From Roseimicrobium sp. ORNL1 (GTDB lineage Bacteria; Verrucomicrobiota; Verrucomicrobiia; Verrucomicrobiales; Verrucomicrobiaceae): a DNA stretch of 64,000 bases. Below are positions 1 to 64,000 of the stretch, in pieces (the first letter of the stretch is position 1; each line of letters begins with the position of its first letter). The stretch covers positions 7,564,001 through 7,628,000 of the forward strand of contig NZ_CP049143.1 in the NCBI RefSeq assembly GCF_011044495.1, given 5' to 3'. Made by a program: the position numbers and the translations under genes. The notes under the pieces were generated by a model. That model searched no databases. It worked only from the letters and a program-made list of their open reading frames with translations, and had not been told where the DNA came from.

Positions 1-513
1 AGGGAGTCGCTGATTCCCCGGCAATGGATTGGGCTGGTGCTGGGGCTGGCTGGCGTGGCACTCGTCGTGTCCCAAAAGCTGACGGGTCATCCGGACATCC
101 CTGCGTTGGGTATGGTGACGACTGCCCTCTTCGGCATCACCTTGGGTGCGCTGTACCAGAAGCGCTTCTGCAGCCGCATGGACCTCCGGACCGGCACCGC
201 CGTGCAAGGATTTGCCTCCGCAGCACTGATGCTGGTGCTCGCTCTTTCCTTTGAGACCATGGTGGTCCGGTGGACAGCCCCACTCATCTTCGCCCTGCTC
301 TGGCTGATTCTGGTGCTCTCCATGGGGGCCTTTTTCCTGCTCTCCATTCTGCTGCGGCAGGGGCAATCGCTTCAGGTGACACGTCTCTTTTATCTGACGC
401 CACCCGTCACGGCGGTGATGGCTTGGGCGGCATTTGGAGAAGGGCTGCCTCCCACGGTGGTGGCGGGCTTCCTGGTGGCGGCACTTGGGGTATGGATGGC
501 GCGCCAGGCCTGA
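1..513 (+). CDS. EamA/DMT-family permease, C-terminal part
   Basis: The reading frame is open from the first base of the window, so the gene starts upstream and only about 170 C-terminal residues are seen. They form roughly five hydrophobic segments (for example LVLGLAGVALVVSQ and TAPLIFALLWLILVLSMGAF) and end with the motif GEGLPPTVVAGFLVAALGVW, typical of the second EamA repeat of drug/metabolite transporters. The family exports or imports small metabolites across the inner membrane; the substrate cannot be told. It stands 58 bp before the phosphatase gene on the same strand and may be cotranscribed with it. Family confident; specific role unknown. Confidence 0.8.
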   Translation, partial: RESLIPRQWIGLVLGLAGVALVVSQKLTGHPDIPALGMVTTALFGITLGALYQKRFCSRMDLRTGTAVQGFASAALMLVLALSFETMVVRWTAPLIFALLWLILVLSMGAFFLLSILLRQGQSLQVTRLFYLTPPVTAVMAWAAFGEGLPPTVVAGFLVAALGVWMARQA

Positions 514-571
514 TCGATCAGGCACTTTTTCTTTGCTGGGACCGGAGTGATCTCTGCTATCTGGTAGTCCC

Positions 572-1255
572 ATGGCCATGACACGCATCTTCCTCATTCG
601 CCACGGCGCCACGACCCTGACCGCGGAGGATCGCTTCGCCGGTTCCACGGATGTGCCGCTTTCTGATGAAGGGCGTGAGCAGGCACGCCGGCTGGCACAG
701 CGCCTGGCCGATCTCCCGGTGAAAGCAGTCTATGCCTCACCGCTGGGTCGCACTATGGAGACCGCGCGTATTCTCGCAGCACCACACACCTGCGAAGTCC
801 GGCCCCGGGAGGGGTTGAAGGAAATCGCCCATGGCCACTGGGAACAGCTCACCCGCCACGAGGTGGAGGCGCAGTACCCAGAAGAAGCAGCCGCGTGGGA
901 GGAGGACCCTTATACCTATGCACCGCCGGGAGGCGAGAGTGGTCTGGCCGTGACGGCACGGGCCCTGCCGGCGCTGATTGAAATCGTGCGCCAACACGAG
1001 GGAGAGCCGGTGATCGTGGTTTCCCACAAGGCAACCATCCGTCTGCTGCTCAGCTCGCTCTTGGGCTTCGACCCACGACGGTACCGGGACAATCTCGATC
1101 AGAATCCCGCAGCGCTGAACATCGTGGATTTCAGAGATCCGGTGCGTGCGCGGCTCATGCTCTTCAACGACACCTCTCACTATTCGGAGGAAGGTCTCGC
1201 TGTACCCAAGGAGCCGGAGAAGAATCTTTCCCGCTGGTGGTCGGGAAATAAATAA
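572..1255 (+). CDS. Histidine phosphatase family protein (phosphoglycerate mutase-like)
   Basis: About 227 residues with the family signature FLIRHGATT at the N-terminus (RHG near residues 10-12, His11 being the predicted phospho-acceptor) and the second catalytic His in VIVVSHKATIRLLL near residue 152. The SDEGREQARRLAQ and ASPLGRTMETA segments are typical of CobC/GpmB-like enzymes. Members remove phosphate from small molecules such as alpha-ribazole phosphate or sugar phosphates; no cobalamin gene is nearby, so the substrate is open. Two ATG codons six bases apart (572 and 578) could both start it. It precedes rpiB by 38 bp, which fits a role in sugar-phosphate metabolism. Confidence 0.88.
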   Translation: MAMTRIFLIRHGATTLTAEDRFAGSTDVPLSDEGREQARRLAQRLADLPVKAVYASPLGRTMETARILAAPHTCEVRPREGLKEIAHGHWEQLTRHEVEAQYPEEAAAWEEDPYTYAPPGGESGLAVTARALPALIEIVRQHEGEPVIVVSHKATIRLLLSSLLGFDPRRYRDNLDQNPAALNIVDFRDPVRARLMLFNDTSHYSEEGLAVPKEPEKNLSRWWSGNK

Positions 1256-1293
1256 GTGTCTCCTTCAGTGGATGGTTTGGCCAATGGTGTATC

Positions 1294-1731
1294 ATGCGCT
1301 CCATGAAGATTGCCATTGGTTCTGATCACGCCGGCTTTCACTACAAGCAGGCCATCATTGAGCATCTGAAGAAGGCCGGGCATGAGGTCGCGGATTTCGG
1401 CACAGACTCGGACGCGGCGGTGGACTATCCCAAGTACATCCGTCCTGTGGCAGAAGCGGTGGCCGCAGGGCAAGCGGAGCGCGGCATCGTGCTCGGGGGC
1501 TCGGGCAACGGTGAGGCCATCACGGCAAACCGGGTGCGAGGCATCCGCTGCGGCTTGTGCTGGAATCTGGAGTCCGCTCGTCTCACGCGTCAGCATAATG
1601 ATGCGAATGTGCTGTCCCTCGGCGAGCGCATGATGGATGAGGCGACCGCGCTGGCGATCGTGGATATCTTCCTGAGCACGCCATTCGAAGGCGGCAGGCA
1701 TCTGGCGCGCATCCAGCAGATTGACGCTTAA
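1294..1731 (+). CDS. rpiB: Ribose-5-phosphate isomerase B
   Basis: Interconverts ribulose 5-phosphate and ribose 5-phosphate in the pentose phosphate pathway. The protein starts MKIAIGSDHAGFHYKQ, the RpiB hallmark, from the ATG at 1303; the ATG at 1294 adds only three residues. The active-site loop reads GGSGNGEAITANR (near residue 68): the position of the catalytic Cys of the E. coli enzyme is Ser and a Glu follows, as in the mycobacterial RpiB type where Glu is the base. The later RQHNDANVLSLGER motif is also conserved. Length (about 145) is normal. It follows the phosphatase gene closely and precedes a channel-like gene by 18 bp, so the three may be an operon. Confidence 0.93.
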   Translation: MRSMKIAIGSDHAGFHYKQAIIEHLKKAGHEVADFGTDSDAAVDYPKYIRPVAEAVAAGQAERGIVLGGSGNGEAITANRVRGIRCGLCWNLESARLTRQHNDANVLSLGERMMDEATALAIVDIFLSTPFEGGRHLARIQQIDA

Positions 1732-1749
1732 CAACACCCCTGTTCGTCC

Positions 1750-2436
1750 ATGGGCTTCAGCTTGAGCAAACGTAAACTGATTGTCACCGTGCGGCGGCAG
1801 CCCTCGAGTCTGCTGCTGGCGGCGCAATTGCTGGCTGTTTTAATCTATCCTGTCCTGGCGGAGTCAGACACCGGCAAGGTGGCCTATGTGCTGTTCTGTA
1901 ACATGGTGCTGGCCCTGGCTCTCTGGGTGGTGAATCGCAATCCGTTCGTCAATTGGATCGGCTGGGTGCTCGCGGTTCCTGCGGTGATTTGTTCCGTGGT
2001 CGGGCATCTTGGGAAGCACCCCACCTTTTTGACCGTCGGTTATTTTTTGGAAGCACTGCTCTATTTTTATGCCGCTGTAGGTTTGATCTTCTACATGCTG
2101 GATGACCAGAGCATCACCCTCGATGAACTCGTGGCTGCAGGTGCCACCTTCACGTTGTTTGCGTGGTCGTTTGCGTTCGCGTTCCTGGTCTGCCAGGCCT
2201 GGGTGCCGGGCAGCTTCACCGCTGCTCAAAACACCGAGGATCCACGGAGCTGGCTGGAACTTCTCTTCCTGAGCTTTGCCACTCTTTCCGGGGTGGGACT
2301 CAGTGATATCATTCCTGTCCGCCCCTTCGCGAGGTCCCTGGTGATGCTCGAGATGTTCTGCGGCGTGATGTACCTCGCGGTGGTGGTGTCCCGGTTGATT
2401 GCGCTGGCGACCCTCCGCGCCAAAGAGGGGAAGTGA
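1750..2436 (+). CDS. Ion-channel-like (two-TM pore) membrane protein
   Basis: A 228-residue integral membrane protein with about five N-terminal hydrophobic segments and, near residues 165-215, a pore-helix / filter / last-helix arrangement resembling the Ion_trans_2 (bacterial K+ channel) fold: LELLFLSFATLSGVGLSDII, then a hydrophobic helix. In K+ channels the filter reads T-x-G-Y-G-D; here the aligned stretch is T-L-S-G-V-G-L-S-D, with an extra residue and no Tyr. It may still conduct, with altered selectivity, or have lost conduction. It follows rpiB by 18 bp and converges on the esterase gene. The fold assignment is from motif reading only. Confidence 0.65.
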   Translation: MGFSLSKRKLIVTVRRQPSSLLLAAQLLAVLIYPVLAESDTGKVAYVLFCNMVLALALWVVNRNPFVNWIGWVLAVPAVICSVVGHLGKHPTFLTVGYFLEALLYFYAAVGLIFYMLDDQSITLDELVAAGATFTLFAWSFAFAFLVCQAWVPGSFTAAQNTEDPRSWLELLFLSFATLSGVGLSDIIPVRPFARSLVMLEMFCGVMYLAVVVSRLIALATLRAKEGK

Positions 2437-2469
2437 GGACGCGGTGTATCAGGGGTAATCACCAACTGA

Positions 2470-2630
2470 GGAATGGCCGCAAAAGAACGCAAAGAACACA
2501 AAAGGGAAAACACTTTGCGAAGCGTGCAGGCAGATCAACAACAGGGGTCTAGCGTTGGAATGACCGAGAGAGCAACGGTCTCCCCTTCCCGAAAACCTTT
2601 GTGTTCTTTGCGTTCTTTTGCGGCCATTCC
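2470..2630. repeat. Long inverted repeat between convergent genes (family B)
   Basis: Bases 2470-2502 and 2598-2630 are perfect reverse complements over 33 bases. The arm is purine-rich on one strand (GCAAAAGAACGCAAAGAACA) with a loose GCAAAGAAC periodicity. The loop is 95 bases and has no credible gene. The element fills the gap between the convergent channel-like and esterase genes and could fold into a strong hairpin in either transcript. Confidence 0.85.
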
Positions 2631-2648
2631 TTTCAGTAGGCCTTTTGC

Positions 2649-3743
2649 TCACTCCGCCTTCAGCTTCCCAATCAACCATTCCATCATCGCCTGATGAGCC
2701 GGAGGTGACTTCTTGTCATCGGTGTGTCGATAGATGTTCTCGATGCCCAGTGCATCCATGCGTTCCTTGAGCTTGTGGCCGAAGATGGGGTGATGGATGG
2801 CGAAGCCGGGCTTGGCATCCGAAGGGACGGGTTCATCCGCCTCGTTGTAGACCATGAAGAGCGGTGGATCGTCCTTGGAAAGATGGGTCATGGCTGCGGC
2901 ATCTTCCGCAAGCTTGCGCACTTCGGGTTTGCTGAAGTCTTCAAAAGTCTTCACACCATAGAAGGAGATGAGCGCGGGATGCTGGGCGGGCGGCATGCCG
3001 ATCCATTCCTTGATGACCAGCGGGTCGTAAGTCCCCTGCCCTCCCAGGGTAGCGACGCAACGTAGCCGTGACGATTCACGCTCGATGGGATCACTGCTGT
3101 CTGGCTTCGCGAGGTCCTCGTGGAAACCGACCCACATGGAGATGCCCGCACCGGCGGAACCACCGAAGGCCGCGATACGTTTCGGATCGATGTTCCACTC
3201 CTTTGCTTTGCTGCGGAGAAACTGAATCGCCCGCGCGCCGTCGAGCATGGGCGCGGGATAGATGGCCTGGGTGGTGTAGCGATAGTTGATGCTGGCAAAG
3301 GAGACGCCGTTCGCAAGGCACTGGAGGACGGCCTGCGATGATACGCCTTCCTTGCTCCCCGCGATGAAGCCGCCACCATGGATGAAGACCAGCACTGGCG
3401 CCGGCTCCTTGGTATCTGCCTTCCAGAAGTCCAGAACGTTGCGCTCGTGTGGACCGTACTTCGCATTCGCCTCGGTAGGTTTAGGCGTGAGCGCCGTGGG
3501 TGGCGCACCGCGCTTCTTCAGTTCCTGCTGCAGCGCGGCCCATTCCAGCCCATTGATTTTGCCATCCTTGTCCTTGTCGGATTCCGGGTAACGCTCAAGC
3601 ACCACCTTCTGGAGGAGCTCTATCATCTTGGCATTGGCGTCGGGCGGAATGGCCGGAGCGGTTTGCTGGCCAGGCATCATGGGTGTGAGGGACAGGGAGG
3701 CGCCGGTGATGATGGCCAGGGAAAGGAGCGCTTTCGTTTTCAT
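2649..3743 (-). CDS. Secreted alpha/beta hydrolase (esterase) with EF-hand-like N-terminus
   Basis: 364 residues: N-terminal signal peptide (about 1-25), a single EF-hand-like calcium loop (D56-K-D-K-D60-G-K-I-N-G-L-E-W68), then an alpha/beta hydrolase fold. Visible catalytic features are the oxyanion motif HGGG (122-125) and nucleophile elbow GGSAG with Ser196; a candidate acid lies in EADEPV and the His in the HHPIFGHKL region. The family covers carboxylesterases and acetyl-xylan-type esterases that act outside the cytoplasm. The calcium loop before the hydrolase domain is a combination seen in secreted proteins of planctomycetes and verrucomicrobia. Single gene, convergent with the channel-like gene; start preceded by a pyrimidine-rich tract. 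Confidence 0.85.
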   Translation of the reverse strand: MKTKALLSLAIITGASLSLTPMMPGQQTAPAIPPDANAKMIELLQKVVLERYPESDKDKDGKINGLEWAALQQELKKRGAPPTALTPKPTEANAKYGPHERNVLDFWKADTKEPAPVLVFIHGGGFIAGSKEGVSSQAVLQCLANGVSFASINYRYTTQAIYPAPMLDGARAIQFLRSKAKEWNIDPKRIAAFGGSAGAGISMWVGFHEDLAKPDSSDPIERESSRLRCVATLGGQGTYDPLVIKEWIGMPPAQHPALISFYGVKTFEDFSKPEVRKLAEDAAAMTHLSKDDPPLFMVYNEADEPVPSDAKPGFAIHHPIFGHKLKERMDALGIENIYRHTDDKKSPPAHQAMMEWLIGKLKAE

Positions 3744-3899
3744 GCGGACGGGCTAGGAAGGTGCAGGGGAAGCTCGTGTAACGCACCGGACGTGCACGGT
3801 CTGTCTTCCCTCTCTCAGTGAGTAAGGGTGGTGACACAGCCGTTTCTTGTGCTGCCGGGAAAAACCTGTTGTGCTGGGTGCGTTCAACCAGCTCTCTCC

Positions 3900-6068
3900 A
3901 TGAACACCAGAGCCCTTTGTGTTTGTTTCATGGCGTTGGCGTGTGGCCTGTCTGCTCCCACGCTGCGCGCCCAGGATTCAAAGAAAGCACCCCAGCGGTT
4001 TGTTACGGTCGACACGCTGACCAGGCCGCGGTGGATCCGTGATGAAGGGGATCTCTGTCACCTCACGTGGATCTCAGGTGAGAAGGAGTTCGGGCATGTG
4101 AAGTTTCGCAAGGATGGCGGCACGCCCTTCATCGACTCAATTAGTTTTTCCAGCAGTCGTGAAGACACGGGTACCCCCATAGCGCGCGAGCTCGAGCCTG
4201 TGTTCCATCTGAGTGTGGGTACACGACAGGCTCCCATTGGACGGCCTCCGGATATGTCGGTGTGGAACGTGTTTTTCGACAAGGTGCACACCCGCCCTTT
4301 TGAAACGCACATCTCGAGGCGGGATCCAAACCAACCCACGTGCGATGAGCTGGGGGATATCCCCGTGGTGCGTGTGCCTGGATTGAGCCTCGGGCCGTTT
4401 CAAGGCGAACTGGTCGTGAGCTGCTATCCCGGCAGCAGATTGATCCGCATCGAAGCGGTGGTGTCCACGGAGGTGGATCGCCGCGCCATCATCTATGATG
4501 CCGGTTTGGTTTCAAAGGCATCTTCGTGGGAGAGACTCGCATGGGCGGATACGGAGGGGAAACTCCAGAGCGTCTCACCCCATGATGATACACCCGACAC
4601 CCCACTCGCAGTGCGCCACCGTACTGTTATCGCGGAAAGCCCCCAAGGTTCACTGGCCTGCTTCCCTCCTCCTCACCAGTTTTTCTTCCCGCGCGATTCG
4701 ACCGATAACCTGAAGTACATCTGGTATGGCAAAGGACATGGCGACACGGCGGTGCCCTTTGGGTTTGGCGTGCGTCAGTCGCCCAGTGGTGGCGGTGCTT
4801 TTGTGCCGTGGTTCAATGCCCCTCCGGGAACCAAGCAGCGACTCGCCTTTTTTCTGCTGCCTTCGTCAGGCAAGGCGGAGGATGCCATGAAGGAGGTACT
4901 GCGCTACACGCGGAATGATCGCTTCACGCCGCTGCCAGGGCACACCACCTACACCAGCCATTATCACCTCGCCCACACAGTGGACGCCATGAAGTGGAAG
5001 GAGGAGAAGGTGAATCCGCTTCCTGTGCCAGATTTTGTAAACGTCTTCAAGGACATGGGCGTGCAGGCCGTGCATCTCGCGGAGTTTCACGGGGATGGCC
5101 ACCAGCAGGATCCTGGGCCACTCCGATTCCCTGAGATGCAGGCCATGTTCGACGAGTGCCGGCGGCTCTCCGATGACAAGCTGCTGCTTATCCCAGGTGA
5201 GGAGGTCAGTGGTTTTCTCGGGATCAAAGAGGAAGGCAAACACCCTGGCCACTGGATGCTGATGTTCCCCAAGCCGGTGATCTGGACGCAGCGTCGCGGG
5301 CCTGATCAGCCCTTCGAAGATCACGTGGAACCGTTTGGGAAGGTATATCGTGTGGCGGGACGGGAGGACATGTTTGAGCTGCTCAAGCGGGAGAAGGGCC
5401 TGGGCTGGACCGCGCATCCCCGCATCAAGGCCTCAAGCTGGACGCCGGATATCTATCGCAACGAGGATTTCTATCTCTCGGATCACTGGCTCGGTGGAGC
5501 GTGGAAGGCCATGCCCGCTGACCTCTCACGGGAACGGCTGGGCGAACGCTGTCTCAATCTCCTGGATGACATGGCGAACTGGGGCCAGCGCAAGTATCTC
5601 CCGGGCGAGGTGGATGTCTTCAAGATCAATCACACGCATGAGCTCTTCGGGCACATGAACATCAATTACCTCCGCCTCGCCAAGCTTCCCCGATATGAGG
5701 ATGGCTGGCAGCCGATCATGGAGGCGCTGAAGAAGGGTGCCTTCTTCACGACCACGGGTGAGATTCTGCTGAAGGAGTTCACCGTGGGTGGCAGCCAGAG
5801 CGGCGAGGTGTGTGTGGTGAAGGACAAGGCGAGTACGGAGGTGGAGGTGGCCGTGGAGGGGACATTTCCCCTGGCCTTTGCAGAGCTGATTTCCGGTGAT
5901 GGCAACAAGGTCTATCGTGATCGCATGGACCTGCTTCCCCTTTGCAAGCCGTTCGCTGAAGGGAAGGTGGGCTGGTCGCCGAAACTCAAGGGTCGCAAAT
6001 GGGCCCGCGTGGAAGTGTGGGACGTCGCGGGGAACGGGGCCTACTCGCAGCCAGTTTGGCTGGAATGA
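3900..6068 (+). CDS. Large secreted protein with PHP-like metal-dependent phosphoesterase region
   Basis: 722 residues from the ATG at 3900, chosen because it is directly followed by a clear signal peptide (MNTRALCVCFMALACGLSA); an upstream in-frame start at 3828 would bury it. Residues 1-340 look like a beta-rich domain of unknown type. From about 350 a PHP-like region follows: SHYHLAHT (H-x-H type), HLAEFHGDGH, LLIPGEEVSG, LGWTAHPRIKAS and GEVDVFKINHTHELFGH, a spacing of His/Asp/Glu clusters that suits a polynuclear metal site. The C-terminal 100 residues (ATTGEILLKEFTVGG onward) look like a small beta-sandwich. The PHP assignment is from motif reading; the substrate is unknown. It is flanked by unrelated genes. 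Confidence 0.6.
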   Translation: MNTRALCVCFMALACGLSAPTLRAQDSKKAPQRFVTVDTLTRPRWIRDEGDLCHLTWISGEKEFGHVKFRKDGGTPFIDSISFSSSREDTGTPIARELEPVFHLSVGTRQAPIGRPPDMSVWNVFFDKVHTRPFETHISRRDPNQPTCDELGDIPVVRVPGLSLGPFQGELVVSCYPGSRLIRIEAVVSTEVDRRAIIYDAGLVSKASSWERLAWADTEGKLQSVSPHDDTPDTPLAVRHRTVIAESPQGSLACFPPPHQFFFPRDSTDNLKYIWYGKGHGDTAVPFGFGVRQSPSGGGAFVPWFNAPPGTKQRLAFFLLPSSGKAEDAMKEVLRYTRNDRFTPLPGHTTYTSHYHLAHTVDAMKWKEEKVNPLPVPDFVNVFKDMGVQAVHLAEFHGDGHQQDPGPLRFPEMQAMFDECRRLSDDKLLLIPGEEVSGFLGIKEEGKHPGHWMLMFPKPVIWTQRRGPDQPFEDHVEPFGKVYRVAGREDMFELLKREKGLGWTAHPRIKASSWTPDIYRNEDFYLSDHWLGGAWKAMPADLSRERLGERCLNLLDDMANWGQRKYLPGEVDVFKINHTHELFGHMNINYLRLAKLPRYEDGWQPIMEALKKGAFFTTTGEILLKEFTVGGSQSGEVCVVKDKASTEVEVAVEGTFPLAFAELISGDGNKVYRDRMDLLPLCKPFAEGKVGWSPKLKGRKWARVEVWDVAGNGAYSQPVWLE

Positions 6069-6129
6069 GTGTCGATGATTGACGGGAGGGCGAGACGCTT
6101 CATTAGTGCCGTCCCCCTCCCCGCTCCCC

Positions 6130-7071
6130 ATGAGTCTCGATCCTGCTAGTTCTGTTTTTGTCGCCGGCCACCGTGGCATGGTAGGCAGTGCCTTGGTAAG
6201 AGCCTTTCAGGCCCGCGGTCAGAGCAAGATTCTCACGGCAGGCCGGAATGAACTTGATCTCAGCAATCAAGCAGCAGTTGAGGCTTGGTTTGCGTCGCAA
6301 AAGCCTGAGGTTGTGGTAGTTGCAGCGGCGAAGGTGGGTGGTATCCACGCGAACTTCACTTATCCGGCCGAGTTCCTGTATGACAACCTCATGATCGCGG
6401 CGAACTGCATCCAGGCAGCGTATCGCACCGGCGTGAAGCGGTTGCTGTTTCTGGGCAGTTCCTGCATCTATCCCCGCGAGGCTCCCCAGCCGATGCGTGA
6501 AGAGGCCTTGCTTACCAGTGAACTGGAAAAAACCAATGAGGCGTATGCCATCGCCAAGATCGCGGGCCTGAAACTATGCCAGTACTACCGCAAGCAGTAC
6601 GGCGTGCTTTTCCACTCCGCGATGCCGACCAACCTGTACGGCCCCGGCGATAACTACCACCCGGAAAACTCGCATGTGATTCCCGGTCTGATTCGCCGCT
6701 TTCATGAGGCGAAGGTCAACGATGCCAGCGATGTCACTGTCTGGGGCACCGGTTCACCGCGTCGCGAATTTTTGCACGCCGACGACCTTGCAGAAGGGTG
6801 CGTGCATCTCTTGGGCGTGGAGAATCCGCCCGACTGGATCAACCTCGGTTATGGCGACGATGTGTCCATCCGTGAACTTGCCGAGTTGGTGAAGGAGGTG
6901 GTGGGCTTCCAAGGTGAGTTGAAATTTGATTCCTCCAAGCCCGACGGCACACCGAGGAAGCTGATGGAGAACAGCAAGATGAAGGCGTTGGGCTGGCAGG
7001 CGAAGACGGCGCTGCGTGATGGCTTGGGTGGTGCTTACCGGGATTTCTGTGACAATCCCAAGTGGCACTGA
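6130..7071 (+). CDS. fcl: GDP-L-fucose synthase
   Basis: Converts GDP-4-keto-6-deoxy-D-mannose to GDP-L-fucose (epimerisation and NADPH reduction) for surface glycans. The 313-residue protein has the NAD(P) motif [12 protein letters not shown] (GHRGMVG, 13-19), the active-site [14 protein letters not shown] region with Ser near 111, and the catalytic Tyr139-x3-Lys143 in [11 protein letters not shown]. Also conserved are [20 protein letters not shown] and the C-terminal [14 protein letters not shown]. The ATG at 6130 gives the standard N-terminus; the in-frame start at 6079 adds 17 unlike residues. The partner GDP-mannose dehydratase gene is not in the window. Convergent with mnmG. Confidence 0.96.
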
Positions 7072-7129
7072 GGTGTTGTTCTTTCGGAGCGCGTGGCGTG
7101 GCGTGATTCCAAGGTGAAGCGTGGGATTT

Positions 7130-7298
7130 GCAAAGGAGCGCGGACACTCTTGTCCGCTATCCCTGATCCCCAACCTTCTTTCATTTGGCAGGCAAGGCCA
7201 GCCTCCAGGAGCTGCTCCAAGAACGCTACCAGCCGCATCCGCATGATGGGGGTCGCCGCATAGCAGAACAGCGGACAAGAGTGTCCGCGCTCCTTTGA
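7130..7298. repeat. 169 bp BIME/MITE-like inverted-repeat element, copy 1 (family A)
   Basis: Arms 7130-7157 and 7271-7298 are reverse complements over 27 of 28 bases. Each arm holds its own hairpin, GGACACTCTTGTCC. The central 113 bases have no gene. A second copy of exactly the same length lies at 30591-30759. The element sits between the convergent fcl and mnmG genes. Confidence 0.9.
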
Positions 7299-7326
7299 CC
7301 GCTCGACGCTACGGGGGGTCGCAGAC

Positions 7327-9225
7327 CTACTCCCCCGCTGGTGCCAGCTCTTCCCTTCCGGCTCCCGCCCGCTTCACCCACACCTGCACCACGGCAAGGT
7401 CGGATGGAGTCACGCCCTGGATGCGCGCCGCTTGACCAAAGGTCGCCGGACGAAGCTGGGCCAGCTTGAGCTGGGCCTCACGCTTTAGGCTCTTGATGGC
7501 GGTGTAGTCCACCCAGTCGGGGATCGCCTTGTCCTCCATGCGTGCCGCCTTTTCCACCTGCTCGTGCTGACGGGCGATGTATCCAGCGTACTTGATGTCA
7601 TTCTCGGCGAGGCACCAGAGTTCATCGGTGAACTTGGCGCGAATCTCTTCCGGCAGGGCGGACCAGGTATTTTCCGGTCGGCGCACCCACTGTTCGAGTC
7701 GCGTGCTCTGATAGGTGGTGGTAGCCAGCAGGGTCCGCAGCTCGGCGAGGCGGGCGGCCTTCTCGGTGGTATGCTGGGCACGGAAGGCATCGACCATGCC
7801 AAACTCAATCCCCTTGGGCGTGAGACGCAGGTCGCAATTATCCTGGCGGAGCAGGAGACGGTATTCGGCCCGGCTGGTGAACATGCGGTAGGGCTCGGTG
7901 GTTCCCTTGGTCACGAGGTCGTCGACCATGACGCCGAGGTAGGCCTCGGAGCGCTTCAGAACGAAGGCGGGTTTGCCACCGACCTTGAGGGCGGCGTTGG
8001 TCCCGGCGAGCAGTCCTTGACCGGCGGCTTCTTCGTAGCCTGAGGTGCCGTTGATCTGGCCGGCGAAATAAAGGCCCCCCACCCGCTTCGTTTCGAGGGT
8101 TGGATGGAGCTGGGTCGGTGGGCAGTAGTCGTACTCCACCGCGTAGCCGGGGCGGATGATTTCGGCATTCTCCAACCCGGTGATGCTGCGGATGAAGGCA
8201 AGCTGCACTTCGAACGGCAGGCTGGTGGAGACGCCGTTCACATAATACTCGTGGGTGTGGCGACCTTCGGGTTCGAGGAAGATCTGGTGGCGCTCCTTCT
8301 CCGCGAAGCGCACCACCTTGTCTTCGATGGACGGGCAGTAGCGGGGGCCCACGCCTTCGATGATGCCGCAGTACATCGGCGACTTGTCGAGGTTCGCCCG
8401 GATGATGTCGTGGGTGGTCGGGTTCGTGTACGTGATCCAGCAAGGGGTCTGTTCCACGTGGAACGTCTCCCGCTGCCAGCGGTTCAGGGTGAAAAGCTGG
8501 GCGTCGTCAGGCAACACACCGCTCAGGTAGCTGAAGCGCGGAGGCGGCTCATCGCCCGGCTGGCGCTCGCACTTGCTCAGGTCGATGCTACGTCCGTTGA
8601 TGCGGCAGGGGGTACCGGTCTTGAAACGACGGACCTCGAAGCCGAGGTGCTTGAGGCTGTCGCTCAGGGTTGAGATGGTGTCTCCCATGCGGCCACCTGC
8701 CTGGTTCTGCAGACCTACATGCAGGAGCCCCCGCATGAAGGTGCCGGAGCTGATCACGATCGACTTCGCCCTATATATAATACCAAGGCTGGTGCGCACG
8801 CCTACCACTTGGTCCCCTTCCACCAGAATCTCGGCAGCATTGCCTTGGTGGAGGTCGAGGTTGGGCTGGTTCTCCACCAGCCACTTCATGCGGAACTGGT
8901 AGGCCTTCTTGTCGCACTGGGCACGAGGAGCCTGCACACTGGGGCCCTTGGCCACATTAAGCATGCGGAACTGGATGCCGGTGGCGTCCGTATTGAGGCC
9001 CATGATCCCCCCGAGCGCGTCGATTTCCCGGACCATGTGGCCTTTCGCCAGGCCTCCGATGGCAGGGTTGCAGGACATCTGGGTGATGGTGTCCAGATTC
9101 TGCGTGAGGATAGCCGTCTGTGCTCCGATGCGGGACGCCGCCATGGCGGCCTCCACCCCAGCATGCCCTGCCCCACAGACAATCACGTCATAGGTCTTCG
9201 GGTAGGTGTAGAGGGAGTTAGACAT
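7327..9225 (-). CDS. mnmG: tRNA uridine-5-carboxymethylaminomethyl(34) synthesis enzyme MnmG (GidA)
   Basis: With MnmE it installs the carboxymethylaminomethyl group on wobble U34 of several tRNAs, using FAD, NADH and methylene-THF. The 632-residue protein begins [20 protein letters not shown] at 9225 and has the FAD motif GAGHAG (18-23), the [14 protein letters not shown] signature, [20 protein letters not shown], and the C-terminal [11 protein letters not shown] / [10 protein letters not shown] region. An in-frame start at 9348 would run through the parS site and add 41 unconserved residues, so 9225 is preferred. Start is preceded by a pyrimidine tract. One parS site is inside the gene (coding TFHVEQ) and one in its leader; mnmG commonly lies near oriC. 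The usual partners mnmE, rsmG, parA and parB are not in the window. Confidence 0.97.
8450..8465. promoter_or_regulatory. parS-like centromere site inside mnmG
   Basis: TGTTCCACGTGGAACG matches the bacterial parS consensus (TGTTYCACGTGRAACA) at 15 of 16 positions and holds the complete 14-base palindrome GTTCCACGTGGAAC. ParB dimers bind such sites to load the chromosome-segregation complex. It lies 810 bp from the perfect site at 9276. Confidence 0.85.
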
Positions 9226-9275
9226 GGAGGATGGAGCGGTCGAGAAGATAGCACAGGGGGTAAAAGCCTGCCAAA

Positions 9276-9291
9276 TGTTCCACGTGGAACA
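9276..9291. promoter_or_regulatory. parS centromere site in the mnmG leader
   Basis: TGTTCCACGTGGAACA is a perfect 16-base palindrome and a full match to the parS consensus recognised by chromosomal ParB. It lies 51 bp upstream of the mnmG start codon, just downstream of the best promoter candidate, so ParB binding could also affect mnmG transcription. A second site lies inside the gene. Confidence 0.92.
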
Positions 9292-9294
9292 CTT

Positions 9295-9328
9295 TTGGAC
9301 CCCTATATATAGTGGTAGAAGCCCGTTT
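9295..9328 (-). promoter_or_regulatory. Candidate mnmG promoter
   Basis: On the minus strand the run ACCACTATATATAGGGG gives a TATATA -10-like box about 80 bp before the start codon, with the AT-rich CTCAAAA about 20 bases further upstream as a weak -35. The perfect parS site would fall right after the predicted transcription start. Assignment is by eye in an otherwise GC-rich region. Confidence 0.35.
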
Positions 9329-9459
9329 TGAGGCACAACAGGTGCCATTTCCCGTCCGAAACGGGCTCAAAAGCGCGCTCTCAGGACCTTATTTGGAGGC
9401 TTGCCGGAGCACTGCATCCTGCCCTATTCTGCCCCCACTATCCCTCTCCCCTACCCGGT

Positions 9460-9858
9460 ATGGCCATGAAACGTGCCTCCAATGTACCCGCCTCCCCGGA
9501 TGCCTATGTCGCCAGCCTCACCGGGTGGCAACGTCCCTTGGTGGAGCGCCTGAGGAAGGTGGCACGCAAGGCTGCTACTGACGCCACCACGGAATCCATC
9601 AAGTGGGGACACGTGGTCTACCACTGTAATGGCCCGGTGTTTCTCATCCGCGCGGAGGAGAAACGGGTCCTCTTCGGCTTCTGGCGTGGACAGCTCCTGC
9701 GGGAGATTGAGCCCCGCCTCAAACCCGGTGGGAAGTACGAAATGGCTACCCTCCAGCTCAACGAGGGTGACACCATCTCCGACGCGGTGGTGAAGCGCCT
9801 TGTCCAAGCCGCTGTGGCCCTGAACAAGGAAATGGGCGACCCCACGGACATCAGCTAG
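9460..9858 (+). CDS. DUF1801 (YdhG-like) domain protein
   Basis: 132 residues from the ATG at 9460 (another ATG at 9466). The body matches the DUF1801 pattern: YVASLTGWQRPLVERLRKVA, then ESIKWGHVVYHCNGPVFLI, then FGFWRGQLL and the C-terminal VKRLVQAAVALNKEMG. The fold is a small alpha/beta protein related to the YdhG superfamily; no biochemical role is established for most members. It stands alone, convergent with the zincin gene 11 bp away and divergent from mnmG. An in-frame start at 9328 would add 44 unlike residues. Confidence 0.82.
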   Translation: MAMKRASNVPASPDAYVASLTGWQRPLVERLRKVARKAATDATTESIKWGHVVYHCNGPVFLIRAEEKRVLFGFWRGQLLREIEPRLKPGGKYEMATLQLNEGDTISDAVVKRLVQAAVALNKEMGDPTDIS

Positions 9859-9868
9859 CTAGGCGGAC

Positions 9869-10240
9869 TCAGCCCAGCCCCAGCGCTTCGATCTCTTCCT
9901 CCCCCCACCCCAGGTAGTGGCCCAGCTCGTGCAGCCAGGTGACGCGCACTTCCTTCCGGTACTGGTGCTCATCCCCAGATGCGTAGTCCCAGAGGTTGTC
10001 CAGAAAGAGGCGAATCCTCGGCATGTCAGCAGGACCGGCAGGAAGGGGGTCCATGCGGTTGTAGCCTTCGAAGAGGCCAAGGAGGTCGTCCGGCAGTTCG
10101 TCATCTTCTTCCAAGGCGTCTTCGATGTCCTCGTAGGTCACCAGGCATTCCTCGGAGGCGGCCCGCACTTCCTCGGGGAGCTGGCCGCGGGCGCGTTCGA
10201 CTTCCGTTTCTGCCAGGCGTAGGAGTTTGGGGTGTGGCAT
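9869..10240 (-). CDS. Zincin-like metallopeptidase family protein (PF06262 type)
   Basis: A 123-residue acidic protein with the zinc-binding HExxH motif at 104-108 (TWLHELGHYLGWGEEEIEAL), followed by a Glu-rich stretch with the likely third ligand. The preceding IRLFLDNLWDYA segment is also typical. This family of small minimal zincins has an uncharacterised biological substrate. No signal peptide is visible, so it is probably cytoplasmic. It converges with the DUF1801 gene 11 bp away and is divergent from the pectate-lyase-like gene. Confidence 0.88.
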   Translation of the reverse strand: MPHPKLLRLAETEVERARGQLPEEVRAASEECLVTYEDIEDALEEDDELPDDLLGLFEGYNRMDPLPAGPADMPRIRLFLDNLWDYASGDEHQYRKEVRVTWLHELGHYLGWGEEEIEALGLG

Positions 10241-10327
10241 GAGTCTGAACGGCGATTGAAAGAAAGTGACTCACCACCGTCGAATAGACAAGCTCAGCCG
10301 ACGGCAGTTCCTCCCCGTACTCTCTCC

Positions 10328-11779
10328 ATGCGCCCTCCCTGTCTTCTTTTTCTACTGGTTCTCCTCCTTGGAAGTAGCGCTCCCCTCCTCCGCCTCTCGG
10401 CGGCGGACGACTTCAAGCCAGAAGGTTTCGGCGCCTCCTCCCAAGGCGGCGTAGGCGGCAAGGTGCTCATGGTTTCCCGCCTCGATGACAATCCGAAGAA
10501 GCCCGCCCCCGGAAGCCTGCGCTGGGCGCTCCGCCAGAAGGGTCCGCGGGTGGTGAAATTCTCTGTCAGCGGGACCATTGCGTTGCAGGACCGGATTGAA
10601 ATCAAAGAACCCTTCCTCACCATCGACGGCTCGGATGCACCCGGCGCGGGCATCTGCATTCGCGGGGGAAGCCTGGAGTTCAAGCGCACCCACGACATCA
10701 TCGTCCGCCACATCCGCGTACGCCTCGGAGACGAGACGACCCTGCGCAAGGTGAAGGCCACGAAGCGTGACCGCCCGCCGAACTCGGATGGCCTGGACTG
10801 TATCGGGCTGACGGACTGCCGTCGCGTGCTCTTTGACCACTGCTCCGTCTCGTGGAGTTGCGACGAGCTCTTCGGCATCACCCGCTGCCAGGACGTGACC
10901 ATCCAGTGGTGCATCCTGGGTGAGCCGCTGTCCAATCCAAGGCTCCATCCCTACGGTGACCATCACGCCTTCGTGCTGAACTGCAGTGCCAGCACCCTGA
11001 GCCTGCATCACTGCCTGCTGGCCCGGTTCGTGATGCGCGGCCCGCAGTTCGAGTGCAACGACATGACGCCCAAGAGCAAGTACACCGTGCGCATGGAGGC
11101 GGTGAACAATGTCATCTTCGACTACGAGCGCAGCGGCTCCCGCTACTCCACCGGGGTGGAAGAGAAGAACGGCACCGGCAAGGGCAAGGTCTTCCGCTTC
11201 CAGTTCCTGAACAATCTCTACATCACCTCCTCTCCCAAAGCGGTGGAGATTGAGCCCATCGAGAAGCATGGGCACGGCGCGGATGTGCGCACCGCGGTGC
11301 AGGGAAACAAAGTGATCGCGAAGCCGGTGATGAAGCTGCTCGGTGCATCCAGTTCCCCGGCCAGACCCCCCCTGCTGGATCACAAGGGTCTCCCCCGCCC
11401 CCGCCCGGACACCGCCAAGGCGATGAAGAGTGTCGAGTTGCCACCGATAGGCACCGGGTATTGGGCGGCTGCTTTGGCCACGGCGCGGCCCGTCATGTGG
11501 GCGGGCGGAAAGACGCCGGACGAAGTCGTGGGTGAGCGCCTCTTCTCCGCACCTGTTCCAGTCACCCTTGAGTCCGTCGAAACGGCGGCTCACCGGGTGC
11601 TGGCCGAGGCCGGGAATCGCGGTCCCTTGGATGCCGTGGATGCCCGCCTGATCATGGATGTGACCATGCTCCGCTTTGGCAGTCCCCTCACCTCACAGAA
11701 GGATGTCGGCGGCTGGCCGGACTTGGGCGGGAAGGGTGTGCCGCGACTGGGCGTGATGATGCCGGTCCCGCAAAATTGA
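10328..11779 (+). CDS. Secreted pectate-lyase-like beta-helix protein
   Basis: 483 residues from the ATG at 10328, which opens a signal peptide (MRPPCLLFLLVLLLGSSAP); a start at 10232 would precede it with unlike sequence. The protein shows the right-handed parallel beta-helix pattern of family-1 pectate lyases: PGSLRWALRQKGPRVVKFSV, IIVRHIRVRLGDE, DGLDCIGLTDCRRVLFDHCS and SWSCDELFGI. The family cleaves pectate by calcium-dependent beta-elimination outside the cytoplasm; whether this member uses pectate or another polyuronide is not certain, and catalytic residues were not traced. Single gene with a pyrimidine-rich leader. Confidence 0.82.
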   Translation: MRPPCLLFLLVLLLGSSAPLLRLSAADDFKPEGFGASSQGGVGGKVLMVSRLDDNPKKPAPGSLRWALRQKGPRVVKFSVSGTIALQDRIEIKEPFLTIDGSDAPGAGICIRGGSLEFKRTHDIIVRHIRVRLGDETTLRKVKATKRDRPPNSDGLDCIGLTDCRRVLFDHCSVSWSCDELFGITRCQDVTIQWCILGEPLSNPRLHPYGDHHAFVLNCSASTLSLHHCLLARFVMRGPQFECNDMTPKSKYTVRMEAVNNVIFDYERSGSRYSTGVEEKNGTGKGKVFRFQFLNNLYITSSPKAVEIEPIEKHGHGADVRTAVQGNKVIAKPVMKLLGASSSPARPPLLDHKGLPRPRPDTAKAMKSVELPPIGTGYWAAALATARPVMWAGGKTPDEVVGERLFSAPVPVTLESVETAAHRVLAEAGNRGPLDAVDARLIMDVTMLRFGSPLTSQKDVGGWPDLGGKGVPRLGVMMPVPQN

Positions 11780-11816
11780 ATTGACTGAGACGAGCTGGGT
11801 CAGTCTGCACCACAGG

Positions 11817-12104
11817 TCAGCGGGCCAGCGCCACTTGGTTCCCAACCGGGGTTGTTGGTGCAATATTAGGCAAGGGCTTGCCTTGCTGCTCCGCCTCCAG
11901 GGCACGCTTCACTTCGCCAGTTTCGAGGTGGAGTTGGCCGGACGGTGTGGCATCGCCCGTCAGGCGTCCCACAGATCTGCCCATCGCCTGGATCATGCGG
12001 TTGGCGCCATCCAGCGGATTGGCCATCTGGCCCATGTTCTGGCAGCTGGTGAGCATGAGGGCCGAGCAGGCGAAAAGAAAAAGGCAGGCGGTGCGTAGGA
12101 TCAT
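11817..12104 (-). CDS. Small predicted lipoprotein
   Basis: 95 residues with a hydrophobic N-terminus ending in the lipobox LMLTSC (Cys near 21), so it is predicted to be lipid-anchored in the envelope. The mature part (QNMGQMANPLDGANRMIQAM onward) is short and polar, ends LPNIAPTTPVGNQVALAR, and matches no family I recognise. A TATGAT box lies about 10 bases before the start on the minus strand. Convergent with the pectate-lyase-like gene 37 bp away. Confidence 0.75.
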   Translation of the reverse strand: MILRTACLFLFACSALMLTSCQNMGQMANPLDGANRMIQAMGRSVGRLTGDATPSGQLHLETGEVKRALEAEQQGKPLPNIAPTTPVGNQVALAR

Positions 12105-12236
12105 CTGATCCGGTGTATCATAAGCCTCCCTCGGTGGGAAGCCGCAAAAACGTCATCGAACAAAAGCGGCGGGTGATTCGTCTCATCCTATTCAGCGCTT
12201 CCCTACATCAACCAACACTGTTAGTCTCGCCCTGCC

Positions 12237-12974
12237 ATGAACTCCCGCTCTCGCACTGTGTTCGTCGCTGCTACCGCCGCTTTCGCCCTGTGTCTCATGG
12301 GGGGGTCCCTGCTACAGGCGCAGCAGGCTCGTTCCCGCCTCGGCGGCACGACGGAGCCGGGCTCCTTGTACATCGAAGATATTCTGCCGAAGCCCGTCCG
12401 CCTGAGCGTGGCTGGCGACTCGATCATCTATTACCAGATCGACATGCAGCGTCCCCTGGGCCAGATGGCGCCCGGCACCACGGTGCAGCTCGTGGCGATG
12501 ACGGACACCAGCTACAAGGTCCGCGGCCGTGCCCGGCATGGCGACGTCGCCGGCTGGATGCGGAAGGAGGATCTGAAGTCGCCCGATCCCCAGCTCTACG
12601 ACAAGCTGAAGGCCTTCTATGAACGGCAGAAGAAGGTGGACGAATTGATCGCCAACCGCCAGGTGGCGCTGGGCATGACCAATCTGGAAGTGGAACAGTC
12701 CCTGGGTCGCCCCACGCGCAAGTCCACCAAGATCACCGCAGCGGGCCGTGAGGAAGTGCTGGAGTACAGCATCTTTGACAAGGTTCCCCAAGTCACCACC
12801 GGCCGCGATGCCTCCGGTCAGCTCGTTCAGTCGACCATCTATGTGAAAGTCGAAGTCGGCCGCCTGACCGTCGGTTTCCAGAATGGCGCCGTGAGCGAGA
12901 TCAACGAGACCATGGGCAATCCCCTGGGTGCCGGCGGCGTGAAGATTGTGCCGGGGCCGATCACGGTGTTCTGA
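12237..12974 (+). CDS. Secreted SH3-like hypothetical protein
   Basis: 245 residues with a signal peptide (FVAATAAFALCLMGGSLLQA, cleaved near residue 30). Residues 70-110 (PGTTVQLVAMTDTSYKVRGR, then GDVAGWMRKEDL) look like a bacterial SH3-like domain as in periplasmic cell-wall proteins. The middle has a short helical stretch, and residues 140-200 (GMTNLEVEQSLGRPTRKS) recall the SmpA/BamE-type motif in which an outer-membrane-associated fold senses GxTxxEVxxxLGxP. No enzymatic motif is seen. The last 13 codons and stop are repeated imperfectly after the next gene at about 14508-14553. Confidence 0.7.
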   Translation: MNSRSRTVFVAATAAFALCLMGGSLLQAQQARSRLGGTTEPGSLYIEDILPKPVRLSVAGDSIIYYQIDMQRPLGQMAPGTTVQLVAMTDTSYKVRGRARHGDVAGWMRKEDLKSPDPQLYDKLKAFYERQKKVDELIANRQVALGMTNLEVEQSLGRPTRKSTKITAAGREEVLEYSIFDKVPQVTTGRDASGQLVQSTIYVKVEVGRLTVGFQNGAVSEINETMGNPLGAGGVKIVPGPITVF

Positions 12975-12979
12975 TTTGG
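12934..12979 (+). repeat. Imperfect direct repeat, copy 1
   Basis: The 3' end of the SH3-like gene (GGCGTGAAGATTGTGCCGGG region, stop codon and following TTTGG) recurs about 1.57 kb downstream at 14508-14553 with roughly 40 of 46 positions equal. The two copies flank the glycosyltransferase gene. Confidence 0.75.
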
Positions 12980-13246
12980 TATATCATGGTACATTGTGGT
13001 GTATCAGGATGGGTTAGACCATGGTGGGAACTTTGCCGGATGTATGCCATGGCCTACACAAATGTACCTAGTGAGGAATAGGGTCGTGGTGTAGCTGCGT
13101 GCCTCTGGGCTCGCACGGATTGACCTTGAGTTCCCCGCGCACTAGGCGTGGGGGATGCCCCCGCATTCTACCATGTGTTCCATGAGCTTTGGCGCCGTTC
13201 GCCAGCACCATCCGGGAAGCGGCTGGACTGGGGCGGGACCGTGGCC
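12980..13246. other. Intergenic region with GGTRTATCA motifs
   Basis: No gene is supported here. The stretch holds GGTATATCA (12979) and GGTGTATCA (12999), two of six copies of this 9-mer seen in non-coding DNA of the first 15 kb, and then GC-rich sequence leading into the glycosyltransferase gene. A promoter for that gene is expected but not clearly visible. Confidence 0.4.
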
Positions 13247-14500
13247 ATGCTGACCATCCTTCTTACCAACTGGATCCTCAGCGGGCGCAGCGGCACGGAA
13301 ACGCACGTCCGTGATCTCGCCCTCGGGCTGAAGGCGCGCGGCCACCGGCCCATGGTCTTCACCCTTTCTTGGGGAGAGCTGGCGGAGGAACTCGTGGCCA
13401 GTGGTGTGCCCGTGGTCACCAATCTTGAGGCGTTGCCTTGGAAACCGGATCTGGTTCATGGACACCACAATTTCACCACCCTCAGCGCCCTGCTGGCCCT
13501 GCCTGGCACCCCGGGATTGTTTGTCTGCCATGACTTCCTGGCGTGGCATGACGAGGCTCCCAAGTTTCCACGGCTCCTGATGTATGCCGCGGTGGATATC
13601 TCACGGCAGGAGCGCATCGCCTCGGAGGTGAAGTGCAGCGTGTCAGATGTGCTTTGCATCAGGAATGCGGTGGACCTTACCCGTTTTCCGAGCCGAACCC
13701 AGCCCCTTCCGCCGGAGCCCAGGCGCGCCTTGGTCTTTGGAAATCTCGCGACCGAGCTCTCCGTAGTCACCCCCATCCGCGAGGCATGCAGGATGCGTGG
13801 CGTGCAGCTCGACATGGCAGGCGCGGGAGCCGGCAAACTCGTCACCGATCCCGAGAAGATCCTCGGGGGGTATGACTTGGTGTTTGGCCAGGGGCGCTGT
13901 GCGATGGAGTCGCTGGTGACAGGCTGTGCCGTCATCTTGTGTGGACGGGAGGGCATGGGGCCCATGATCACTTCCGACAACTTCGAAACACTGAGAAACG
14001 ACAATTTCGGCCGGCGCTGCCTTACTGAACCCCTGGAAACAGGTTCAGTGCTTACTGCTCTCGACACCTACGCCCGCACTGACCATGGGGTCATGCATAA
14101 CCTGGCGCGGACCAGGCTGGGGATGGATGAAATGGTGGACCAGTGGCTGGCAGCCTACCGCACGCTGCTGGCGCTCCCCTGTCCCTCGGATCCCATTGAG
14201 GAGATGCGTGCGAGCGCCATCATGCTCGCCAAACTCTCCCCGCCGCTTCTCGGAAACTTCCGGGCATATGAGCAGTTCGTAGCGCACACCCGGGAAGTGG
14301 CTGAGATGAAGGATGTCATCGCACGCGTGAAATCAGAACGTGATCGCGCCAAAGCCACGCTCATCCGGGAGCGTGAACGTCAGGATTCCTTGATGCGGGT
14401 GAGAGGGTTTATGGCCACCTGCTGGAAACGCCCGTGGCTCCGGCCGCTCGTCCAGTTGCTGGGGCTGCGTCCGGCCAGGGACGAATTTCACCGAGCGTAA
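13247..14500 (+). CDS. Glycosyltransferase (GT4-like)
   Basis: 417 residues from the ATG at 13247, which gives the typical N-terminal strand MLTILLTNWILSGRSGTETH with the donor/acceptor-loop GRSGTE; upstream in-frame codons from 13148 give an unlike N-terminus. GLKARGHRPMVFTLSWGELA, DLVHGHHNFTTL and a C-terminal nucleotide-sugar half (FGNLATELSVVTPIREACRM; GRCAMESLVTGCAVILCG) fit the GT-B fold of family 4, although the E-x7-E motif is weak. A C-terminal coiled stretch (ARVKSERDRAKATLIRERER) follows. It probably builds surface polysaccharide; donor and acceptor are unknown. Flanked by direct repeats that may mark its insertion. Confidence 0.75.
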   Translation: MLTILLTNWILSGRSGTETHVRDLALGLKARGHRPMVFTLSWGELAEELVASGVPVVTNLEALPWKPDLVHGHHNFTTLSALLALPGTPGLFVCHDFLAWHDEAPKFPRLLMYAAVDISRQERIASEVKCSVSDVLCIRNAVDLTRFPSRTQPLPPEPRRALVFGNLATELSVVTPIREACRMRGVQLDMAGAGAGKLVTDPEKILGGYDLVFGQGRCAMESLVTGCAVILCGREGMGPMITSDNFETLRNDNFGRRCLTEPLETGSVLTALDTYARTDHGVMHNLARTRLGMDEMVDQWLAAYRTLLALPCPSDPIEEMRASAIMLAKLSPPLLGNFRAYEQFVAHTREVAEMKDVIARVKSERDRAKATLIRERERQDSLMRVRGFMATCWKRPWLRPLVQLLGLRPARDEFHRA

Positions 14501-14507
14501 GCAGCAG

Positions 14508-14553
14508 CGGCGGTGTGAAGATTGTGCCGGGGCTGATCGTGGTGTTTTGATAT
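14508..14553 (+). repeat. Imperfect direct repeat, copy 2 (gene-end remnant)
   Basis: Starts 8 bp after the glycosyltransferase stop. It would translate to GGVKIVPGLIVVF-stop, against GGVKIVPGPITVF-stop at the end of the SH3-like gene, so it is a remnant or duplicate of that gene end. Only this tail is present. Confidence 0.75.
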
Positions 14554-14601
14554 GGAATAAGGTATATCACACCATATTTGAATACAGTGTGAGACCCACT
14601 C

Positions 14602-14797
14602 AAGGAGTGGGGTCATTCCTGGCCCCATGGAAGGGTGGCAATACGGTGGGGGGATGCACCACGGGTGAGTTCAATCGCAAAGCAGCAGAGCAGCAAAGGC
14701 TGAGGAGTACGACGTGCCCACCTGGTGATGAGCGTGGCGATTGTCGAACCTCAGGAGAGGCGTTACGCAAATGGGAGCAGGAATGCTCCCACTCCTT
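14602..14797. repeat. BIME-like inverted-repeat element (family E)
   Basis: Arms 14602-14627 and 14772-14797 are complementary at 22 of 26 positions. Each arm also folds on itself: TGGGGTC/GGCCCCA on the left and TGGGAGC/GCTCCCA on the right, so the differences between arms are compensatory. The 144-base core has no gene. It lies between the convergent glycosyltransferase and uvrA genes. Confidence 0.8.
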
Positions 14798-14883
14798 GAA
14801 GAGGTGGCAGCTTCTCCCGGCCACAACCAAGGATCGGGGCTCTCCTGTCCCCGCTTTTGTGCGGTAGCGCGAGAAGCCCCTCC

Positions 14884-17800
14884 CTACTTCTCCAGCAGCG
14901 CCTTCAAGAACACCCCCGTCCGGCTGCCCTTCGCCTTTGCCACTTGTTCCGGTGTGCCGGTGGCCACGACTTTGCCGCCGTGCTCCCCTGCTTCCGGACC
15001 GATATCGATAACGTAATCCGCTTCGGCCATGACATCGAGGTGATGCTCAATCACCACCACCATGTGGCCTTCATTCACAAGCCGATGGAGGATCTCGATC
15101 AATCGTACGACATCGTGGTGATGCAGACCAATGGTAGGCTCCTCAATGAGGTAGAGATTGCGCTTGGTATTCTTCAGCCCGCGCATCTTCTCCGTCACCG
15201 TGCGGCCCTGCCCGGCGTTGAGTTCGGTCACCAGTTTCAGGCGTTGTGCTTCGCCACCGCTGAGCGTGGGACTTGGCTGGCCAAGTTGCAAATACCCGAG
15301 ACCTGTCTCCGCCAACAGCGCCAGAGGTCGTGCGATGCGTGGAATGCTCGCGAAGAACTCCGCTGCCTCCGCGATGCTCATGCGCAGGACATCGCCGATG
15401 TGCTTGCCGTTGTACTCGATCTCCAGCGTGGCGCTGTTGAAGCGCAGTCCGTGACAGACCTCACAATGCACGCGTGTGGTCGGCAGGAAGTTCATCTCCA
15501 CCTTCACCTCGCCATTGCCGCCGCAGGTTTCGCAGCGGCCGCCTTCAGTGTTGAAGGAGAATCGTCCCGCCTCATACCCACGCGCACGTGCTGCAGGTAC
15601 TTGGGCGAAGAGTTTGCGGATGTCATCCAGCACACCCACATAGGTCGCAGGACAGGAGCGGGAAGTTTTTCCAATCGGCGACTGATCCACTTCATATACC
15701 GCCGCGATCTGATCCACGCCGTGGATGGAGGTCCAGAGTTTCTTCTCCCCGTTCTTGGACTTGCGGCCTTTCTTCTTCGCATTAGCCAGTTCTTCCTTCA
15801 CTGCGGGATGCAGCACAGCGCGCATGAGCGAGCTTTTGCCGCTGCCACTCACGCCGGTGATGATGGTGAGGCATCCGAAGGGAAGGCTCACATCCACCTT
15901 GCGCAGGTTGTTGGCAGTAGCGCCTTTGAGTGTGAGCCAGCCATTCGAATCATTTTTCTTCGGTAGGGGGCGTCGCTTGCCGTGCAGCGGATGCGGCATC
16001 ACATTGCGTAGTGCCTTGCCAGTGACGGAGTCCTCGTGCTTCGAAATTTCATCAAGGTTCCCCATCGCCACGATCTGGCCACCGAAGCGACCGGCGCCGG
16101 GGCCGAGATCGATGATGGTATCCGCACGGCGCATGGTGTCCTCGTCGTGTTCCACCACGAGCAGTGAGTTGCCCTTGTCGCGCAGCGCGGAGAGCGTGTT
16201 CAGCAGGCGCTCGTTGTCGCGCGGATGCAGGCCGATGGTGGGCTCGTCGAGCACGTAGAGCACGCCGCGTAGATTCGAGCCGAGCTGTGATGCCAGGCGG
16301 ATGCGCTGGGCCTCGCCACCACTCAGGGTGTCGGCACTACGATTGAGCTGGAGATAGGCCAGGCCCACCTCCTGCATGAAGAGCAGTCGCTGCGAGATCT
16401 CCTTCATGATGTCGCGCGCGATCTCCGCCTGCCGTCCGGTGAATTTCAGCTTGGCCACCACATCCGAGGCTCTCTCTGCGGAGAGTTCTGCAATCTGCTC
16501 GAGATGGATGCCCTGCACCTGTACCGCACGCGCCACGGGATTCATGCGCGCACCATGGCAGGAGGGGCATTGGACGATGGCGTGCTCCCCGCTATCGAAG
16601 CGGCGTTCTTCTTCCATCTCCACTTCGAGTTGCGAGACGTCATCGCGACGTTCTCCGTCCGAGGCGCCTTCCATCACCACGCCGAAGCCACGGCAGGATT
16701 TGCACCAGCCGTGCGGGCTGTTGAAGGAGAAGAGGCGCGGGTCGAGTTCCTCAAAGCTCATGCTGCACTGCGGGCAGCTCATCTCCGTGTTCAGCACACG
16801 GATGGACTTGTCCTGCAGGCGAACCTTGAGCATGCCCTTGCCGAGCTTGAGCGCCTTTTCAATCAAGGGCCTCAAGGCCAGTGCGCGGGCGTTCTTCTCG
16901 GTCTTGCCCAGCACCGCATCGATGGAGTGTTCCTTGAATCGTTCCAGCCGCTTGAAGTTCGCCGTGTCGCGGAAGTCGCCGTCCACGAGCAGTGTCTCAA
17001 TGCCCTGCTTGCGGGCGAACTCCGCAACTTCGGTGTGGAAACCCTTTCGTGCTTTGATCAGGGGCGCCATGATGTGGAGCACCGATTTCTTTGCGAGGCC
17101 TTCGACTGTCGCGACCACGGAGCTGATGCTTTGCTTCTCCACGGGGATGCTGCAGTTCGGGCAGTACTGCGTGCCGCACTTGGCAAAGAGGAGTCTCAGG
17201 AAATGATACACCTCCGTGACCGTGGCCACCGTGCTCTTGCCACTGCCGCGTGACACACGCTGCTCGATGGCGACTGTGGGCGGGACACCAGCGATGAGAT
17301 CCACATCAGGCTTCTCCATCTGCTCCACAAAGGTGCGGGCGAAGACGGACATGCTGTCCAGGAAGCGGCGCTGCCCTTCTGCGAAGATGAGATCAAACGC
17401 GAGCGAGGACTTGCCGCTGCCGCTCAAGCCGGTAACCACCACCAGCTGATCACGCGGGATATCGAGATTGAAGTTCTTCAGGTTGTGCTCGCGCGCGCCA
17501 CGGATGGAGATCGCGTTCTTCGCAAGCGCGAGGCCCTTGCCATAGCCGACCTCATCATCGCGCACGATATTGCCACTGGATTCCGGGATCTCGTAGGCGG
17601 CTCTGGCATCACCATCCAGGGCGCCACGCAGATACTTGCCCGTCCATGATTTTTCACAAGCCGCCACCTGTTCCGGTGTGCCGGCAATCACCAACTGTCC
17701 GCCGTCCGAACCGGCCTCGGGACCGAGGTCGATGATCCAGTCGGCGCATTTGATGACCTCGGTGTTGTGCTCAATGACGAGGATGCTGTGCCCTTCATCC

Positions 17801-20484
17801 GTGAGCCGCTGCAGCAGTTTCATCAGCAGCGCGATGTCATCGAAGTGCAAACCGGTGGTTGGTTCATCCAGGAGGAAGAGCGTCTTCTTGTCTGTCGATG
17901 CCGGTTCCAGAAGATGCCCAATCAACTTCAAGCGCTGTGCTTCACCGCCACTCAGCGTGTTGAGAGGTTGGCCCAGGCGAAGATATCCCAGCCCGGCCTC
18001 CTGCAGCAGGCGCAGCGAGACGAGCACGTTCGCCGCCTTCTTCGAGGCGATGCCGGCGAAGAACTCGGTGGCTTCGTCGATGGTCATGCCCAGCACCTCG
18101 TTGATGTTCTTCCCATGCAACAGGATGCGCAACGCATGTGGCTGGTAGCGCTTCCCTTCGCACTCGGGGCAGGTCACATACAGGTCGCTGAGGAACTGCA
18201 TCTCGATCTTCTCATACCCATTCCCCCAGCAGCGCTCGCAACGACCGTCGCCGCTGTTGAAGCTGAAGAAGCCCGGCGTGATGCCCTCGGACTTCGCGTC
18301 CTCCGTTTCGGCGAAGAGCTGTCGGATGGCATCGAAGGCACCCACGTACACCGCCGGCGTGCTGCGCGGCGTGCGCGCCAGTGGGCTCTGGTCCACCATC
18401 ACCACGGTGCCGACCTTGTCTCCGCCATCGACGGACTTCACACGGCCAGGTTCGTCCTCGATGCTCTCACCGCGCTGGCGCATCAGATTGCGATACAGCA
18501 CGTCATGAACCAGCGTGCTCTTGCCGCTGCCGCTCACGCCCGTCACACAGCACAGCACGCCGAGAGGAATATCGACGCTGAGCTTTTTCAGATTGTGCTG
18601 CTGCGCACTGACAATCTTGATGGCCTGTCCACGCGCAGGCGTGCGACGCTTCTTCGGCACGGGAATGCTCTTCCTTCCGAAGAGATAATCACCGGTCAGC
18701 GTGCCATGCGTCTTCTTCAGGGAGGAGAGCGGTCCGTGGAACACCAGTTCCCCACCCTTCTCGCCGCGACCGGGTCCGATTTCCACGAGGTTGTCCGCCG
18801 CGCGCATCACGGCCTCTTCGTGTTCCACCACGAGCAAGGTATTGCCCTTGTCGCGCAGGCCCTCCATCACGCCGATGAGCCTGCCGATGTCGCGCGGATG
18901 CAGACCAATGCTTGGCTCATCGAGAACGAAAAGTGTATTCACCAGCGAGGCGCCAAGGCATGTGGTGAGATTCACGCGCTGGAGTTCACCACCGCTCAGC
19001 GTGCGCGTCTGGCGATCCAGATCCAGATAACCAAGGCCAGCGCGCTCCATGTAGCTGAGGCGGGAGGCGATCTCATCACGCAACATCTTTGCCGCGCGAT
19101 CGCCCTCCACCACGTCGAGGGTTCGCACCGTGGGCAGCAGCACATTCACCGGCATCTTCCAGAAGTCCGCAATGGTCTTGCCGGCGACGCGATAATAATA
19201 TGCCTCCTTCTTCAGGCGGCCACCGTTGCACTCGTTGCATTCGGTATACGCGCGATAGCGGCTGAGGAAGACACGTACGTGCATCTTGTACGCGCGAGAT
19301 TCCTGCCACTTGAAGAATCCACGGATGCCATACCACTCGCCGGTTTTGTAGGCCTCCTCGGGATCTGCATTGTCGCCTTCGATGAGCCAGTTGCGATCTT
19401 CTTCGCTGAACTGATCAAAGGGCAGATTGAGATCCACCTTCCGTGCTCGTGCGCAGCGTTCCAGATCCGTCTGGCACTCACTGTAGGTTTCACCCGCGAA
19501 GGGGCGCACCAATCCATCGCGAATGCTCAGCGACTCATCGGGGATCGCCTTGCGCCAGTCGATGCCCAGCGTCTTGCCAAAGCCGCGGCATGAAGGGCAG
19601 GCGCCGATGGGATTGTTGAAGCTGAAAAGTCCCGGCGTAGGCTCGGGCAGCTTGAAGTCGCAGTCCGCACATCTCCAGTCGGTGGAAAAACTCAGATGCT
19701 GCTGCTGCGATGCGCTGTTCCCATTCTTGTCCAGGATGGCGGCGCTCATCGTCCCCTTGCCATACCGCAGAGCTGCTTCGATGGCCTCCGTGAGGCGCAT
19801 GCGATTCGACGTCTCCAGGGTCACGCGGTCCTGCACCACAGGCACCACGGCAGGCAGCTTGCGCTTGCCGAAGGACGCCGGCTCATCGGTGCGGATCACT
19901 TCGCCGTAAAGCAGCACACGCACATACCCCTGGCTCTGCAGGAAGGCGAAGAAGTCCTCCACCGTGGACTTCGCGGGCACCGCCACGCCGAAGAGAATCA
20001 GCGCCGTCTTGCCCGCATGATCCTTGAGCAGCGTCTGCTGGATGCTCTCCGGGGACTCCGGCCGCACGGGCCTGCCGCACTCCGGGCAGGCGCCTTCCGC
20101 CAGGCGCGGAAAGAGCATCTTCAGGTAGTCATTGATCTCCGTGATGGTCCCCACCGTGGAGCGCGTGGAGCGGATGTTGTTCACCTGCTCGATGGCGATG
20201 GCTGGTGGGATGCCGTGGATGGCCTCCACCTCCGGCTTGTCCATGCGCTCGAAGAACTGCCGGGTGTACGGGGAGAACGTTTCCACATACCGGCGCTGGC
20301 CCTCCGCATAGATGGTGTCGAAGGCCAGGGAGGACTTCCCCGAACCGCTCGGCCCCGTGATGACGTTCAGCTTCCCGAGGGGCAGGTCCAGGTCGAACCC
20401 CTTGAGGTTGTTCTGCCGAACCCCCTTGATGTGGATGTGGTTGTCAGTGACCGGGACAGCGGATTTGGGGGTGCGGACGGACAT
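14884..20484 (-). CDS. uvrA: Excinuclease ABC subunit A, double-length (tandem) form
   Basis: Damage-recognition ATPase of nucleotide excision repair. The protein has 1866 residues, about twice the usual 940-1000, and consists of two complete UvrA halves in tandem. Four Walker A motifs are seen: GPSGSGKSS (44-51), GVSGSGKST (about 650), GLSGSGKSS (about 1020) and GVSGSGKSS (about 1545), each paired with an LSGGE signature, giving four ABC modules. Zinc-module cysteines (CPEC, CADC, CPSC, CERC, CPNC, CETC pairs) occur in both halves. The junction lies near residue 945. There is no internal stop, so it reads as a real fusion. Similar long UvrA proteins are known in Chlamydiae. Convergent with the glycosyltransferase gene. 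Confidence 0.96.
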   Translation of the reverse strand: MSVRTPKSAVPVTDNHIHIKGVRQNNLKGFDLDLPLGKLNVITGPSGSGKSSLAFDTIYAEGQRRYVETFSPYTRQFFERMDKPEVEAIHGIPPAIAIEQVNNIRSTRSTVGTITEINDYLKMLFPRLAEGACPECGRPVRPESPESIQQTLLKDHAGKTALILFGVAVPAKSTVEDFFAFLQSQGYVRVLLYGEVIRTDEPASFGKRKLPAVVPVVQDRVTLETSNRMRLTEAIEAALRYGKGTMSAAILDKNGNSASQQQHLSFSTDWRCADCDFKLPEPTPGLFSFNNPIGACPSCRGFGKTLGIDWRKAIPDESLSIRDGLVRPFAGETYSECQTDLERCARARKVDLNLPFDQFSEEDRNWLIEGDNADPEEAYKTGEWYGIRGFFKWQESRAYKMHVRVFLSRYRAYTECNECNGGRLKKEAYYYRVAGKTIADFWKMPVNVLLPTVRTLDVVEGDRAAKMLRDEIASRLSYMERAGLGYLDLDRQTRTLSGGELQRVNLTTCLGASLVNTLFVLDEPSIGLHPRDIGRLIGVMEGLRDKGNTLLVVEHEEAVMRAADNLVEIGPGRGEKGGELVFHGPLSSLKKTHGTLTGDYLFGRKSIPVPKKRRTPARGQAIKIVSAQQHNLKKLSVDIPLGVLCCVTGVSGSGKSTLVHDVLYRNLMRQRGESIEDEPGRVKSVDGGDKVGTVVMVDQSPLARTPRSTPAVYVGAFDAIRQLFAETEDAKSEGITPGFFSFNSGDGRCERCWGNGYEKIEMQFLSDLYVTCPECEGKRYQPHALRILLHGKNINEVLGMTIDEATEFFAGIASKKAANVLVSLRLLQEAGLGYLRLGQPLNTLSGGEAQRLKLIGHLLEPASTDKKTLFLLDEPTTGLHFDDIALLMKLLQRLTDEGHSILVIEHNTEVIKCADWIIDLGPEAGSDGGQLVIAGTPEQVAACEKSWTGKYLRGALDGDARAAYEIPESSGNIVRDDEVGYGKGLALAKNAISIRGAREHNLKNFNLDIPRDQLVVVTGLSGSGKSSLAFDLIFAEGQRRFLDSMSVFARTFVEQMEKPDVDLIAGVPPTVAIEQRVSRGSGKSTVATVTEVYHFLRLLFAKCGTQYCPNCSIPVEKQSISSVVATVEGLAKKSVLHIMAPLIKARKGFHTEVAEFARKQGIETLLVDGDFRDTANFKRLERFKEHSIDAVLGKTEKNARALALRPLIEKALKLGKGMLKVRLQDKSIRVLNTEMSCPQCSMSFEELDPRLFSFNSPHGWCKSCRGFGVVMEGASDGERRDDVSQLEVEMEEERRFDSGEHAIVQCPSCHGARMNPVARAVQVQGIHLEQIAELSAERASDVVAKLKFTGRQAEIARDIMKEISQRLLFMQEVGLAYLQLNRSADTLSGGEAQRIRLASQLGSNLRGVLYVLDEPTIGLHPRDNERLLNTLSALRDKGNSLLVVEHDEDTMRRADTIIDLGPGAGRFGGQIVAMGNLDEISKHEDSVTGKALRNVMPHPLHGKRRPLPKKNDSNGWLTLKGATANNLRKVDVSLPFGCLTIITGVSGSGKSSLMRAVLHPAVKEELANAKKKGRKSKNGEKKLWTSIHGVDQIAAVYEVDQSPIGKTSRSCPATYVGVLDDIRKLFAQVPAARARGYEAGRFSFNTEGGRCETCGGNGEVKVEMNFLPTTRVHCEVCHGLRFNSATLEIEYNGKHIGDVLRMSIAEAAEFFASIPRIARPLALLAETGLGYLQLGQPSPTLSGGEAQRLKLVTELNAGQGRTVTEKMRGLKNTKRNLYLIEEPTIGLHHHDVVRLIEILHRLVNEGHMVVVIEHHLDVMAEADYVIDIGPEAGEHGGKVVATGTPEQVAKAKGSRTGVFLKALLEK

Positions 20485-20609
20485 CGGTGGGGAAGCCGGA
20501 GTGGCGTGGAGCGAATCATACCGATTCGCCCCACGCTGGCAACCGTACGCACTGAACTTTTGAACAGTGCACTTTGCCTCTCCTCCCCCAACGGAGGAAA
20601 GTCCGGGAG

Positions 20610-23177
20610 CTACGGATTGAGGGGCAGCACCGGCTGGGAGGGCGACACTGGGGGCAGTAGGGTCGTTTCCACCGTGGGTAGAGAATCAGCGGGCTCCAGC
20701 GCCGGGGCCGGCTTGCGAATCTTCTCACCGGACGGGTCGATGAGGCTGGCCGTGACGAAGACCATCAAGTTGCGCTTGTAGTGGTCCTCGGCCTTGCTCT
20801 GGAAAAGGCGGCCCAGAATCGGGATGTCACCCAGGATCGGCACTTTGTCGTCCACCTGCTGCACATCCTCACGGATGAGGCCGCCCATCGCCACCGTCTG
20901 CCCGTCCCAGACCGTCACCGCTGTGGTCACCTTGCGGGTGGAAAAGATGGGCTGCTCGATGCGGTTCTCCGTAAGCGTGACGGTCGTCGGGTTGCCGAGG
21001 GCGTCCGTGGAGGAGGTATTGATCGGGCTGCCGTAGTTGATGAAGCCTTCGAACTCAGTCACCTCGGGTGCGAGGTTGAGATCGATGGTGTAGCCATCCG
21101 GGCCAATCACGGGATCGACTTCCATGCGCACGCCCACAGGGCGCATTTCGAAGGCGGTGGGGGTCGTGGGCGTCACCGGGAAGGTGGAGCTGCTCGAGGT
21201 GCCGACCGTGCTGCCTGTGGTAGCACCCACTGATTGCGGAATTTGGGGCGGATCGAACTCGGTGGGATAGATGAACTCGCGAATGACCTCCACAGTCGCA
21301 CGTTGACCTGAGCGCGTGGTGACACTGGGCGCGCTCATGAGATCCACGCCCTTCTTCTGGCTGAGCGCGCGAATCACCATCTGAAACTGCGGATCCGTAT
21401 ATACGCCCGAAACAGCAAAGACCCCGGGCGCCAGGGACGACGCAAGATTCTGGGCGTTCAACAGTCCATCGATCGAGTCCGTGCTGATGGCAGTAGAGCC
21501 ACTGCGATTGCCGCTGGTGATGGGGTTGCTGCCCACCACCGAACCGTCGAGCGAGAACGGGAAATCCGTTCCAGAGACAGAGCCGTTGGCAGAGTTGCCC
21601 GTGGTGCCACCCGATCCGAAAACACGCTGACCGCCAATGTTGAAGGCGCCCATCGTCCAGTCGAAGCCGAGCTCATCGGTGTTCTTCTGACTTACCTCGA
21701 CGAACTTGGCCGTGATGTACACCTGCTGGGGAACCTTCCGCGTGAGTTCCTCAACGTATTGCTCAACCAGATCGAGGGACGGCTGGGTGTTCCTCACAAT
21801 CAATTGTGAAGTCGCGGAGATGAATGCTGCGGAAGAGCCATCCGGAAACGGAATGCCGTTCTGCACCAGGATGTCCTTCGCATTGGCTTTTGTTTTCAGG
21901 GAGCTGGTAGCTGTGCCGCTTGCAGGGGCGAAGGGATCCGCTGGTGCGGCCGGCCCAGCGCCAGCACCATCTGCGGCGGCGGAAGTGAGGAAATCCGGCG
22001 GCACTTTGAAGGTGCGCGTGTACATCTCATTGCCCACCTCCGAGAGAGGCACCACCACCACGGCATAGGGTTCCACCTTGTACTTCATCCCACCGAGTTC
22101 AGTGATGTAGCGCAGGGCTTCGGACATCGGCACGTCCTTGAGATCCAGGCTGATGGTCGCGGTGGAAGGCGCTGTGCCTGGCTTGATGATGAGGTTCACT
22201 CCGCGCTTCGCGGGATCCCGCTCGATGGTGTCATAGTCCTTGCTCTTGATGCGCAGGAATTCGACGGCCTCTTCAATGCTCGCACCGGCGAACTGCACCG
22301 TGGGAAAGATGATGCGGGACATCTTGTCGGTGTAATAAGCCCCCGCACTGATGGTCTGGCCGTACGCAGAGGCTACATTGTTCTGAAGAGAAATCGGTAC
22401 GGGATCCTCCCAGGCCTGGTTCACCGCATTCAGCATCTTCACCCGCGTGTGATCGCGTGCGACGTCGAAGTAATCAGCGCGCTGCTGTTCCACCTGTTCC
22501 ATGCCGCGCCGCGCTGCCTTGTTATAGGGGTCGATGCGCAGGGCTTCCTGGAACGTTTTGTTGGCCTTGTCGAAGTCTCCGAGGTTGTAGTAGCTGTAGC
22601 CCTTCTCCAGGGCCTTCTGGACTTCATGCACGTTCTCCACGTGTCCCGGTGTGAGCGCGACCTCATAGCGCTCCGGATCATCGAGCTGCTTGAGAAGGAC
22701 TTCAGCTTTCTTGAAATCGGGCTGCCGCTTCAGGGCATCATTGAGCAGGGTGCGGGCTTCGCCATAGTGCCCATTCTTGGCACGTTCAGCAGCCAGGCAG
22801 ACGGCGGCTTCGGCATATTTGGCATTGGCTTCCGCGCGCTCTTGCGCTGACACCGGAGCCATCGGCAGCAATTCAATAGCAGTGAGATATTGCTGGAGTG
22901 CTCGATCACAATCCTTGGCCTCCATCAGCTTGTCCCCTTCGGCAATCGCGGCCCGGGCATCAGCAACGCGCTGCATGCGGCGCGCGATTTCGCGTTGGGC
23001 GACGGCCGAGGCATTTCCCGTGGACGGTGGACCCGCGAGCGCCGCTGCGCAAGACAACGCCGTGACTGCACACCACGGAGCGGTGTAGTGGAACAAGGAT
23101 CTTTTTTTGCTAACGGTCGCAAAGGGAAACGGCTCGGTGCCCGGCGACGTCGTGTCATGGCTGGCGGGGGTGTACAT
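20610..23177 (-). CDS. TPR-secretin outer-membrane protein (Amuc_1098-like type IV pilus / type II secretion secretin)
   Basis: 855 residues from the start at 23177 (an alternative at 23243 is 22 codons longer). After a signal segment (CAVTALSCAAALAG) come TPR-like repeats (about 60-250; KGYSYYNLGDFDKANKTFQE is the clearest), then secretin N-domains (VNLIIKPGTAPSTATISLDL; SEALRYITELGGMKYKVEP) and the C-terminal secretin barrel, with AQNLASSLAPGVFAVSGVYT, VWDGQTVAMGGLIREDVQ and VPILGDIPILGRLFQSK. The last motif is diagnostic of GspD/PilQ secretins. It forms the outer-membrane channel for a pilus or secreted proteins. It is divergent from a two-component system that may regulate it; no other pilus gene is in the window. 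Confidence 0.9.
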   Translation of the reverse strand: MYTPASHDTTSPGTEPFPFATVSKKRSLFHYTAPWCAVTALSCAAALAGPPSTGNASAVAQREIARRMQRVADARAAIAEGDKLMEAKDCDRALQQYLTAIELLPMAPVSAQERAEANAKYAEAAVCLAAERAKNGHYGEARTLLNDALKRQPDFKKAEVLLKQLDDPERYEVALTPGHVENVHEVQKALEKGYSYYNLGDFDKANKTFQEALRIDPYNKAARRGMEQVEQQRADYFDVARDHTRVKMLNAVNQAWEDPVPISLQNNVASAYGQTISAGAYYTDKMSRIIFPTVQFAGASIEEAVEFLRIKSKDYDTIERDPAKRGVNLIIKPGTAPSTATISLDLKDVPMSEALRYITELGGMKYKVEPYAVVVVPLSEVGNEMYTRTFKVPPDFLTSAAADGAGAGPAAPADPFAPASGTATSSLKTKANAKDILVQNGIPFPDGSSAAFISATSQLIVRNTQPSLDLVEQYVEELTRKVPQQVYITAKFVEVSQKNTDELGFDWTMGAFNIGGQRVFGSGGTTGNSANGSVSGTDFPFSLDGSVVGSNPITSGNRSGSTAISTDSIDGLLNAQNLASSLAPGVFAVSGVYTDPQFQMVIRALSQKKGVDLMSAPSVTTRSGQRATVEVIREFIYPTEFDPPQIPQSVGATTGSTVGTSSSSTFPVTPTTPTAFEMRPVGVRMEVDPVIGPDGYTIDLNLAPEVTEFEGFINYGSPINTSSTDALGNPTTVTLTENRIEQPIFSTRKVTTAVTVWDGQTVAMGGLIREDVQQVDDKVPILGDIPILGRLFQSKAEDHYKRNLMVFVTASLIDPSGEKIRKPAPALEPADSLPTVETTLLPPVSPSQPVLPLNP

Positions 23178-23251
23178 GAGCGCAGCCTGACATGGCGACG
23201 ATGAAGGATGCGTGAAGCCGCAGGGACTTTCTGCAAAAATCACGCGTCATG

Positions 23252-23269
23252 TCTTCATCTTATCTTCAT
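23252..23269. promoter_or_regulatory. Candidate response-regulator binding site (TCTTCAT direct repeats)
   Basis: TCTTCAT occurs twice at 23252 and 23263, an 11-bp spacing like the direct repeats bound by OmpR/PhoB-family regulators. It lies between the divergent secretin and response-regulator genes, within about 110 bp of both starts. This is a guess from spacing; the flanking bases are otherwise unremarkable. Confidence 0.35.
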
Positions 23270-23359
23270 GTAGCGCGGGCTATCCTGATGATGTGACGCA
23301 CCGCGCGCAACCAGCCGCACGTTCAGCGGTTAAGTCACAACCCCCCCTCGTCATCCCCC

Positions 23360-24010
23360 ATGCGAGCACTTGTTGTTGAAGATCAGTCGGACCTTTTACG
23401 CACCCTTGCGCACACGCTGCGTGAGGACGGTTTTGCCGTCGATGTGGCTGCCGATGGCGGTGAAGGACTCTGGAAAGCACTGGAGACAGACTACGATGCC
23501 GTGGTGCTGGATGTGATGCTCCCCAGAGTGAGCGGTTGGGAAGTGTTGCGAAGGTTGCGCCAGACAAAGAAGACCCCGGTGCTCATGCTCACCGCCCGCG
23601 ATAGCGTGCCAGATCGCATCCGCGGACTGAACAGCGGTGCGGATGATTATCTCACCAAGCCCTGTGACCTGGATGAATTGCTCGCGCGTCTGCGTGCGCT
23701 CATTCGTCGCAGTGTGGGGCAGCCGAGACCGCTTATTGAGGTTGGCCACATCCTGTTGGATCTCGCAGCGCGCACCGTATCCAAGGAGGGCCATCTGGTT
23801 TCCCTGACCGCACGGGAATATGCGCTGGTGGAGTTCCTGGCGCTACGCCGGGGAAAGGTGGTCTCGCGTTCTGCGCTCTATGAACATCTCTTCGATGATG
23901 GAGAGGACACCCAGTCGAATTTGATCGATGTGCATGTGTACAACCTGCGCAAGAAATTCGGAACGGAGTTCATCAGCACCCGCCGCGGCATGGGCTACTG
24001 CATCAAATGA
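23360..24010 (+). CDS. OmpR-family response regulator
   Basis: 216 residues. The receiver domain (1-115) has the acidic pair E7-D8, the phospho-acceptor Asp51 in AVVLDVMLPRVSGW and the conserved LTKPCD lysine near 101. The C-terminal winged-helix DNA-binding domain (about 125-216) has LTAREYALVEFLALRRGKVV, SNLIDVHVYNLRKK and the terminal RGMGYCIK. It would be phosphorylated by the kinase encoded directly downstream (6 bp apart) and control promoters nearby, possibly the divergent secretin gene. Length and motif order are normal. The signal it senses is unknown. Start preceded by a run of C and T bases. Confidence 0.95.
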   Translation: MRALVVEDQSDLLRTLAHTLREDGFAVDVAADGGEGLWKALETDYDAVVLDVMLPRVSGWEVLRRLRQTKKTPVLMLTARDSVPDRIRGLNSGADDYLTKPCDLDELLARLRALIRRSVGQPRPLIEVGHILLDLAARTVSKEGHLVSLTAREYALVEFLALRRGKVVSRSALYEHLFDDGEDTQSNLIDVHVYNLRKKFGTEFISTRRGMGYCIK

Positions 24011-24016
24011 AATGAA

Positions 24017-25642
24017 ATGAAGGCGTTCCACAAATCCCTGCGCTGGCGGATTCAAGCGGGACACGCTATCATCCTGCTGGTGGTACTGGTCGCGTTTGGT
24101 GGGACGGCTTACTGGCTTGTTCGAGAAAATAATTTCAAGAGACTTGATGCCGAATTGCAGCGCCGCATCACTGCAGTGGTAGCGGGAATCGGTCCCCCTC
24201 CAGCCCTGGGGTGGGAGCCCGGATTCCGCCTGCAGCGCGAGCACCGGACACTCTTTGAGGATGGAGGCCCGGGTTCGTATTATTACCTGGTTATTTCCGC
24301 ATCCGGCAAGACGATCGCCTCCTCACCGAACGCTCCCGCGAATGTTCCCGTGCCGGCATTCAAAGATGCGTCCAGTGATCCCGTGGTGAGGCAGCGTGGC
24401 GAGTTCAGGGAATTCATGCTCTTGTCCACACGACCGATGCCGCCTGGACTCATGGGAGAGCAGAAGGGAGTGCCGCGCGTACTGGCGCCGCCCAATCGGT
24501 CTTCTGCAAATCCCATGGTGGACCCGCCCTCGATGCCCAGCACGCCCCGGTTTCGCTTTCCGTTGGATGCGAACTTTGTGAAGAAATTTTTTCCGCAAAC
24601 CATGGTGGTCGTGGGCTGCTCCATCGCACCGGTCCAGGCAGAGCTGCGCCACCTCGCGTGGGGTTTCACGGTGGCAGGTGCTGCGGTGATTTTTTTGGGA
24701 GTGGCTACTGGCTGGCACTTTTCGGGTCGGGCCATCAAGCCCATTGGCGCCATCAGTCATGCGGCAAGAGTCGTGGCCGGAGGCAATCTCTCCGAGCGCA
24801 TCAAGATCAAGGATGCCACCAGTGAACTGGGTGAGCTGGCAGGGGTTTTGAATGAGACTTTTACCCGGCTGCAATCCGCCTTCGCGAGACAGGCGCAGTT
24901 CACCGCGGATGCTTCCCACGAGCTGCGCACGCCGACCTTCGTCATCCTGCTGCAGGCACAGGCGGCGCTAAAGCGAGAGCGTTCAGCGGAGGAATATCGC
25001 GAGGCCCTCAGTGTCTGCCAGATGGCCGCGCAGCAGATGAAAAACCTGGTGAACTCGCTCCTCATTCTCGCACGTCAGGATGCTCCCACCAGTGAGATTC
25101 ATCGAGTGCCTTGTGCCGTGGATGAAATCGTGACGGAATCAGCGAGCCTCCTTCGCTCGCTCGCTGCGGAACGGAATGTCCAGGTGCATCTCGACCTCAA
25201 GTCTGCCATGGCCTTGGGAGACCCGACGCAGTTGAAGCAGGTGATCGCAAACCTTCTCGTCAATGCCATCGAATACAACCGGCCCGGCGGTGAGGTGAAG
25301 TTGGCCGTATTCCAGGATACAACTGGTGTGGTGTTCGTTGTCAGCGACACCGGCGTGGGCATCTCCTCTCGCGACCTGCCGCATGTGTTTGATCGCTTCT
25401 ATCGCGCGGATAACTCACGTTCTTCCGCGGAAGGCCACACCGGATTGGGACTTTCGATCTGCAAGGCCATCATCGAATCTCATCGCGGTACGATCACGGT
25501 CGCAAGCGAACTTGGCAAAGGCACCACATTCACAGTGATGCTTCCGCTGGTGCCTCACAGCGAGACTGACACTGAGGCGAGCGCTGATCCCAGCCTGCGA
25601 AACGCGCCCTACGCAATCACGCCCTCTATCACATTGCCGTAA
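24017..25642 (+). CDS. Sensor histidine kinase
   Basis: 541 residues: TM1 near 14-36 (HAIILLVVLVAFGGTAYWLV), a periplasmic sensor of about 170 residues, TM2 near 215-238, a HAMP linker (GGNLSERIKIKDATSELGEL), the HisKA box with phospho-acceptor His in ADASHELRTPTFVI (near 303), and the HATPase core NLLVNAIEYNR (N box), DTGVGI (G1) and HTGLGLSICKA (G2). It autophosphorylates and passes phosphate to the regulator encoded 6 bp upstream. It belongs to the inner membrane. Its C-terminal coding region overlaps the convergent DUF1501 gene tail-to-tail by 34 bp. The ligand is unknown; the periplasmic domain has no motif I recognise. Confidence 0.93.
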   Translation: MKAFHKSLRWRIQAGHAIILLVVLVAFGGTAYWLVRENNFKRLDAELQRRITAVVAGIGPPPALGWEPGFRLQREHRTLFEDGGPGSYYYLVISASGKTIASSPNAPANVPVPAFKDASSDPVVRQRGEFREFMLLSTRPMPPGLMGEQKGVPRVLAPPNRSSANPMVDPPSMPSTPRFRFPLDANFVKKFFPQTMVVVGCSIAPVQAELRHLAWGFTVAGAAVIFLGVATGWHFSGRAIKPIGAISHAARVVAGGNLSERIKIKDATSELGELAGVLNETFTRLQSAFARQAQFTADASHELRTPTFVILLQAQAALKRERSAEEYREALSVCQMAAQQMKNLVNSLLILARQDAPTSEIHRVPCAVDEIVTESASLLRSLAAERNVQVHLDLKSAMALGDPTQLKQVIANLLVNAIEYNRPGGEVKLAVFQDTTGVVFVVSDTGVGISSRDLPHVFDRFYRADNSRSSAEGHTGLGLSICKAIIESHRGTITVASELGKGTTFTVMLPLVPHSETDTEASADPSLRNAPYAITPSITLP

Positions 25643-27021
25643 CTCAGCGGCACAGGACGATTGGCGAGGTCATGCAACTCGTGATGCGGGTCGATGCCCA
25701 TGAGGTGATACATCGTCGCGGCAAGGTCATCGGGCTTCACCGGCTTGTCCGCGGGATGTTCACCGTTCTTGTCGGAGGCGCCGTATACAAAACCGCGCTT
25801 CGTGCCACCACCAGCCATGAGGGCAGTGTAGCAGAAAGGCCAGTGGTCGCGACTCAGGGACTTGTTCACGCGAGGTGTGCGGCCGAATTCACCGACCCAC
25901 ACGACGAGTGTTTCATCCAGCAGTCCGCGTTGATCCAGATCAATCAACAGCGTGGGCAGCGTCTGCTCCGTCATGGGCAGGTGACGCTGCTCGATGATGG
26001 GGAACATGCGCGTGTTATCGAAGCCATGCGTATCCCAGCCACCACTGGTGGTGACACGTCCCCCGATATTGGGGTCGAAGGTCACGGTGACAAATTTCAC
26101 CCCAGCTTCCACCAAGCGGCGCGCAAGCAGGCAGCTTTGTCCATACGAGCTGCGTCCGTAGGAGTCGCGCACCTTGTCGGATTCCTTGCCCAGGTCGAAG
26201 GCCTCACGCACCTGCGAGCTGTGCAGCATGGCGAGCGCCTTTTCATAATAGCCATCCAGACCGCGCGCTGCGGCGGAGTACTCCAGAAGTCGGCTCTGGT
26301 TGTCCACCAGCTTCTGCATCTCGCGGCGCGCGGCGAGCCGCTCATACGTGATGCCATCCGGCAGGCTCAGCTCAGGCAGGGCGAAGTTGGGCTCGTTCGG
26401 ATCTTTGGTGACGAGGAAGGGATCGCGCGCTTTGCCCAAGAAGCTGGCGAATTGCCCCGGCGTCTGGGTGCCATCGCTGATCACGAAAGGCAGATGCACC
26501 GAGGTGGGAATTTCCAACCGTGAGGGCAGCATCACATCCGCCACACTGGTGTACGCGGGGAAGAGATCCGGCGTGTCCTTCAGGCGCTGGTCATCACTGG
26601 GCGGCGCATGGCCGGACAGCGCGTAGTAGCCCGCGCTGTTGTGATTCTTCATGTTGTGATGCACGCTGCGGATGAGCGTCACCTTGTCCATGATCTGCGC
26701 GGTCTTCGGGAGCAGGGAGTTCACCTGGATGCCGTCCACGTTGCTGGACATCGGCTTGTGAAAGCCGCGGATGCCACTGGGCGCATCCGGCTTCATGTCA
26801 AAGGTCTCCAGATGACTCGGGCCACCCCACTGGAAAAGGAAGATGACGGACTTTGCCTTGGCCACGCGCTTCTCGATCTTGGCAGCCTCCATGGCGCCGA
26901 GGAGCCGTGGCAGTGTCATGCCAAACAGACCCATGCCACCGACGCGCAGGATCGAGCGGCGACTCAGCAGGTGAGTGCTGTGGAAGTCACTGCAGGCTGG
27001 AGATGGCTGGGGCATGAGCAC
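25609..27021 (-). CDS. DUF1501 domain protein, Tat-exported
   Basis: About 470 residues with a twin-arginine signal (SRRSILRVGGMGLFG) near residues 19-35. The body shows family motifs: FLFQWGGPSHLETFDMKPDA, HHNMKNHNSAGYYALSGHAP, VTFDPNIGGRVTTSGGWDTH, VVWVGEFGRTPRVN and RDHWPFCYTALMAGGG. DUF1501 belongs to the alkaline-phosphatase-like superfamily and is very common in Planctomycetes and Verrucomicrobia, usually next to a DUF1549/DUF1553 cytochrome-like gene. Here that partner lies 6.7 kb upstream on the same strand (33748), with a metabolite locus between. Function unresolved. It overlaps the convergent kinase gene by 34 bp. Confidence 0.93.
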   Translation of the reverse strand: MLMPQPSPACSDFHSTHLLSRRSILRVGGMGLFGMTLPRLLGAMEAAKIEKRVAKAKSVIFLFQWGGPSHLETFDMKPDAPSGIRGFHKPMSSNVDGIQVNSLLPKTAQIMDKVTLIRSVHHNMKNHNSAGYYALSGHAPPSDDQRLKDTPDLFPAYTSVADVMLPSRLEIPTSVHLPFVISDGTQTPGQFASFLGKARDPFLVTKDPNEPNFALPELSLPDGITYERLAARREMQKLVDNQSRLLEYSAAARGLDGYYEKALAMLHSSQVREAFDLGKESDKVRDSYGRSSYGQSCLLARRLVEAGVKFVTVTFDPNIGGRVTTSGGWDTHGFDNTRMFPIIEQRHLPMTEQTLPTLLIDLDQRGLLDETLVVWVGEFGRTPRVNKSLSRDHWPFCYTALMAGGGTKRGFVYGASDKNGEHPADKPVKPDDLAATMYHLMGIDPHHELHDLANRPVPLSYGNVIEGVIA

Positions 27022-27108
27022 GGGGACCAGCCACTACGATACCACGCAGGGGCTTGGGAAAAGAACGGTGCCGTTTGGGACCGTCTTTCGGGGTGGGTCC
27101 CGTCGTTG

Positions 27109-29769
27109 CTACCCCGCCCGGTCCAGATCCCCCGAATTGCCTGAGACAGAGGCAGCCGCGGCTTCGTTCGTGTCGAGCATCTTGTGGATGACAGAAGCCA
27201 CTTTGTCCGCGTGCTCCCGGATGTAGCTGAAATGATCGCCGGGAATCCGATGCACCGGCAGCGGATGACGGCTCAGTTTCTGCCAGCCCAGCGAGGGGTC
27301 ATTCCCCTCGGAGAGAAATCCTTCGCTGTTGATCAACTCCATGGGGAAGTTCACCTGAGGTGTCTCCCACGTGAGCAGGAGGCGGAAGAAGTCCTTCATG
27401 TGAGGTTGCAAAAGCTCATCAGCGTTCTCAAAACGTGTTCCGTGCGCCAAGCGGTGTTCGTTGGTCCGACTGTCCAGCAGGATGATCTTCTCCGGCATCC
27501 TGTCCGGGGCCACCTGCTCAATCCACCGCGCGATTTCCGCCGCCAGCACCCCTGAGCCGCACTCGCCCATCAAAATGAATGCACCGTGGGGATGCGCGCT
27601 CAGCAGTTGCTCGCCGATTTCCGCCGCCGCTGCCGTGAGCGAATGCATGTCACGGTACCTGTCGGTGAAAGCGGAAAGCCTGAGCCCATGAATGGGACGA
27701 TCCAGATCGAGCATCACCAGCATCTTGGCGAAGACCAGCAGTTCGTTCTCGCTTCCGTGGCCGCCGGGGCAGATGAAGATCGGCGCGCGGGTTCCCTGGG
27801 TGCGCATGGTAACGATGGACAGGTTTTTTGCAGGCAGCGCTTGTCCTCCGAAGGAGGTTCCGGCTGATGTCGCCTGGGCTGCCCAGATCGGGATCATCTC
27901 TGCGAGGACCGCGACTGTGGGATGATGCAACAACGCCACGGTTGGCAACTCGAAACCGTAGGTCGTCGAGAGCGTGCCCAGCACATTGATGGCGCCGAGC
28001 GAGTCGCCACCCAGCTCGAAAAAGTGATCATAGGCACCCACGCGCTCCACGTTCAGCGTGCGTGCGAATGCCGCGGCCACGGTGCGCTCTGTGTCCGTTC
28101 TTGGCGCCACAGGGAAGAGGTTGGCTCCCCTCTTCACCGCCGGGTGATCGAGTGTGAGCGAATTGCGATCTACCTTTCCATTGGGAAGCACAGGCAGGCT
28201 GTCGAGTTGGATAAACCTGCCCGGCATGGCATCGCCCGGCAGTTCGTTCTGCAGTTCCCGTCGCAGGGCGTCCGGATCCAGGAAGCTATTTTCCCTGGCA
28301 ATGACCCACGCCAGGATCTGCGCCTGCTTGTTCTCACCGGATGTCACCACGGTGACCGCAGCGGCACGAATGGAGGGCAGCTTGAGGAGCTCGGCTTCCA
28401 CCTCGGCCGGGCTGATGCGAATGCCTCCCACCTTTGCCTGCAGATCTTTTCTTCCCAGCCACACGAGTGCGCCGTCATCGGGTCGGATGCGACCGAGATC
28501 CCCAGTGAACAAAAGGCAATCGCCCGAACCATCGGCCGCCTCGCGAAACTTCCGCCGGGTGGCCTCTTCACGATTGATGTAGCCCGTGGAGAGCGCGCGG
28601 CTCTGCACGACAATTTCCCCGGGCTCTCCAAACGGCAATTGCGCGCCGTGTTCGTCAGCAATCCAGATCTGCTTCTCATCCACGGGATATCCCACCGGCA
28701 CACGATTCTCTGTATTGGGTGTTCCATGGTCAGCCAGGTAGCTGCAGAGGATCCCCGCACCCTCTGTCATGCCCAGCACATTTTGAAACACCGCGCCTCG
28801 AGGGAAGAGCCTTTGAAACGCGTCCAGATCCGACGCGAAGACCTGTTCGCCGCCCAGCAATACAAAGCGCATGGAGCGCAACGTGGACGCATCCTTCACC
28901 GCAGACACGAAGGAGCGGAACAACGTGGGCACCGAATGGTAGAACGTGATCTCATTGGCCTCGATCCAGTCCGGCAGCTTTTCCAGACCGCTGCCGCGCA
29001 CATCGTAGATGTGAAGGCACGCGCCGTTCAGCAGCGCTCCGAAGATGTCCATCATCGCCGCACCAAAGGTAGGCGAGATGAGACAGGTGAGCCGGTCCGC
29101 TGGTGAAATCTTGCCCAGCCGGGTCATGTTCCGGATGTTGACCAGCAGGGCGCGATGGCTGCGCACCACACCGGAAGGCGTGCTGGTGGTGCCCGAGGTG
29201 TAGTTCATGCACAGCGGTGCCCCCGCTTGGATCGGCACCGCGTTTGCGTTTGTCTCATCTTCGGACGCATCCTTCGCGGCTTGAATCATGTCCGCCACAT
29301 CCAGTCGTACGATGTCTGGACCGGTGAGCGTGTCTGCCACCTGCATCGTGTCTTTGGTGATCAGGGTCTTTGCCCCCGAGTCTTCCAGCATGAAGCGGAG
29401 TCGCTCCACGGGCAGGGAGGGATTCAGAAAAACATAGGGTCTGCCCGCAGCGACTGCACCCAGGATGGGTGCAATCATGGAGGCCTCATGACGCAGTAGC
29501 AGCGCCACCGGAGGGCCAGGCGGGCCCAGAGCGCGTTGAATGGCGCGTGCTTGCTTCCAAAGCTGGCGGTAGGTCAGTACTCCCTTCTCCCCAGAGACCG
29601 CAGGGCGGTTCGCATGCGCCTGCACGATGCTCTCAAACCGCTGCCACACATTTCCTTCTGTACCTTCTTTGGGGAAATCACGGTACAGCGCGTGGGTGGC
29701 CACCTTGACGCGCGCCCTGCCACGCCACTGCTTCCACCTCAAGCTTACATTTGAAATCGACCGCGTCAT
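27109..29769 (-). CDS. Single-module NRPS-like protein: adenylation, carrier and thioesterase domains
   Basis: About 886 residues from the ATG at 29769. Residues 40-520 are an AMP-binding adenylation domain: NYTSGTTSTPSGVVRSHRAL (A3), NVLGMTEGAGILCSYL (A5), LFTGDLGRIRPD (A7/A8) and LPNGKVDRNSL (A10). A phosphopantetheine carrier domain follows, FFELGGDSLGAINV, with attachment Ser590. The C-terminal 250 residues are a thioesterase: PIFICPGGHGSENELLVFAK, then the nucleophile elbow LMGECGSGVLAAE, where the usual Ser is Cys737, and the terminal His in DHFSYI. There is no condensation domain. It would activate and release a single carboxylic or amino acid. The divergent methyltransferase starts 54 bp away. 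Confidence 0.85.
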   Translation of the reverse strand: MTRSISNVSLRWKQWRGRARVKVATHALYRDFPKEGTEGNVWQRFESIVQAHANRPAVSGEKGVLTYRQLWKQARAIQRALGPPGPPVALLLRHEASMIAPILGAVAAGRPYVFLNPSLPVERLRFMLEDSGAKTLITKDTMQVADTLTGPDIVRLDVADMIQAAKDASEDETNANAVPIQAGAPLCMNYTSGTTSTPSGVVRSHRALLVNIRNMTRLGKISPADRLTCLISPTFGAAMMDIFGALLNGACLHIYDVRGSGLEKLPDWIEANEITFYHSVPTLFRSFVSAVKDASTLRSMRFVLLGGEQVFASDLDAFQRLFPRGAVFQNVLGMTEGAGILCSYLADHGTPNTENRVPVGYPVDEKQIWIADEHGAQLPFGEPGEIVVQSRALSTGYINREEATRRKFREAADGSGDCLLFTGDLGRIRPDDGALVWLGRKDLQAKVGGIRISPAEVEAELLKLPSIRAAAVTVVTSGENKQAQILAWVIARENSFLDPDALRRELQNELPGDAMPGRFIQLDSLPVLPNGKVDRNSLTLDHPAVKRGANLFPVAPRTDTERTVAAAFARTLNVERVGAYDHFFELGGDSLGAINVLGTLSTTYGFELPTVALLHHPTVAVLAEMIPIWAAQATSAGTSFGGQALPAKNLSIVTMRTQGTRAPIFICPGGHGSENELLVFAKMLVMLDLDRPIHGLRLSAFTDRYRDMHSLTAAAAEIGEQLLSAHPHGAFILMGECGSGVLAAEIARWIEQVAPDRMPEKIILLDSRTNEHRLAHGTRFENADELLQPHMKDFFRLLLTWETPQVNFPMELINSEGFLSEGNDPSLGWQKLSRHPLPVHRIPGDHFSYIREHADKVASVIHKMLDTNEAAAASVSGNSGDLDRAG

Positions 29770-29822
29770 AGATGACTGGATGCACCCTGCACAAACCAAA
29801 CCCTCCCAGTGCACTGAGCCGC

Positions 29823-30536
29823 ATGTCAGATAAACAAACGCGTCAGCAAGATGGAGCCGCACCGGTCCCAACCACGGTTTCACAACACAGTCAAGAAGCG
29901 TGCCCTCCAGTTGCTTCCAGTTGCAGAGAAATCACAGAAGTGGCCAATCTTGGGTTCGAACCCGTCTACAGAAGCGGCCATCCGGAAAAGCTTCCGTGGC
30001 ACTGGGCGGGCCTGGATCCCGATGTAGCACTCGCATTGCAAAAGCTGCACATCACCGGAGGACGCATCGTGGATTTGGGAGCAGGTGCCGGGACTCAAGC
30101 CGTGGCTCTCGCGCAGCGTGGCTTCGAAGCATGGGCCACCGATTTTTCAGCGGCAGCCATGCAATGCGCGGCAAGTCTTGCCACCGAGAAAGGCGTCTCT
30201 GTCACCTGCGTGGTGGATAATGTGTGCAACACCAAGCTACAGGAGAATTTTGATCTGGTGTTGGATCGCGGCTGCTTTCATGTCGTCCCTCCAGCGCAAC
30301 GTCCTGCCTACCTCTCCTCCCTCGCGAAGATTCTGCCCGTGGGTGGCCTGCTCTTCCTCAAATGCTTCAGCATTGCTGAACCTCCACGACCAGGTCCCTT
30401 CCGCTTCTCAGAGAAGGAGGTGCTGGAATACTTCGGTGCAAATTATGAGCGAATCGATGGATGGGACACGGAGTTTCACGGCACACGCCAGCCGCATCCC
30501 CGGGCTATCTTTGTGATCTTGCGGCGTGTGTCCTGA
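29823..30536 (+). CDS. Class I SAM-dependent methyltransferase
   Basis: 237 residues from ATG 29823 (an upstream in-frame start at 29772 adds 17). The SAM-binding core is clear: motif I GGRIVDLGAGAGTQAVALAQ near residues 80-100, the acidic end of the second strand in GFEAWATDFSAAAMQCAAS, then VTCVVDNVCNTKL and NFDLVLDRGCFHVV, LKCFSIAEPPRPGP. The segment before motif I (PWHWAGLDPDVALALQ) is like small-molecule methyltransferases of the thiopurine / UbiE-like group. Substrate unknown. It is divergent from the NRPS-like gene and likely a tailoring enzyme of that locus. Convergent with the APS kinase gene across a 169-bp repeat element. Confidence 0.85.
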   Translation: MSDKQTRQQDGAAPVPTTVSQHSQEACPPVASSCREITEVANLGFEPVYRSGHPEKLPWHWAGLDPDVALALQKLHITGGRIVDLGAGAGTQAVALAQRGFEAWATDFSAAAMQCAASLATEKGVSVTCVVDNVCNTKLQENFDLVLDRGCFHVVPPAQRPAYLSSLAKILPVGGLLFLKCFSIAEPPRPGPFRFSEKEVLEYFGANYERIDGWDTEFHGTRQPHPRAIFVILRRVS

Positions 30537-30590
30537 CTGGGTGCGAGGTCTGTGAGGGGCTGTTCCATTTGAAGGTGGAGCGGCGGGCAT

Positions 30591-30759
30591 GCAAAGGAGC
30601 GTGGACACTCTTGTCCGCTATCGCTGATGCACCACCTCCCTTCATCCAGCAGGCAAGGCCACATTCCACTAGCTGCTCCAGAGACGTCTCCAGTTGCTTC
30701 CGCATGATGGAGCTCGATGCACTACAGAACGGCGGACAAGAGTGTCCGCGCTCCTTTGC
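30591..30759. repeat. 169 bp BIME/MITE-like inverted-repeat element, copy 2 (family A)
   Basis: Arms 30591-30618 and 30732-30759 are complementary at 27 of 28 bases and match the arms of copy 1 (7130-7298). The core shares the block GGCAGGCAAGGCC-type and GCATGATGG with copy 1. Both copies are exactly 169 bp. It lies between the convergent methyltransferase and APS kinase genes. Confidence 0.9.
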
Positions 30760-30779
30760 GCGCTCTTTCGCTTCCTGCA

Positions 30780-31310
30780 CTATGTGGCCTCTTGAAGGAA
30801 CCGCCGGGCCATCTGCCACGTGACTTCGCAGCAGGCTTCCGGGTCTGCTTGATTGGTATCGATCACGCCATCCACTTCGCTTTCGTCAGGCTCTTCAAAC
30901 GTGTCTGCGGCAAAGTGCGTGATCAATCCCTGCTGCGCCCGTCGATAAAGTCCCTTCGGGTCGCGCGCCGCGCAAACCTCGTGGCTGGCTTTCACGTGGA
31001 TCAGGCGCAACTGGTCCCCCAGGATGCTTCTCAAGAGCGCGCGGTGATGCCTTGCCGGACACATGGTGGCACCCACCACTGTCATCCCCTGCGCACTGGC
31101 CAGCCTCGCAATCTCCGCAGCGCGGCGGTGATTCTCCGTGCGGCTGGCATCATCATAGCCCAGGTCCGCGCACACCCCCGCCCGAAGTTCGTCTCCATCC
31201 ACGAGCTGCACCGTCCTGCCCTCCTTGCGCAGGTGTTCTACGATGCTGCTGGAGAGGGTGCTTTTTCCCGCGCCGGATCGACCAAAAAACCAATAGATGA
31301 TTCCACTCAT
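30780..31310 (-). CDS. cysC: Adenylyl-sulfate (APS) kinase
   Basis: Phosphorylates adenosine 5'-phosphosulfate to PAPS, the sulfate donor for sulfotransferases and sulfate reduction. The 176-residue protein, from ATG 31310, starts MSGIIYWFFGRSGAGKSTLS with Walker A 10-17, and has the LVDGDELR motif and RTENHRRAAEIARLAS segment of CysC, then ARDPKGLYRRAQQG. The typical DGDNVR sequence is DGDELR here, a small variation. It is 22 bp downstream of a sulfotransferase gene on the same strand, so it very likely supplies PAPS to that enzyme rather than general sulfur assimilation; no cysH, cysD or cysN is in the window. Confidence 0.93.
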   Translation of the reverse strand: MSGIIYWFFGRSGAGKSTLSSSIVEHLRKEGRTVQLVDGDELRAGVCADLGYDDASRTENHRRAAEIARLASAQGMTVVGATMCPARHHRALLRSILGDQLRLIHVKASHEVCAARDPKGLYRRAQQGLITHFAADTFEEPDESEVDGVIDTNQADPEACCEVTWQMARRFLQEAT

Positions 31311-31332
31311 GCTGGATGACAAAGAACACAGT

Positions 31333-32178
31333 TCATAGCTGCAACCGCGCACGTAGCAACGCGGTTTGAGCCTCGGTACGGCGCACGGACTGGTGCATCA
31401 TCTCGGAGGCCTCGAGGCACTGCATCGCGGTATTCGCAGCCTGTTCTATCCAGGTCTCCCAGACATCCGTGTTGGATTCCATTTCCGCCTCCTCGTAGCC
31501 GAGTGTGGACATCAGTTGTCCGTGAAACACGCGGAAGAGCCAGTCCACTTCCCGGGTCCAGTCTGCTGGACGTTCCCATTGAGACTTGCCCTCGCGGAAG
31601 ACAAGCGGCTCTCTCTGCTGCAGGGTCGCAAACGGATTCGCCCAAGGACGCGGCTCCACGGTGTGGCTGACGAAGCCAGCCAGGCGCTGTAGCAGTGCGG
31701 GTGATGCCTCACGAAGATCTTCGAAGCGTACCAAGAGGCGCGGCGCGCTCGCGAATTCGTCATTCCACGCGTGGTAGTGGGAACTCCAGTCCCCGTAGTA
31801 ATCATGTCCCGTCACCAGTTCGACGAGGGTCCGGCCGATCTCCGGCAGCAGTTTCTGGTGGTATTGCAGGTAGCTGTAGATGGCCTTGCGTCCATTTCGC
31901 ACCACATAGATGGCAGGCTGGTCATCGATGGGACCTTCATGCGTCTTGACCAGATGCACCTGTTCCGAGGCCGTGGCCATGGGATAGAACTCCTCCCATG
32001 GCATCTCGGGATGGATCTCGCCGAAGGCCTGGCTGTTCTCATTGGGGCTGACCTTGGACTGCAGAAGGCGCGGCCATTCGGTGCGCTCGGGCAGTGAATG
32101 CAGTCCCATGGTCTGCTGGAGAACGGTGCGCAGTAGCGTATTGCCACTGCGAGGATAGGAGGCTAGCCAGATGATCAT
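31333..32178 (-). CDS. Sulfotransferase domain protein
   Basis: 281 residues from ATG 32178, giving the N-terminus MIIWLASYPRSGNTLLRTVL, whose SYPRSGNT is the 5'-phosphosulfate-binding loop of cytosolic-type sulfotransferases. EGPIDDQPAIYVVRNGRKAI has the 3'-phosphate-binding region with an Arg, and LLVRFEDLREASP is the conserved strand near the C-terminal half. It transfers sulfate from PAPS to a hydroxyl or amine of a small molecule or glycan. Upstream in-frame residues to 32370 are unlike the family. It is 22 bp upstream of cysC and 73 bp downstream of a second sulfotransferase gene, in one minus-strand operon. Acceptor unknown. Confidence 0.9.
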   Translation of the reverse strand: MIIWLASYPRSGNTLLRTVLQQTMGLHSLPERTEWPRLLQSKVSPNENSQAFGEIHPEMPWEEFYPMATASEQVHLVKTHEGPIDDQPAIYVVRNGRKAIYSYLQYHQKLLPEIGRTLVELVTGHDYYGDWSSHYHAWNDEFASAPRLLVRFEDLREASPALLQRLAGFVSHTVEPRPWANPFATLQQREPLVFREGKSQWERPADWTREVDWLFRVFHGQLMSTLGYEEAEMESNTDVWETWIEQAANTAMQCLEASEMMHQSVRRTEAQTALLRARLQL

Positions 32179-32251
32179 GTTAGTCCTGACGGGTAATCGC
32201 AGCAGCCATGCAGCCGCGCATTCGGTCCATTCCACGGATGATTGATTCCGT

Positions 32252-33580
32252 TCATCCTTGCTCCTCCATTCCCCACGCATCCTGCCTGGCTCCTGCGGTG
32301 TGCACCCAGCCAAAATGATAGACGCGATATGACATGGTTCTGGCATCCCCGGCCACGGTTGCTCCCCCACCCTCGATCTTGAAGGTGAGCTTCCAGTCTT
32401 CGCTCGTGTTTCCCACGCAAGCGGACAAGTCCAGGATGATTCCTTGCTTGGTGGCTGCTATCTCTGCTGTGGTGATGGTTCGGCCGCTTTGATCGAGCAC
32501 GCACAGGGTTGCGGGGAGGAGCTCAATAGAGGGTCCGGGTTCCAGTTCGAGCTGTAGGTGCGTCATGCCGCCACTGGGTCGGCGCACGGTCATCTCCGCT
32601 TCGTCAGCGACCCAGCAGAAGCTCTGGCCCTCATGCTCTTCCACGGAATACCATCCCGTACCGCTGATCAGCACATCCTGCTGCAGGGAGTTTTCCGGTC
32701 GTGCTGGACCACTCTGCAACCACTGGCGGTCGAGCAGGGGGAAGTCAGCGCGGCGGGAGGCACTGACGAGTTCGGGTGCCCGCTCATGATAGTGCGGCGG
32801 TGGTATGGGCATGTCCTTCTCAGAGCGCAGTTGGTTGGGTGGCACCGGGAGGGTTTGCTCTGATTCATATCCCGTGGCGATCAAGACCTTGCCGTACACG
32901 GTGTAGAACTTCTCCAACACCTCTCCCTTCAGATGGTTTCGCCAGTCACCGGCCACTCCGCGCCGGTAGTGGGAGCTGCGGTCCTCCGTGCCGGGTTGAC
33001 GACCGCTCCTTTTCTGGAAGGCCATGGCCTGCACCGCATTCCGCAGCATGGCCTTGGAAACCTTCAATTCACTGTGGTCCAGGATGCTGCCAAAGAACTC
33101 CATGGGATCCTTGAGCGCATCCTCGTAGCGGTAGATGGGGACATCACCCCCAAGCCATGAAAGCTGGATGGTGGCGGCATTGCTGATTCCCAGACTGATG
33201 ATGTGTGCCAACCCTTCTTCATCCGTCATGTCCTTCAGCTCATCCCGCATCCCGGTGACATCACCTTCCACCAGAGTGGGATGGCTGTACCGGAGGCTGA
33301 AGTAGAGGGATACAAAAGTGTCCCGCAGATCCCGCATCACAAAAAACTTCCGGTGATGGGCCGGGACTTTGATGGACTCGAACTCAGCCCTCGAAGCATA
33401 CACCGTGGGATAGATGCGACCCTCCTGGATGGGAAACTCGTGAAAGTGTCCGGTCCAGGCCTGGGGATACACGATGCGATGGGGAAAGAGCGAATCGAGA
33501 ATCTGGTAGACCCATTGCGACCCGGTCTTCATGTGGGTCAGATGAAAGATGGTCGCAGGACTTCTGGAGGCGCTGGGCAT
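32252..33580 (-). CDS. Sulfotransferase with extra C-terminal beta-sandwich-like domain
   Basis: 442 residues. Residues 1-270 look like a sulfotransferase: HLTHMKTGSQWVYQILDSLF has the P-loop-like KTGSQW (18-23), FFVMRDLRDTFVSLYFSLRY the 3'-phosphate site, and PIYRYEDALKDPMEFFGSI the following strand. The C-terminal 150 residues, from SGTGWYSVEEHEGQSFCWV to RTMSYRVYHFGWVHTAG, form a beta-rich extension of the GWY-x-W-E type seen at the ends of some sulfo- and glycosyltransferases. First gene of the sulfotransferase-sulfotransferase-cysC operon. Acceptor unknown, likely a product of the same locus. The start is taken at 33580. Confidence 0.85.
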   Translation of the reverse strand: MPSASRSPATIFHLTHMKTGSQWVYQILDSLFPHRIVYPQAWTGHFHEFPIQEGRIYPTVYASRAEFESIKVPAHHRKFFVMRDLRDTFVSLYFSLRYSHPTLVEGDVTGMRDELKDMTDEEGLAHIISLGISNAATIQLSWLGGDVPIYRYEDALKDPMEFFGSILDHSELKVSKAMLRNAVQAMAFQKRSGRQPGTEDRSSHYRRGVAGDWRNHLKGEVLEKFYTVYGKVLIATGYESEQTLPVPPNQLRSEKDMPIPPPHYHERAPELVSASRRADFPLLDRQWLQSGPARPENSLQQDVLISGTGWYSVEEHEGQSFCWVADEAEMTVRRPSGGMTHLQLELEPGPSIELLPATLCVLDQSGRTITTAEIAATKQGIILDLSACVGNTSEDWKLTFKIEGGGATVAGDARTMSYRVYHFGWVHTAGARQDAWGMEEQG

Positions 33581-33747
33581 GGGGGCGCGATGCTCTTGAA
33601 AATCTCAGCTGTCTTTATTCCGCTCCGGCATTGCGGGCATGAACGATGCCGCCGCCGTCCGGGACAACTCCGTTCCATCTTTAGATGCGGCTAGGCATTC
33701 TCATTACGTCATGCCTTTAGCTGCATGCGTGGCGAGGACGGCAGAGG

Positions 33748-36030
33748 CTACTTGCGCAGCACGAACTCCTTTGCATTCACCAGGCTCCACGCCAGGTCTT
33801 CCAGCGTGGTCCGCTTGTCCTTTGCCTGGCTGAGCATCGCGGCCATGGCCTCCTTTTCCTGCGCGGAGGGGGCACGTGTCAGCACACTCCAGTAGAGGGA
33901 CTCCACCTTCGCGGCGTCATCACTCTTCTCATTCAGCAGGCGGGTGAGGAGATTGGATTTGCTCTTCAGCAGGTTGTTCACCTGGGGACCGCTGATGAGC
34001 GAGAAGGACTGTCCCATGGTGGTCTCATCACTGCGCTCGCATTCACAGGCGAGCAGGCGCGGGGGCTGGCCGAACTGCGAGAGAAAGGCCACACCGGTGT
34101 CACTGCCGGCTTCTTTCTTGCGGCGATTCAGCGGCCCGGGAAGCTGCACCGCCTTGGTCGCCGTGGGGAATTCATCAAACTTCGCCTGTACGCCGAGCCC
34201 TTGATGCAGCGCATCAAAGAGCTGCTCCGCCGTCAGCCGGCGCACATAGGCATAGGCGAAGTTCGTCGTGTCCGCGGCATTCGAGGCATTCGGCTCGCTG
34301 CTGAGCTGGTAGGTCCGCGACTGCATGATGATGCGGATGATGTGCCGCATGTCATAACCGCTTTGCACGAACTCCTCCGCGAGCTTCTTGAGCAGCTCCG
34401 GATGTGAGGCAGGGTTCGTGGCGCGGAAGTCATCCACCGGATCCACCAGACCACGGCCCATGAGGTGGTACCAGATACGATTCACCTGGGCCTGGGCAAA
34501 GAGCGCATTCGTGGGGCTGGTCACCCAATCAGCCGCGGCATCCAGATCCTGTTGCTGGTCCAGCACCTTTGCATCGAGCTCGGCAGCGCCCAGTAGCTTG
34601 GCCTTGGCCTGCTCACCCGTACGAGGGTTGATGACCTTGGTGGACTTGGAAATCTGCACCACCTGCTCGCCCTTGAAGCGATGCTTGTCACTCTTGTCCT
34701 CGACCTCGTTGTTGATGATCTTGTAGTCCACGCGGGAGAACACCGCGCTCCACTGGAAGTAATCATCCTGCGTCCAGCGATCGAAGGGATGGTTGTGGCA
34801 CTGCGCACACTGCAGGCGCGTGCCGAGAAACACACGGGCGATGCCTTCCGCGCGCGCATTGGGTTCGCGCATGGCGCGGTAAAAGTTTGTCTGTGGAACC
34901 GAGTAGGTGCTGCCCTGGGCCGCGAGCACCGCGTGGGAGAACTTGTCCACCGGCATGTTGCGCGCCACCGCATCGCGGATCCACGCGTGGAAGGCGGTCA
35001 TGCCTTTCACATCCATGGTGCGGGACTCCACGCGCAGCGCATCCGACCACTTCACCGCCCAGAAGTCGGCGAAGGCGGCAGTGGTCATGAGCTGATCCAC
35101 TAAGCGCGCGCGTTTGTCCGGCGCCTTGTTTGCCACGAAGGCTTTCGCCTGTGTGGCCGTGGGCAGGGCACCGCACAGGTCGAGATAGGCGCGGCGCACG
35201 TACACCTCATCGGTGCAGAGATCGCTCGGCGTCATGCGCAGGGACTTCAGCTTTGCGAAGACCTGGCGATCCACGAAATTGTTCTGCGGCGTGGGCGTCC
35301 ACACAAACTCCGGTCGCGCTGCGATGAAGGCGAGACGCACCGGCTGTTGCTTGTTCAGGTAGCGCACCACGATGGTGGGTTCGCCTTCCTGCAGTTTCTC
35401 CACGCGGCCTTCCTTGCTCACCTTGATGAGTCCCACCTGCGCCGGCTCATACACAGCGAGCTTCGTCACATCCTTCTGAGTGCCATCGGAGAAGGTAGCC
35501 GTGGCCTTGAGCTGCACCACCGTCTGCGGTTCCACGAGGATCTGTTCGCGCGGGGTGACTTCGAGCTTCTGTAGTTCCGGTTCGCCCGGCGTGTGCCGGC
35601 GAGCGCCTTGGGCAATCCAGTCGCGCAGCACCGCGTACTCCCAGGAGTTCTTGTCGAAGCGTTTGCCGCCCTCGTGCGCCAGGGCCTGGGTGGCCTTTTG
35701 CAGCAGCAGGCTGCGCTCGGGCTCCATGAGATTCACGCGGCGCCCGCTGACATCCTGCACCAGCGCAGCAAAGTCGTAATCCGTATCATCCCCGCGCAAG
35801 GACATCTTGAAGCCACCCTTGCCCGTGGCATTGCCGTGGCAGTTGCCCAGGTTGCACCCCGCCTTCGCGATGGCCGCCTGCACGTCGTTCTTGAAGGAAA
35901 TCTCCCCCGCGACTGCCGGCACAACGCCCCCCAGCGACGACGCCACACCCGCCATGGCCAGCAAGGCCGCGGAACGGGAACGGCTGATGAAGGTGCGGTG
36001 GGACAACGACACTGGAAGAAAGAAACGCAT
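33748..36030 (-). CDS. DUF1549/DUF1553 cytochrome-like protein (PSCyt)
   Basis: 760 residues. Signal peptide, then a haem-like motif CNLGNCH (Cys59, Cys64, His65), which differs from the CxxCH of c-type haem by two extra residues. Next come a BIG2-like Ig domain (QTVVQLKATATFSDGTQKDV), DUF1549 (from FVDRQVFAKLKSLRMTPSDL, with ARVFLGTRLQCAQCHNHPFD containing CAQCH) and DUF1553 (ALFAQAQVNRIWYHLMGRGL; RRLTAEQLFDALHQ; ERSDETTMGQSFSLISGPQV). The family is a hallmark of Planctomycetes and Verrucomicrobia and probably has a redox role in the periplasm. Its usual DUF1501 partner lies 6.7 kb downstream on the same strand. Confidence 0.93.
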   Translation of the reverse strand: MRFFLPVSLSHRTFISRSRSAALLAMAGVASSLGGVVPAVAGEISFKNDVQAAIAKAGCNLGNCHGNATGKGGFKMSLRGDDTDYDFAALVQDVSGRRVNLMEPERSLLLQKATQALAHEGGKRFDKNSWEYAVLRDWIAQGARRHTPGEPELQKLEVTPREQILVEPQTVVQLKATATFSDGTQKDVTKLAVYEPAQVGLIKVSKEGRVEKLQEGEPTIVVRYLNKQQPVRLAFIAARPEFVWTPTPQNNFVDRQVFAKLKSLRMTPSDLCTDEVYVRRAYLDLCGALPTATQAKAFVANKAPDKRARLVDQLMTTAAFADFWAVKWSDALRVESRTMDVKGMTAFHAWIRDAVARNMPVDKFSHAVLAAQGSTYSVPQTNFYRAMREPNARAEGIARVFLGTRLQCAQCHNHPFDRWTQDDYFQWSAVFSRVDYKIINNEVEDKSDKHRFKGEQVVQISKSTKVINPRTGEQAKAKLLGAAELDAKVLDQQQDLDAAADWVTSPTNALFAQAQVNRIWYHLMGRGLVDPVDDFRATNPASHPELLKKLAEEFVQSGYDMRHIIRIIMQSRTYQLSSEPNASNAADTTNFAYAYVRRLTAEQLFDALHQGLGVQAKFDEFPTATKAVQLPGPLNRRKKEAGSDTGVAFLSQFGQPPRLLACECERSDETTMGQSFSLISGPQVNNLLKSKSNLLTRLLNEKSDDAAKVESLYWSVLTRAPSAQEKEAMAAMLSQAKDKRTTLEDLAWSLVNAKEFVLRK

Positions 36031-36090
36031 GCTGCGGACCAATCTTCCGGGGGACTGCCGGGACTCACCCGTCGCGGTCCTGCCTTCACC

Positions 36091-37509
36091 TCACGGCTCA
36101 AACTCCGGCCGGAAGGTGAACTCCAAAGGCACGCCCTCATCCGCGCCGAAGGTGACTGTCAGATGGTTGCCTGGTAGAGGGCGGGGGACACGTCCTTTGT
36201 AAATGAGGCCGTTGTCGGGATGATTGTCCACAAATCCCACGAGTTCCAACGGCTCGCGGTGGGTCGCGGCATGGTCAGAAACGGGCAAGCCCCCATTCCC
36301 TTGCGCATCGGCAGCGTGGAGCATGACGAGCACCTGTTTCTCCATGCGGGGGCTGATGGTGACGCGAAACGACACTGCAGAAGTTCCTTCGCTCTGGACG
36401 TCATCCAGCCGGACTTTGCGGCCCAGAAGGGTAAGCACTTCGTGATAAGGTTCGGTCGGGGTAGTCTCCAAACCTTCAACGGGCACCGGCACGCGTTGGA
36501 ACGTGACCTTCTCTGCGGGAGTATAGTCGCTATCGAGGTTTCGAAGCGCTCGGAACCGCACCCTCCATACTTGGGAATCATTCCAGAGCGCTCTTCCCAC
36601 CACCTCGGCTCCGCCGGAAGGGGTGCTTTTGGGCCAGTACGCGATATTGCTCTTGGAGTCCTCGATCAGCCATTCATAGAAGGAGTACCTTCGGTGGGCG
36701 GGCTCATGCCCGTCCACGTTCATCTCAAACCGAAGGCCACCAGTGAGTTGGCTGGCCACGCGGGAGCGCACCACCCGGGTAAGATTGAGGGTGTGATCAT
36801 GGCAGGCAGCCTTTGCTGGAAGTATCTGAGGCGTAAGAGGCGGTACGGGTGCGTCTTCTTGAAGAGCATTGCGGATTTTCATTTCGGCAACTACCTCTCC
36901 CAGCTTGCCATTGTCCCGCTGTTCCCAAGGTTGCTGTTCGGATTCACCTTCGCGACTTCTAACTCGGAGCTGTATGTGCTTTTGGTCCCTCGGCACGCAG
37001 CCCTCAAAAGCTACCCACGGGGTATCCCCGCTCTTCCCTGGAAAAGAGACGCGGTTGAAAGAAAACGGCCAGGTTTCAGATTCGTAGCCCTGGTCATCGA
37101 CCCAGAAGAACCGCCAGCTCTCTTCGTTGAATGTAGGACTCACTTCAAACCACAGCACCTGCCTGGATGCACAAGAAAAGTTCCTGGAGATGCCTCGCTT
37201 GCTGAGCGGAACGGGGAAGTGACGTTGGAGCGACCAAGGCAGCCTTTTCCACACGGACTCCCAGGCAGTCTTCTTCGGCTTGAGTTCGTAATCGTGACTA
37301 TTGAGCGGGTCGATACCTGCTGGACGCGAATTCTTCGGTTCAATGAATTCCAAAAATGTAATGGAGCTTCCATCAGGCAATCGCGCAGTGGTGGAGCCGT
37401 GTAGTACGAGCATGTAGGCAATCCATCCCCCGACAAGCATGATCGCTCCGGCTGCCCAAGGCCAGTGACGGCGCTTTGCTGGGGGCTCTGTAGTGACATT
37501 CTCGATCAT
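36091..37509 (-). CDS. Membrane-anchored hypothetical protein, paralogue 3 of three
   Basis: 472 residues: one TM segment (about 17-36, AAGAIMLVGGWIAYMLVLHG), then an extracytoplasmic region. Motifs shared with the next two genes are LPDGSSITFLEFIE, WRFFWVDDQGYESE, LNLTRVVRSRVASQ plus a Gly-Leu-Arg-Phe-Glu-Met stretch, and the terminal EFTFRPEF. It ends in -EFTFRPEFEP. No known domain was recognised. The three paralogues lie in a row on the minus strand, each separated by 57 bp, suggesting tandem duplication and a shared operon. The mature domain repeats look beta-rich. Function unknown. Confidence 0.75.
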   Translation of the reverse strand: MIENVTTEPPAKRRHWPWAAGAIMLVGGWIAYMLVLHGSTTARLPDGSSITFLEFIEPKNSRPAGIDPLNSHDYELKPKKTAWESVWKRLPWSLQRHFPVPLSKRGISRNFSCASRQVLWFEVSPTFNEESWRFFWVDDQGYESETWPFSFNRVSFPGKSGDTPWVAFEGCVPRDQKHIQLRVRSREGESEQQPWEQRDNGKLGEVVAEMKIRNALQEDAPVPPLTPQILPAKAACHDHTLNLTRVVRSRVASQLTGGLRFEMNVDGHEPAHRRYSFYEWLIEDSKSNIAYWPKSTPSGGAEVVGRALWNDSQVWRVRFRALRNLDSDYTPAEKVTFQRVPVPVEGLETTPTEPYHEVLTLLGRKVRLDDVQSEGTSAVSFRVTISPRMEKQVLVMLHAADAQGNGGLPVSDHAATHREPLELVGFVDNHPDNGLIYKGRVPRPLPGNHLTVTFGADEGVPLEFTFRPEFEP

Positions 37510-37566
37510 GATCGCAGCCTGTTCATGACAGGTGCCATCCGCAAATCAAGACCATGCCCCTATTCT

Positions 37567-38961
37567 TTACTGCTCAAACTCCGGCCGGAAGGTGAACTCC
37601 AGAGGCACGGCTTGTTGCAAGCCGAAGGTGAAGTTCATTTCTTCGAGTCCCGTGGGGCGCGGGTTGCGCATTTGATAGCGCACTTGAAACACCGTGTGCT
37701 TGCTGTTCCGTTCTATAGCGTAGGCGGAAGTCCCCAGAAACATGGGTGAAATTGGAGACAACGGCCTTCCTTGTCCGTCCGCCACATTGAGCATCAGCAG
37801 GTCACGACCACCGACAGGGGGCGTGACGGTGATTTTGAAGTTAACCATGTCGCTGCCGATTTCCACGGAGTCCACCTGAAGGCGGTGGCCTTTCACGGTG
37901 TAGGATTCCGTCCAGGGATAGACTTGGGGTGTGGCCTGCCCTGCGGGCGGAGGAGAAACCGGGAGGCGCTGGATCACGAACTTCTCGTCTGGCGCAAAGT
38001 CCTTCTCCAGATAGCGGCAGGCGCGGACTCGTGCCTTCCAGACTGGTGCATCACTCCACAGGGCGCTGCTGAAAAAGTGATTTTTGTCAGGACTGTTGAG
38101 ATAGTTCGCTGTCATGGTGGTGCCAGCAGCGTTTTCAAAAATCCAGTCGTGAAGCTGAAACTTGCTGGCGATGGGGAGGCCATCATCAAGATGCATTTCA
38201 AATCGCAGTCCTCGAGTGGGCTGGCTTACAACCCGGGAACGAACCACCCTTGAAAGAGTGACGGTGTGATCACCACACGGAACAGTCACCGGCAGCATTT
38301 GAGGGGTGAGGGAATGGACGGCCTCGCGACGGTACAACGGATTGTTCAACCACATGTCAGCGGCGAGCCCACCCAAGTCGCGAGGGCTATTGGGGCGCCA
38401 TTGCTCGCCGGCACGACTTCGGATCCTCAAGTGCAACTTCCTTCCTCCCGTGGGCATGCATCCCTCCACCACCAGCCACGCGGAAGCAGGTGCCGCCGAA
38501 GACGCAACGGCCTCAGATTCGTAGCCTTGCTCATCCACCCAAAAGAACCGCCACTGCTGGTGATCAAACTTGTCGCTCACCATGAACCACACCGATTGTT
38601 TGCTGGCAGAGTCGAATGCCAGCGAAACAAAATCGGCCTGCCGGGGCTCAGGGACGAAGCGACGCAGGGTATCGGGCAGGCGCTTCCACATGGGTTCCCA
38701 CTCGCTCTGAAAGGGACCACGCCCGTGCTCATAGATCGGTGGCAGCCAGGGATCTGCCGACGCGGCGGTGCCTCGGGCTTCGGCGACTTCCACAAACGTA
38801 AGGGTGTTGCCATCGGGGAGAGTGACTGAAGAACGCGCTTGGGTGGCCACCAAATAAGCGAACCAAACGACCAGGAGTACCACCAGCGAAAGCACCACCA
38901 TCATGGGCCATCGCTTTCGACTGTTCTTGTTCTCCCGCGGGGTCTGGGCCTCGGTCGTCAT
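37567..38961 (-). CDS. Membrane-anchored hypothetical protein, paralogue 2 of three
   Basis: 464 residues with an N-terminal TM (about 20-42, MMVVLSLVVLLVVWFAYLVA) and a long outer part. It shares with its neighbours LPDGNTLTFVEVAEA, WRFFWVDEQGYESEA, TLSRVVRSRVVSQPT and the C-terminal EFTFRPEFEQ. It therefore belongs to the same unknown family. Order of transcription is paralogue 1, 2, 3 and each gap is 57 bp. The similarity to the other two is spread along the whole length, so these are full-length copies, not domain fragments. Function unknown. Confidence 0.75.
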   Translation of the reverse strand: MTTEAQTPRENKNSRKRWPMMVVLSLVVLLVVWFAYLVATQARSSVTLPDGNTLTFVEVAEARGTAASADPWLPPIYEHGRGPFQSEWEPMWKRLPDTLRRFVPEPRQADFVSLAFDSASKQSVWFMVSDKFDHQQWRFFWVDEQGYESEAVASSAAPASAWLVVEGCMPTGGRKLHLRIRSRAGEQWRPNSPRDLGGLAADMWLNNPLYRREAVHSLTPQMLPVTVPCGDHTVTLSRVVRSRVVSQPTRGLRFEMHLDDGLPIASKFQLHDWIFENAAGTTMTANYLNSPDKNHFFSSALWSDAPVWKARVRACRYLEKDFAPDEKFVIQRLPVSPPPAGQATPQVYPWTESYTVKGHRLQVDSVEIGSDMVNFKITVTPPVGGRDLLMLNVADGQGRPLSPISPMFLGTSAYAIERNSKHTVFQVRYQMRNPRPTGLEEMNFTFGLQQAVPLEFTFRPEFEQ

Positions 38962-39018
38962 TCTACTTCAGGTTTGGTGCAAACATTGGAAAATGCAGAG
39001 TGTCCAGGATCCGGGACA

Positions 39019-40413
39019 CTACGGCTTGAATTCCGGTCGGAAGGTGAACTCCACCGGCGTGACTTCTTTGAATGCAAAGGTCAGGGTCAGGGTGTTGCCC
39101 ACGGCAGGCCGGCGACACCGGCCCATGAGCTTGCTGGCGGTGCTCCCCAATTCTTCCAAATGAAGAGAGGCGGCATGTTTTTCCCGGCCATAGGAAGTCT
39201 GGGAGGTCTGGCTTCCTGATTCGTCGGCGGCATGCAGCATCTGCAGACTATGACCGTTTACGGGGGGGCTGATCGTGATTGGAAACACCACCTCGTTCGG
39301 CCCCCTCGACTTCACATCGCCGAGGCGGATCGTATGCCCGCCGATGGTTTTTTCGCAGTGCCAGCCCACGGAAGTCCAGCCTTTGAAGCCTGCTGGCGGG
39401 GGCATGGGCATGGGATCCAGCACGAAGATTTCGTCCGCGCTGTAGTACTTTGGATCCTCGTACACCGGCACAAAGCGGATCCTCCACACGGTTGTGTCAC
39501 TCCACGGCGCGCAGTCCCACTCCTGGCCTTTGCCAGAGAAGGTGCCGCTGACCGGAATCATCACGTTGCCAGTTCCGTCTTCGATGGTCCAATCACGCAT
39601 GTCGAATCGACCATCCTTCGAGCCCGGGCCATCGAGGTGCAGGTCCAGATGCAGGCCGAGAGTGGGTACACTGACGACGCGCGGCCGCATCGCTCCAGCC
39701 AGGGTGAACGTGTGCTCACCTATGCCGACCTTCGCTGGAAGCGTCTGCGCGGTCATGGCGGGGGCTGGAGTGTTGCTTCGCAGGGGGTTGCGGAATTTTA
39801 CCTCCGCGACGACTTCGCCCAGGACACCTTTGCCGCTGAAACTTTGCTCTTCGCCTTTCTTGGATCTCACTTTCAGGTGCAGCAGCTTCTGGCTGCGGGG
39901 CACATTGCCTTCCATCCCGAGCCAGGCGCCGTGATACTCGATGAACCGGGAGTTCGCCTCGGTCTCATATCCCTGGTCATCCACCCAGAAAAATCTCCAT
40001 TGGCTTTCTTCAAAGGGCCCATCAATGGCAAACCACAACGCAGACCGCACCGGGGAGTTAAATCCGCTCGCCATCCCCGGAGTAGCGCGCTCACCGGGAA
40101 GGAGACGGTCCAGGCGTTCGGGAAGCCATCCCCGAAGTTTATCCACCATGCCGACTGGGATCTCGTACCCATGGGTGTAAACAGGCAGGCCTGAGCCATT
40201 CTCGTGCAGACTCCCCCTCGTCTTGCTTTCCACGGCTTCCAAGAAAATGATCCTGGTGCCTCCTGGCAGATGCAGGATCGCCGGCTTCCGGGACATGAGC
40301 ATGTAGCAGGCCCAGGCTGCCAGGCAAAGAACCCCCAAGCCGATGACGAGCCCAAGACGGCGCTTTTCATGAGTCTGCGACCCGGCTTGAGCGTGAGCCT
40401 TTTCCTCTTCCAT
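39019..40413 (-). CDS. Membrane-anchored hypothetical protein, paralogue 1 of three
   Basis: 464 residues, TM near 23-40 (LGLVIGLGVLCLAAWACYML), then the same modules as its two neighbours: LPGGTRIIFLEAVES, WRFFWVDDQGYETEA, FTLAGAMRPRVVSVPT and the C-terminal EFTFRPEFKP. It is the first gene in the run and divergent from the Tat-exported amidohydrolase, 118 bp away, so the promoter probably lies between them. A hairpin (38999-39020, seven base-pair stem) directly follows its stop codon. Function unknown. Confidence 0.75.
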   Translation of the reverse strand: MEEEKAHAQAGSQTHEKRRLGLVIGLGVLCLAAWACYMLMSRKPAILHLPGGTRIIFLEAVESKTRGSLHENGSGLPVYTHGYEIPVGMVDKLRGWLPERLDRLLPGERATPGMASGFNSPVRSALWFAIDGPFEESQWRFFWVDDQGYETEANSRFIEYHGAWLGMEGNVPRSQKLLHLKVRSKKGEEQSFSGKGVLGEVVAEVKFRNPLRSNTPAPAMTAQTLPAKVGIGEHTFTLAGAMRPRVVSVPTLGLHLDLHLDGPGSKDGRFDMRDWTIEDGTGNVMIPVSGTFSGKGQEWDCAPWSDTTVWRIRFVPVYEDPKYYSADEIFVLDPMPMPPPAGFKGWTSVGWHCEKTIGGHTIRLGDVKSRGPNEVVFPITISPPVNGHSLQMLHAADESGSQTSQTSYGREKHAASLHLEELGSTASKLMGRCRRPAVGNTLTLTFAFKEVTPVEFTFRPEFKP

Positions 40414-40531
40414 GGCGGCATCGTGCCAACTTCCTCACTGCTAGGCAATGCTCCTGTGACCGGAACTGGTAGTCCTGTAGCAGGCGCTGCGTTGGAAGGA
40501 AAAAGATTCCACCACACGGCGTTCCCCTCCC

Positions 40532-41515
40532 ATGCCCGCTCGTGCTCCCCTCGCCCTCACCCGTCGCCGTTGGTTGGCCGCTTCGTCTGCCGCGTTGCTT
40601 GGTAGTGTCTGTGAGAAACACAGTGCGCTCCTGGCCCAAGCGACGTCGGCGTCAGCTCGGCCGGAACTCATCGACATTCACCAGCACACGAACTACCACG
40701 GGCGCAGCGACGCGGACCTGATCAAACACCAGGAAGCGATGGGTGTGACGAAGACCATCCTGCTGCCGGCGGGCTCGGATGCACTGCGCCCCTCCACGCA
40801 CAATGGCAAATCGTTTGGTCTCGCCGCGCGCGTGCTGGGCAATGAGGCGGCGTATCGCCTCGTGAAGGAATACCCGGACAAGTTTGTCTTCTGCGCAAAT
40901 GAGGTCACGGATCTGGAGAATGCCATCCCCGTGATGGAGAAGTACCTCAAGCTCGGCGCGTGCGGCATCGGCGAGCAGAAGTTCAGTGTGGAGTGCGACT
41001 CGGCGGAGAGCCTGAAGATGTATGACCTCGCCAAGGCGTATGGCGTGCCGGTGCTGCTCCACTTCCAGTACAAGACGTACAACCTCGGCTACGAGCGTTT
41101 TTACCAGGTACTGGAAAAATATCCCACGGTGAATTTCATCGCCCATGCCCAGACCACGTGGGGCAATGTCGATGCCGCGCACAAGCAGGAGAACCTGTAT
41201 CCCACGGGCAAGGTCACGCCGGGAGGGCTCACGGACAAGTGGCTCACGAATTATCCGAACTTCTTCGCGGATCTCTCCGCTGGCTCCGGGCTCAATGCCT
41301 TCACCCGCGACGAGGAACACGGCGCCGCCTTCTTCATGAGGCACCAGGACAAGCTTCTCTACGGCAGCGACTGCCAGGATGCGCTGGGTGTGCCCGAGGA
41401 GAAAAACTGCTGTGGCAGCAAGATGATCGCCCTCATCCGAAAGCTGGTACCGGATGAAGGCGCGCGGCAGAAGATTTTTTCGGGCAATACGAAGCGCGTC
41501 TTCAAGCTGGCTTGA
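40532..41515 (+). CDS. Amidohydrolase-related TIM-barrel protein, Tat-exported
   Basis: 327 residues with a Tat signal (TRRRWLAASSAALLGS, near 10-24). The mature part fits the amidohydrolase_2 metal-dependent barrel: IDIHQHTNYH (HxH near 50-52), GACGIGEQKFSVECDSAESL, VPVLLHFQYKT, FIAHAQTTWGN and LLYGSDCQDALG (final Asp). The sub-family acts on cyclic amides, decarboxylation substrates or lactones; the substrate is unknown. It is probably periplasmic. It is 118 bp from the divergent paralogue cluster and followed at 49 bp by the Fpg-like gene. Leader is pyrimidine-rich. Confidence 0.85.
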   Translation: MPARAPLALTRRRWLAASSAALLGSVCEKHSALLAQATSASARPELIDIHQHTNYHGRSDADLIKHQEAMGVTKTILLPAGSDALRPSTHNGKSFGLAARVLGNEAAYRLVKEYPDKFVFCANEVTDLENAIPVMEKYLKLGACGIGEQKFSVECDSAESLKMYDLAKAYGVPVLLHFQYKTYNLGYERFYQVLEKYPTVNFIAHAQTTWGNVDAAHKQENLYPTGKVTPGGLTDKWLTNYPNFFADLSAGSGLNAFTRDEEHGAAFFMRHQDKLLYGSDCQDALGVPEEKNCCGSKMIALIRKLVPDEGARQKIFSGNTKRVFKLA

Positions 41516-41564
41516 CCCGAGCGTCGGGGTTGACCCATGCGGATTCGAAGCGATATGATGCCGC

Positions 41565-42365
41565 ATGCCTGAGCTCGCGGAAGTCTTCTACTACGCGAAG
41601 CAGTGGGATGCGGGAAAAGACAAACGCATCACTGCGCTGGACATCCGATCCAGGACGCGGGTCTTCCGCGCGACGGACACGGCGGCACTCTCCGAAGGGC
41701 TGGCCGGTGCGAAGCTGCTGCGCACGCGCACGCACGGAAAGCAGATGCTTTTTGAGTTCAGCAAGGGCCAGTGGCTCACGATTCACCTCGGCATGACAGG
41801 CGAGCTCGCTGCCAAGCCGGAACCGTATGAGCCAGCGAGGCACGACCATCTCGTGCTGCACACGCGCACCCATGCCATGATCTTCACGGACCCGCGGCAG
41901 TTCGGCTCGGTGCAGTATCACCAGGGCAAGTCCCCTCCCCCGGCCTGGCTCACGCTGCCGCCCCAGCCCATGGATGAGGGCTTCACCGTGCCCCGGTTGC
42001 GGGAGGTCCTGCAACGCCACGCCCGCCAGCCCCTGAAGGCCCTCTTGCTCGATCAACGGTGGTTTCCAGGCATCGGAAACTGGATGGCGGACGAAATCCT
42101 CTGGCAGATGAAGTTGCCACCACACCTCCTCGCGGGATCGCTCGATGAAAAGGACGCGAGTGCCCTGCACCGTACCATTCGCAAGGTGTGCCGCGTGGCT
42201 CTCAAAACGATCGGCGTGGACTGGGACGACCCCCCGCTGAACTGGCTCTTCCGCTACCGCTGGGAAGACGGGCACTGCTGCCCCCGCTGCGAGGCGGAGC
42301 TGGTACGCGAATCCGTGCGCGGCAGGACCGCGTGCTGGTGTCCCGTGTGCCAGCGGGCGCGTTAG
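41565..42365 (+). CDS. Fpg/Nei-family DNA glycosylase
   Basis: 266 residues with N-terminal PELAEV after the Met: the catalytic Pro1 and Glu2 of the mature enzyme are present, with Ala in place of the usual Pro at the fourth position (PELPEV in the standard form). Lys59 in THGKQMLFEF is the conserved substrate-contact lysine, and GIGNWMADEILW is the helix-two-turn-helix. The C-terminal zinc finger is CCPRC then CWCPVCQ. The family removes oxidised bases such as 8-oxoG and cleaves the abasic site. It is shorter than classic Fpg only slightly. It stands alone downstream of the amidohydrolase gene. Confidence 0.92.
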   Translation: MPELAEVFYYAKQWDAGKDKRITALDIRSRTRVFRATDTAALSEGLAGAKLLRTRTHGKQMLFEFSKGQWLTIHLGMTGELAAKPEPYEPARHDHLVLHTRTHAMIFTDPRQFGSVQYHQGKSPPPAWLTLPPQPMDEGFTVPRLREVLQRHARQPLKALLLDQRWFPGIGNWMADEILWQMKLPPHLLAGSLDEKDASALHRTIRKVCRVALKTIGVDWDDPPLNWLFRYRWEDGHCCPRCEAELVRESVRGRTACWCPVCQRAR

Positions 42366-42481
42366 GGCTTCGGCCTTGCGGCGGCTCCGTTTCCAGACTG
42401 GCTCCGTTGCAGGTCAGTTGACCGTGGCTCCGCGAGAGATACTTCTTCACCACCCCTTCCCATCACCCTTCTCCCAATCCC

Positions 42482-43378
42482 TTGACCGCGAATATCTTCC
42501 CCTTGAAGGGTCCCTCCTTGGGGCTGCCGACTTCCAGTGCTCCTCTCCATGCTGACCCCGGTCCACCGTGTGAGATCGGCAAGGCGCAGATCTCTTCCCT
42601 GCGATCTCTGGGTCACAAGCTTGAGCGATTTCTCGCCGCCCGGGAGACAGTGCACAGGAAGATCCTTCAGGATGAAGCCTTTGCCTCCGTGAGAGCGTGG
42701 CTCGGAGAGGGTTCTTCGCCGCCGGTTGCTTTGGCAGGAGATGGCACCTTCGTGTCCGTGTTCCTTCGGCAGGAAACGGGGGTTCGCTTGGGCGCTGTGA
42801 TGCTTCCTACTGAGGTGGCCACCCAGGTGCTCACCTTGTGGAGGCAAACCGACCCCGAGGCGCCCAAGGTGCTGCCACCACTCCTGCCGACGCCCCCAGA
42901 TGCTGCTGCACCCCTGTGGATGGCGCTGCTGCGGTTGCGTCCCTTGCGGGGCGTGTGGGAGTCCGTACTGCGCCGGGACCATTTCGAAACGCTGCTGCAG
43001 ATCTCCCCCGATGCGTGGCTGCTCGATCCCACTCCCCTGCCTCCCGGTTCGGTGATTCCCCGTCTGGAGCTTCCTTGCTGGGACCGGCTGCCCCACCTGC
43101 AGCACGCGGGTCGGCAGTTTGCCATCAGCGCACCCGGCACCATCGACGGGGCCAATGAATTGAGCGAGGGTGCTCCGGCGGAGTCATGGGCCACCGCGGT
43201 GCATGCCGCGCTGGAATCGACCACCGCGGAACCGCACATCCTGGTGGAACTGCCACGCACCCCCGCGTCCTGGTTGCTCGCGGTGTATGAGAAGAAGGGT
43301 ACCCGCGTAGATGCGCGTGGTTTCCTCTCTCTCAGCAAAACCCAAGACAGAGCCTGGCAGGCGGCAAGGGTCAGGTAG
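42482..43378 (+). CDS. Hypothetical protein
   Basis: About 298 residues, reading from a TTG at 42482 because no in-frame ATG lies near; the true start could be elsewhere. The sequence is rich in Pro and Leu with a few recognisable blocks (SLRSLGHKLERFLAARETVH, GVRLGAVMLPTEVATQVL, WMALLRLRPLRGVWESVLRR) but fits no family I know, and has no signal peptide or TM segment. Codon usage and the absence of stops support it over the antisense frame. Positioned between the Fpg-like gene and a repeat element. Function unknown. Confidence 0.55.
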   Translation: MTANIFPLKGPSLGLPTSSAPLHADPGPPCEIGKAQISSLRSLGHKLERFLAARETVHRKILQDEAFASVRAWLGEGSSPPVALAGDGTFVSVFLRQETGVRLGAVMLPTEVATQVLTLWRQTDPEAPKVLPPLLPTPPDAAAPLWMALLRLRPLRGVWESVLRRDHFETLLQISPDAWLLDPTPLPPGSVIPRLELPCWDRLPHLQHAGRQFAISAPGTIDGANELSEGAPAESWATAVHAALESTTAEPHILVELPRTPASWLLAVYEKKGTRVDARGFLSLSKTQDRAWQAARVR

Positions 43379-43406
43379 TAGCTGTTGGCATAGGCGAGCG
43401 GCGAAC

Positions 43407-43560
43407 TTGGAGTGCTGGAGCTTGCTCCAGCTTTCCGCAGGCAGCTTGCTGCCGTGAAGCCAGAGAAGTGACTGCTATTCTCAAGGGTATCTGCATCTTG
43501 GGTAGGTTCACGCAGAGCAAGCTCTGCTCCCGAAAGCTGGAGCAAGCTCCAGCACTCCAA
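43407..43560. repeat. BIME-like inverted-repeat element (family D)
   Basis: Arms 43407-43435 and 43532-43560 are perfect reverse complements over 29 bases. Each arm contains its own palindrome CTGGAGCTTGCTCCAG, so each folds on itself too. Inner hairpins GGCAGCTTGCTGCC and GCAGAGCAAGCTCTGC occur in the 96-base core. It lies between two genes on the same strand. Confidence 0.85.
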
Positions 43561-43677
43561 ATCACTGAACCGCTCTCGATGCGTGTGTGGCAGTCTCGGA
43601 AACTTGAAGCTTGTGCATCCAATGCGCATCGCTCAGCATCGCTTCCCGACTTCACTCATCTCTCTTCATTCATGATC

Positions 43678-44676
43678 ATGAACGTCTCCTGCCCCTCCTC
43701 GTCTTCGCCTTCGTCGTCCCGCCGTTCCTTCCTGAAACACGCCGCTGCCTTCGGCGCTGCTGCCTTGACCCAGCCGGCCGCCAGCGTCTTCGCTGCCGCG
43801 GAGAAGAAGGAACCCTTCAAGATCTCCCTCGCGCAGTGGTCGCTCAACAAGCGCTTCTTCAAGAAGCCCGGTGCGGAGCCACTCGACAATCTCGACTTCG
43901 CCAAGACCGCGAAGAAACTCGGTATCGACGGCATCGAGTACGTGAACCAGATGTTCATGGACAAGGCGGAGGACAAATCCTACCTCAGCGAAATGAAGAC
44001 ACGCGCCGAAGGTGAAGGCGTGAAGAGCCTGCTTATCATGTGCGACCGCGAAGGCAACCTCGGTGATCCTGATGACGCGAAGCGCAAGGCCACGGTGGCG
44101 AATCATCTCAAGTGGCTGGATGCCGCGAAGTTGCTCGAATGCCACAGCATCCGCGTGAATGCCGCCAGCGATCCCAAGCTCAGCTGGGACGAACAGGCCA
44201 AGCTCGCCGCAGATGGCTTGCATGCCTTGTGTCTGGAAGGCGAACAGCGCGGTCTCTACGTCGTGGTGGAGAACCATGGCGGTCTCTCCTCGAATGGCAA
44301 GTGGCTCACCCAGGTGATGAAGCAGGCCGACCATCCGCGTGTGGGCATTCTCCCGGACTTCGGCAACTTCTACACGAATCGTGAAAAGGCGGAGCTCTAC
44401 AATCCCTACCAGGGCCTGCGCGAGTTCATGCCCTGGGTGAAGCAGGCCGTCAGCGCCAAGTCCTTCGATTGGGACACCGGTGCCGGCAAGTTCTACACGG
44501 AAGATCGCCGCGAGCCCCGTGAGATCACCCTCGACTTTGAGCGCCTCATCAAAATAGTCGTGGGCGCTGGGTACAACGGCTACATCGGTGTGGAATACGA
44601 AGGCCAGAAGCACTCCGAGGAAGAAGGCATCATCCGCACCCGCCAGGCGCTCGAGGAGCTGCGTGGGATGGTGTAG
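43678..44676 (+). CDS. Tat-exported sugar phosphate isomerase/epimerase-like protein
   Basis: 332 residues from the ATG at 43678 (43672 is 2 codons earlier), placed just before a Tat signal (SRRSFLKHAAAFGAAAL). The mature protein fits the xylose-isomerase-like TIM barrel: KISLAQWSLNKRFFKK, KLGIDGIEYVNQMF, SIRVNAASDPKLSWDEQAK, VVVENHGGLSSNG, VGILPDFGNFYT and YIGVEYEGQKHSEEEGI, with metal-ligand Glu, Asp, His and Glu in these blocks. Family members act on sugars or cyclitols; many of the Tat-exported ones in PVC bacteria are uncharacterised. Start is preceded by a pyrimidine tract; a 292-bp non-coding stretch separates it from the upstream gene. Confidence 0.88.
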   Translation: MNVSCPSSSSPSSSRRSFLKHAAAFGAAALTQPAASVFAAAEKKEPFKISLAQWSLNKRFFKKPGAEPLDNLDFAKTAKKLGIDGIEYVNQMFMDKAEDKSYLSEMKTRAEGEGVKSLLIMCDREGNLGDPDDAKRKATVANHLKWLDAAKLLECHSIRVNAASDPKLSWDEQAKLAADGLHALCLEGEQRGLYVVVENHGGLSSNGKWLTQVMKQADHPRVGILPDFGNFYTNREKAELYNPYQGLREFMPWVKQAVSAKSFDWDTGAGKFYTEDRREPREITLDFERLIKIVVGAGYNGYIGVEYEGQKHSEEEGIIRTRQALEELRGMV

Positions 44677-44763
44677 GATACCGTATCACTTCGTCGCGAT
44701 GTCACGCGCCAGAGTTGGCGTGTGGCATTGGCTTGTCAGCCTTGAGGGAGTCGTCCTCTAGCC

Positions 44764-45477
44764 ATGAGTACTGCCCAGTCAATCCTTGCCGAGCTCAAGC
44801 CGCTCGGGAAAGAGAGCTACAAGAGGGTGCTGATGAACGGCCACGGGGTGAAGGAGCCGTGTTTTGGCGTGGCCATCAGCGAGCTGAAGAAGATCCAGAA
44901 GCGCATCAAGAAGGACTACCAGCTTGCACTGGATCTCTATGACACTGGTAACTACGACGCCATGTATCTCGCCGGCCTCATCGCCGATGATGCACGCATG
45001 ACACAGAAGGATCTGCAGCGCTGGGTGGAGAAGGCGTATGCAGGTGCACTCACTGGCGCGACCGTAGCATGGGTGGCCGCAGGTAGCCCGCATGGGCACA
45101 CCATGGCCATGAAGTGGATTGATTCTCCCAAGCCACTGATCGCAGCCACCGGATGGTCTACGCTCAGCAGCCTCGTTTCATTGAAGTCCGATGACGAATT
45201 GGATCTCGCGGAGACAAAGGCGCTGCTGCAGCGCGTGAAGAAGACCATCCATGAATCGCCGGATGCGGTGCGCTATCAGATGAATGGTTATGTGATTTCC
45301 GTGGGCGCTTATGTGGCGCCGCTTACCGAACTGGCCATCGAGATTGGCGAGAAGATAGGAACGGTGACTGCCGACCTTGGGAACAACAGTTGTGCCGTGC
45401 CTTATGCGCCGGACTACATCCGCAAGATCGAACAGCGCGGCACGATTGGGAAAAAGAAGAAGACGGTGAAGTGCTAG
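44764..45477 (+). CDS. DNA alkylation repair protein (AlkD-like, HEAT-fold)
   Basis: 237 residues, all-helical. The pattern MSTAQSILAELKPLGKESYK, ELKKIQKRIKKDYQLALDLY, DTGNYDAMYLAGLIADDARM, RWVEKAYAG, WVAAGSPHGHTMAMKWIDSP fits the DNA alkylation repair (AlkC/AlkD-like, PF08713) family, which holds damaged DNA in a HEAT-like solenoid and excises alkylated bases. Basic tail (GTIGKKKKTVKC) fits DNA binding. The catalytic acid was not identified with certainty. Followed 13 bp later by the next gene on the same strand. Confidence 0.85.
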   Translation: MSTAQSILAELKPLGKESYKRVLMNGHGVKEPCFGVAISELKKIQKRIKKDYQLALDLYDTGNYDAMYLAGLIADDARMTQKDLQRWVEKAYAGALTGATVAWVAAGSPHGHTMAMKWIDSPKPLIAATGWSTLSSLVSLKSDDELDLAETKALLQRVKKTIHESPDAVRYQMNGYVISVGAYVAPLTELAIEIGEKIGTVTADLGNNSCAVPYAPDYIRKIEQRGTIGKKKKTVKC

Positions 45478-45490
45478 ACGAAACAAAATC

Positions 45491-46336
45491 ATGAATCACC
45501 CGCTGACTGCCTTGTTTCTTGTCATGCTTTGCACCCTCGCTGGTGCAGCGGATGAGCCTCGTCCTTATAGTCGTGATGTTGCGAAGTGGATTGAGGTAAC
45601 GCCTCCGCCAAATCCGTCGGATGATTATTCCAACTTCATGTATCGTGCCAACTGGTCGACTGACGAGTGGGTGGTTTCCCAAGTGGATGGCAAGGTGCGT
45701 GCCGTGTTGAAAGCGGACCGGGACAACGAATCGCAGACCGCTCGTCCGGATTTTCCAATGTCGGCTTCGGTGGGTGGCGGTGACGCACGTTACGAGCCAA
45801 CTTTGGTGCTTCGCACCGATGACGGCTGGCTTGCGGCATACAACCGCGGAGAATTTGGATCCGTTCTCTGGTGGTATAGTCTCGATGGCAAGACCAAGTA
45901 TCAGATTTCAAAAAGCCGGGTGAATCAGTTCATTCGACATAAGAATAGATTCTTCGCGGTGGAGGGCCTGGCCCACATGGGATACTCGGAGGGTTCCCTG
46001 ATCGAACTGGTGAAGCGCTCGGGAAAATGGACGGTCACGCAGTTTGTAGAATTGCCAAATTCCGGGGAAGCCATCTCTGTGCTTCCCGATGATCGATTCT
46101 GTGTGGTGACCTCGGACATGCTGCTTGCGGTATCACTGGAGAAGCACATGGAGATCCTGCTGCCAAACGCGCGATGGGGAGGATTATATCCGAACTCCGT
46201 GACCACGGATGGGGAAGGTCGCAATATCTACATCGGCATGCGTCAATTTGTGGTCCGTTATGAATTGGCCGACAAAGAACATCGCACTCATCTGCTGGTG
46301 CCCGCTCATTCGTTCCTCAACAAGAAGACGTATTAA
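45491..46336 (+). CDS. Secreted hypothetical protein
   Basis: 281 residues with a short signal (LTALFLVMLCTLAGAADEP). The region from TDDGWLAAYNRGEFGSVLWW to MLLAVSLEKHMEILLPNARW resembles the C-terminal domain of the HEAT-repeat protein at 51796 in position after position, suggesting a shared beta-rich (propeller-like) fold. After that lies a further repeat-like strand (GEGRNIYIGMRQFVVRYELA). No enzymatic motif. It follows the AlkD-like gene by 13 bp, and converges with the DUF2238 gene 11 bp away. Function unknown. Confidence 0.7.
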   Translation: MNHPLTALFLVMLCTLAGAADEPRPYSRDVAKWIEVTPPPNPSDDYSNFMYRANWSTDEWVVSQVDGKVRAVLKADRDNESQTARPDFPMSASVGGGDARYEPTLVLRTDDGWLAAYNRGEFGSVLWWYSLDGKTKYQISKSRVNQFIRHKNRFFAVEGLAHMGYSEGSLIELVKRSGKWTVTQFVELPNSGEAISVLPDDRFCVVTSDMLLAVSLEKHMEILLPNARWGGLYPNSVTTDGEGRNIYIGMRQFVVRYELADKEHRTHLLVPAHSFLNKKTY

Positions 46337-46347
46337 TTTTTCCAGCG

Positions 46348-47097
46348 TTAGTTCTTTTCGGGCTTCACCCGCAGACTCTCCCGCCACTCCTGCCAGAACA
46401 CACGGCCCCGTCTTCGTGACTCGATCACGATGGCAATCGTGAGGGCGATGAATCCGCCGATCACTGCGAGCAGGATATCCTTGTGCGCATCCCACACATC
46501 CCCTTGCGTGCCGAGATAGGCGGTGCCTACTTCCTCGCTGAAGACGAGCGCTGCGGCCCATTCGAGAAGTTCGTAGAAGCACGAGGAAGAGAGCACCAGA
46601 TCCAGCGCGAAGAACCAGGGCCAGAAGCCGCGGAGACGACACCAGCCGGCAATGATCTCCTTCAGTGGAAACGCCAACAGCAGGCCGTAGGTGAAATGCA
46701 CCAGGCGATCGAAGTGATTGCGTTCCCAGCCGAAGTACCCGTTCAGCGAAAAGCCGAACCAGGATTGCGTCCAGTCATCATACGGCACCTTGGAATAGGT
46801 GAAGTGCGCGCCCAGTTCGTGGATGTACAGAAACAGAAAGATGCCTACCCAGGACACCACGCTGAGCGGAAGCTTGCGGTACAGGAGCCACAACACGGGC
46901 GCGGCCGCCAGCACGAGGATGTGCTCGACATACCAGTCCGCCGGGAGGAGCGGGTGCCATCCTGAGAGGGCAATCGCGACCACCAGCAGGGCCGAGAGCC
47001 AGAGGATGAGGGTGCGGTGGGAGGCATTCGCGGCAGGCCTGTGGGTACCGCTTTTGGATGATTTTGCCTTGTGCATGCGCGCCTTCTTCTGGTGCAT
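46348..47097 (-). CDS. DUF2238 (YjdF-like) membrane protein
   Basis: 249 residues, about six hydrophobic segments. The family signature is clear: FLFLYIHELGAHFTYSKVPY, FGWERNHFDRLVHFTYGLLL, LVLSSSCFYELLEWAAALVF and LGTQGDVWDAHKDILLAVIG. The conserved His, Asp and Glu residues are embedded in the membrane, but the function is not known. The basic N-terminus (MHQKKARMHKAKSSKSG) may start at the first or the second Met. Convergent with the secreted hypothetical gene, 11 bp apart, and divergent from pabB. Confidence 0.93.
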   Translation of the reverse strand: MHQKKARMHKAKSSKSGTHRPAANASHRTLILWLSALLVVAIALSGWHPLLPADWYVEHILVLAAAPVLWLLYRKLPLSVVSWVGIFLFLYIHELGAHFTYSKVPYDDWTQSWFGFSLNGYFGWERNHFDRLVHFTYGLLLAFPLKEIIAGWCRLRGFWPWFFALDLVLSSSCFYELLEWAAALVFSEEVGTAYLGTQGDVWDAHKDILLAVIGGFIALTIAIVIESRRRGRVFWQEWRESLRVKPEKN

Positions 47098-47188
47098 CGT
47101 GCCATCCGAGGGTGTTGGAGGTCAAGCAGGTTCGCATTTTCCCCCCTTGCGTGAAGGGCATAGGGCCGCATTCTAAGCTCGTCTGCTC

Positions 47189-48430
47189 ATGCCCACTGGC
47201 GCCACCCTTCCGCTTCAAGCCTCCAGCCTGCTCCCGCCCACGGAGCTGGCCGCCCGACTGCGCGCGGGCGGCGGTCTGGTCTGGCTGGATACGGCCGTGC
47301 CAGATGCGGCGAGCCTCTCCATCCTCGCCGCCCAGCCGGTGGAAATCCTGGAGGGAAACATTTTCCGCGATGCAGCTCTGCTGCGCCGTGTCTTGCAGCA
47401 GCACCAGCAGCCGCATGTGCCGGATCTGGGAGCGCCTTCTGGTGGACTCATCGGCTGGGTCGGGTTTGATGGGCAGTTCATCTTTGGCGTGTATCCGCAG
47501 TGCCATGTGTACCAGCATGGCAGTGGGTCGTGGCTGGATGCCGTCACGGCACGCACGGCTGCGTCTTCTGCGACAGCACCGCAGCGCATGACCGGCACGT
47601 CGCTGGAGCTTGAGCCGCTGATGGACAAGGCGACCTTCTGCGGGCTCGTGGAGCGCGCGCAGCAGTACATTTCTGCCGGCGACATCTACCAGGTGAACCT
47701 CTCCTACCCGTGGGAGGGCGTGTGGCCTGCGGACCTGGATCCCCTCGCCTTCTACCTGCGGCTGCGCGATGTGTCACCGGCCCCCTTTGCAGGCTATCTG
47801 GATCTCGCAGGCATGCAGGTGTGCAGTGCTTCCCCTGAGTGCTTCCTGAAGATGAGCGGCAGTCACATCGTCACGCGTCCCATCAAAGGCACGCGTCCCC
47901 GTGGCGTGAATCGCGATGCGGATCACCGTCTTGCGAATGAACTGGTGCATTCACCGAAGGAGCGTGCGGAGCTCGTGATGATCACTGACCTGGAGCGCAA
48001 CGACATCGGCCGCGTCTGTGAATATGGCAGCGTGCAGGTGACGCAGCTTCTCCACCTGGAGAAGCATGCGCAGGTGCATCACCTTGTATCCACCGTCGAA
48101 GGCACGCTGCGCCCTGAAGTGGATCAAGTGGAAGCCTTCCTCGCGTGTTTCCCGGGAGGCTCCATCAGCGGTGCGCCAAAGAAGCGTGCGCTGGAGATCA
48201 TTCATGAACTGGAGCCCCATGAGCGCGGATTGTACACCGGCGCGATTGGATGCTTTGGTTTCAATGGCGAGAGCCAGTTCAGCATCGCCATCCGCACTGC
48301 ATGGCGGCGGGATGGGCATATGCATTTCCACACCGGCGCGGGCATCGTGGCCGACTCGGATCCTGTACACGAGTGGGAGGAGACACGCCACAAGGCCGCG
48401 GGCCTTCTCGCCGCTGCCCAGGGCGCGTGA
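47189..48430 (+). CDS. pabB: Aminodeoxychorismate synthase component I
   Basis: Forms 4-amino-4-deoxychorismate from chorismate and ammonia, for folate. 413 residues, with an N-terminal region (1-140) and the chorismate-binding domain: AGDIYQVNLSYPWEG (164-178), PIKGTRPRG (231-239), ELVMITDLERNDIGRVCEYG, LVSTVEGTLRP, FPGGSISGAPKKRALEIIHE and HTGAGIVADSDPVHEWEETR. Lys233 in PIKGT, rather than Ala as in anthranilate synthase TrpE, favours PabB. The glutaminase partner pabA and lyase pabC are not in the window. Convergent with HU, with a bidirectional hairpin terminator between. Confidence 0.94.
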   Translation: MPTGATLPLQASSLLPPTELAARLRAGGGLVWLDTAVPDAASLSILAAQPVEILEGNIFRDAALLRRVLQQHQQPHVPDLGAPSGGLIGWVGFDGQFIFGVYPQCHVYQHGSGSWLDAVTARTAASSATAPQRMTGTSLELEPLMDKATFCGLVERAQQYISAGDIYQVNLSYPWEGVWPADLDPLAFYLRLRDVSPAPFAGYLDLAGMQVCSASPECFLKMSGSHIVTRPIKGTRPRGVNRDADHRLANELVHSPKERAELVMITDLERNDIGRVCEYGSVQVTQLLHLEKHAQVHHLVSTVEGTLRPEVDQVEAFLACFPGGSISGAPKKRALEIIHELEPHERGLYTGAIGCFGFNGESQFSIAIRTAWRRDGHMHFHTGAGIVADSDPVHEWEETRHKAAGLLAAAQGA

Positions 48431-48467
48431 TATCGATTAATCGTTATGCAACAATATGCATAAAATA

Positions 48468-48502
48468 CAAATGCCCGCGGCCATTACGGCGGCGGGCATT
48501 TG
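48468..48502. terminator. Bidirectional hairpin terminator
   Basis: Stem CAAATGCCCGC (48468-48478) with GCGGGCATTTG (48492-48502), 11 bp with a 13-base loop. On the minus strand (HU side) it is followed by TATTTTATG, on the plus strand by TGTGGG, so it suits HU best and may also stop pabB transcription. Confidence 0.7.
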
Positions 48503-48537
48503 TGTGGGAGTAGATACTTATGATGCCAGGAAGAGCC

Positions 48538-48813
48538 TTACAGCGAGCCCTTGAGTGCCGAGGAGGGCACGAAGCGCACGGTCTTCGAGGCCTTGATTTT
48601 CATGGACTCACCAGTCTTCGGGTTGCGGCCAGTACGAGCGGCGCGCTTGGCCACCTTGAAGGTTCCGAAGCCAATGAGCTGTACAGTCCCCGACTTCGCC
48701 ACGCCCTTAGCGATGGCAGTCAGCACGGCTTCCACGGCATCGCCCGCTGCGCGCTTGGAGGTCTCACCACCAAGGGTCTTTTGGACGGCTTCGATGAGTT
48801 CAGCTTTATTCAT
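48538..48813 (-). CDS. HU-family DNA-binding protein
   Basis: 91 residues from ATG 48813 (MNKAELIEAVQKTLGGETSK), matching HU family proteins throughout: the LIGFGTFKVAKRAARTGRNP arm, the PKTGESMKI tip with the intercalating Pro region, and the C-terminal KTVRFVPSSALKGSL. Histone-like architectural protein that bends and compacts DNA, binding as a homodimer or heterodimer. The in-frame start at 48945 would add 44 unlike residues. Terminator downstream; divergent from the gamma-carbonic-anhydrase gene. Confidence 0.95.
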   Translation of the reverse strand: MNKAELIEAVQKTLGGETSKRAAGDAVEAVLTAIAKGVAKSGTVQLIGFGTFKVAKRAARTGRNPKTGESMKIKASKTVRFVPSSALKGSL

Positions 48814-48926
48814 GATCGGTGTGTTGCTTGATTTGTTGAGGTTCTTCTGTGACTGGATTCCAGACACAGAAGGCGCGTTGGTTATGCCCACGCCCACGGA
48901 AAGCGTCAACAGGTAATGCTCCCCAG

Positions 48927-49493
48927 ATGACTGAAAATTCCCCACTGAAGAAGTTCCTCATGCCTGAGTGTCAACCATGCATTCATGACACCGCTTTTAT
49001 CGCATCAGGAGCCGTTGTGATAGGCGCGGTGACCGTGGGGGAAAATGCCAGCGTGTGGTATGGTTGTGTGATGCGCGGTGATATCAATCGCATCGTGCTG
49101 GGTGCGTGCAGCAATCTTCAAGATGGATCGATCGTGCATGTCTCTGATGACTATGCGGCCATCATTGGTGAGCGTGTCAGCATCGGGCATCGTGCCATTG
49201 TTCATGCGTGCGAGGTTGGCGATGAGGTACTCGTGGGCATGGGTGCCATCATCATGGATGGAGCCGTGATCGGACCACGCTCGATCATTGGCGCCGGTGC
49301 CATCGTGACCAAGGGAACGAAGGTGCCCGAAGGTTCGCTGGTCCTGGGATCGCCCGGGCGTGTCGTGCGCACGCTCAGCCTTGCTGAGCAGCAGGACAAT
49401 GCACGCCTGGCCGCCAAGTATGTGGAGGTCTCCCGCCGCTACCGGGACATGTTCCCGGCGGGGGCGCCAGGGTCAGCGCTCGATGCCAGCTAG
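48927..49493 (+). CDS. Gamma carbonic anhydrase-family protein
   Basis: Left-handed beta-helix hexapeptide-repeat protein of about 188 residues (ATG 48927; the ATG at 48960 would start at the common MPECQPCIHD). Repeats run from GAVVIGAVTVGENASVWYGC through DINRIVLGACSNLQDGSIVH to IDGAVIGPRSIIGAGAIVT. Zinc-ligand candidates are His in SIVHVSDD and in SIGHRAIVHAC. The family covers Cam-like anhydrases and inactive scaffold forms (YrdA/PaaY-like), so the reaction is not certain. It is followed 66 bp later by the DUF151 gene on the same strand. Confidence 0.9.
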   Translation: MTENSPLKKFLMPECQPCIHDTAFIASGAVVIGAVTVGENASVWYGCVMRGDINRIVLGACSNLQDGSIVHVSDDYAAIIGERVSIGHRAIVHACEVGDEVLVGMGAIIMDGAVIGPRSIIGAGAIVTKGTKVPEGSLVLGSPGRVVRTLSLAEQQDNARLAAKYVEVSRRYRDMFPAGAPGSALDAS

Positions 49494-49558
49494 ATCCGCG
49501 CGCATGTTTCGTGCGTCATCTCCTTGCCCCCGGACAGGCAGGGGTTTACGTTCCTCCC

Positions 49559-50023
49559 ATGATCAACAACGTCGTGCCAGTGGAATTGCGCAACGTGGTT
49601 GCAATGGATAGCGGGCATGCCGTGTTCCTTGGCAACGAGGAGAAGACTTTCGTCATTTTCGTGGACGAACCAGTCGGCCTGGCGATCAGCATGTCCATGC
49701 GCGGCATCGTGAAGGATCGTCCCCTGACCCATGACCTTATCGGGCACATGCTGAGGGCCTTCGGGGCCAAGGTGGAGCGGGTCATCATCAATGCCCTGGA
49801 CGGCGGGGTCTTCTACGCCCGGCTGATCCTCACGGCGGAGAACGAAGTGCAGGCACGCAAGGTCGTGGAAATCGACGCCCGTCCGAGTGACAGCATCGCC
49901 ATGGCCGTGGCGAACAACGCCCCCATCCTGGTGGCCAAGGAAGTCTGGGAAAACGTGGACGACGTGAGCGACACCCTCGAGCAGCTCCAGAAGCAGGGTC
50001 GGCGGAAGCGCGAAGAGGAGTAG
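49559..50023 (+). CDS. DUF151 (bifunctional nuclease family) protein
   Basis: 154 residues from ATG 49559, with the DUF151 pattern: VPVELRNVVAMDSGHAVFLG, EKTFVIFVDEPVGLAISMSM, RPLTHDLIGHMLRAFGAKVE, ALDGGVFYARLILTA and EIDARPSDSIAMAVANNAPI. The Arg-Pro-Ser-Asp motif near residue 108 is the family marker. Members are reported with nuclease activity on DNA and RNA; this one's role is open. Tail KKRQGRRKREEE-like, charged, follows. In-frame start at 49511 adds 16 unlike residues. It is the last gene before the convergent glnB gene. Confidence 0.92.
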   Translation: MINNVVPVELRNVVAMDSGHAVFLGNEEKTFVIFVDEPVGLAISMSMRGIVKDRPLTHDLIGHMLRAFGAKVERVIINALDGGVFYARLILTAENEVQARKVVEIDARPSDSIAMAVANNAPILVAKEVWENVDDVSDTLEQLQKQGRRKREEE

Positions 50024-50046
50024 CGGCTGGTCGGTTTCCGGGTCAG

Positions 50047-50218
50047 GGATTTCAACACGGAGTCACAGAGACACGGAAACACAGAGCTGAATTGGAAAGA
50101 GAGCTCAAGGGGCTGGTCCCTGCTGGCACACGTGGACCTTACCCACGGACCCGTTCACTCCCGGATCATTCATAATCCCCTCAGTGTCTTCGTGTCTCCG
50201 TGCCTCTGTGTTGAATCC
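50047..50218. repeat. Inverted-repeat element between convergent genes (family C, copy 1)
   Basis: Arms at 50047-50090 and 50181-50218 are imperfect reverse complements (GGATTCAACACAGAGGCACG on one side, CACGGAGTCACAGAGACACG on the other). Same period-like CACAGAGAC pattern as the element at 55188-55376. The gap 50024-50337 between the DUF151 and glnB genes holds only this and the terminator. Confidence 0.75.
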
Positions 50219-50246
50219 GAGGGCGTTACTACGGGGTCCTCGCAAA

Positions 50247-50289
50247 CAAAAAGACAGGCCGGACCACCCGGCCCGGCCTGCCCTTTTTT
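50247..50289. terminator. Bidirectional terminator between DUF151 and glnB
   Basis: Stem CAGGCCGG (50255-50262) with CCGGCCTG (50273-50280), loop of 10. On the plus strand six T follow (50284-50289); on the minus strand five T follow, so it can end both genes. Confidence 0.8.
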
Positions 50290-50337
50290 CGCACGCTTCC
50301 TCACTCCGATGGTTAGTCGGAAATTTTTATACGTGGT

Positions 50338-50688
<351 letters not shown>

Positions 50689-50914
50689 TCAATGGTTTGG
50701 GTGGTAGATGGCGTGGTGTTGCGTTTCTTGTAAGACGTTTCCCGGTTGCGGGCTCCATCATAGCGGGCAGTGTGCCAAAGACCGGGCTTTTTTCAAAAAA
50801 ATCGTTTTGTTGGGATCAATTGAGCCAAAATTTGTCACCCTTCTCGTCCAGAGGGGCTTGGCACGCCTCGCAGAAGGTGGTTTCATCGGCAGGTTCTCCA
50901 AATCGCTTCACTCC

Positions 50915-51769
50915 ATGAAAAAGTTTCTCCTTCCCCTTTTCGTCCTGGTTGCCCTCCATCCTGCCCCGGCCCAGAAGGAGGTGCTGAGGGCAAGCTGGCA
51001 GCCCGGCAAGCTCTACAAGCAGGAAACCGCGATGGAAATGGCCGCGGCCATACCGGGCAGTCCCGCCGAGCAGAAGACGACCATGTCGCAGACCATTGAG
51101 ATCCGCGTCCAGGCCGAACCCTCCACGGGAAACAAGCTGGCGAATTTCAGCATCACCGGCGTGAAGGCCGATATGGAGATGATGGGCCAGAAGATGACAT
51201 ATGACTCCTCAGACCCTGCCAAGTCCCAGCCCCTGCTGCAGCAGACGTTTGGCGGCCTGTTGAACAAGAAGTTCACCATGGTCTTCGACAAGGAAGACAA
51301 GTACGTCGAGACCCGGGGACTGGAAGACCTCAATGCGAATCCCCTGGGCCAGACCACCGGCATGGATGGCAAGCAGCTTTCGGAAACCATCCGCAAGTCC
51401 TTCGAGATGTCGTTGCCGAAGGGCCCGATCGCCGTGGGTGAAACCTGGGACATTGAAGAGACGATGGACATGCAACCCATCAGCATGTTGGTGAAGGCGA
51501 AGGGGAAATTTGATTCTGTAGTGGAGATCGACGGTCGCAAGCACGCCAAACTCCTGGTGGACGGCACCTTCAGCACACCTCCAGGCGCCGCCTCTCCCCT
51601 CACCCTTGGCGAAGGATCCAAGTTCAGCGGCGAGTCCCTCTTCGACCTCGAGCGTCGGGTGATCACCAGCAACAAGTCGACCACGGATCTGAAAATGCAG
51701 ATGCAGGGCCAGAGTATTCCCATGAAGCAGACCGTCACCACCAAGACGACGGTGGAAGACGCGAAGTAA
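50915..51769 (+). CDS. Secreted DUF6263-like protein
   Basis: 284 residues from ATG 50915 (MKKFLLPLFVLVALHPAPAQ signal peptide); an in-frame start at 50708 would put 69 unlike residues ahead of it. The mature part, VLRASWQPGKLYKQETAMEM, VFDKEDKYVETRGLEDLN, SFEMSLPKGPIAVGETWDIE, VVEIDGRKHAKLLVDGTFST, FDLERRVITSNKSTTDLKMQ, fits the DUF6263 pattern of secreted beta-sheet proteins. No catalytic motif. Function unknown. Followed 26 bp later by the HEAT-repeat gene on the same strand, so the two could work together in the envelope. Confidence 0.75.
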   Translation: MKKFLLPLFVLVALHPAPAQKEVLRASWQPGKLYKQETAMEMAAAIPGSPAEQKTTMSQTIEIRVQAEPSTGNKLANFSITGVKADMEMMGQKMTYDSSDPAKSQPLLQQTFGGLLNKKFTMVFDKEDKYVETRGLEDLNANPLGQTTGMDGKQLSETIRKSFEMSLPKGPIAVGETWDIEETMDMQPISMLVKAKGKFDSVVEIDGRKHAKLLVDGTFSTPPGAASPLTLGEGSKFSGESLFDLERRVITSNKSTTDLKMQMQGQSIPMKQTVTTKTTVEDAK

Positions 51770-51795
51770 CATTCAAAGTACAAACCCGGAGATTC

Positions 51796-53544
51796 ATGAG
51801 AAGCCTTCTTTTCGCAGCAATCTCCGGGTTGTTGCTCGCGGAGTCATTGTGTGCACAGGATGGGACCGCGAAGGAGCGCGCGGAGATCGCTTCTCTGGTG
51901 GAGCAGGTCTTCAAAGTGGCCAGCCCTGACCGCGGGATGGGTGACGAGGCCCAGAAGCTCTCTGAAAAATTCATCAAGCTCGACCAACGCAAGGTGGTCG
52001 AGGAACTCCTCCCCTTGCTTGAGAGCAAGAAGACAGGCGTTGCGTTTCTGGCGAGCTACATCATCCATGAGTGCGACGATGGGGCTGTCGTCCCCGGCCA
52101 GTTAGAGGCGCTCATCAAGGGGTACCACAATGATGGTGGATGGCTGCCCCGGGCTATCGCCTCACTACGGACTGAAGAAGCCGCCGAGTTTCTCGCGCGG
52201 GAGTTTAGAAGCAATCCCCATCAAGGCCAGCTCGATTCGTCGCTGATCTGGCTTGGAGAAAAGTCAGTTCCATTTTTATTGAAGGGCTTCGAAGAAGCGG
52301 ATTTAGAAAAGGAAGAAAAATACCTCGAAGAACTAATTCGAGTTTTTGGTGAGATGAAGGCCAAGGGGAGCAGTGCACTCCCACGGTTGCTTGCCGTGGC
52401 AGAATCCGCGAAGTACGACGTGGAGCGCCGCAAGCAGGCTGTCCTCATCATCGGCGCGATAGGCGACGCGGCTGAGAGTTCGTTTTCGCGCTTGATTGCC
52501 TTATCCAAGCATGAACCACAGTTTTTTGCCGACACGGTTAGACAGGCAATTGCCAACAGCGGGTCAGCTTCTGCCGCTCCAATTCTGGCCGATTATGTTG
52601 ACCAGGGTAACGTAGACAGCATTTACTACATCGCACATCTCGGCCCCAAAGGAAAATCCGTGGGACCGCGAGTGGCTGGCTGGCTTGATCATGAGGATTG
52701 GAACGCTCGCGCGGTAGCCGTAGACGCTATTGCGGCCATCGGGTACAAAGAGGAGCGGCAAACGCTCGAAAAACTCCTATCATCCAGGACGAATTGGAGA
52801 GTTGCCTATGCAGCCGCGCAGGCTCTGGCAACGTTGGGATCAAAGGAATCGATTCCCGCATTATCCGCTGCTGCTAATAGTCATTGGTTTCCCTTCGTGC
52901 GAGAAAAAGCTGCGAACGCCGTGAAGATCCTCGAGGGGGAAAAACCGGCGCCTGCTTCTGGTCCACACTTTGGAGGCGGCTACTATGCTGAGGAGGGGGA
53001 AGCTTGGACGATTGCTTCCGGAAAAATCCCCGGTCTCTCTTCACCGCAGCTGCGCGAGGAAGAGTTTTCCTCCTTTGAAAGTCGCGCGCCTGAACTCGCG
53101 AAGAAATTCCTGAGCCGACGTGATTGGAACGGAGAAGAACACTTGAGGAGTTTTGGCGGCATCACTTCGTGCCCGACAAAGGACGGCGTCCTGTTAGGTG
53201 CAAACGCTGGCGAATGGGTGGGCGGGTTGGCATACATTCCGAACAATGGAGACGTGACCATGGTCCTGAGAGAGAATGCTGCGGGAATTGAGAAATGGCA
53301 GGAAAGGATCCTTGTTGCCGTTGGGATGTATCATCTGGGAATGAATAATGGACTCGTCCACGAAGTGCGAATTACAGGTGGGAAGGTCAGTGTGGTGCCG
53401 TGGTTTATGCTACCCGGAAGTCCCAGAGCCATGTGGGTCTCGGCGAAGGATCAGCTCGTGGTCGAATGCTATGGCGGCACCATGGTGTTTTCTGATCCTT
53501 CCACTTTCGAGTACCATTCTGCTCCGAGGCAAAAGGACAATTGA
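51796..53544 (+). CDS. Secreted HEAT-repeat protein with propeller-like C-terminal domain
   Basis: 582 residues: signal (AAISGLLLAESLCAQDG), then alpha-helical HEAT-like repeats from about 30 to 390 (GWLPRAIASLRTEEAAEFL, RRKQAVLIIGAIGDAAESSF, WNARAVAVDAIAAIGYKEER, NWRVAYAAAQALATLGSKES and so on). The C-terminal 120 residues (from about 460, TKDGVLLGANAGEWVGGLAY onward) are beta-rich and align with the protein encoded at 45491. It may be a scaffold or a PBS-lyase-like repeat protein. Follows the DUF6263-like gene by 26 bp. Function unknown. Confidence 0.75.
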   Translation: MRSLLFAAISGLLLAESLCAQDGTAKERAEIASLVEQVFKVASPDRGMGDEAQKLSEKFIKLDQRKVVEELLPLLESKKTGVAFLASYIIHECDDGAVVPGQLEALIKGYHNDGGWLPRAIASLRTEEAAEFLAREFRSNPHQGQLDSSLIWLGEKSVPFLLKGFEEADLEKEEKYLEELIRVFGEMKAKGSSALPRLLAVAESAKYDVERRKQAVLIIGAIGDAAESSFSRLIALSKHEPQFFADTVRQAIANSGSASAAPILADYVDQGNVDSIYYIAHLGPKGKSVGPRVAGWLDHEDWNARAVAVDAIAAIGYKEERQTLEKLLSSRTNWRVAYAAAQALATLGSKESIPALSAAANSHWFPFVREKAANAVKILEGEKPAPASGPHFGGGYYAEEGEAWTIASGKIPGLSSPQLREEEFSSFESRAPELAKKFLSRRDWNGEEHLRSFGGITSCPTKDGVLLGANAGEWVGGLAYIPNNGDVTMVLRENAAGIEKWQERILVAVGMYHLGMNNGLVHEVRITGGKVSVVPWFMLPGSPRAMWVSAKDQLVVECYGGTMVFSDPSTFEYHSAPRQKDN

Positions 53545-53606
53545 GCGTATGCGGATGACGCACCTGGGCGCGCCATCCGCGTGGGGGTTCTTCATTGCCG
53601 CCGGGC

Positions 53607-53978
53607 TCACACCATGCTGTGGAGGCCGACAACGTTGCCTTCCGGATCCTTGAAGATTCCGATGAAGCCGTGCGGGGCGATGTCCATGCGCGGCTGCACA
53701 ATGGTGCCGCCGTTCTTCGAGATGCGATCCAGCACACCATCGAGGTCACCTTCGACATTGAGATAGACGACCGTGCCGCCGGCGCCGGGCTGGCACTTGT
53801 CCATCTGCGTCAGGGCTCCGCCCACGCCTTTGTCGGGATCGACGGGGAACATGGCCATGTTGTACTTGTCGTTGGAGATCAGGGAGAGCGGCTTGGCGAG
53901 GATCTTGCCGTAGAAGTCCGCGGCCTTGTTGATGTCGTCGGTGTAGATTTCGAACCAGTTGAGCGCGTTTTGTTTCAT
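53607..53978 (-). CDS. VOC-family (glyoxalase-like) protein
   Basis: 123 residues from ATG 53978 (MKQNALNWFEIYTDDINKAA). One paired beta-alpha-beta-beta-beta module pattern is seen: FYGKILAKPLSLISNDKYNM, FPVDPDKGVGGALTQMDKCQ, VYLNVEGDLDGVLDRISKNG and MDIAPHGFIGIFKDPEGNVV. The terminal E-G-N-x-x-G-L-H motif is typical of the fold. Members bind metals and catalyse isomerisation, epimerisation or ring cleavage, or confer resistance; this one's substrate is unknown. Convergent with the HEAT-repeat gene (62 bp), just downstream of the WYL regulator on the same strand. Confidence 0.9.
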   Translation of the reverse strand: MKQNALNWFEIYTDDINKAADFYGKILAKPLSLISNDKYNMAMFPVDPDKGVGGALTQMDKCQPGAGGTVVYLNVEGDLDGVLDRISKNGGTIVQPRMDIAPHGFIGIFKDPEGNVVGLHSMV

Positions 53979-54077
53979 CGTGATATTTGGGTTGGCTAGT
54001 GGGCGTTGCGCATCCCGGATGGGTGGCAACGTGGGTAGTCAACCACACGGCACTGACAGCCCTATGTCAGGAGGGTT

Positions 54078-55055
54078 TCAGATTGGTGCGAATTCCTGCA
54101 CCATCGCCTCTTTTTCGTACCGCTTCGCCACCGCGAGTGCGGACGCGCGGAGGCCATCGCGCATGCTTGCCGGTTCCAGGGCCTCTACCATGGTCCCATA
54201 GCGTAGCAGGAAGTAGTGCATCCACTCCATGGAGAAGGCGAGCAGCTCCAGATGCACCCTGCCATCCGCCAGGATCTTCCGCGCCACTGGGGTGCCGGGC
54301 AGTTCCTGGAGAAAATGTTCCAGCACCCCCTGCTCCACGATCACCGTGGCCGGTGCCATTTCTTCCGTGCTGGTGTTCGAGCGGAGGAATTCCTTCACGG
54401 AGAAATCCTCGTGTCCCTGATACGTTTCATCGCACAACCGCCATGCGCGAATGCGATCGAGGCGGAAGTCCCGTACGTCCTGGCGCAGCCGGCACCACGC
54501 GATGAGGTGCCACTCACGCGCATAGAACACCACTCCCAACGGCTCCACGATGCGCTCCGTGATGGCGCCGCGGTTGGCGGTGTCATAGGAGATGGCGAGG
54601 CAGCGACGCTTCACCACGGCGTCCTGGATGGGCAGGAGGGTCTCGTGTTTGGCACCGGAGCTGCCACGGCGGAGGCGCACGCTCACGGCATTGCTGAGGC
54701 GGTGCAGGTAGTCGCGCTTCTCCTGCGGCAGCACGGATTTGATCTTGAGCATCGCTGCGCGCAGGGCCTGGCGCAGGGAATCGTCCGCGACCTGTTCCGC
54801 CACTTCACCGCTGAGGAAAAGCGCAGCCGCTTCATCCTCGGTGAACATGATGGGCGGCATGTGGTAGCCGCGCATGAGACTGTAGCCCACGCCCGCCTCT
54901 GCCACGATCGGCACGCCTGCTTCTCCAAGTGCTGCGAGATCGCGATACACGGTGCGCACGCTGATCTCGAAGTGTTCCGCAATCGTTTCCGCAGTGATCA
55001 CGCGCTGCCCTTGCAGCAGCAGGATCATGCCCGTGAGGCGGTCGATGCGATTCAT
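54078..55055 (-). CDS. WYL-domain transcriptional regulator (YafY-like)
   Basis: 325 residues from ATG 55055 (MNRIDRLTGMILLLQGQRVI). N-terminal winged helix-turn-helix (5-60; TAETIAEHFEISVRTVYRDL), then the linker and WYL domain (about 145-230; RCLAISYDTANRGAITERIV, GVVFYAREWHLIAWCRLRQ, RDFRLDRIRAWRLCDE) and the C-terminal WCX region. WYL domains bind nucleic-acid-related ligands. The upstream in-frame run to 55304 reads through the repeat element and is not protein. The likely target is its own promoter or the VOC gene 99 bp downstream. Confidence 0.93.
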   Translation of the reverse strand: MNRIDRLTGMILLLQGQRVITAETIAEHFEISVRTVYRDLAALGEAGVPIVAEAGVGYSLMRGYHMPPIMFTEDEAAALFLSGEVAEQVADDSLRQALRAAMLKIKSVLPQEKRDYLHRLSNAVSVRLRRGSSGAKHETLLPIQDAVVKRRCLAISYDTANRGAITERIVEPLGVVFYAREWHLIAWCRLRQDVRDFRLDRIRAWRLCDETYQGHEDFSVKEFLRSNTSTEEMAPATVIVEQGVLEHFLQELPGTPVARKILADGRVHLELLAFSMEWMHYFLLRYGTMVEALEPASMRDGLRASALAVAKRYEKEAMVQEFAPI

Positions 55056-55187
55056 GCAGTTGCCAGCGTGGCGCAGAATGCCTGAGGTGGAAAGTGAAAG
55101 CACATCGGCCTTCGCGTGAGCAGGCGGGGAGGCTGTCACGGCAGCGCTGTTCAGCGGCTGAGGGTGGGTGAGTTTGCGTGCAGGGTG

Positions 55188-55376
55188 TTCAACGCAGAGA
55201 CACAGAGACGCAGAGGAACTTCGGAGAAATCCAAATGCGGCTGCTTCTGAAACGCGGCTTTTCGAAGGGCATTCACAAGCAGAGTTAACCTGACAGAGTT
55301 GCACGTTCTATGGTTCGCTATTCATAGTCATCTCAGTCTCCGAAGTTCCTCTGCGTCTCTGTGTCTCTGCGTTGAA
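55188..55376. repeat. Inverted-repeat element (family C, copy 2)
   Basis: Arms 55188-55227 and 55337-55376 are perfect reverse complements over 40 bases (TTCAACGCAGAGACACAGAG at the start). The 109-base loop has no gene. Relative of the element at 50047-50218. The gap 55056-55487 between the WYL and tsf genes otherwise holds only the tsf terminator. Confidence 0.9.
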
Positions 55377-55410
55377 TCCAGTGCAGCCTGCCACACCCAT
55401 CACCATAACG

Positions 55411-55444
55411 AAAAACGCGGATGATGCACCAGGCACCATCCGCG
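55411..55444 (-). terminator. Terminator of the rpsB-tsf operon
   Basis: On the minus strand CGCGGATGGTGC pairs with GCATCATCCGCG around a short loop, followed at once by TTTTTCG. It lies 44 bp after the tsf stop codon. Confidence 0.8.
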
Positions 55445-55487
55445 TGAGTAATGAATCGATTCGCTACGTGAGCTGTATCAGATCAGC

Positions 55488-56081
55488 TTACTCTCCACCC
55501 ACCGCATAGCGGGTGAAGCGGCGCACGACGATGTTCTCGCCGAGTTCTGCGATCTTGCTCTTGATGAGGTCCGCGATGGTCAGCTTGTCGTCCTTGATGT
55601 AGGCCTGGTCCAGGAGGCACTGCTCGGAGAAGATCTTGCTGATCTTGCCTTCCACGATCTTGTCGACCACGTTGGCAGGCTTGCCCTTGACCTGGTCGGC
55701 GGCGATTTCCTTCTCCTTGTCGATGATGGCCTGGGGCACATCTTCCTTCTGGAGGTAGGAGGGGTTCGCGGCGGCGATGTGGAGGGTGAGGTCCTTCACG
55801 AAGGCCTGGAAATTTTCGTTCTTGGCGACGAAGTCGGTCTCGCAGTTCACCTCGATGAGCACGCCCACGCGGCCGGCAAGGTGGATGTAGCTGGCGATGA
55901 TGCCTTCCTTGGTGGCGCGATCCTGCTTGGTGCCAGCCTTCATGATGCCCTTCTTACGCAGAATGGTCTCAGCGGCCTCGAGGTCGCCTTGAGCTTCGGT
56001 GAGGGCCTTCTTGCAGTCCATCATGCCGGCGTTGGTCTTCTGACGGAGCTTGTTGACGATTTCAGCGGTGATTTCTGCCAT
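55488..56081 (-). CDS. tsf: Translation elongation factor Ts
   Basis: Guanine-nucleotide exchange factor that recycles EF-Tu. The 197-residue protein starts MAEITAEIVNKLRQKTNAGM, which with DCKKALTEAQGDLEAAETIL is the EF-Ts N-terminal UBA-like domain. The core TDFVAKNENFQAFVKDLTLH follows, then IDKEKEIAADQVKGKPANVV and a short C-terminal tail. It is shorter than the 280-300 residues of E. coli and looks like the compact form found in many bacteria. It follows rpsB by 97 bp on the minus strand, the usual order. The ATG follows a pyrimidine-rich tract. Confidence 0.97.
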   Translation of the reverse strand: MAEITAEIVNKLRQKTNAGMMDCKKALTEAQGDLEAAETILRKKGIMKAGTKQDRATKEGIIASYIHLAGRVGVLIEVNCETDFVAKNENFQAFVKDLTLHIAAANPSYLQKEDVPQAIIDKEKEIAADQVKGKPANVVDKIVEGKISKIFSEQCLLDQAYIKDDKLTIADLIKSKIAELGENIVVRRFTRYAVGGE

Positions 56082-56121
56082 GGGAATGAATGAGTGGGAA
56101 AATGGGATTTCTGGAAAACAA

Positions 56122-56147
56122 GGCGCGCAGCGGTGAAGCTGCGCGCC
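56122..56147 (-). promoter_or_regulatory. Strong hairpin between rpsB and tsf
   Basis: GGCGCGCAGC (56122-56131) pairs with GCTGCGCGCC (56138-56147) with a six-base loop, perfect 10-bp stem. In the minus direction it is followed by TTGTTTTCC, so it may act as a leaky terminator or as an RNA-processing/stability site that sets the S2 to EF-Ts ratio. Confidence 0.6.
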
Positions 56148-56178
56148 GGAAACGTTCGAGGCAAGTGGCGATGCCGCC

Positions 56179-56871
56179 TTACTTGCTCTTGGCCTCGGCC
56201 TGCGCCACGATGATCGGGTCGATCAGCTTCTGCAGGATGATGCGGATGGAGCGGATGGCGTCGTCGTTCGCCGCAATGGGATAGTCCACGATGTCGGGGT
56301 TCGCATTGCTGTCCACGAGAGCCACGATCGGGATGCGAAGGCGGCGGGCTTCGTGCACGGCGATGTGCTCACGGGCGCTGTCCACGATGATCATGGCGTC
56401 CGGCTGGCCGTCCATGTAACGGATGCCCTTGAGGTTGCGCTCGAGCTTGGCCTTTTCACGGTTCAGCGCGGCGATTTCCTTCTTGGACATGGCCTTGAAC
56501 TCGGGGAGCTTGGGCAGATCATCAAGGTACTGCCAGCGGGCCACGCTCTTGCGGATGGTGGCCATGTTCGTGAGGGTACCACCGAGCCAGCGGTGATTCA
56601 CGTAGTACTGGCCGCAGGCTTCGGCAGCTTCCTGCACGGCTTCCTGAGCCTGGCGCTTGCAGCCCACGAAAAGGAGGCGCTTGCCCTTGCGAGCGAGATC
56701 ACTGAGGAACAGCGAGGCTTCACCGATCTGGTCAATCGTCTTCTCGACGTTGATGATGTGGATGCCGTTGCGCGAGTCGAAGATGAAATTCTTCATCTTC
56801 GGGTTCCAGCGGCGGGTTTGGTGGCCGAAATGGACTCCGGCTTCGACGAGTTCTGCGAGTTGTTGGGACAT
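56179..56871 (-). CDS. rpsB: 30S ribosomal protein S2
   Basis: 230 residues, [20 protein letters not shown] then [54 protein letters not shown] and the C-terminal [20 protein letters not shown]: a full S2 protein of normal length. It binds 16S rRNA in the small subunit and usually represses its own operon. Transcribed upstream of tsf on the minus strand. Its start is separated by 245 bp from the divergent membrane-protein gene. Confidence 0.97.
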
Positions 56872-57116
56872 GTAGCAATGGGTGCCTGCAATCGCACTTC
56901 AGCGGGGCTGGAGCTCAGTCACTTGACTGATTCGATGGCTCGGCGGTTTGGATTATTCTGAGTCCCCGGACCCACCAAGGCGGGAAGGGGGCGGGCAGTG
57001 TAGGGGGGAAAGCCAAATTGGCAAGCAGGAATGCAGGACGCGGGCGAGTATGGGGACTTGCGGAGAAACATCCCGCCTGCTTTGCTTAGGATCCCGGCAG
57101 CCATTCTTATCCTCCC

Positions 57117-57407
57117 ATGTCCTACCTCCCCATGAAACCTCATCGCGGCACCCTCATCCTTGTCTTCGGTATTCTCGGCCTCGTGGCTTGCGGGTTCTTC
57201 GGCATCGCAGCCTGGGTCATGGGTAACAACGACCTGCGTGAGATGGATGCCGGCCTCATGGACCCCGAGGGCAGGGCGAATACCTCCGCCGGACGTATTT
57301 GCGGCATCATCGCCACGGCCCTGATAGCCGTCGGCCTCCTTATTGGCCTGGGAATCATGGGACTGGGACTCGCCGGCGCCGCTGCGAGCGCGGCTTCCTC
57401 CCATTGA
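57117..57407 (+). CDS. Small two-TM membrane protein (DUF4190-like)
   Basis: 96 residues: two hydrophobic segments (LILVFGILGLVACGFFGIAA and IATALIAVGLLIGLGIMG) joined by a polar loop containing NNDLREMDAGLMDPEGRANT. The sequence suits the DUF4190 family of small membrane proteins, with an ATG at 57117 or 57132. No function is known. It is followed 57 bp later by another small membrane-anchored protein gene; the two may be cotranscribed. The large antisense frame over this locus is not supported. Confidence 0.7.
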   Translation: MSYLPMKPHRGTLILVFGILGLVACGFFGIAAWVMGNNDLREMDAGLMDPEGRANTSAGRICGIIATALIAVGLLIGLGIMGLGLAGAAASAASSH

Positions 57408-57464
57408 GGTACAGCGCATGCACCTCTGCTTTCCCCGGGCGCCCTCCCGTGCCATGGTGTGGCG

Positions 57465-57989
57465 ATGAATCTCTTCAAACGCGTCGAGCTGTGGGTGTTG
57501 CTGGCCATCGTGGTGGGTGGCCTGGCGTGGGTATTCACCAGCGGTCCGGCTGAGGATGAGGACGCTGGCGGGACGGATACCCGAACTCGCAAAACGGGAA
57601 CGGTGGTCAAAGGCGACCCCGGCAAACCCTTGCAGGTGCACCGCAGCGTGCTGGAGCGGGACTACGGCAACGCGCGGCTCGACATCGAAGCCAGGATTCA
57701 GAACGCCGGGAATGAAAAGCTGATCCTCCAGCCACCCCATGTCCGTCTCCTGACGGGAAGTGGGCGCGAGATCCCCGGATTCTTCCTGCCGTTCGAACCG
57801 CAGCCCGAGATTGCCCCCGGCACCACCCAGGATGTGCAACTGCGTTATTGGCTGGAAAAGAAGGACTTGCAGGAAGCGCTTACGCTCGAAGTGAACGGCA
57901 TCCAGGCGAGGGTAAAAGGCGCCGGCGCATTCGATCTGGAAGCGCTGAAAAACAAGGAGCCGAAGACCTTTCAGCCAGACGGCTGGTGA
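57465..57989 (+). CDS. Membrane-anchored hypothetical protein
   Basis: 174 residues from ATG 57465 (a GTG two codons earlier is also possible). One TM segment (about 9-26, LWVLLAIVVGGLAWVFTSG), a short acidic linker, then a beta-rich domain: RLDIEARIQNAGNEKLILQ, PHVRLLTGSGREIPGFFLPF, PGTTQDVQLRYWLEKKDLQ. The pattern (conserved aromatic and Gly turns, N-terminal anchor) suggests an Ig-like domain facing the periplasm. No family recognised. Followed 69 bp later by coaX. Confidence 0.65.
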   Translation: MNLFKRVELWVLLAIVVGGLAWVFTSGPAEDEDAGGTDTRTRKTGTVVKGDPGKPLQVHRSVLERDYGNARLDIEARIQNAGNEKLILQPPHVRLLTGSGREIPGFFLPFEPQPEIAPGTTQDVQLRYWLEKKDLQEALTLEVNGIQARVKGAGAFDLEALKNKEPKTFQPDGW

Positions 57990-58058
57990 GAGCGAAGGCC
58001 CGCCTCCACTTGCCTGCCCCGCCATCCCCCTCTATCTGAGACGCCCTGATCTTGATAC

Positions 58059-58802
58059 ATGCGCTCGGACTACCTCCTCATCGACGTCGGCAATGGCCGC
58101 ACCAAGTTTGGTCTTGCGAATCGTGAAGAGATCCAGGAACAGCGGGACGCGCCGACAGCCGGACTGTCCTCGGGCGAATTGGATGAGGTCCTGCAAGGCT
58201 GGCAGTTTGATCGCATCGTCACCTCTTCCGTCGTGCCTGCGGCTACGGAGAAGCTGAAGCGCCACTTTTCCGATGGGATGCTGGTCTTGCGCCATGACAG
58301 TTCCCTGGGCATCGGGATCACCTACCCCAAGCCGGAGACCATCGGCGCAGACCGGCTCGCAAACGCCGTCGCCCTGGCACGCCTTTACGCGGCACCCGGC
58401 ATCGTCATCGACTTCGGTACGGCGGTGACGTTTGATATCGTGGACGCCAGCGCCTCGTATGTGGGCGGCGTCATTGCCCCAGGATTGCGGCTGATGACGG
58501 ACTATTTGCACGAGCGCACCGCGCTGCTGCCTCATGTGGATCTCCATGAACCGGCTCACGCCATCGGCAAGTCCACTGTGGAGGCCATCCTCTCCGGCGC
58601 GGCTCATGGGTATCGCGGCATGGTACGCGGTATTCTGGAGGCCCTGCGGCAGGAACTGGGCAATCCGCCCGACCTCCGAGTCATTGCCACCGGCGGGGAT
58701 GCCGCGTGGATCGCTTCTGCCATGCCTGAGATCGAGCGTGTGGATGAGGATTTGACCTTGCACGGTTTGCGACTCGTGGGAAATCTCCACCCCCTTTCCT
58801 AA
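58059..58802 (+). CDS. coaX: Type III pantothenate kinase
   Basis: Phosphorylates pantothenate in the first step of coenzyme A synthesis. 247 residues with the phosphate-1 motif LLIDVGNGRTKFGLA (near 6-20), GITYPKPETIGADRLANAVA (GADR signature), IVIDFGTAVTFDIV (phosphate-2, DFGTA), VGGVIAPGLRLM and the C-terminal VIATGGDAAWI. Length and motif order are normal. CoaX-type kinases are ATP-dependent, not feedback-inhibited by CoA. Next gene is the ROK kinase on the same strand, 32 bp away. Confidence 0.96.
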   Translation: MRSDYLLIDVGNGRTKFGLANREEIQEQRDAPTAGLSSGELDEVLQGWQFDRIVTSSVVPAATEKLKRHFSDGMLVLRHDSSLGIGITYPKPETIGADRLANAVALARLYAAPGIVIDFGTAVTFDIVDASASYVGGVIAPGLRLMTDYLHERTALLPHVDLHEPAHAIGKSTVEAILSGAAHGYRGMVRGILEALRQELGNPPDLRVIATGGDAAWIASAMPEIERVDEDLTLHGLRLVGNLHPLS

Positions 58803-58834
58803 ACCCCTCGCACCTCTTTTCCGCACTTCTCTTC

Positions 58835-59782
58835 ATGGATTCCCAGGCAGTCACAGCAGTCGGCGTCGATTTCGGCGGCACCTCCATCAAGCTGGGCGTT
58901 TGCCGCGGTGAAGAACTATTGGAGACGGATGCGCCGATCATCACGGGTGACTACAAGGAGCCCGATGAACTGATCCGTGCCATGGCCGAGCGCGTGGAGA
59001 AGCTTCGCGCGAAGTATCCTGACATCAAAGCCATCGGCGTGGGTGTTCCCGGCCTGGTGGACTTTGACAAAGGGTTTGTGCATGTGCTGACAAATGTGCC
59101 CGGATGGCATCACATCCCGCTGCGTAAGATTCTCGGTGACCTCACCGGTCTTCCCATCACCGTGGAGAACGATGCCAATGCCATGGCCTATGCCGAGTGG
59201 CGCTACGGCGCTGCCAAGGGCATGAAGAACGTGGTCGCACTTACCCTCGGCACTGGCGTGGGTGGCGGCCTGATTCTTAATGAGCAGATGTACCGCGGCG
59301 GCCACTTTTCCGCCGGTGAGATCGGGCAGATGAGCATCCATTTCGAAGGTGTCTCCGGCCACTACGGCAACCTCGGCGCCCTTGAAAAGTATGTGGGCAA
59401 CAACCAGATCGCCGAGCACGCCGTGCATCGGTACGCCCAGGCAGGACTTCATCGTGAGGCTTCGCAGTGCACGCCCAAGGCCATCGCCGAGGCAGCACAA
59501 GCGGGCGATGACATCGCGCGCCAAGTTTGGGGTGAGGTGGCAGACTGGCTCGGCACGGCGCTTGCCAGCATCGCCTGGTTGTTGAACCCGGATGCCTTTG
59601 TCATCGGTGGTGGGGTGGCCCAGGCTGGCCCCTTGTTGTTTGAACCTTTGGAGGCCCGGATGAAGTCCATGCTCTCCACGGTGGTGTGGGAGGGATTGAA
59701 GCTTTTGCCCGCAAAATTCAGCAACGAATCCGGCATCATTGGCAATGCCGCGCTCGCCGCAGACATGTCGAAATCGGCGTAA
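58835..59782 (+). CDS. ROK-family glucokinase-like sugar kinase
   Basis: 315 residues: N-terminal ATP motif VDFGGTSIKLGV (12-23), AIGVGVPGLVDFDKGFV, ITVENDANAMAYAEWRYG, ALTLGTGVGGGLILN and GEIGQMSIH. The ROK zinc motif CxCGxxGCxE is replaced by GHYGNLGALE: the His of SIH is kept but every Cys is lost, so the protein probably has no structural zinc. Such variants are found among PVC ROK proteins, so it is likely functional. Substrate is probably glucose or N-acetylated sugar. It follows coaX by 32 bp, and its start is pyrimidine-rich. Confidence 0.9.
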   Translation: MDSQAVTAVGVDFGGTSIKLGVCRGEELLETDAPIITGDYKEPDELIRAMAERVEKLRAKYPDIKAIGVGVPGLVDFDKGFVHVLTNVPGWHHIPLRKILGDLTGLPITVENDANAMAYAEWRYGAAKGMKNVVALTLGTGVGGGLILNEQMYRGGHFSAGEIGQMSIHFEGVSGHYGNLGALEKYVGNNQIAEHAVHRYAQAGLHREASQCTPKAIAEAAQAGDDIARQVWGEVADWLGTALASIAWLLNPDAFVIGGGVAQAGPLLFEPLEARMKSMLSTVVWEGLKLLPAKFSNESGIIGNAALAADMSKSA

Positions 59783-59966
59783 ACAACCGCCGCTGTGCGG
59801 GTTGTGCGCGCGAGAGGTTTGATGCTAAAGAAATGGGGGCGTACGCGTTATATGCTGGCCCGGTCGCTGAATCGTGGGTGAATCCCCACTTCGCAAATCA
59901 CCTTGTGTTTGTAGGAAACGCCCTTATTTTTTTCTCCGCCTACTATCCCCCGCATTTCGTGGAGTG

Positions 59967-61667
59967 ATGAAATCAGAGAAGGATCCCCATAGTCTGGCTG
60001 CCATGACCCCGCCAGGGGAGCAAGAACAGCCCCCGGTGGATCCCTTTGATCTGGGAGCCTTCAAGCCACCGTCCATTGAGGAACTGGACCAGCAGATCCC
60101 ATCCTATGAGTTCCTGGAGTTCATCGACCGTGGTGGCATGGGCGCGGTGTACCGTGCCAAGCAACGGAGCTTGAATCGCATTGTGGCGGTGAAGCTGCTG
60201 CCGATGTCCCTCCGCAATCGCCGGGTGTTCGCCGAGCGGTTCGGTCGTGAAGCCCGCGCACTGGCGCTGCTCAATCACCCGAACATCGTCTCGGTGTACG
60301 ACTCGGGCGAGGCCAGCGGAGGCTGCCTCTACTACGCGATGGAGTATGTGAAGGGCACGAACCTGCGCCGCTTCATGAAGGAGGGCCGGGCCACCGCGAA
60401 GCAGCTTCTGGGCATCGCCATGCAGGTGTGCGAGGCCCTGCAGTTCGCGCATTCCCGTGGTGTAGTACACCGTGATGTGAAGCCCGCGAACATCCTCATC
60501 GATGAAAACGGGCGGGTGAAGGTGGCGGACTTCGGCCTGGCAAAGGTGATCGGCGCCCCTCCCCAGCATCTGCTCACCGGCGCCAGTGATGCCCTCGGCA
60601 CGCCGGACTACATGGCGCCGGAGGCAGTGACGCGTGACTTCGAAGTGGATCACCGCGCGGACATCTACTCCCTCGGGGTGATGCTTTATGAAATGCTCAC
60701 CAACCATGTGCCCAAGGGGGCATGGGAGCCGCCCTCCCGTGCCGTGGGGGTGGATGAGAGGTTTGATGAAGTGGTGAGTCGTGCGCTCCAGGTGGATCCC
60801 AAGCGGCGCTACCAGAGCGTGGGTGACCTCAGCACCATCGTGCGCCAGTTGATTGAGCCGGCTGCAGGAGCGCCTCCCACCAGCACAGCGCTGGACCGCA
60901 CTCCGGTGCCCGTGATTCCGGGTCCTCCGGCCAGTCCCTCCGCGACCACGGTGCATCTGCGGAAAAAGCCGCGGGGTGTCCGCTGGAGCAATGTGCTGTG
61001 GGGATTTGCCACGGTGTGCCTCCTCGCCACCGGTTATTTCCTCTTTGGTGGTTCCAAGCGATCCGTTGAAAAAGTGAGGCACTTGTTCTTCGGTCCGCCT
61101 GTCGTGGAGGACTCGATTGTGATGCCCCTCGCATTATTGTCCGCGCAGACGCCTTCGGAGCGCCGGGAGGCACAGGTCGCCCTCGCCAAGTTCGTCTTCC
61201 AACAGGGCGGATTTGTGAATGTGATGACAGATACGCTCCAGCAACCGCTCATGGGATCGGCCTACGAGTTGCGCAAGGAGAGCCAGCTGCCCGCGGAAAG
61301 GTTTGCGATTTGGCGGGTCAGCATGCACGAGGCGCCCTGGTTTGATGATGCTGATCTCTCGGCTCTGGTGGACTATTGCGTGATGGCCAAGTCCGTCCAG
61401 AATCTCAACCTCGCCAGCACGAACATCACCCCCGCTGGCGTAGCGCATCTGGTGAAAATGTCCGACAGCCTCACCAGCCTCAATCTAAAAGATACCCGCG
61501 GATTCTCCGCTGAGTCCATCCAGGCACTGAGCAGCCTCAAGAATCTCGAGCTCCTTAGAATCAACAGTATCGTCTCCGACCCGATGAACGTAGACGTCGG
61601 CCCCGAAATGCGGCTCATGGACCAGCTTCGGGAGGAAATACCACGGCTAAAGATCAGCGAATATTGA
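59967..61667 (+). CDS. Membrane Ser/Thr protein kinase (Hanks type) with repeat C-terminus
   Basis: 566 residues from ATG 59967, which follows a GTGGAG ribosome-binding-like sequence. Residues 48-300 are a Hanks-type kinase: IDRGGMGAVYRAK (glycine loop, 53-65), VAVKLLPM (Lys76), VVHRDVKPANILID (catalytic HRD 168-170), KVADFGLAKV (DFG 188-190), LGTPDYMAPEAV. A TM segment (about 345-362, VLWGFATVCLLATGYFLFGG) leads to an outer 200-residue region that ends in leucine-rich-like strands (NLNLASTNITPAGVAHLVKM, SLNLKDTRGFSAESIQALS). The kinase is cytosolic and the tail external. Glycosyltransferase gene follows with 11 bp spacing. Confidence 0.93.
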   Translation: MKSEKDPHSLAAMTPPGEQEQPPVDPFDLGAFKPPSIEELDQQIPSYEFLEFIDRGGMGAVYRAKQRSLNRIVAVKLLPMSLRNRRVFAERFGREARALALLNHPNIVSVYDSGEASGGCLYYAMEYVKGTNLRRFMKEGRATAKQLLGIAMQVCEALQFAHSRGVVHRDVKPANILIDENGRVKVADFGLAKVIGAPPQHLLTGASDALGTPDYMAPEAVTRDFEVDHRADIYSLGVMLYEMLTNHVPKGAWEPPSRAVGVDERFDEVVSRALQVDPKRRYQSVGDLSTIVRQLIEPAAGAPPTSTALDRTPVPVIPGPPASPSATTVHLRKKPRGVRWSNVLWGFATVCLLATGYFLFGGSKRSVEKVRHLFFGPPVVEDSIVMPLALLSAQTPSERREAQVALAKFVFQQGGFVNVMTDTLQQPLMGSAYELRKESQLPAERFAIWRVSMHEAPWFDDADLSALVDYCVMAKSVQNLNLASTNITPAGVAHLVKMSDSLTSLNLKDTRGFSAESIQALSSLKNLELLRINSIVSDPMNVDVGPEMRLMDQLREEIPRLKISEY

Positions 61668-61678
61668 CAGCATTTCAC

Positions 61679-63085
61679 ATGAACACACCCATCAACCACG
61701 TGTCTGCGGATGTTTCTCCCACGCTCCGCAGCCAGGCTGCCGGCCAGATCATGGCCAGTGGTTCCGGGGTCAATGCCCTTGCTGCAACGACGATGCAGAA
61801 GGCGCCTGCCACGAAATCCCGGAAGAAGGCCTCCACCGTGACCGCAGAGCGCCTGCAGGCCATGGCTTCGGTGCGTACCACGCCGGCGAAGGGCCGCCTC
61901 TTGTGGGTGGGCGACGCCACCGTGCCCACGGGTTTTGCCACGGTGACGCACTCGGTGCTGCAGCACCTGCACCAGGATTGGGAAGTCTTCGTGTCCGGCG
62001 TGAATTACAACGGGGGCGACCACGACTACCCCTACCCCATTCTGCCTGCCTGGCAGGGTGGCGACATGTGGGGCATGAACCGCTTCTCCGCGTTGTGTGA
62101 GGAGATCGCGCCCGATGTGGCCATCATCAACAATGACTGGTGGAACGTCGCCGCCTTTCTCGATCACGCGCCCAAGAACGTGCCGATTCTCGGATACATG
62201 CCGGTCGATGGAGCGCACCTCGATCCTACGGAGATCCGCCGCCTGGAAGGACTGTCCGAGGCCGTGTGGTACACGGACTTTGGTTATCAGGAGGCCGTGC
62301 AGGCAGGCTTCACCGGCGCGCGGCACGTGATTCCCCATGGCCTGGATGGAAGGCTCTGGCAGTCCAAAGAGAAAGCCGCCGCGCGTGCGCGCCTCGGGCT
62401 GAACCTGCCGGAAGACGCCTTCATCGTGGGCAATGTGAACCGCAACCAGCCCCGCAAGCGGCTCGACGTCACCATCCGCCTCTTTGCCCACTGGACGAAG
62501 ACCCACGACATCAAGAACGCATGGCTCCTGCTGCATTGCGCCAAGAAGGACACGGGCTGGAATCTGGAGCGCGTGGCGAACTTCTACGGCGTGGCCGATC
62601 GTTTGATCCTGACGGGTCCGCAGGAGCTTCATCAGGCCGGCGATACCTCACAACTCCAGGACACTTACAACGCGCTGGACGTTCAGGTCTCCACCACCCT
62701 GGGAGAAGGCTGGGGTCTCACGACCATGGAAGGCATGGCGTGTGGCATTCCCCAGATCGTGCCGGACTGGGCCGCGCTGGGTGAGTGGACGGGCCCCGCC
62801 ATCAAGGTGCCCTGCACCACCGAATTGGTGCACCCGGAGATCAACACGGTCGGCGCCCTGCCGGATGAAACGCTGTTCGTCGAGCAGCTGCAGGCGCTCT
62901 ATGCGGATGCCGCCCTTCGCGAGAGGCTTTCCCGCGCGGGCAGTGCTCATGTGAGGCAGCCGCAATTTGCCTGGAGTGCTGTGGCAAGGCGCTTTGAGTC
63001 GCTGATGCTCGCGGCCATGCAGAGAGGCGCTGCCGTCATCTCCCAGTCCCGCACTTCGTCTCTTGTCCCGGCAGCCAGCTTATGA
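61679..63085 (+). CDS. Glycosyltransferase (GT4 family)
   Basis: 468 residues from ATG 61679; a TTG at 61664 overlapping the kinase stop is possible but unlikely. A low-complexity N-terminus (to about residue 65) precedes KGRLLWVGDATVPTGFATVT with the GT-B start. The C-terminal half has VGNVNRNQPRKRLDVTIRLF and the GT4 motif STTLGEGWGLTTMEGMACGI, with Glu-x7-Glu (E in GEGWG and MEGMACG). Hexose or other sugar donor unknown. The stop TGA overlaps the ATG of the pyruvyl transferase gene by four bases (ATGA), so the two are translationally coupled and probably act on the same polysaccharide. Confidence 0.92.
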   Translation: MNTPINHVSADVSPTLRSQAAGQIMASGSGVNALAATTMQKAPATKSRKKASTVTAERLQAMASVRTTPAKGRLLWVGDATVPTGFATVTHSVLQHLHQDWEVFVSGVNYNGGDHDYPYPILPAWQGGDMWGMNRFSALCEEIAPDVAIINNDWWNVAAFLDHAPKNVPILGYMPVDGAHLDPTEIRRLEGLSEAVWYTDFGYQEAVQAGFTGARHVIPHGLDGRLWQSKEKAAARARLGLNLPEDAFIVGNVNRNQPRKRLDVTIRLFAHWTKTHDIKNAWLLLHCAKKDTGWNLERVANFYGVADRLILTGPQELHQAGDTSQLQDTYNALDVQVSTTLGEGWGLTTMEGMACGIPQIVPDWAALGEWTGPAIKVPCTTELVHPEINTVGALPDETLFVEQLQALYADAALRERLSRAGSAHVRQPQFAWSAVARRFESLMLAAMQRGAAVISQSRTSSLVPAASL

Positions 63086-64000
63086 AGATCGCCTTCGTCG
63101 GGGCGAGCGGCTATGGCAATGTGGGGGACAACACCTATCCGTTTGTTTTTTCCAAGTACCTGCCGGAGCACGAGCTGCTCTTCTTCAACTCGGACCTCCC
63201 CAAGGACATGCCGGCGGATCTCGATCTGCTGGTCTTTGGCGGCGGCGGCATCCTGTACAACAATCCCTCGGGCGAAGACTTGTCGGCCCTGTCGCCGCAC
63301 TTCTGCCAGATGCGGTACTACCTGAAGTGGGCGGTCGAAACCGGCGTGCCCTTCGGGTTTTCGTCCTGCGGCTTTCAGTTCCGGGTGGAGACAGAGGAGT
63401 TGTTCCGAGAAGTGCTGAAGCCGTGGATTCCCTACTTCGAGCAGGCCCGGTTCATCACGCTGCGCTCGCCCAATTGCGTGCGCATCATGGAGGAGCTGGT
63501 ACCGGACAGCGAACCACGGTTCTACCCGGATGCGGGCTATCTGATGTCGCAACTGGTCGAAGTGGACTCCTGCTGGGAGAACATGCTCACGGTCGCGGTG
63601 GCTGGGAAGATGTTTCCCGGAGATCCCCTGTGCAAGCGCTTCATGCAGTTCCTCGGTTCCATGAAGTATGAAACGGTGTGGATGAGCATGGGCGCGCCGG
63701 TGGATGATGCGCCGAACCTCTCCTTTGCGCGCCGCCGGTTTCCGGAAACCAGGGTTATTGAGGCGCCCACGCCGGAGGAGGCGTACCGCCAGATTTCCCG
63801 CTCACGGCTGGTGATGACCGGTCGCTACCACGGCATGGTCTTCGCTCGGGCCAGCGGCGTGCCGTTCTACTTCCCGGAGGACGTGCCCTACAAGTTGCGG
63901 CATGAGGATTTCGAAACAGCGCCGGCGGAGGCTATGGGCCACATCACGGTGCTGCGGGAGGCGATTGCACGTCTGGCACCGGCGCCGGGGCGGGAGCTGG
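63082..64000 (+). CDS. Polysaccharide pyruvyl transferase family protein, N-terminal part (runs off window)
   Basis: About 306 residues are seen before the window ends, with no stop codon. It starts MKIAFVGASGYGNVGDNTYP, which together with DLLVFGGGGILYNN, FGFSSCGFQFRVE and VMTGRYHGMVFARASGVPFY (the RYHG motif) is the PF04230 pattern. These enzymes attach pyruvate ketals from phosphoenolpyruvate to sugars in exopolysaccharides or secondary cell-wall polymers. The ATG overlaps the upstream glycosyltransferase stop codon. Only the 3' end beyond 64000 is missing. Confidence 0.88.
   Translation, partial: MKIAFVGASGYGNVGDNTYPFVFSKYLPEHELLFFNSDLPKDMPADLDLLVFGGGGILYNNPSGEDLSALSPHFCQMRYYLKWAVETGVPFGFSSCGFQFRVETEELFREVLKPWIPYFEQARFITLRSPNCVRIMEELVPDSEPRFYPDAGYLMSQLVEVDSCWENMLTVAVAGKMFPGDPLCKRFMQFLGSMKYETVWMSMGAPVDDAPNLSFARRRFPETRVIEAPTPEEAYRQISRSRLVMTGRYHGMVFARASGVPFYFPEDVPYKLRHEDFETAPAEAMGHITVLREAIARLAPAPGREL

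Follow-up and report, generated by a model that had tools for sequence, protein, structure and literature searches.

The window, a 64,000-nucleotide stretch of the genome of the soil isolate Roseimicrobium sp. ORNL1, contains five biosynthetic genes packed between two flanking genes, a DUF1549/DUF1553 (PSCyt2/PSD1) gene and a DUF1501 gene (Table 1). They encode an NRPS-like protein of adenylation, carrier and thioesterase domains (A-PCP-TE), a methyltransferase, an APS kinase and two sulfotransferases (ST1 and ST2).

Table 1. Features at the site, in coordinates of the window.
Feature	Position	Strand	Remarks
A-PCP-TE (NRPS-like adenylation, carrier, thioesterase)	27109..29769	-	886 aa; Pfam, motifs, relatives, tree
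Methyltransferase, class I SAM (TPMT/TehB-like)	29772..30536	+	possible later start 29823; Pfam
Interspersed repeat, 28-bp inverted ends	30591..30759		ends at 30591-30618 and 30732-30759; genes on either side converge on it
APS kinase	30780..31310	-	Pfam; P-loop and conserved motifs; sole PF01583 gene found in the genome
Sulfotransferase ST1 (PF00685)	31333..32178	-	Pfam; YPRSGNT motif
Sulfotransferase ST2 (PF00685), ~200-aa C-terminal extension	32252..33580	-	Pfam; sister-site relative 62%
DUF1549/DUF1553 (PSCyt2/PSD1) protein, left flank of variable site	33748..36042	-	Pfam; flank comparison
DUF1501 protein, right flank of variable site	25609..27021	-	Pfam; flank comparison

Judged by Pfam scores far above chance, the five genes are genuine, and all belong to the families named in a preliminary description of the locus. 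The reading frame 27109-29883(-) matched AMP-binding (1e-63), PP-binding (4e-12) and Thioesterase (3.7e-10); 29772-30536(+) matched Methyltransf_25 (5.8e-14) and TPMT (4.2e-10); 30780-31352(-) matched APS_kinase (1.5e-37); and the frames of ST1, 31333-32370(-), and ST2, 32252-33580(-), matched Sulfotransfer_1 (3.5e-12 and 3.2e-12, respectively). Taking the onset of conserved sequence as a guide, the probable starts are ATG 29769 for A-PCP-TE, ATG 32178 for ST1 and ATG 31310 for the APS kinase. The genes of ST2, ST1 and the APS kinase form one row on the same strand. The methyltransferase gene lies on the opposite strand to the others, pointing away from A-PCP-TE (divergent) and towards the APS kinase (convergent), and the five genes therefore cannot form a single operon. 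A scan of the locus for promoters and terminators yielded nothing exceeding shuffled sequences. The GC content of the five genes (57.0-61.4%) does not differ clearly from that of nine neighbours (57.2-62.4%), and a recent foreign island recognizable by base composition was rejected on this ground. The methyltransferase resembles solved methyltransferases, several of which are small-molecule enzymes, and has matches at E 1e-18 or better in five of the 383 other sampled genomes of the class (29-33% identity).

A dispersed repeat separates the convergent ends of two gene sets, with the methyltransferase on one side and the APS kinase on the other. In the ORNL1 genome the stretch 30537-30779 is matched over more than 100 bases at least 40 times, itself included, a lower bound given that 40 of 71 candidates were scored; the sister genome has four such matches. 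Counting all pieces of the stretch, the numbers are 120 and 20, respectively.

Comparison with the sister genome G061, the one further member of the genus examined, revealed an alternative occupancy of the same site, in the order PSCyt (90% identity), ST2 (62%), APS kinase (74%), a different PF00685 sulfotransferase and DUF1501 (96%). A-PCP-TE, the methyltransferase and the ST1 domain are all absent between these flanking genes, and ST1 has no match anywhere in G061 at E 1e-10. A short match to the long ST1 reading frame (E 3e-6, residues 3-49) was discounted, as it precedes the ST1 start and falls in DNA common with the end of ST2. ST2 and the APS kinase, whose genes overlap by ATGA in G061, occur together at the site in ORNL1 as well as in the sister. 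The site is empty in three genomes assigned to genus g11, with distances of 143, 166 and 152 bases between the flanking genes. Among the loci listed (L026 onward), the left flank shares 90% identity with the sister and 70-71% with three other genomes, and the right flank 96% and 84-85%, respectively. The preliminary description had held that the genes form a single sulfated-metabolite cluster, and that finding the sulfotransferase and APS kinase genes apart from A-PCP-TE in related genomes would make them neighbours by chance. In G061, the one informative genome, these genes indeed occur without A-PCP-TE or the methyltransferase, and do not stay together as a single cluster. With one other genome of the genus at hand, gain in ORNL1 and loss in the sister are indistinguishable; the joint absence of ST1, the methyltransferase and A-PCP-TE could mean that the three genes came together. 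The identities of ST2 (62%) and the APS kinase (74%) between the two genomes are far below those of the flanks (90% and 96%), so these genes may not be simple orthologues.

The A-PCP-TE protein possesses adenylation, carrier and thioesterase domains with no condensation domain listed by Pfam, as had been described from its sequence. The C-lobe profile of the adenylation domain (PF13193) scored 19.7 bits, under the curated cut-off of 24.5 bits, and the stretches that we take to be motifs A3 and A8 are degenerate (TTSTPSG and KVGG), with the A3 Lys and A8 Arg positions changed. The catalytic residues are kept, namely the lysine of the presumed A10 motif (PNGKVD), the carrier serine (GGDSL) and the Cys-Asp-His of the thioesterase. 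At the position of GrsA-235, where domains activating alpha-amino acids carry an amine-binding Asp, A-PCP-TE has Gly (FGAAMM); Asp occupies this position in 10 of 17 aligned relatives, picked from the loci retrieved. The substrate is thus probably a carboxylic acid other than an alpha-amino acid. The ten-residue specificity code, by which the substrate was to be predicted, was relied on for this first position and the lysine only. The thioesterase has Cys at its nucleophile position (GECGSG, Glu-Cys-Gly), which also occurs in many aligned relatives and was rejected as a special sign. Phylogenetic analysis grouped the adenylation domain with similar ones at a clade support of 90/82, under the mark of the tool, and the structure predicted together with four relatives was poor (mean pLDDT 46.6). 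It had also been proposed that the protein loads and releases one acyl or amino acid: loading is compatible with the domains, and release of a single unchanged acid is not obligatory, since the A-T-TE enzymes described in PMC10316625 couple two aromatic keto acids.

In searches for close relatives of A-PCP-TE, the best whole-match identity is 37% (G440) among the 68 genomes of the family and the 384 sampled from the class; it is 34% in a scan of genome contigs, which used exact peptide patterns and is insensitive, and at most 31% in the ten listed of 2448 matching plasmid records. No whole-match relative at 60% or more was found among the family, class, contig or listed plasmid matches, one scan scoring at most two candidates per genome; a single 241-residue stretch of L022 reached 41%. 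Among four A-PCP-TE genes of the family with retrieved surroundings, three stand alone and one directly follows an NRPS gene. None of the four has a sulfotransferase or APS kinase within the 5-10 kb retrieved on each side, as far as the queries used could detect, and the comparison of homologous neighbourhoods put forward in the preliminary description speaks against a single pathway.

Both sulfotransferases match the PF00685 profile and carry motifs that we take to be PAPS-binding, YPRSGNT in ST1 and THMKTGSQW in ST2. Their closest solved relatives are small-molecule cytosolic sulfotransferases, with weak matches (1.3e-6 for ST1 and 3.4e-4 for ST2), and the structure predicted for ST2 alone was poor (mean pLDDT 37.4). 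ST1 has a match in one of the 67 other family genomes (32%), and a search of the class sample found ST2 relatives in four of 383 other genomes. Three of these four sit with glycosyltransferases and/or Wzt-type transporters. One ST2 relative (L078, in G252) is 1.2 kb away from a piece of an NRPS gene. A scan of 38 ORFs of the window recognised neither a glycosyltransferase nor an export gene, as expected alongside a glycan sulfation cluster, closer than 12 kb to the locus; two genes of glycosyltransferase type lie farther off (13148-14500 and 61664-63085).

The APS kinase matches its profile and retains the P-loop GRSGAGKS and the motif RDPKGLY, with a TIGR00455 score of 131.7, slightly below the cut-off of 138.7. 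It is the single APS kinase (PF01583) of the ORNL1 genome, as is its counterpart in the sister, both at the variable site. CysD and CysH are encoded elsewhere, and CysN has no fused kinase. The cysteine pairs that mark the iron-sulfur type are missing from CysH, which looks PAPS-dependent, and the sole APS kinase is probably a housekeeping enzyme that also serves cysteine synthesis. The row of ST2, ST1 and APS kinase looks like a real sulfonation unit with an adjoining PAPS source. The local supply envisaged earlier is upheld as to position, ST2 and APS kinase co-occurring in both genomes, and not as an extra local copy. In four family genomes, three of seven APS kinases have Pfam-confirmed sulfotransferases nearby, two of these three together with confirmed glycosyltransferases; some adjoin Sulfotransfer_2/3 genes. 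With the queries used, no sulfotransferase was found near the other four, or near eight of eight APS kinases elsewhere in the class with retrieved surroundings.

Altogether, these data make it fairly probable that the site is variable and holds two separate gene sets rather than one pathway: the sulfonation row, and the divergent pair of methyltransferase and A-PCP-TE. The sister retains ST2, the APS kinase and another sulfotransferase without the remaining three genes, the flanks are nearly contiguous in the g11 genomes, orientation and the repeat divide the sets, ORNL1 and the sister each keep their single APS kinase here, CysD and CysH lie elsewhere, and the family A-PCP-TE genes have no such neighbours, from which we infer the independence of the two sets. 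The APS kinase would convert APS to PAPS, from which ST1 and ST2 would transfer the sulfo group to an acceptor, while the kinase probably also feeds CysH. The adenylation domain would adenylate a carboxylic acid, probably not an alpha-amino acid, and load it onto the carrier, and the Cys-type thioesterase may free the product by hydrolysis, cyclisation or joining of two units. The two sets would be adjacent by history. A lone APS kinase beside sulfotransferases and away from cysDH would make cysteine synthesis depend on the same gene as sulfonation, and the locus would illustrate how a tidy gene neighbourhood can be a place of exchange flanked by two conserved genes.

The surroundings of the ST2 relatives and of the family APS kinases make a glycan somewhat more likely than a peptide as the acceptor. 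A narrower form of the two-set explanation, to which we give somewhat less than an even chance, has ST2, ST1 and the other sulfotransferase of the sister acting on different positions of a surface polysaccharide and being exchanged at the site, with A-PCP-TE and the methyltransferase as unrelated passengers. It accounts for the differing second sulfotransferase of the sister, and PMC11641403 regards PAPS genes with sulfotransferases as the hallmark of clusters for sulfated polysaccharides; however, the lack of a recognised glycosyltransferase within 12 kb and the small-molecule affinities, albeit weak, of ST1 and ST2 argue against it. The single pathway first proposed, in which an acid-derived product of A-PCP-TE is methylated and then sulfonated by ST1 and/or ST2 with PAPS from the adjoining kinase, would explain the crowding of five biosynthetic genes into 6.5 kb flanked by conserved genes, the three genes jointly missing from the sister and the ST2 relative near an NRPS piece, and has a precedent in the cooperating sulfazecin enzymes reported in PMC11298585. 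Yet it appears unlikely in view of the occupied sister site, the only APS kinase of the genome, the differing transcription directions with the repeat in between and the family relatives without sulfonation genes. Rather improbable, too, is a plug-in of ST1, methyltransferase and A-PCP-TE on the resident PAPS supply, in which A-PCP-TE acts on a non-amino carboxylic acid and its carrier-bound or released product is methylated and sulfonated; if true, this sulfated-metabolite route would rest on a housekeeping APS kinase, the single one of the genome, and natural-product chemists could make use of so compact a route, of three genes, to a sulfated acid. A sulfazecin-like monobactam route, in which 2,3-diaminopropionate is N-sulfonated on the carrier and the Cys thioesterase closes the ring, could draw on the Cys of GECGSG and on the sulfotransferase, APS kinase and methyltransferase present. 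It was rejected as very improbable, because the thioesterase has Glu-Cys-Gly instead of the Gln-Cys-Asn given for SulM in PMC11298585 and the adenylation domain lacks the amine-binding Asp; moreover, Cys nucleophiles are common in the aligned relatives.

Among the matches listed in a literature search, judged by titles and abstract openings, no such locus was found described in Verrucomicrobia. The statement that no described pathway has exactly this gene set was too strong, as sulfazecin synthesis (SulI, SulM, SulN and SulP) combines an NRPS with a sulfotransferase, a methyltransferase and an APS kinase, the last contained in SulI, and likewise has a Cys-type thioesterase (PMC11298585). It differs in having three amino-acid NRPS modules, compared to the single module of the ORNL1 locus, and in its thioesterase motif. 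Sulfated polysaccharide clusters likewise contain sulfotransferases, one example being the putative glycosaminoglycan cluster found in Pontiella (PMC7356697), joined by PAPS supply genes in the capsule cluster of Vibrio sp. KMM 8419 (PMC11641403), but the ORNL1 locus has no recognised glycosyltransferase or export gene within 12 kb. The phaseolotoxin Pht cluster, as outlined in PMC5453526, combines adenylylsulfate kinase-like and sulfotransferase-like genes with a requirement for an NRPS, which is encoded outside the cluster, and its chemistry is different. The fungal quinone synthetases, non-reducing A-T-TE NRPS-like enzymes likened here by their description in PMC10316625, share the three-domain order and a first code residue other than Asp with A-PCP-TE; this residue is Val in the alpha-keto-acid synthetases, whereas A-PCP-TE has Gly.

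Pfam profile matches confirmed that the five genes named in the preliminary description, which had assigned them all to one sulfated-metabolite pathway, are present as described. They lie on a chromosome reported as circular and 7,957,748 bases long (PMC7330248), of which the window spans positions 7564001-7628000. The A-PCP-TE ORF encodes an NRPS-like adenylation, carrier and thioesterase (TE) protein, with no condensation domain in its Pfam listing. Three ORFs have a first start that is too early, and their likely starts are tabulated. The methyltransferase runs on the strand opposite to the others, pointing away from A-PCP-TE and towards the APS kinase. Given these strands and the position of a repeat element, two gene sets point separate ways with a dispersed repeat dividing them. 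Counted by eye from the listed matches, the 243-base stretch 30537-30779 has at least 40 matches longer than 100 bases in the window genome (itself included) and four in the sister genome G061. Its pieces in all number at least 120 in the window genome and 20 in G061, the figures for the window genome being lower bounds with 40 of 71 candidates scored. Because of the difference in long matches, the repeat seems to have multiplied in the window genome.

Genes, repeats and other features of the window
Feature	Positions	Strand	Likely start	Remarks
Second copy of 169-bp repeat	7130-7298			28-bp inverted ends
Double UvrA protein	14884-20484			1866 aa, two UvrA copies in one chain; halves 43% identical over 554 residues
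DUF1501 gene (right flank)	25609-27021	-		
A-PCP-TE ORF	27109-29883	-	29769	Pfam AMP-binding 1e-63, PP-binding 4e-12, Thioesterase 3.7e-10
Class I methyltransferase	29772-30536	+		Pfam
Repeat element, 169 bp	30591-30759			28-base inverted ends 30591-30618 and 30732-30759; between methyltransferase and APS kinase ends
APS kinase ORF	30780-31352	-	31310	Pfam 1.5e-37
Sulfotransferase ST1 ORF	31333-32370	-	32178	PF00685
Sulfotransferase ST2 ORF	32252-33580	-		PF00685
DUF1549/DUF1553 gene (left flank)	33748-36042	-		
Three adjoining proteins	36091-40413			464-472 aa, mutually 33-37% identical, no Pfam match

The locus is adjoined by a DUF1549/DUF1553 gene and a DUF1501 gene (Pfam), which are 90% and 96% identical to their counterparts at the equivalent site of G061, the one other genome of the genus compared. 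Between the G061 flanks lie ST2 (62%), an APS kinase (74%) whose ATG overlaps the stop of ST2, and a different PF00685 sulfotransferase (E 9.4e-10), whose match to ST1 extends over 21 residues only. A-PCP-TE, the methyltransferase and the ST1 domain were not found at this site, which alone was covered for the methyltransferase; ST1 has no match at E 1e-10 in the whole of G061, and the nearest A-PCP-TE there is 32% alike and on another contig. A gap of 152, 143 and 166 bases separates the flanks in G064, G065 and G067, respectively, three genomes of genus g11. Four further genomes (G011, G012, G019 and G046) possess the left flank, but are uninformative on the site, since the stretch fetched from each gave no match to DUF1501. 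In each of the two genomes of the genus, the site thus carries a sulfonation row, accompanied by extra genes that differ between them. As the genus is represented by two genomes, gain and loss are not distinguishable, and ST2 and the APS kinase may not be strict orthologues of their G061 counterparts, because their identity is lower than that of the flanks. The single-pathway claim is therefore weakened by its own test in the one applicable genome, where ST2 and the APS kinase occur without A-PCP-TE and the methyltransferase. The locus is best explained as two adjacent gene sets that occupy a variable site; in a bolder reading, ST1, the methyltransferase and A-PCP-TE, all missing from the G061 site, would be a plug-in on a resident PAPS supply.

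The window genome and G061 each have a single PF01583 (APS kinase) copy, both at the site, and the copies in other genomes number two in G064, three in G065 and one each in G067 and G012. CysD and CysH are encoded away from the locus; CysN (439 aa) has no fused kinase, and CysH (218 aa) has an ECGLH motif without the paired cysteines of the iron-sulfur type, a combination that is indicative of a PAPS-using reductase. The APS kinase is therefore probably required for cysteine synthesis as well. PF00685 copies number four in the window genome and three in G061, two of them in the locus in each case. A further PF00685 sulfotransferase, 63% identical between the two genomes of the genus (L124:7609-11549 and L126:5794-9554), is encoded next to a large protein that contains both TylF and Methyltransf_24 domains.

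A-PCP-TE has no strong second match in the window genome (four weak ones, best E 4.9e-14), and matches occur in 8/67 other genomes of the family at E <=1e-40 and in 29/383 other genomes of the class sample at E <=1e-70, with a best identity of 37%. Alignment with two LgrA A domains and 17 relatives, selected from the loci fetched, revealed Gly at the position of GrsA Asp235, where ten of these relatives have Asp. This Asp is likewise missing in four A-PCP-TE proteins of the family, three of them stand-alone (L007, Gly; L008, Ile; L009, Gly) and one directly after an NRPS gene (L015, Thr). A tree built from 18 A domains places the window protein together with six further non-Asp rows at a support of 90/82, below the tool's mark, and L015 sits elsewhere on a long branch. 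The TE nucleophile is Cys in place of the usual Ser, as is common among the relatives too. The substrate is likely a carboxylic acid that carries no alpha-amino group. Around the four family relatives (5-10 kb per side), the queries used found neither a sulfotransferase nor an APS kinase, nor a methyltransferase of the window type. Among solved structures, the methyltransferase matches uncharacterised methyltransferases first, followed by thiol methyltransferase 1 and Rv0560c among others, and its matches at E <=1e-18 occur in 5/383 other class genomes (29-33% identity); a role in detoxification is as plausible for it as one in a pathway.

For the sulfotransferase acceptor, we lean towards a glycan, short of a result. 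ST2 matches occur in four of the 383 other class genomes sampled, G061 not among them (33-40% over the first ~240 residues), and three have glycan surroundings: GT2, Wzt-type and ABC-2 proteins (L079), a Wzt-type protein (L080), and GT2 and GT4-type proteins (L081). Pfam-confirmed sulfotransferases lie near 3/7 APS kinases of four family genomes (L128, L130 and L132), with glycosyltransferases confirmed in L128 and L130, the two stretches scanned for them. The queries used found no sulfotransferase in the other four stretches, where Pfam covered part of the ORFs, and the surroundings of eight APS kinases from the rest of the class likewise gave none. Two findings speak against a glycan acceptor. 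Among solved structures, the best hits for ST2 (E 3.4e-4) and ST1 (E 1.3e-6) are small-molecule sulfotransferases of the cytosolic type, and a scan of 38 window ORFs recognised no glycosyltransferase nearer than 12 kb to the locus; two glycosyltransferase-type genes lie farther off, at 13148-14500 and 61664-63085, as does a gene of sugar epimerase type (6079-7071). The fourth ST2 match (L078) comes from a different family of the class and lies 1.2 kb from an NRPS gene piece (within L078:4230-9478), which may be a second instance of an NRPS with a sulfotransferase close by.

Among known systems, sulfazecin is described as employing SulI, which joins an adenylylsulfate kinase to the first NRPS module, and SulM, which has two modules with a Cys-type TE; sulfonation is ascribed to SulN and the methoxy group to SulO and SulP (PMC11298585). 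The window A-PCP-TE differs in lacking the Gln-Cys-Asn by which the sulfazecin TE is recognised in that account. Fungal A-T-TE enzymes with Val as the first code residue are reported to join two aromatic keto acids (PMC10316625). On the glycan side, a PAPS/sulfotransferase set is described within a polysaccharide cluster of Vibrio sp. KMM 8419 (PMC11641403), and a putative sulfated glycosaminoglycan cluster is reported from Pontiella, of the same phylum (PMC7356697).
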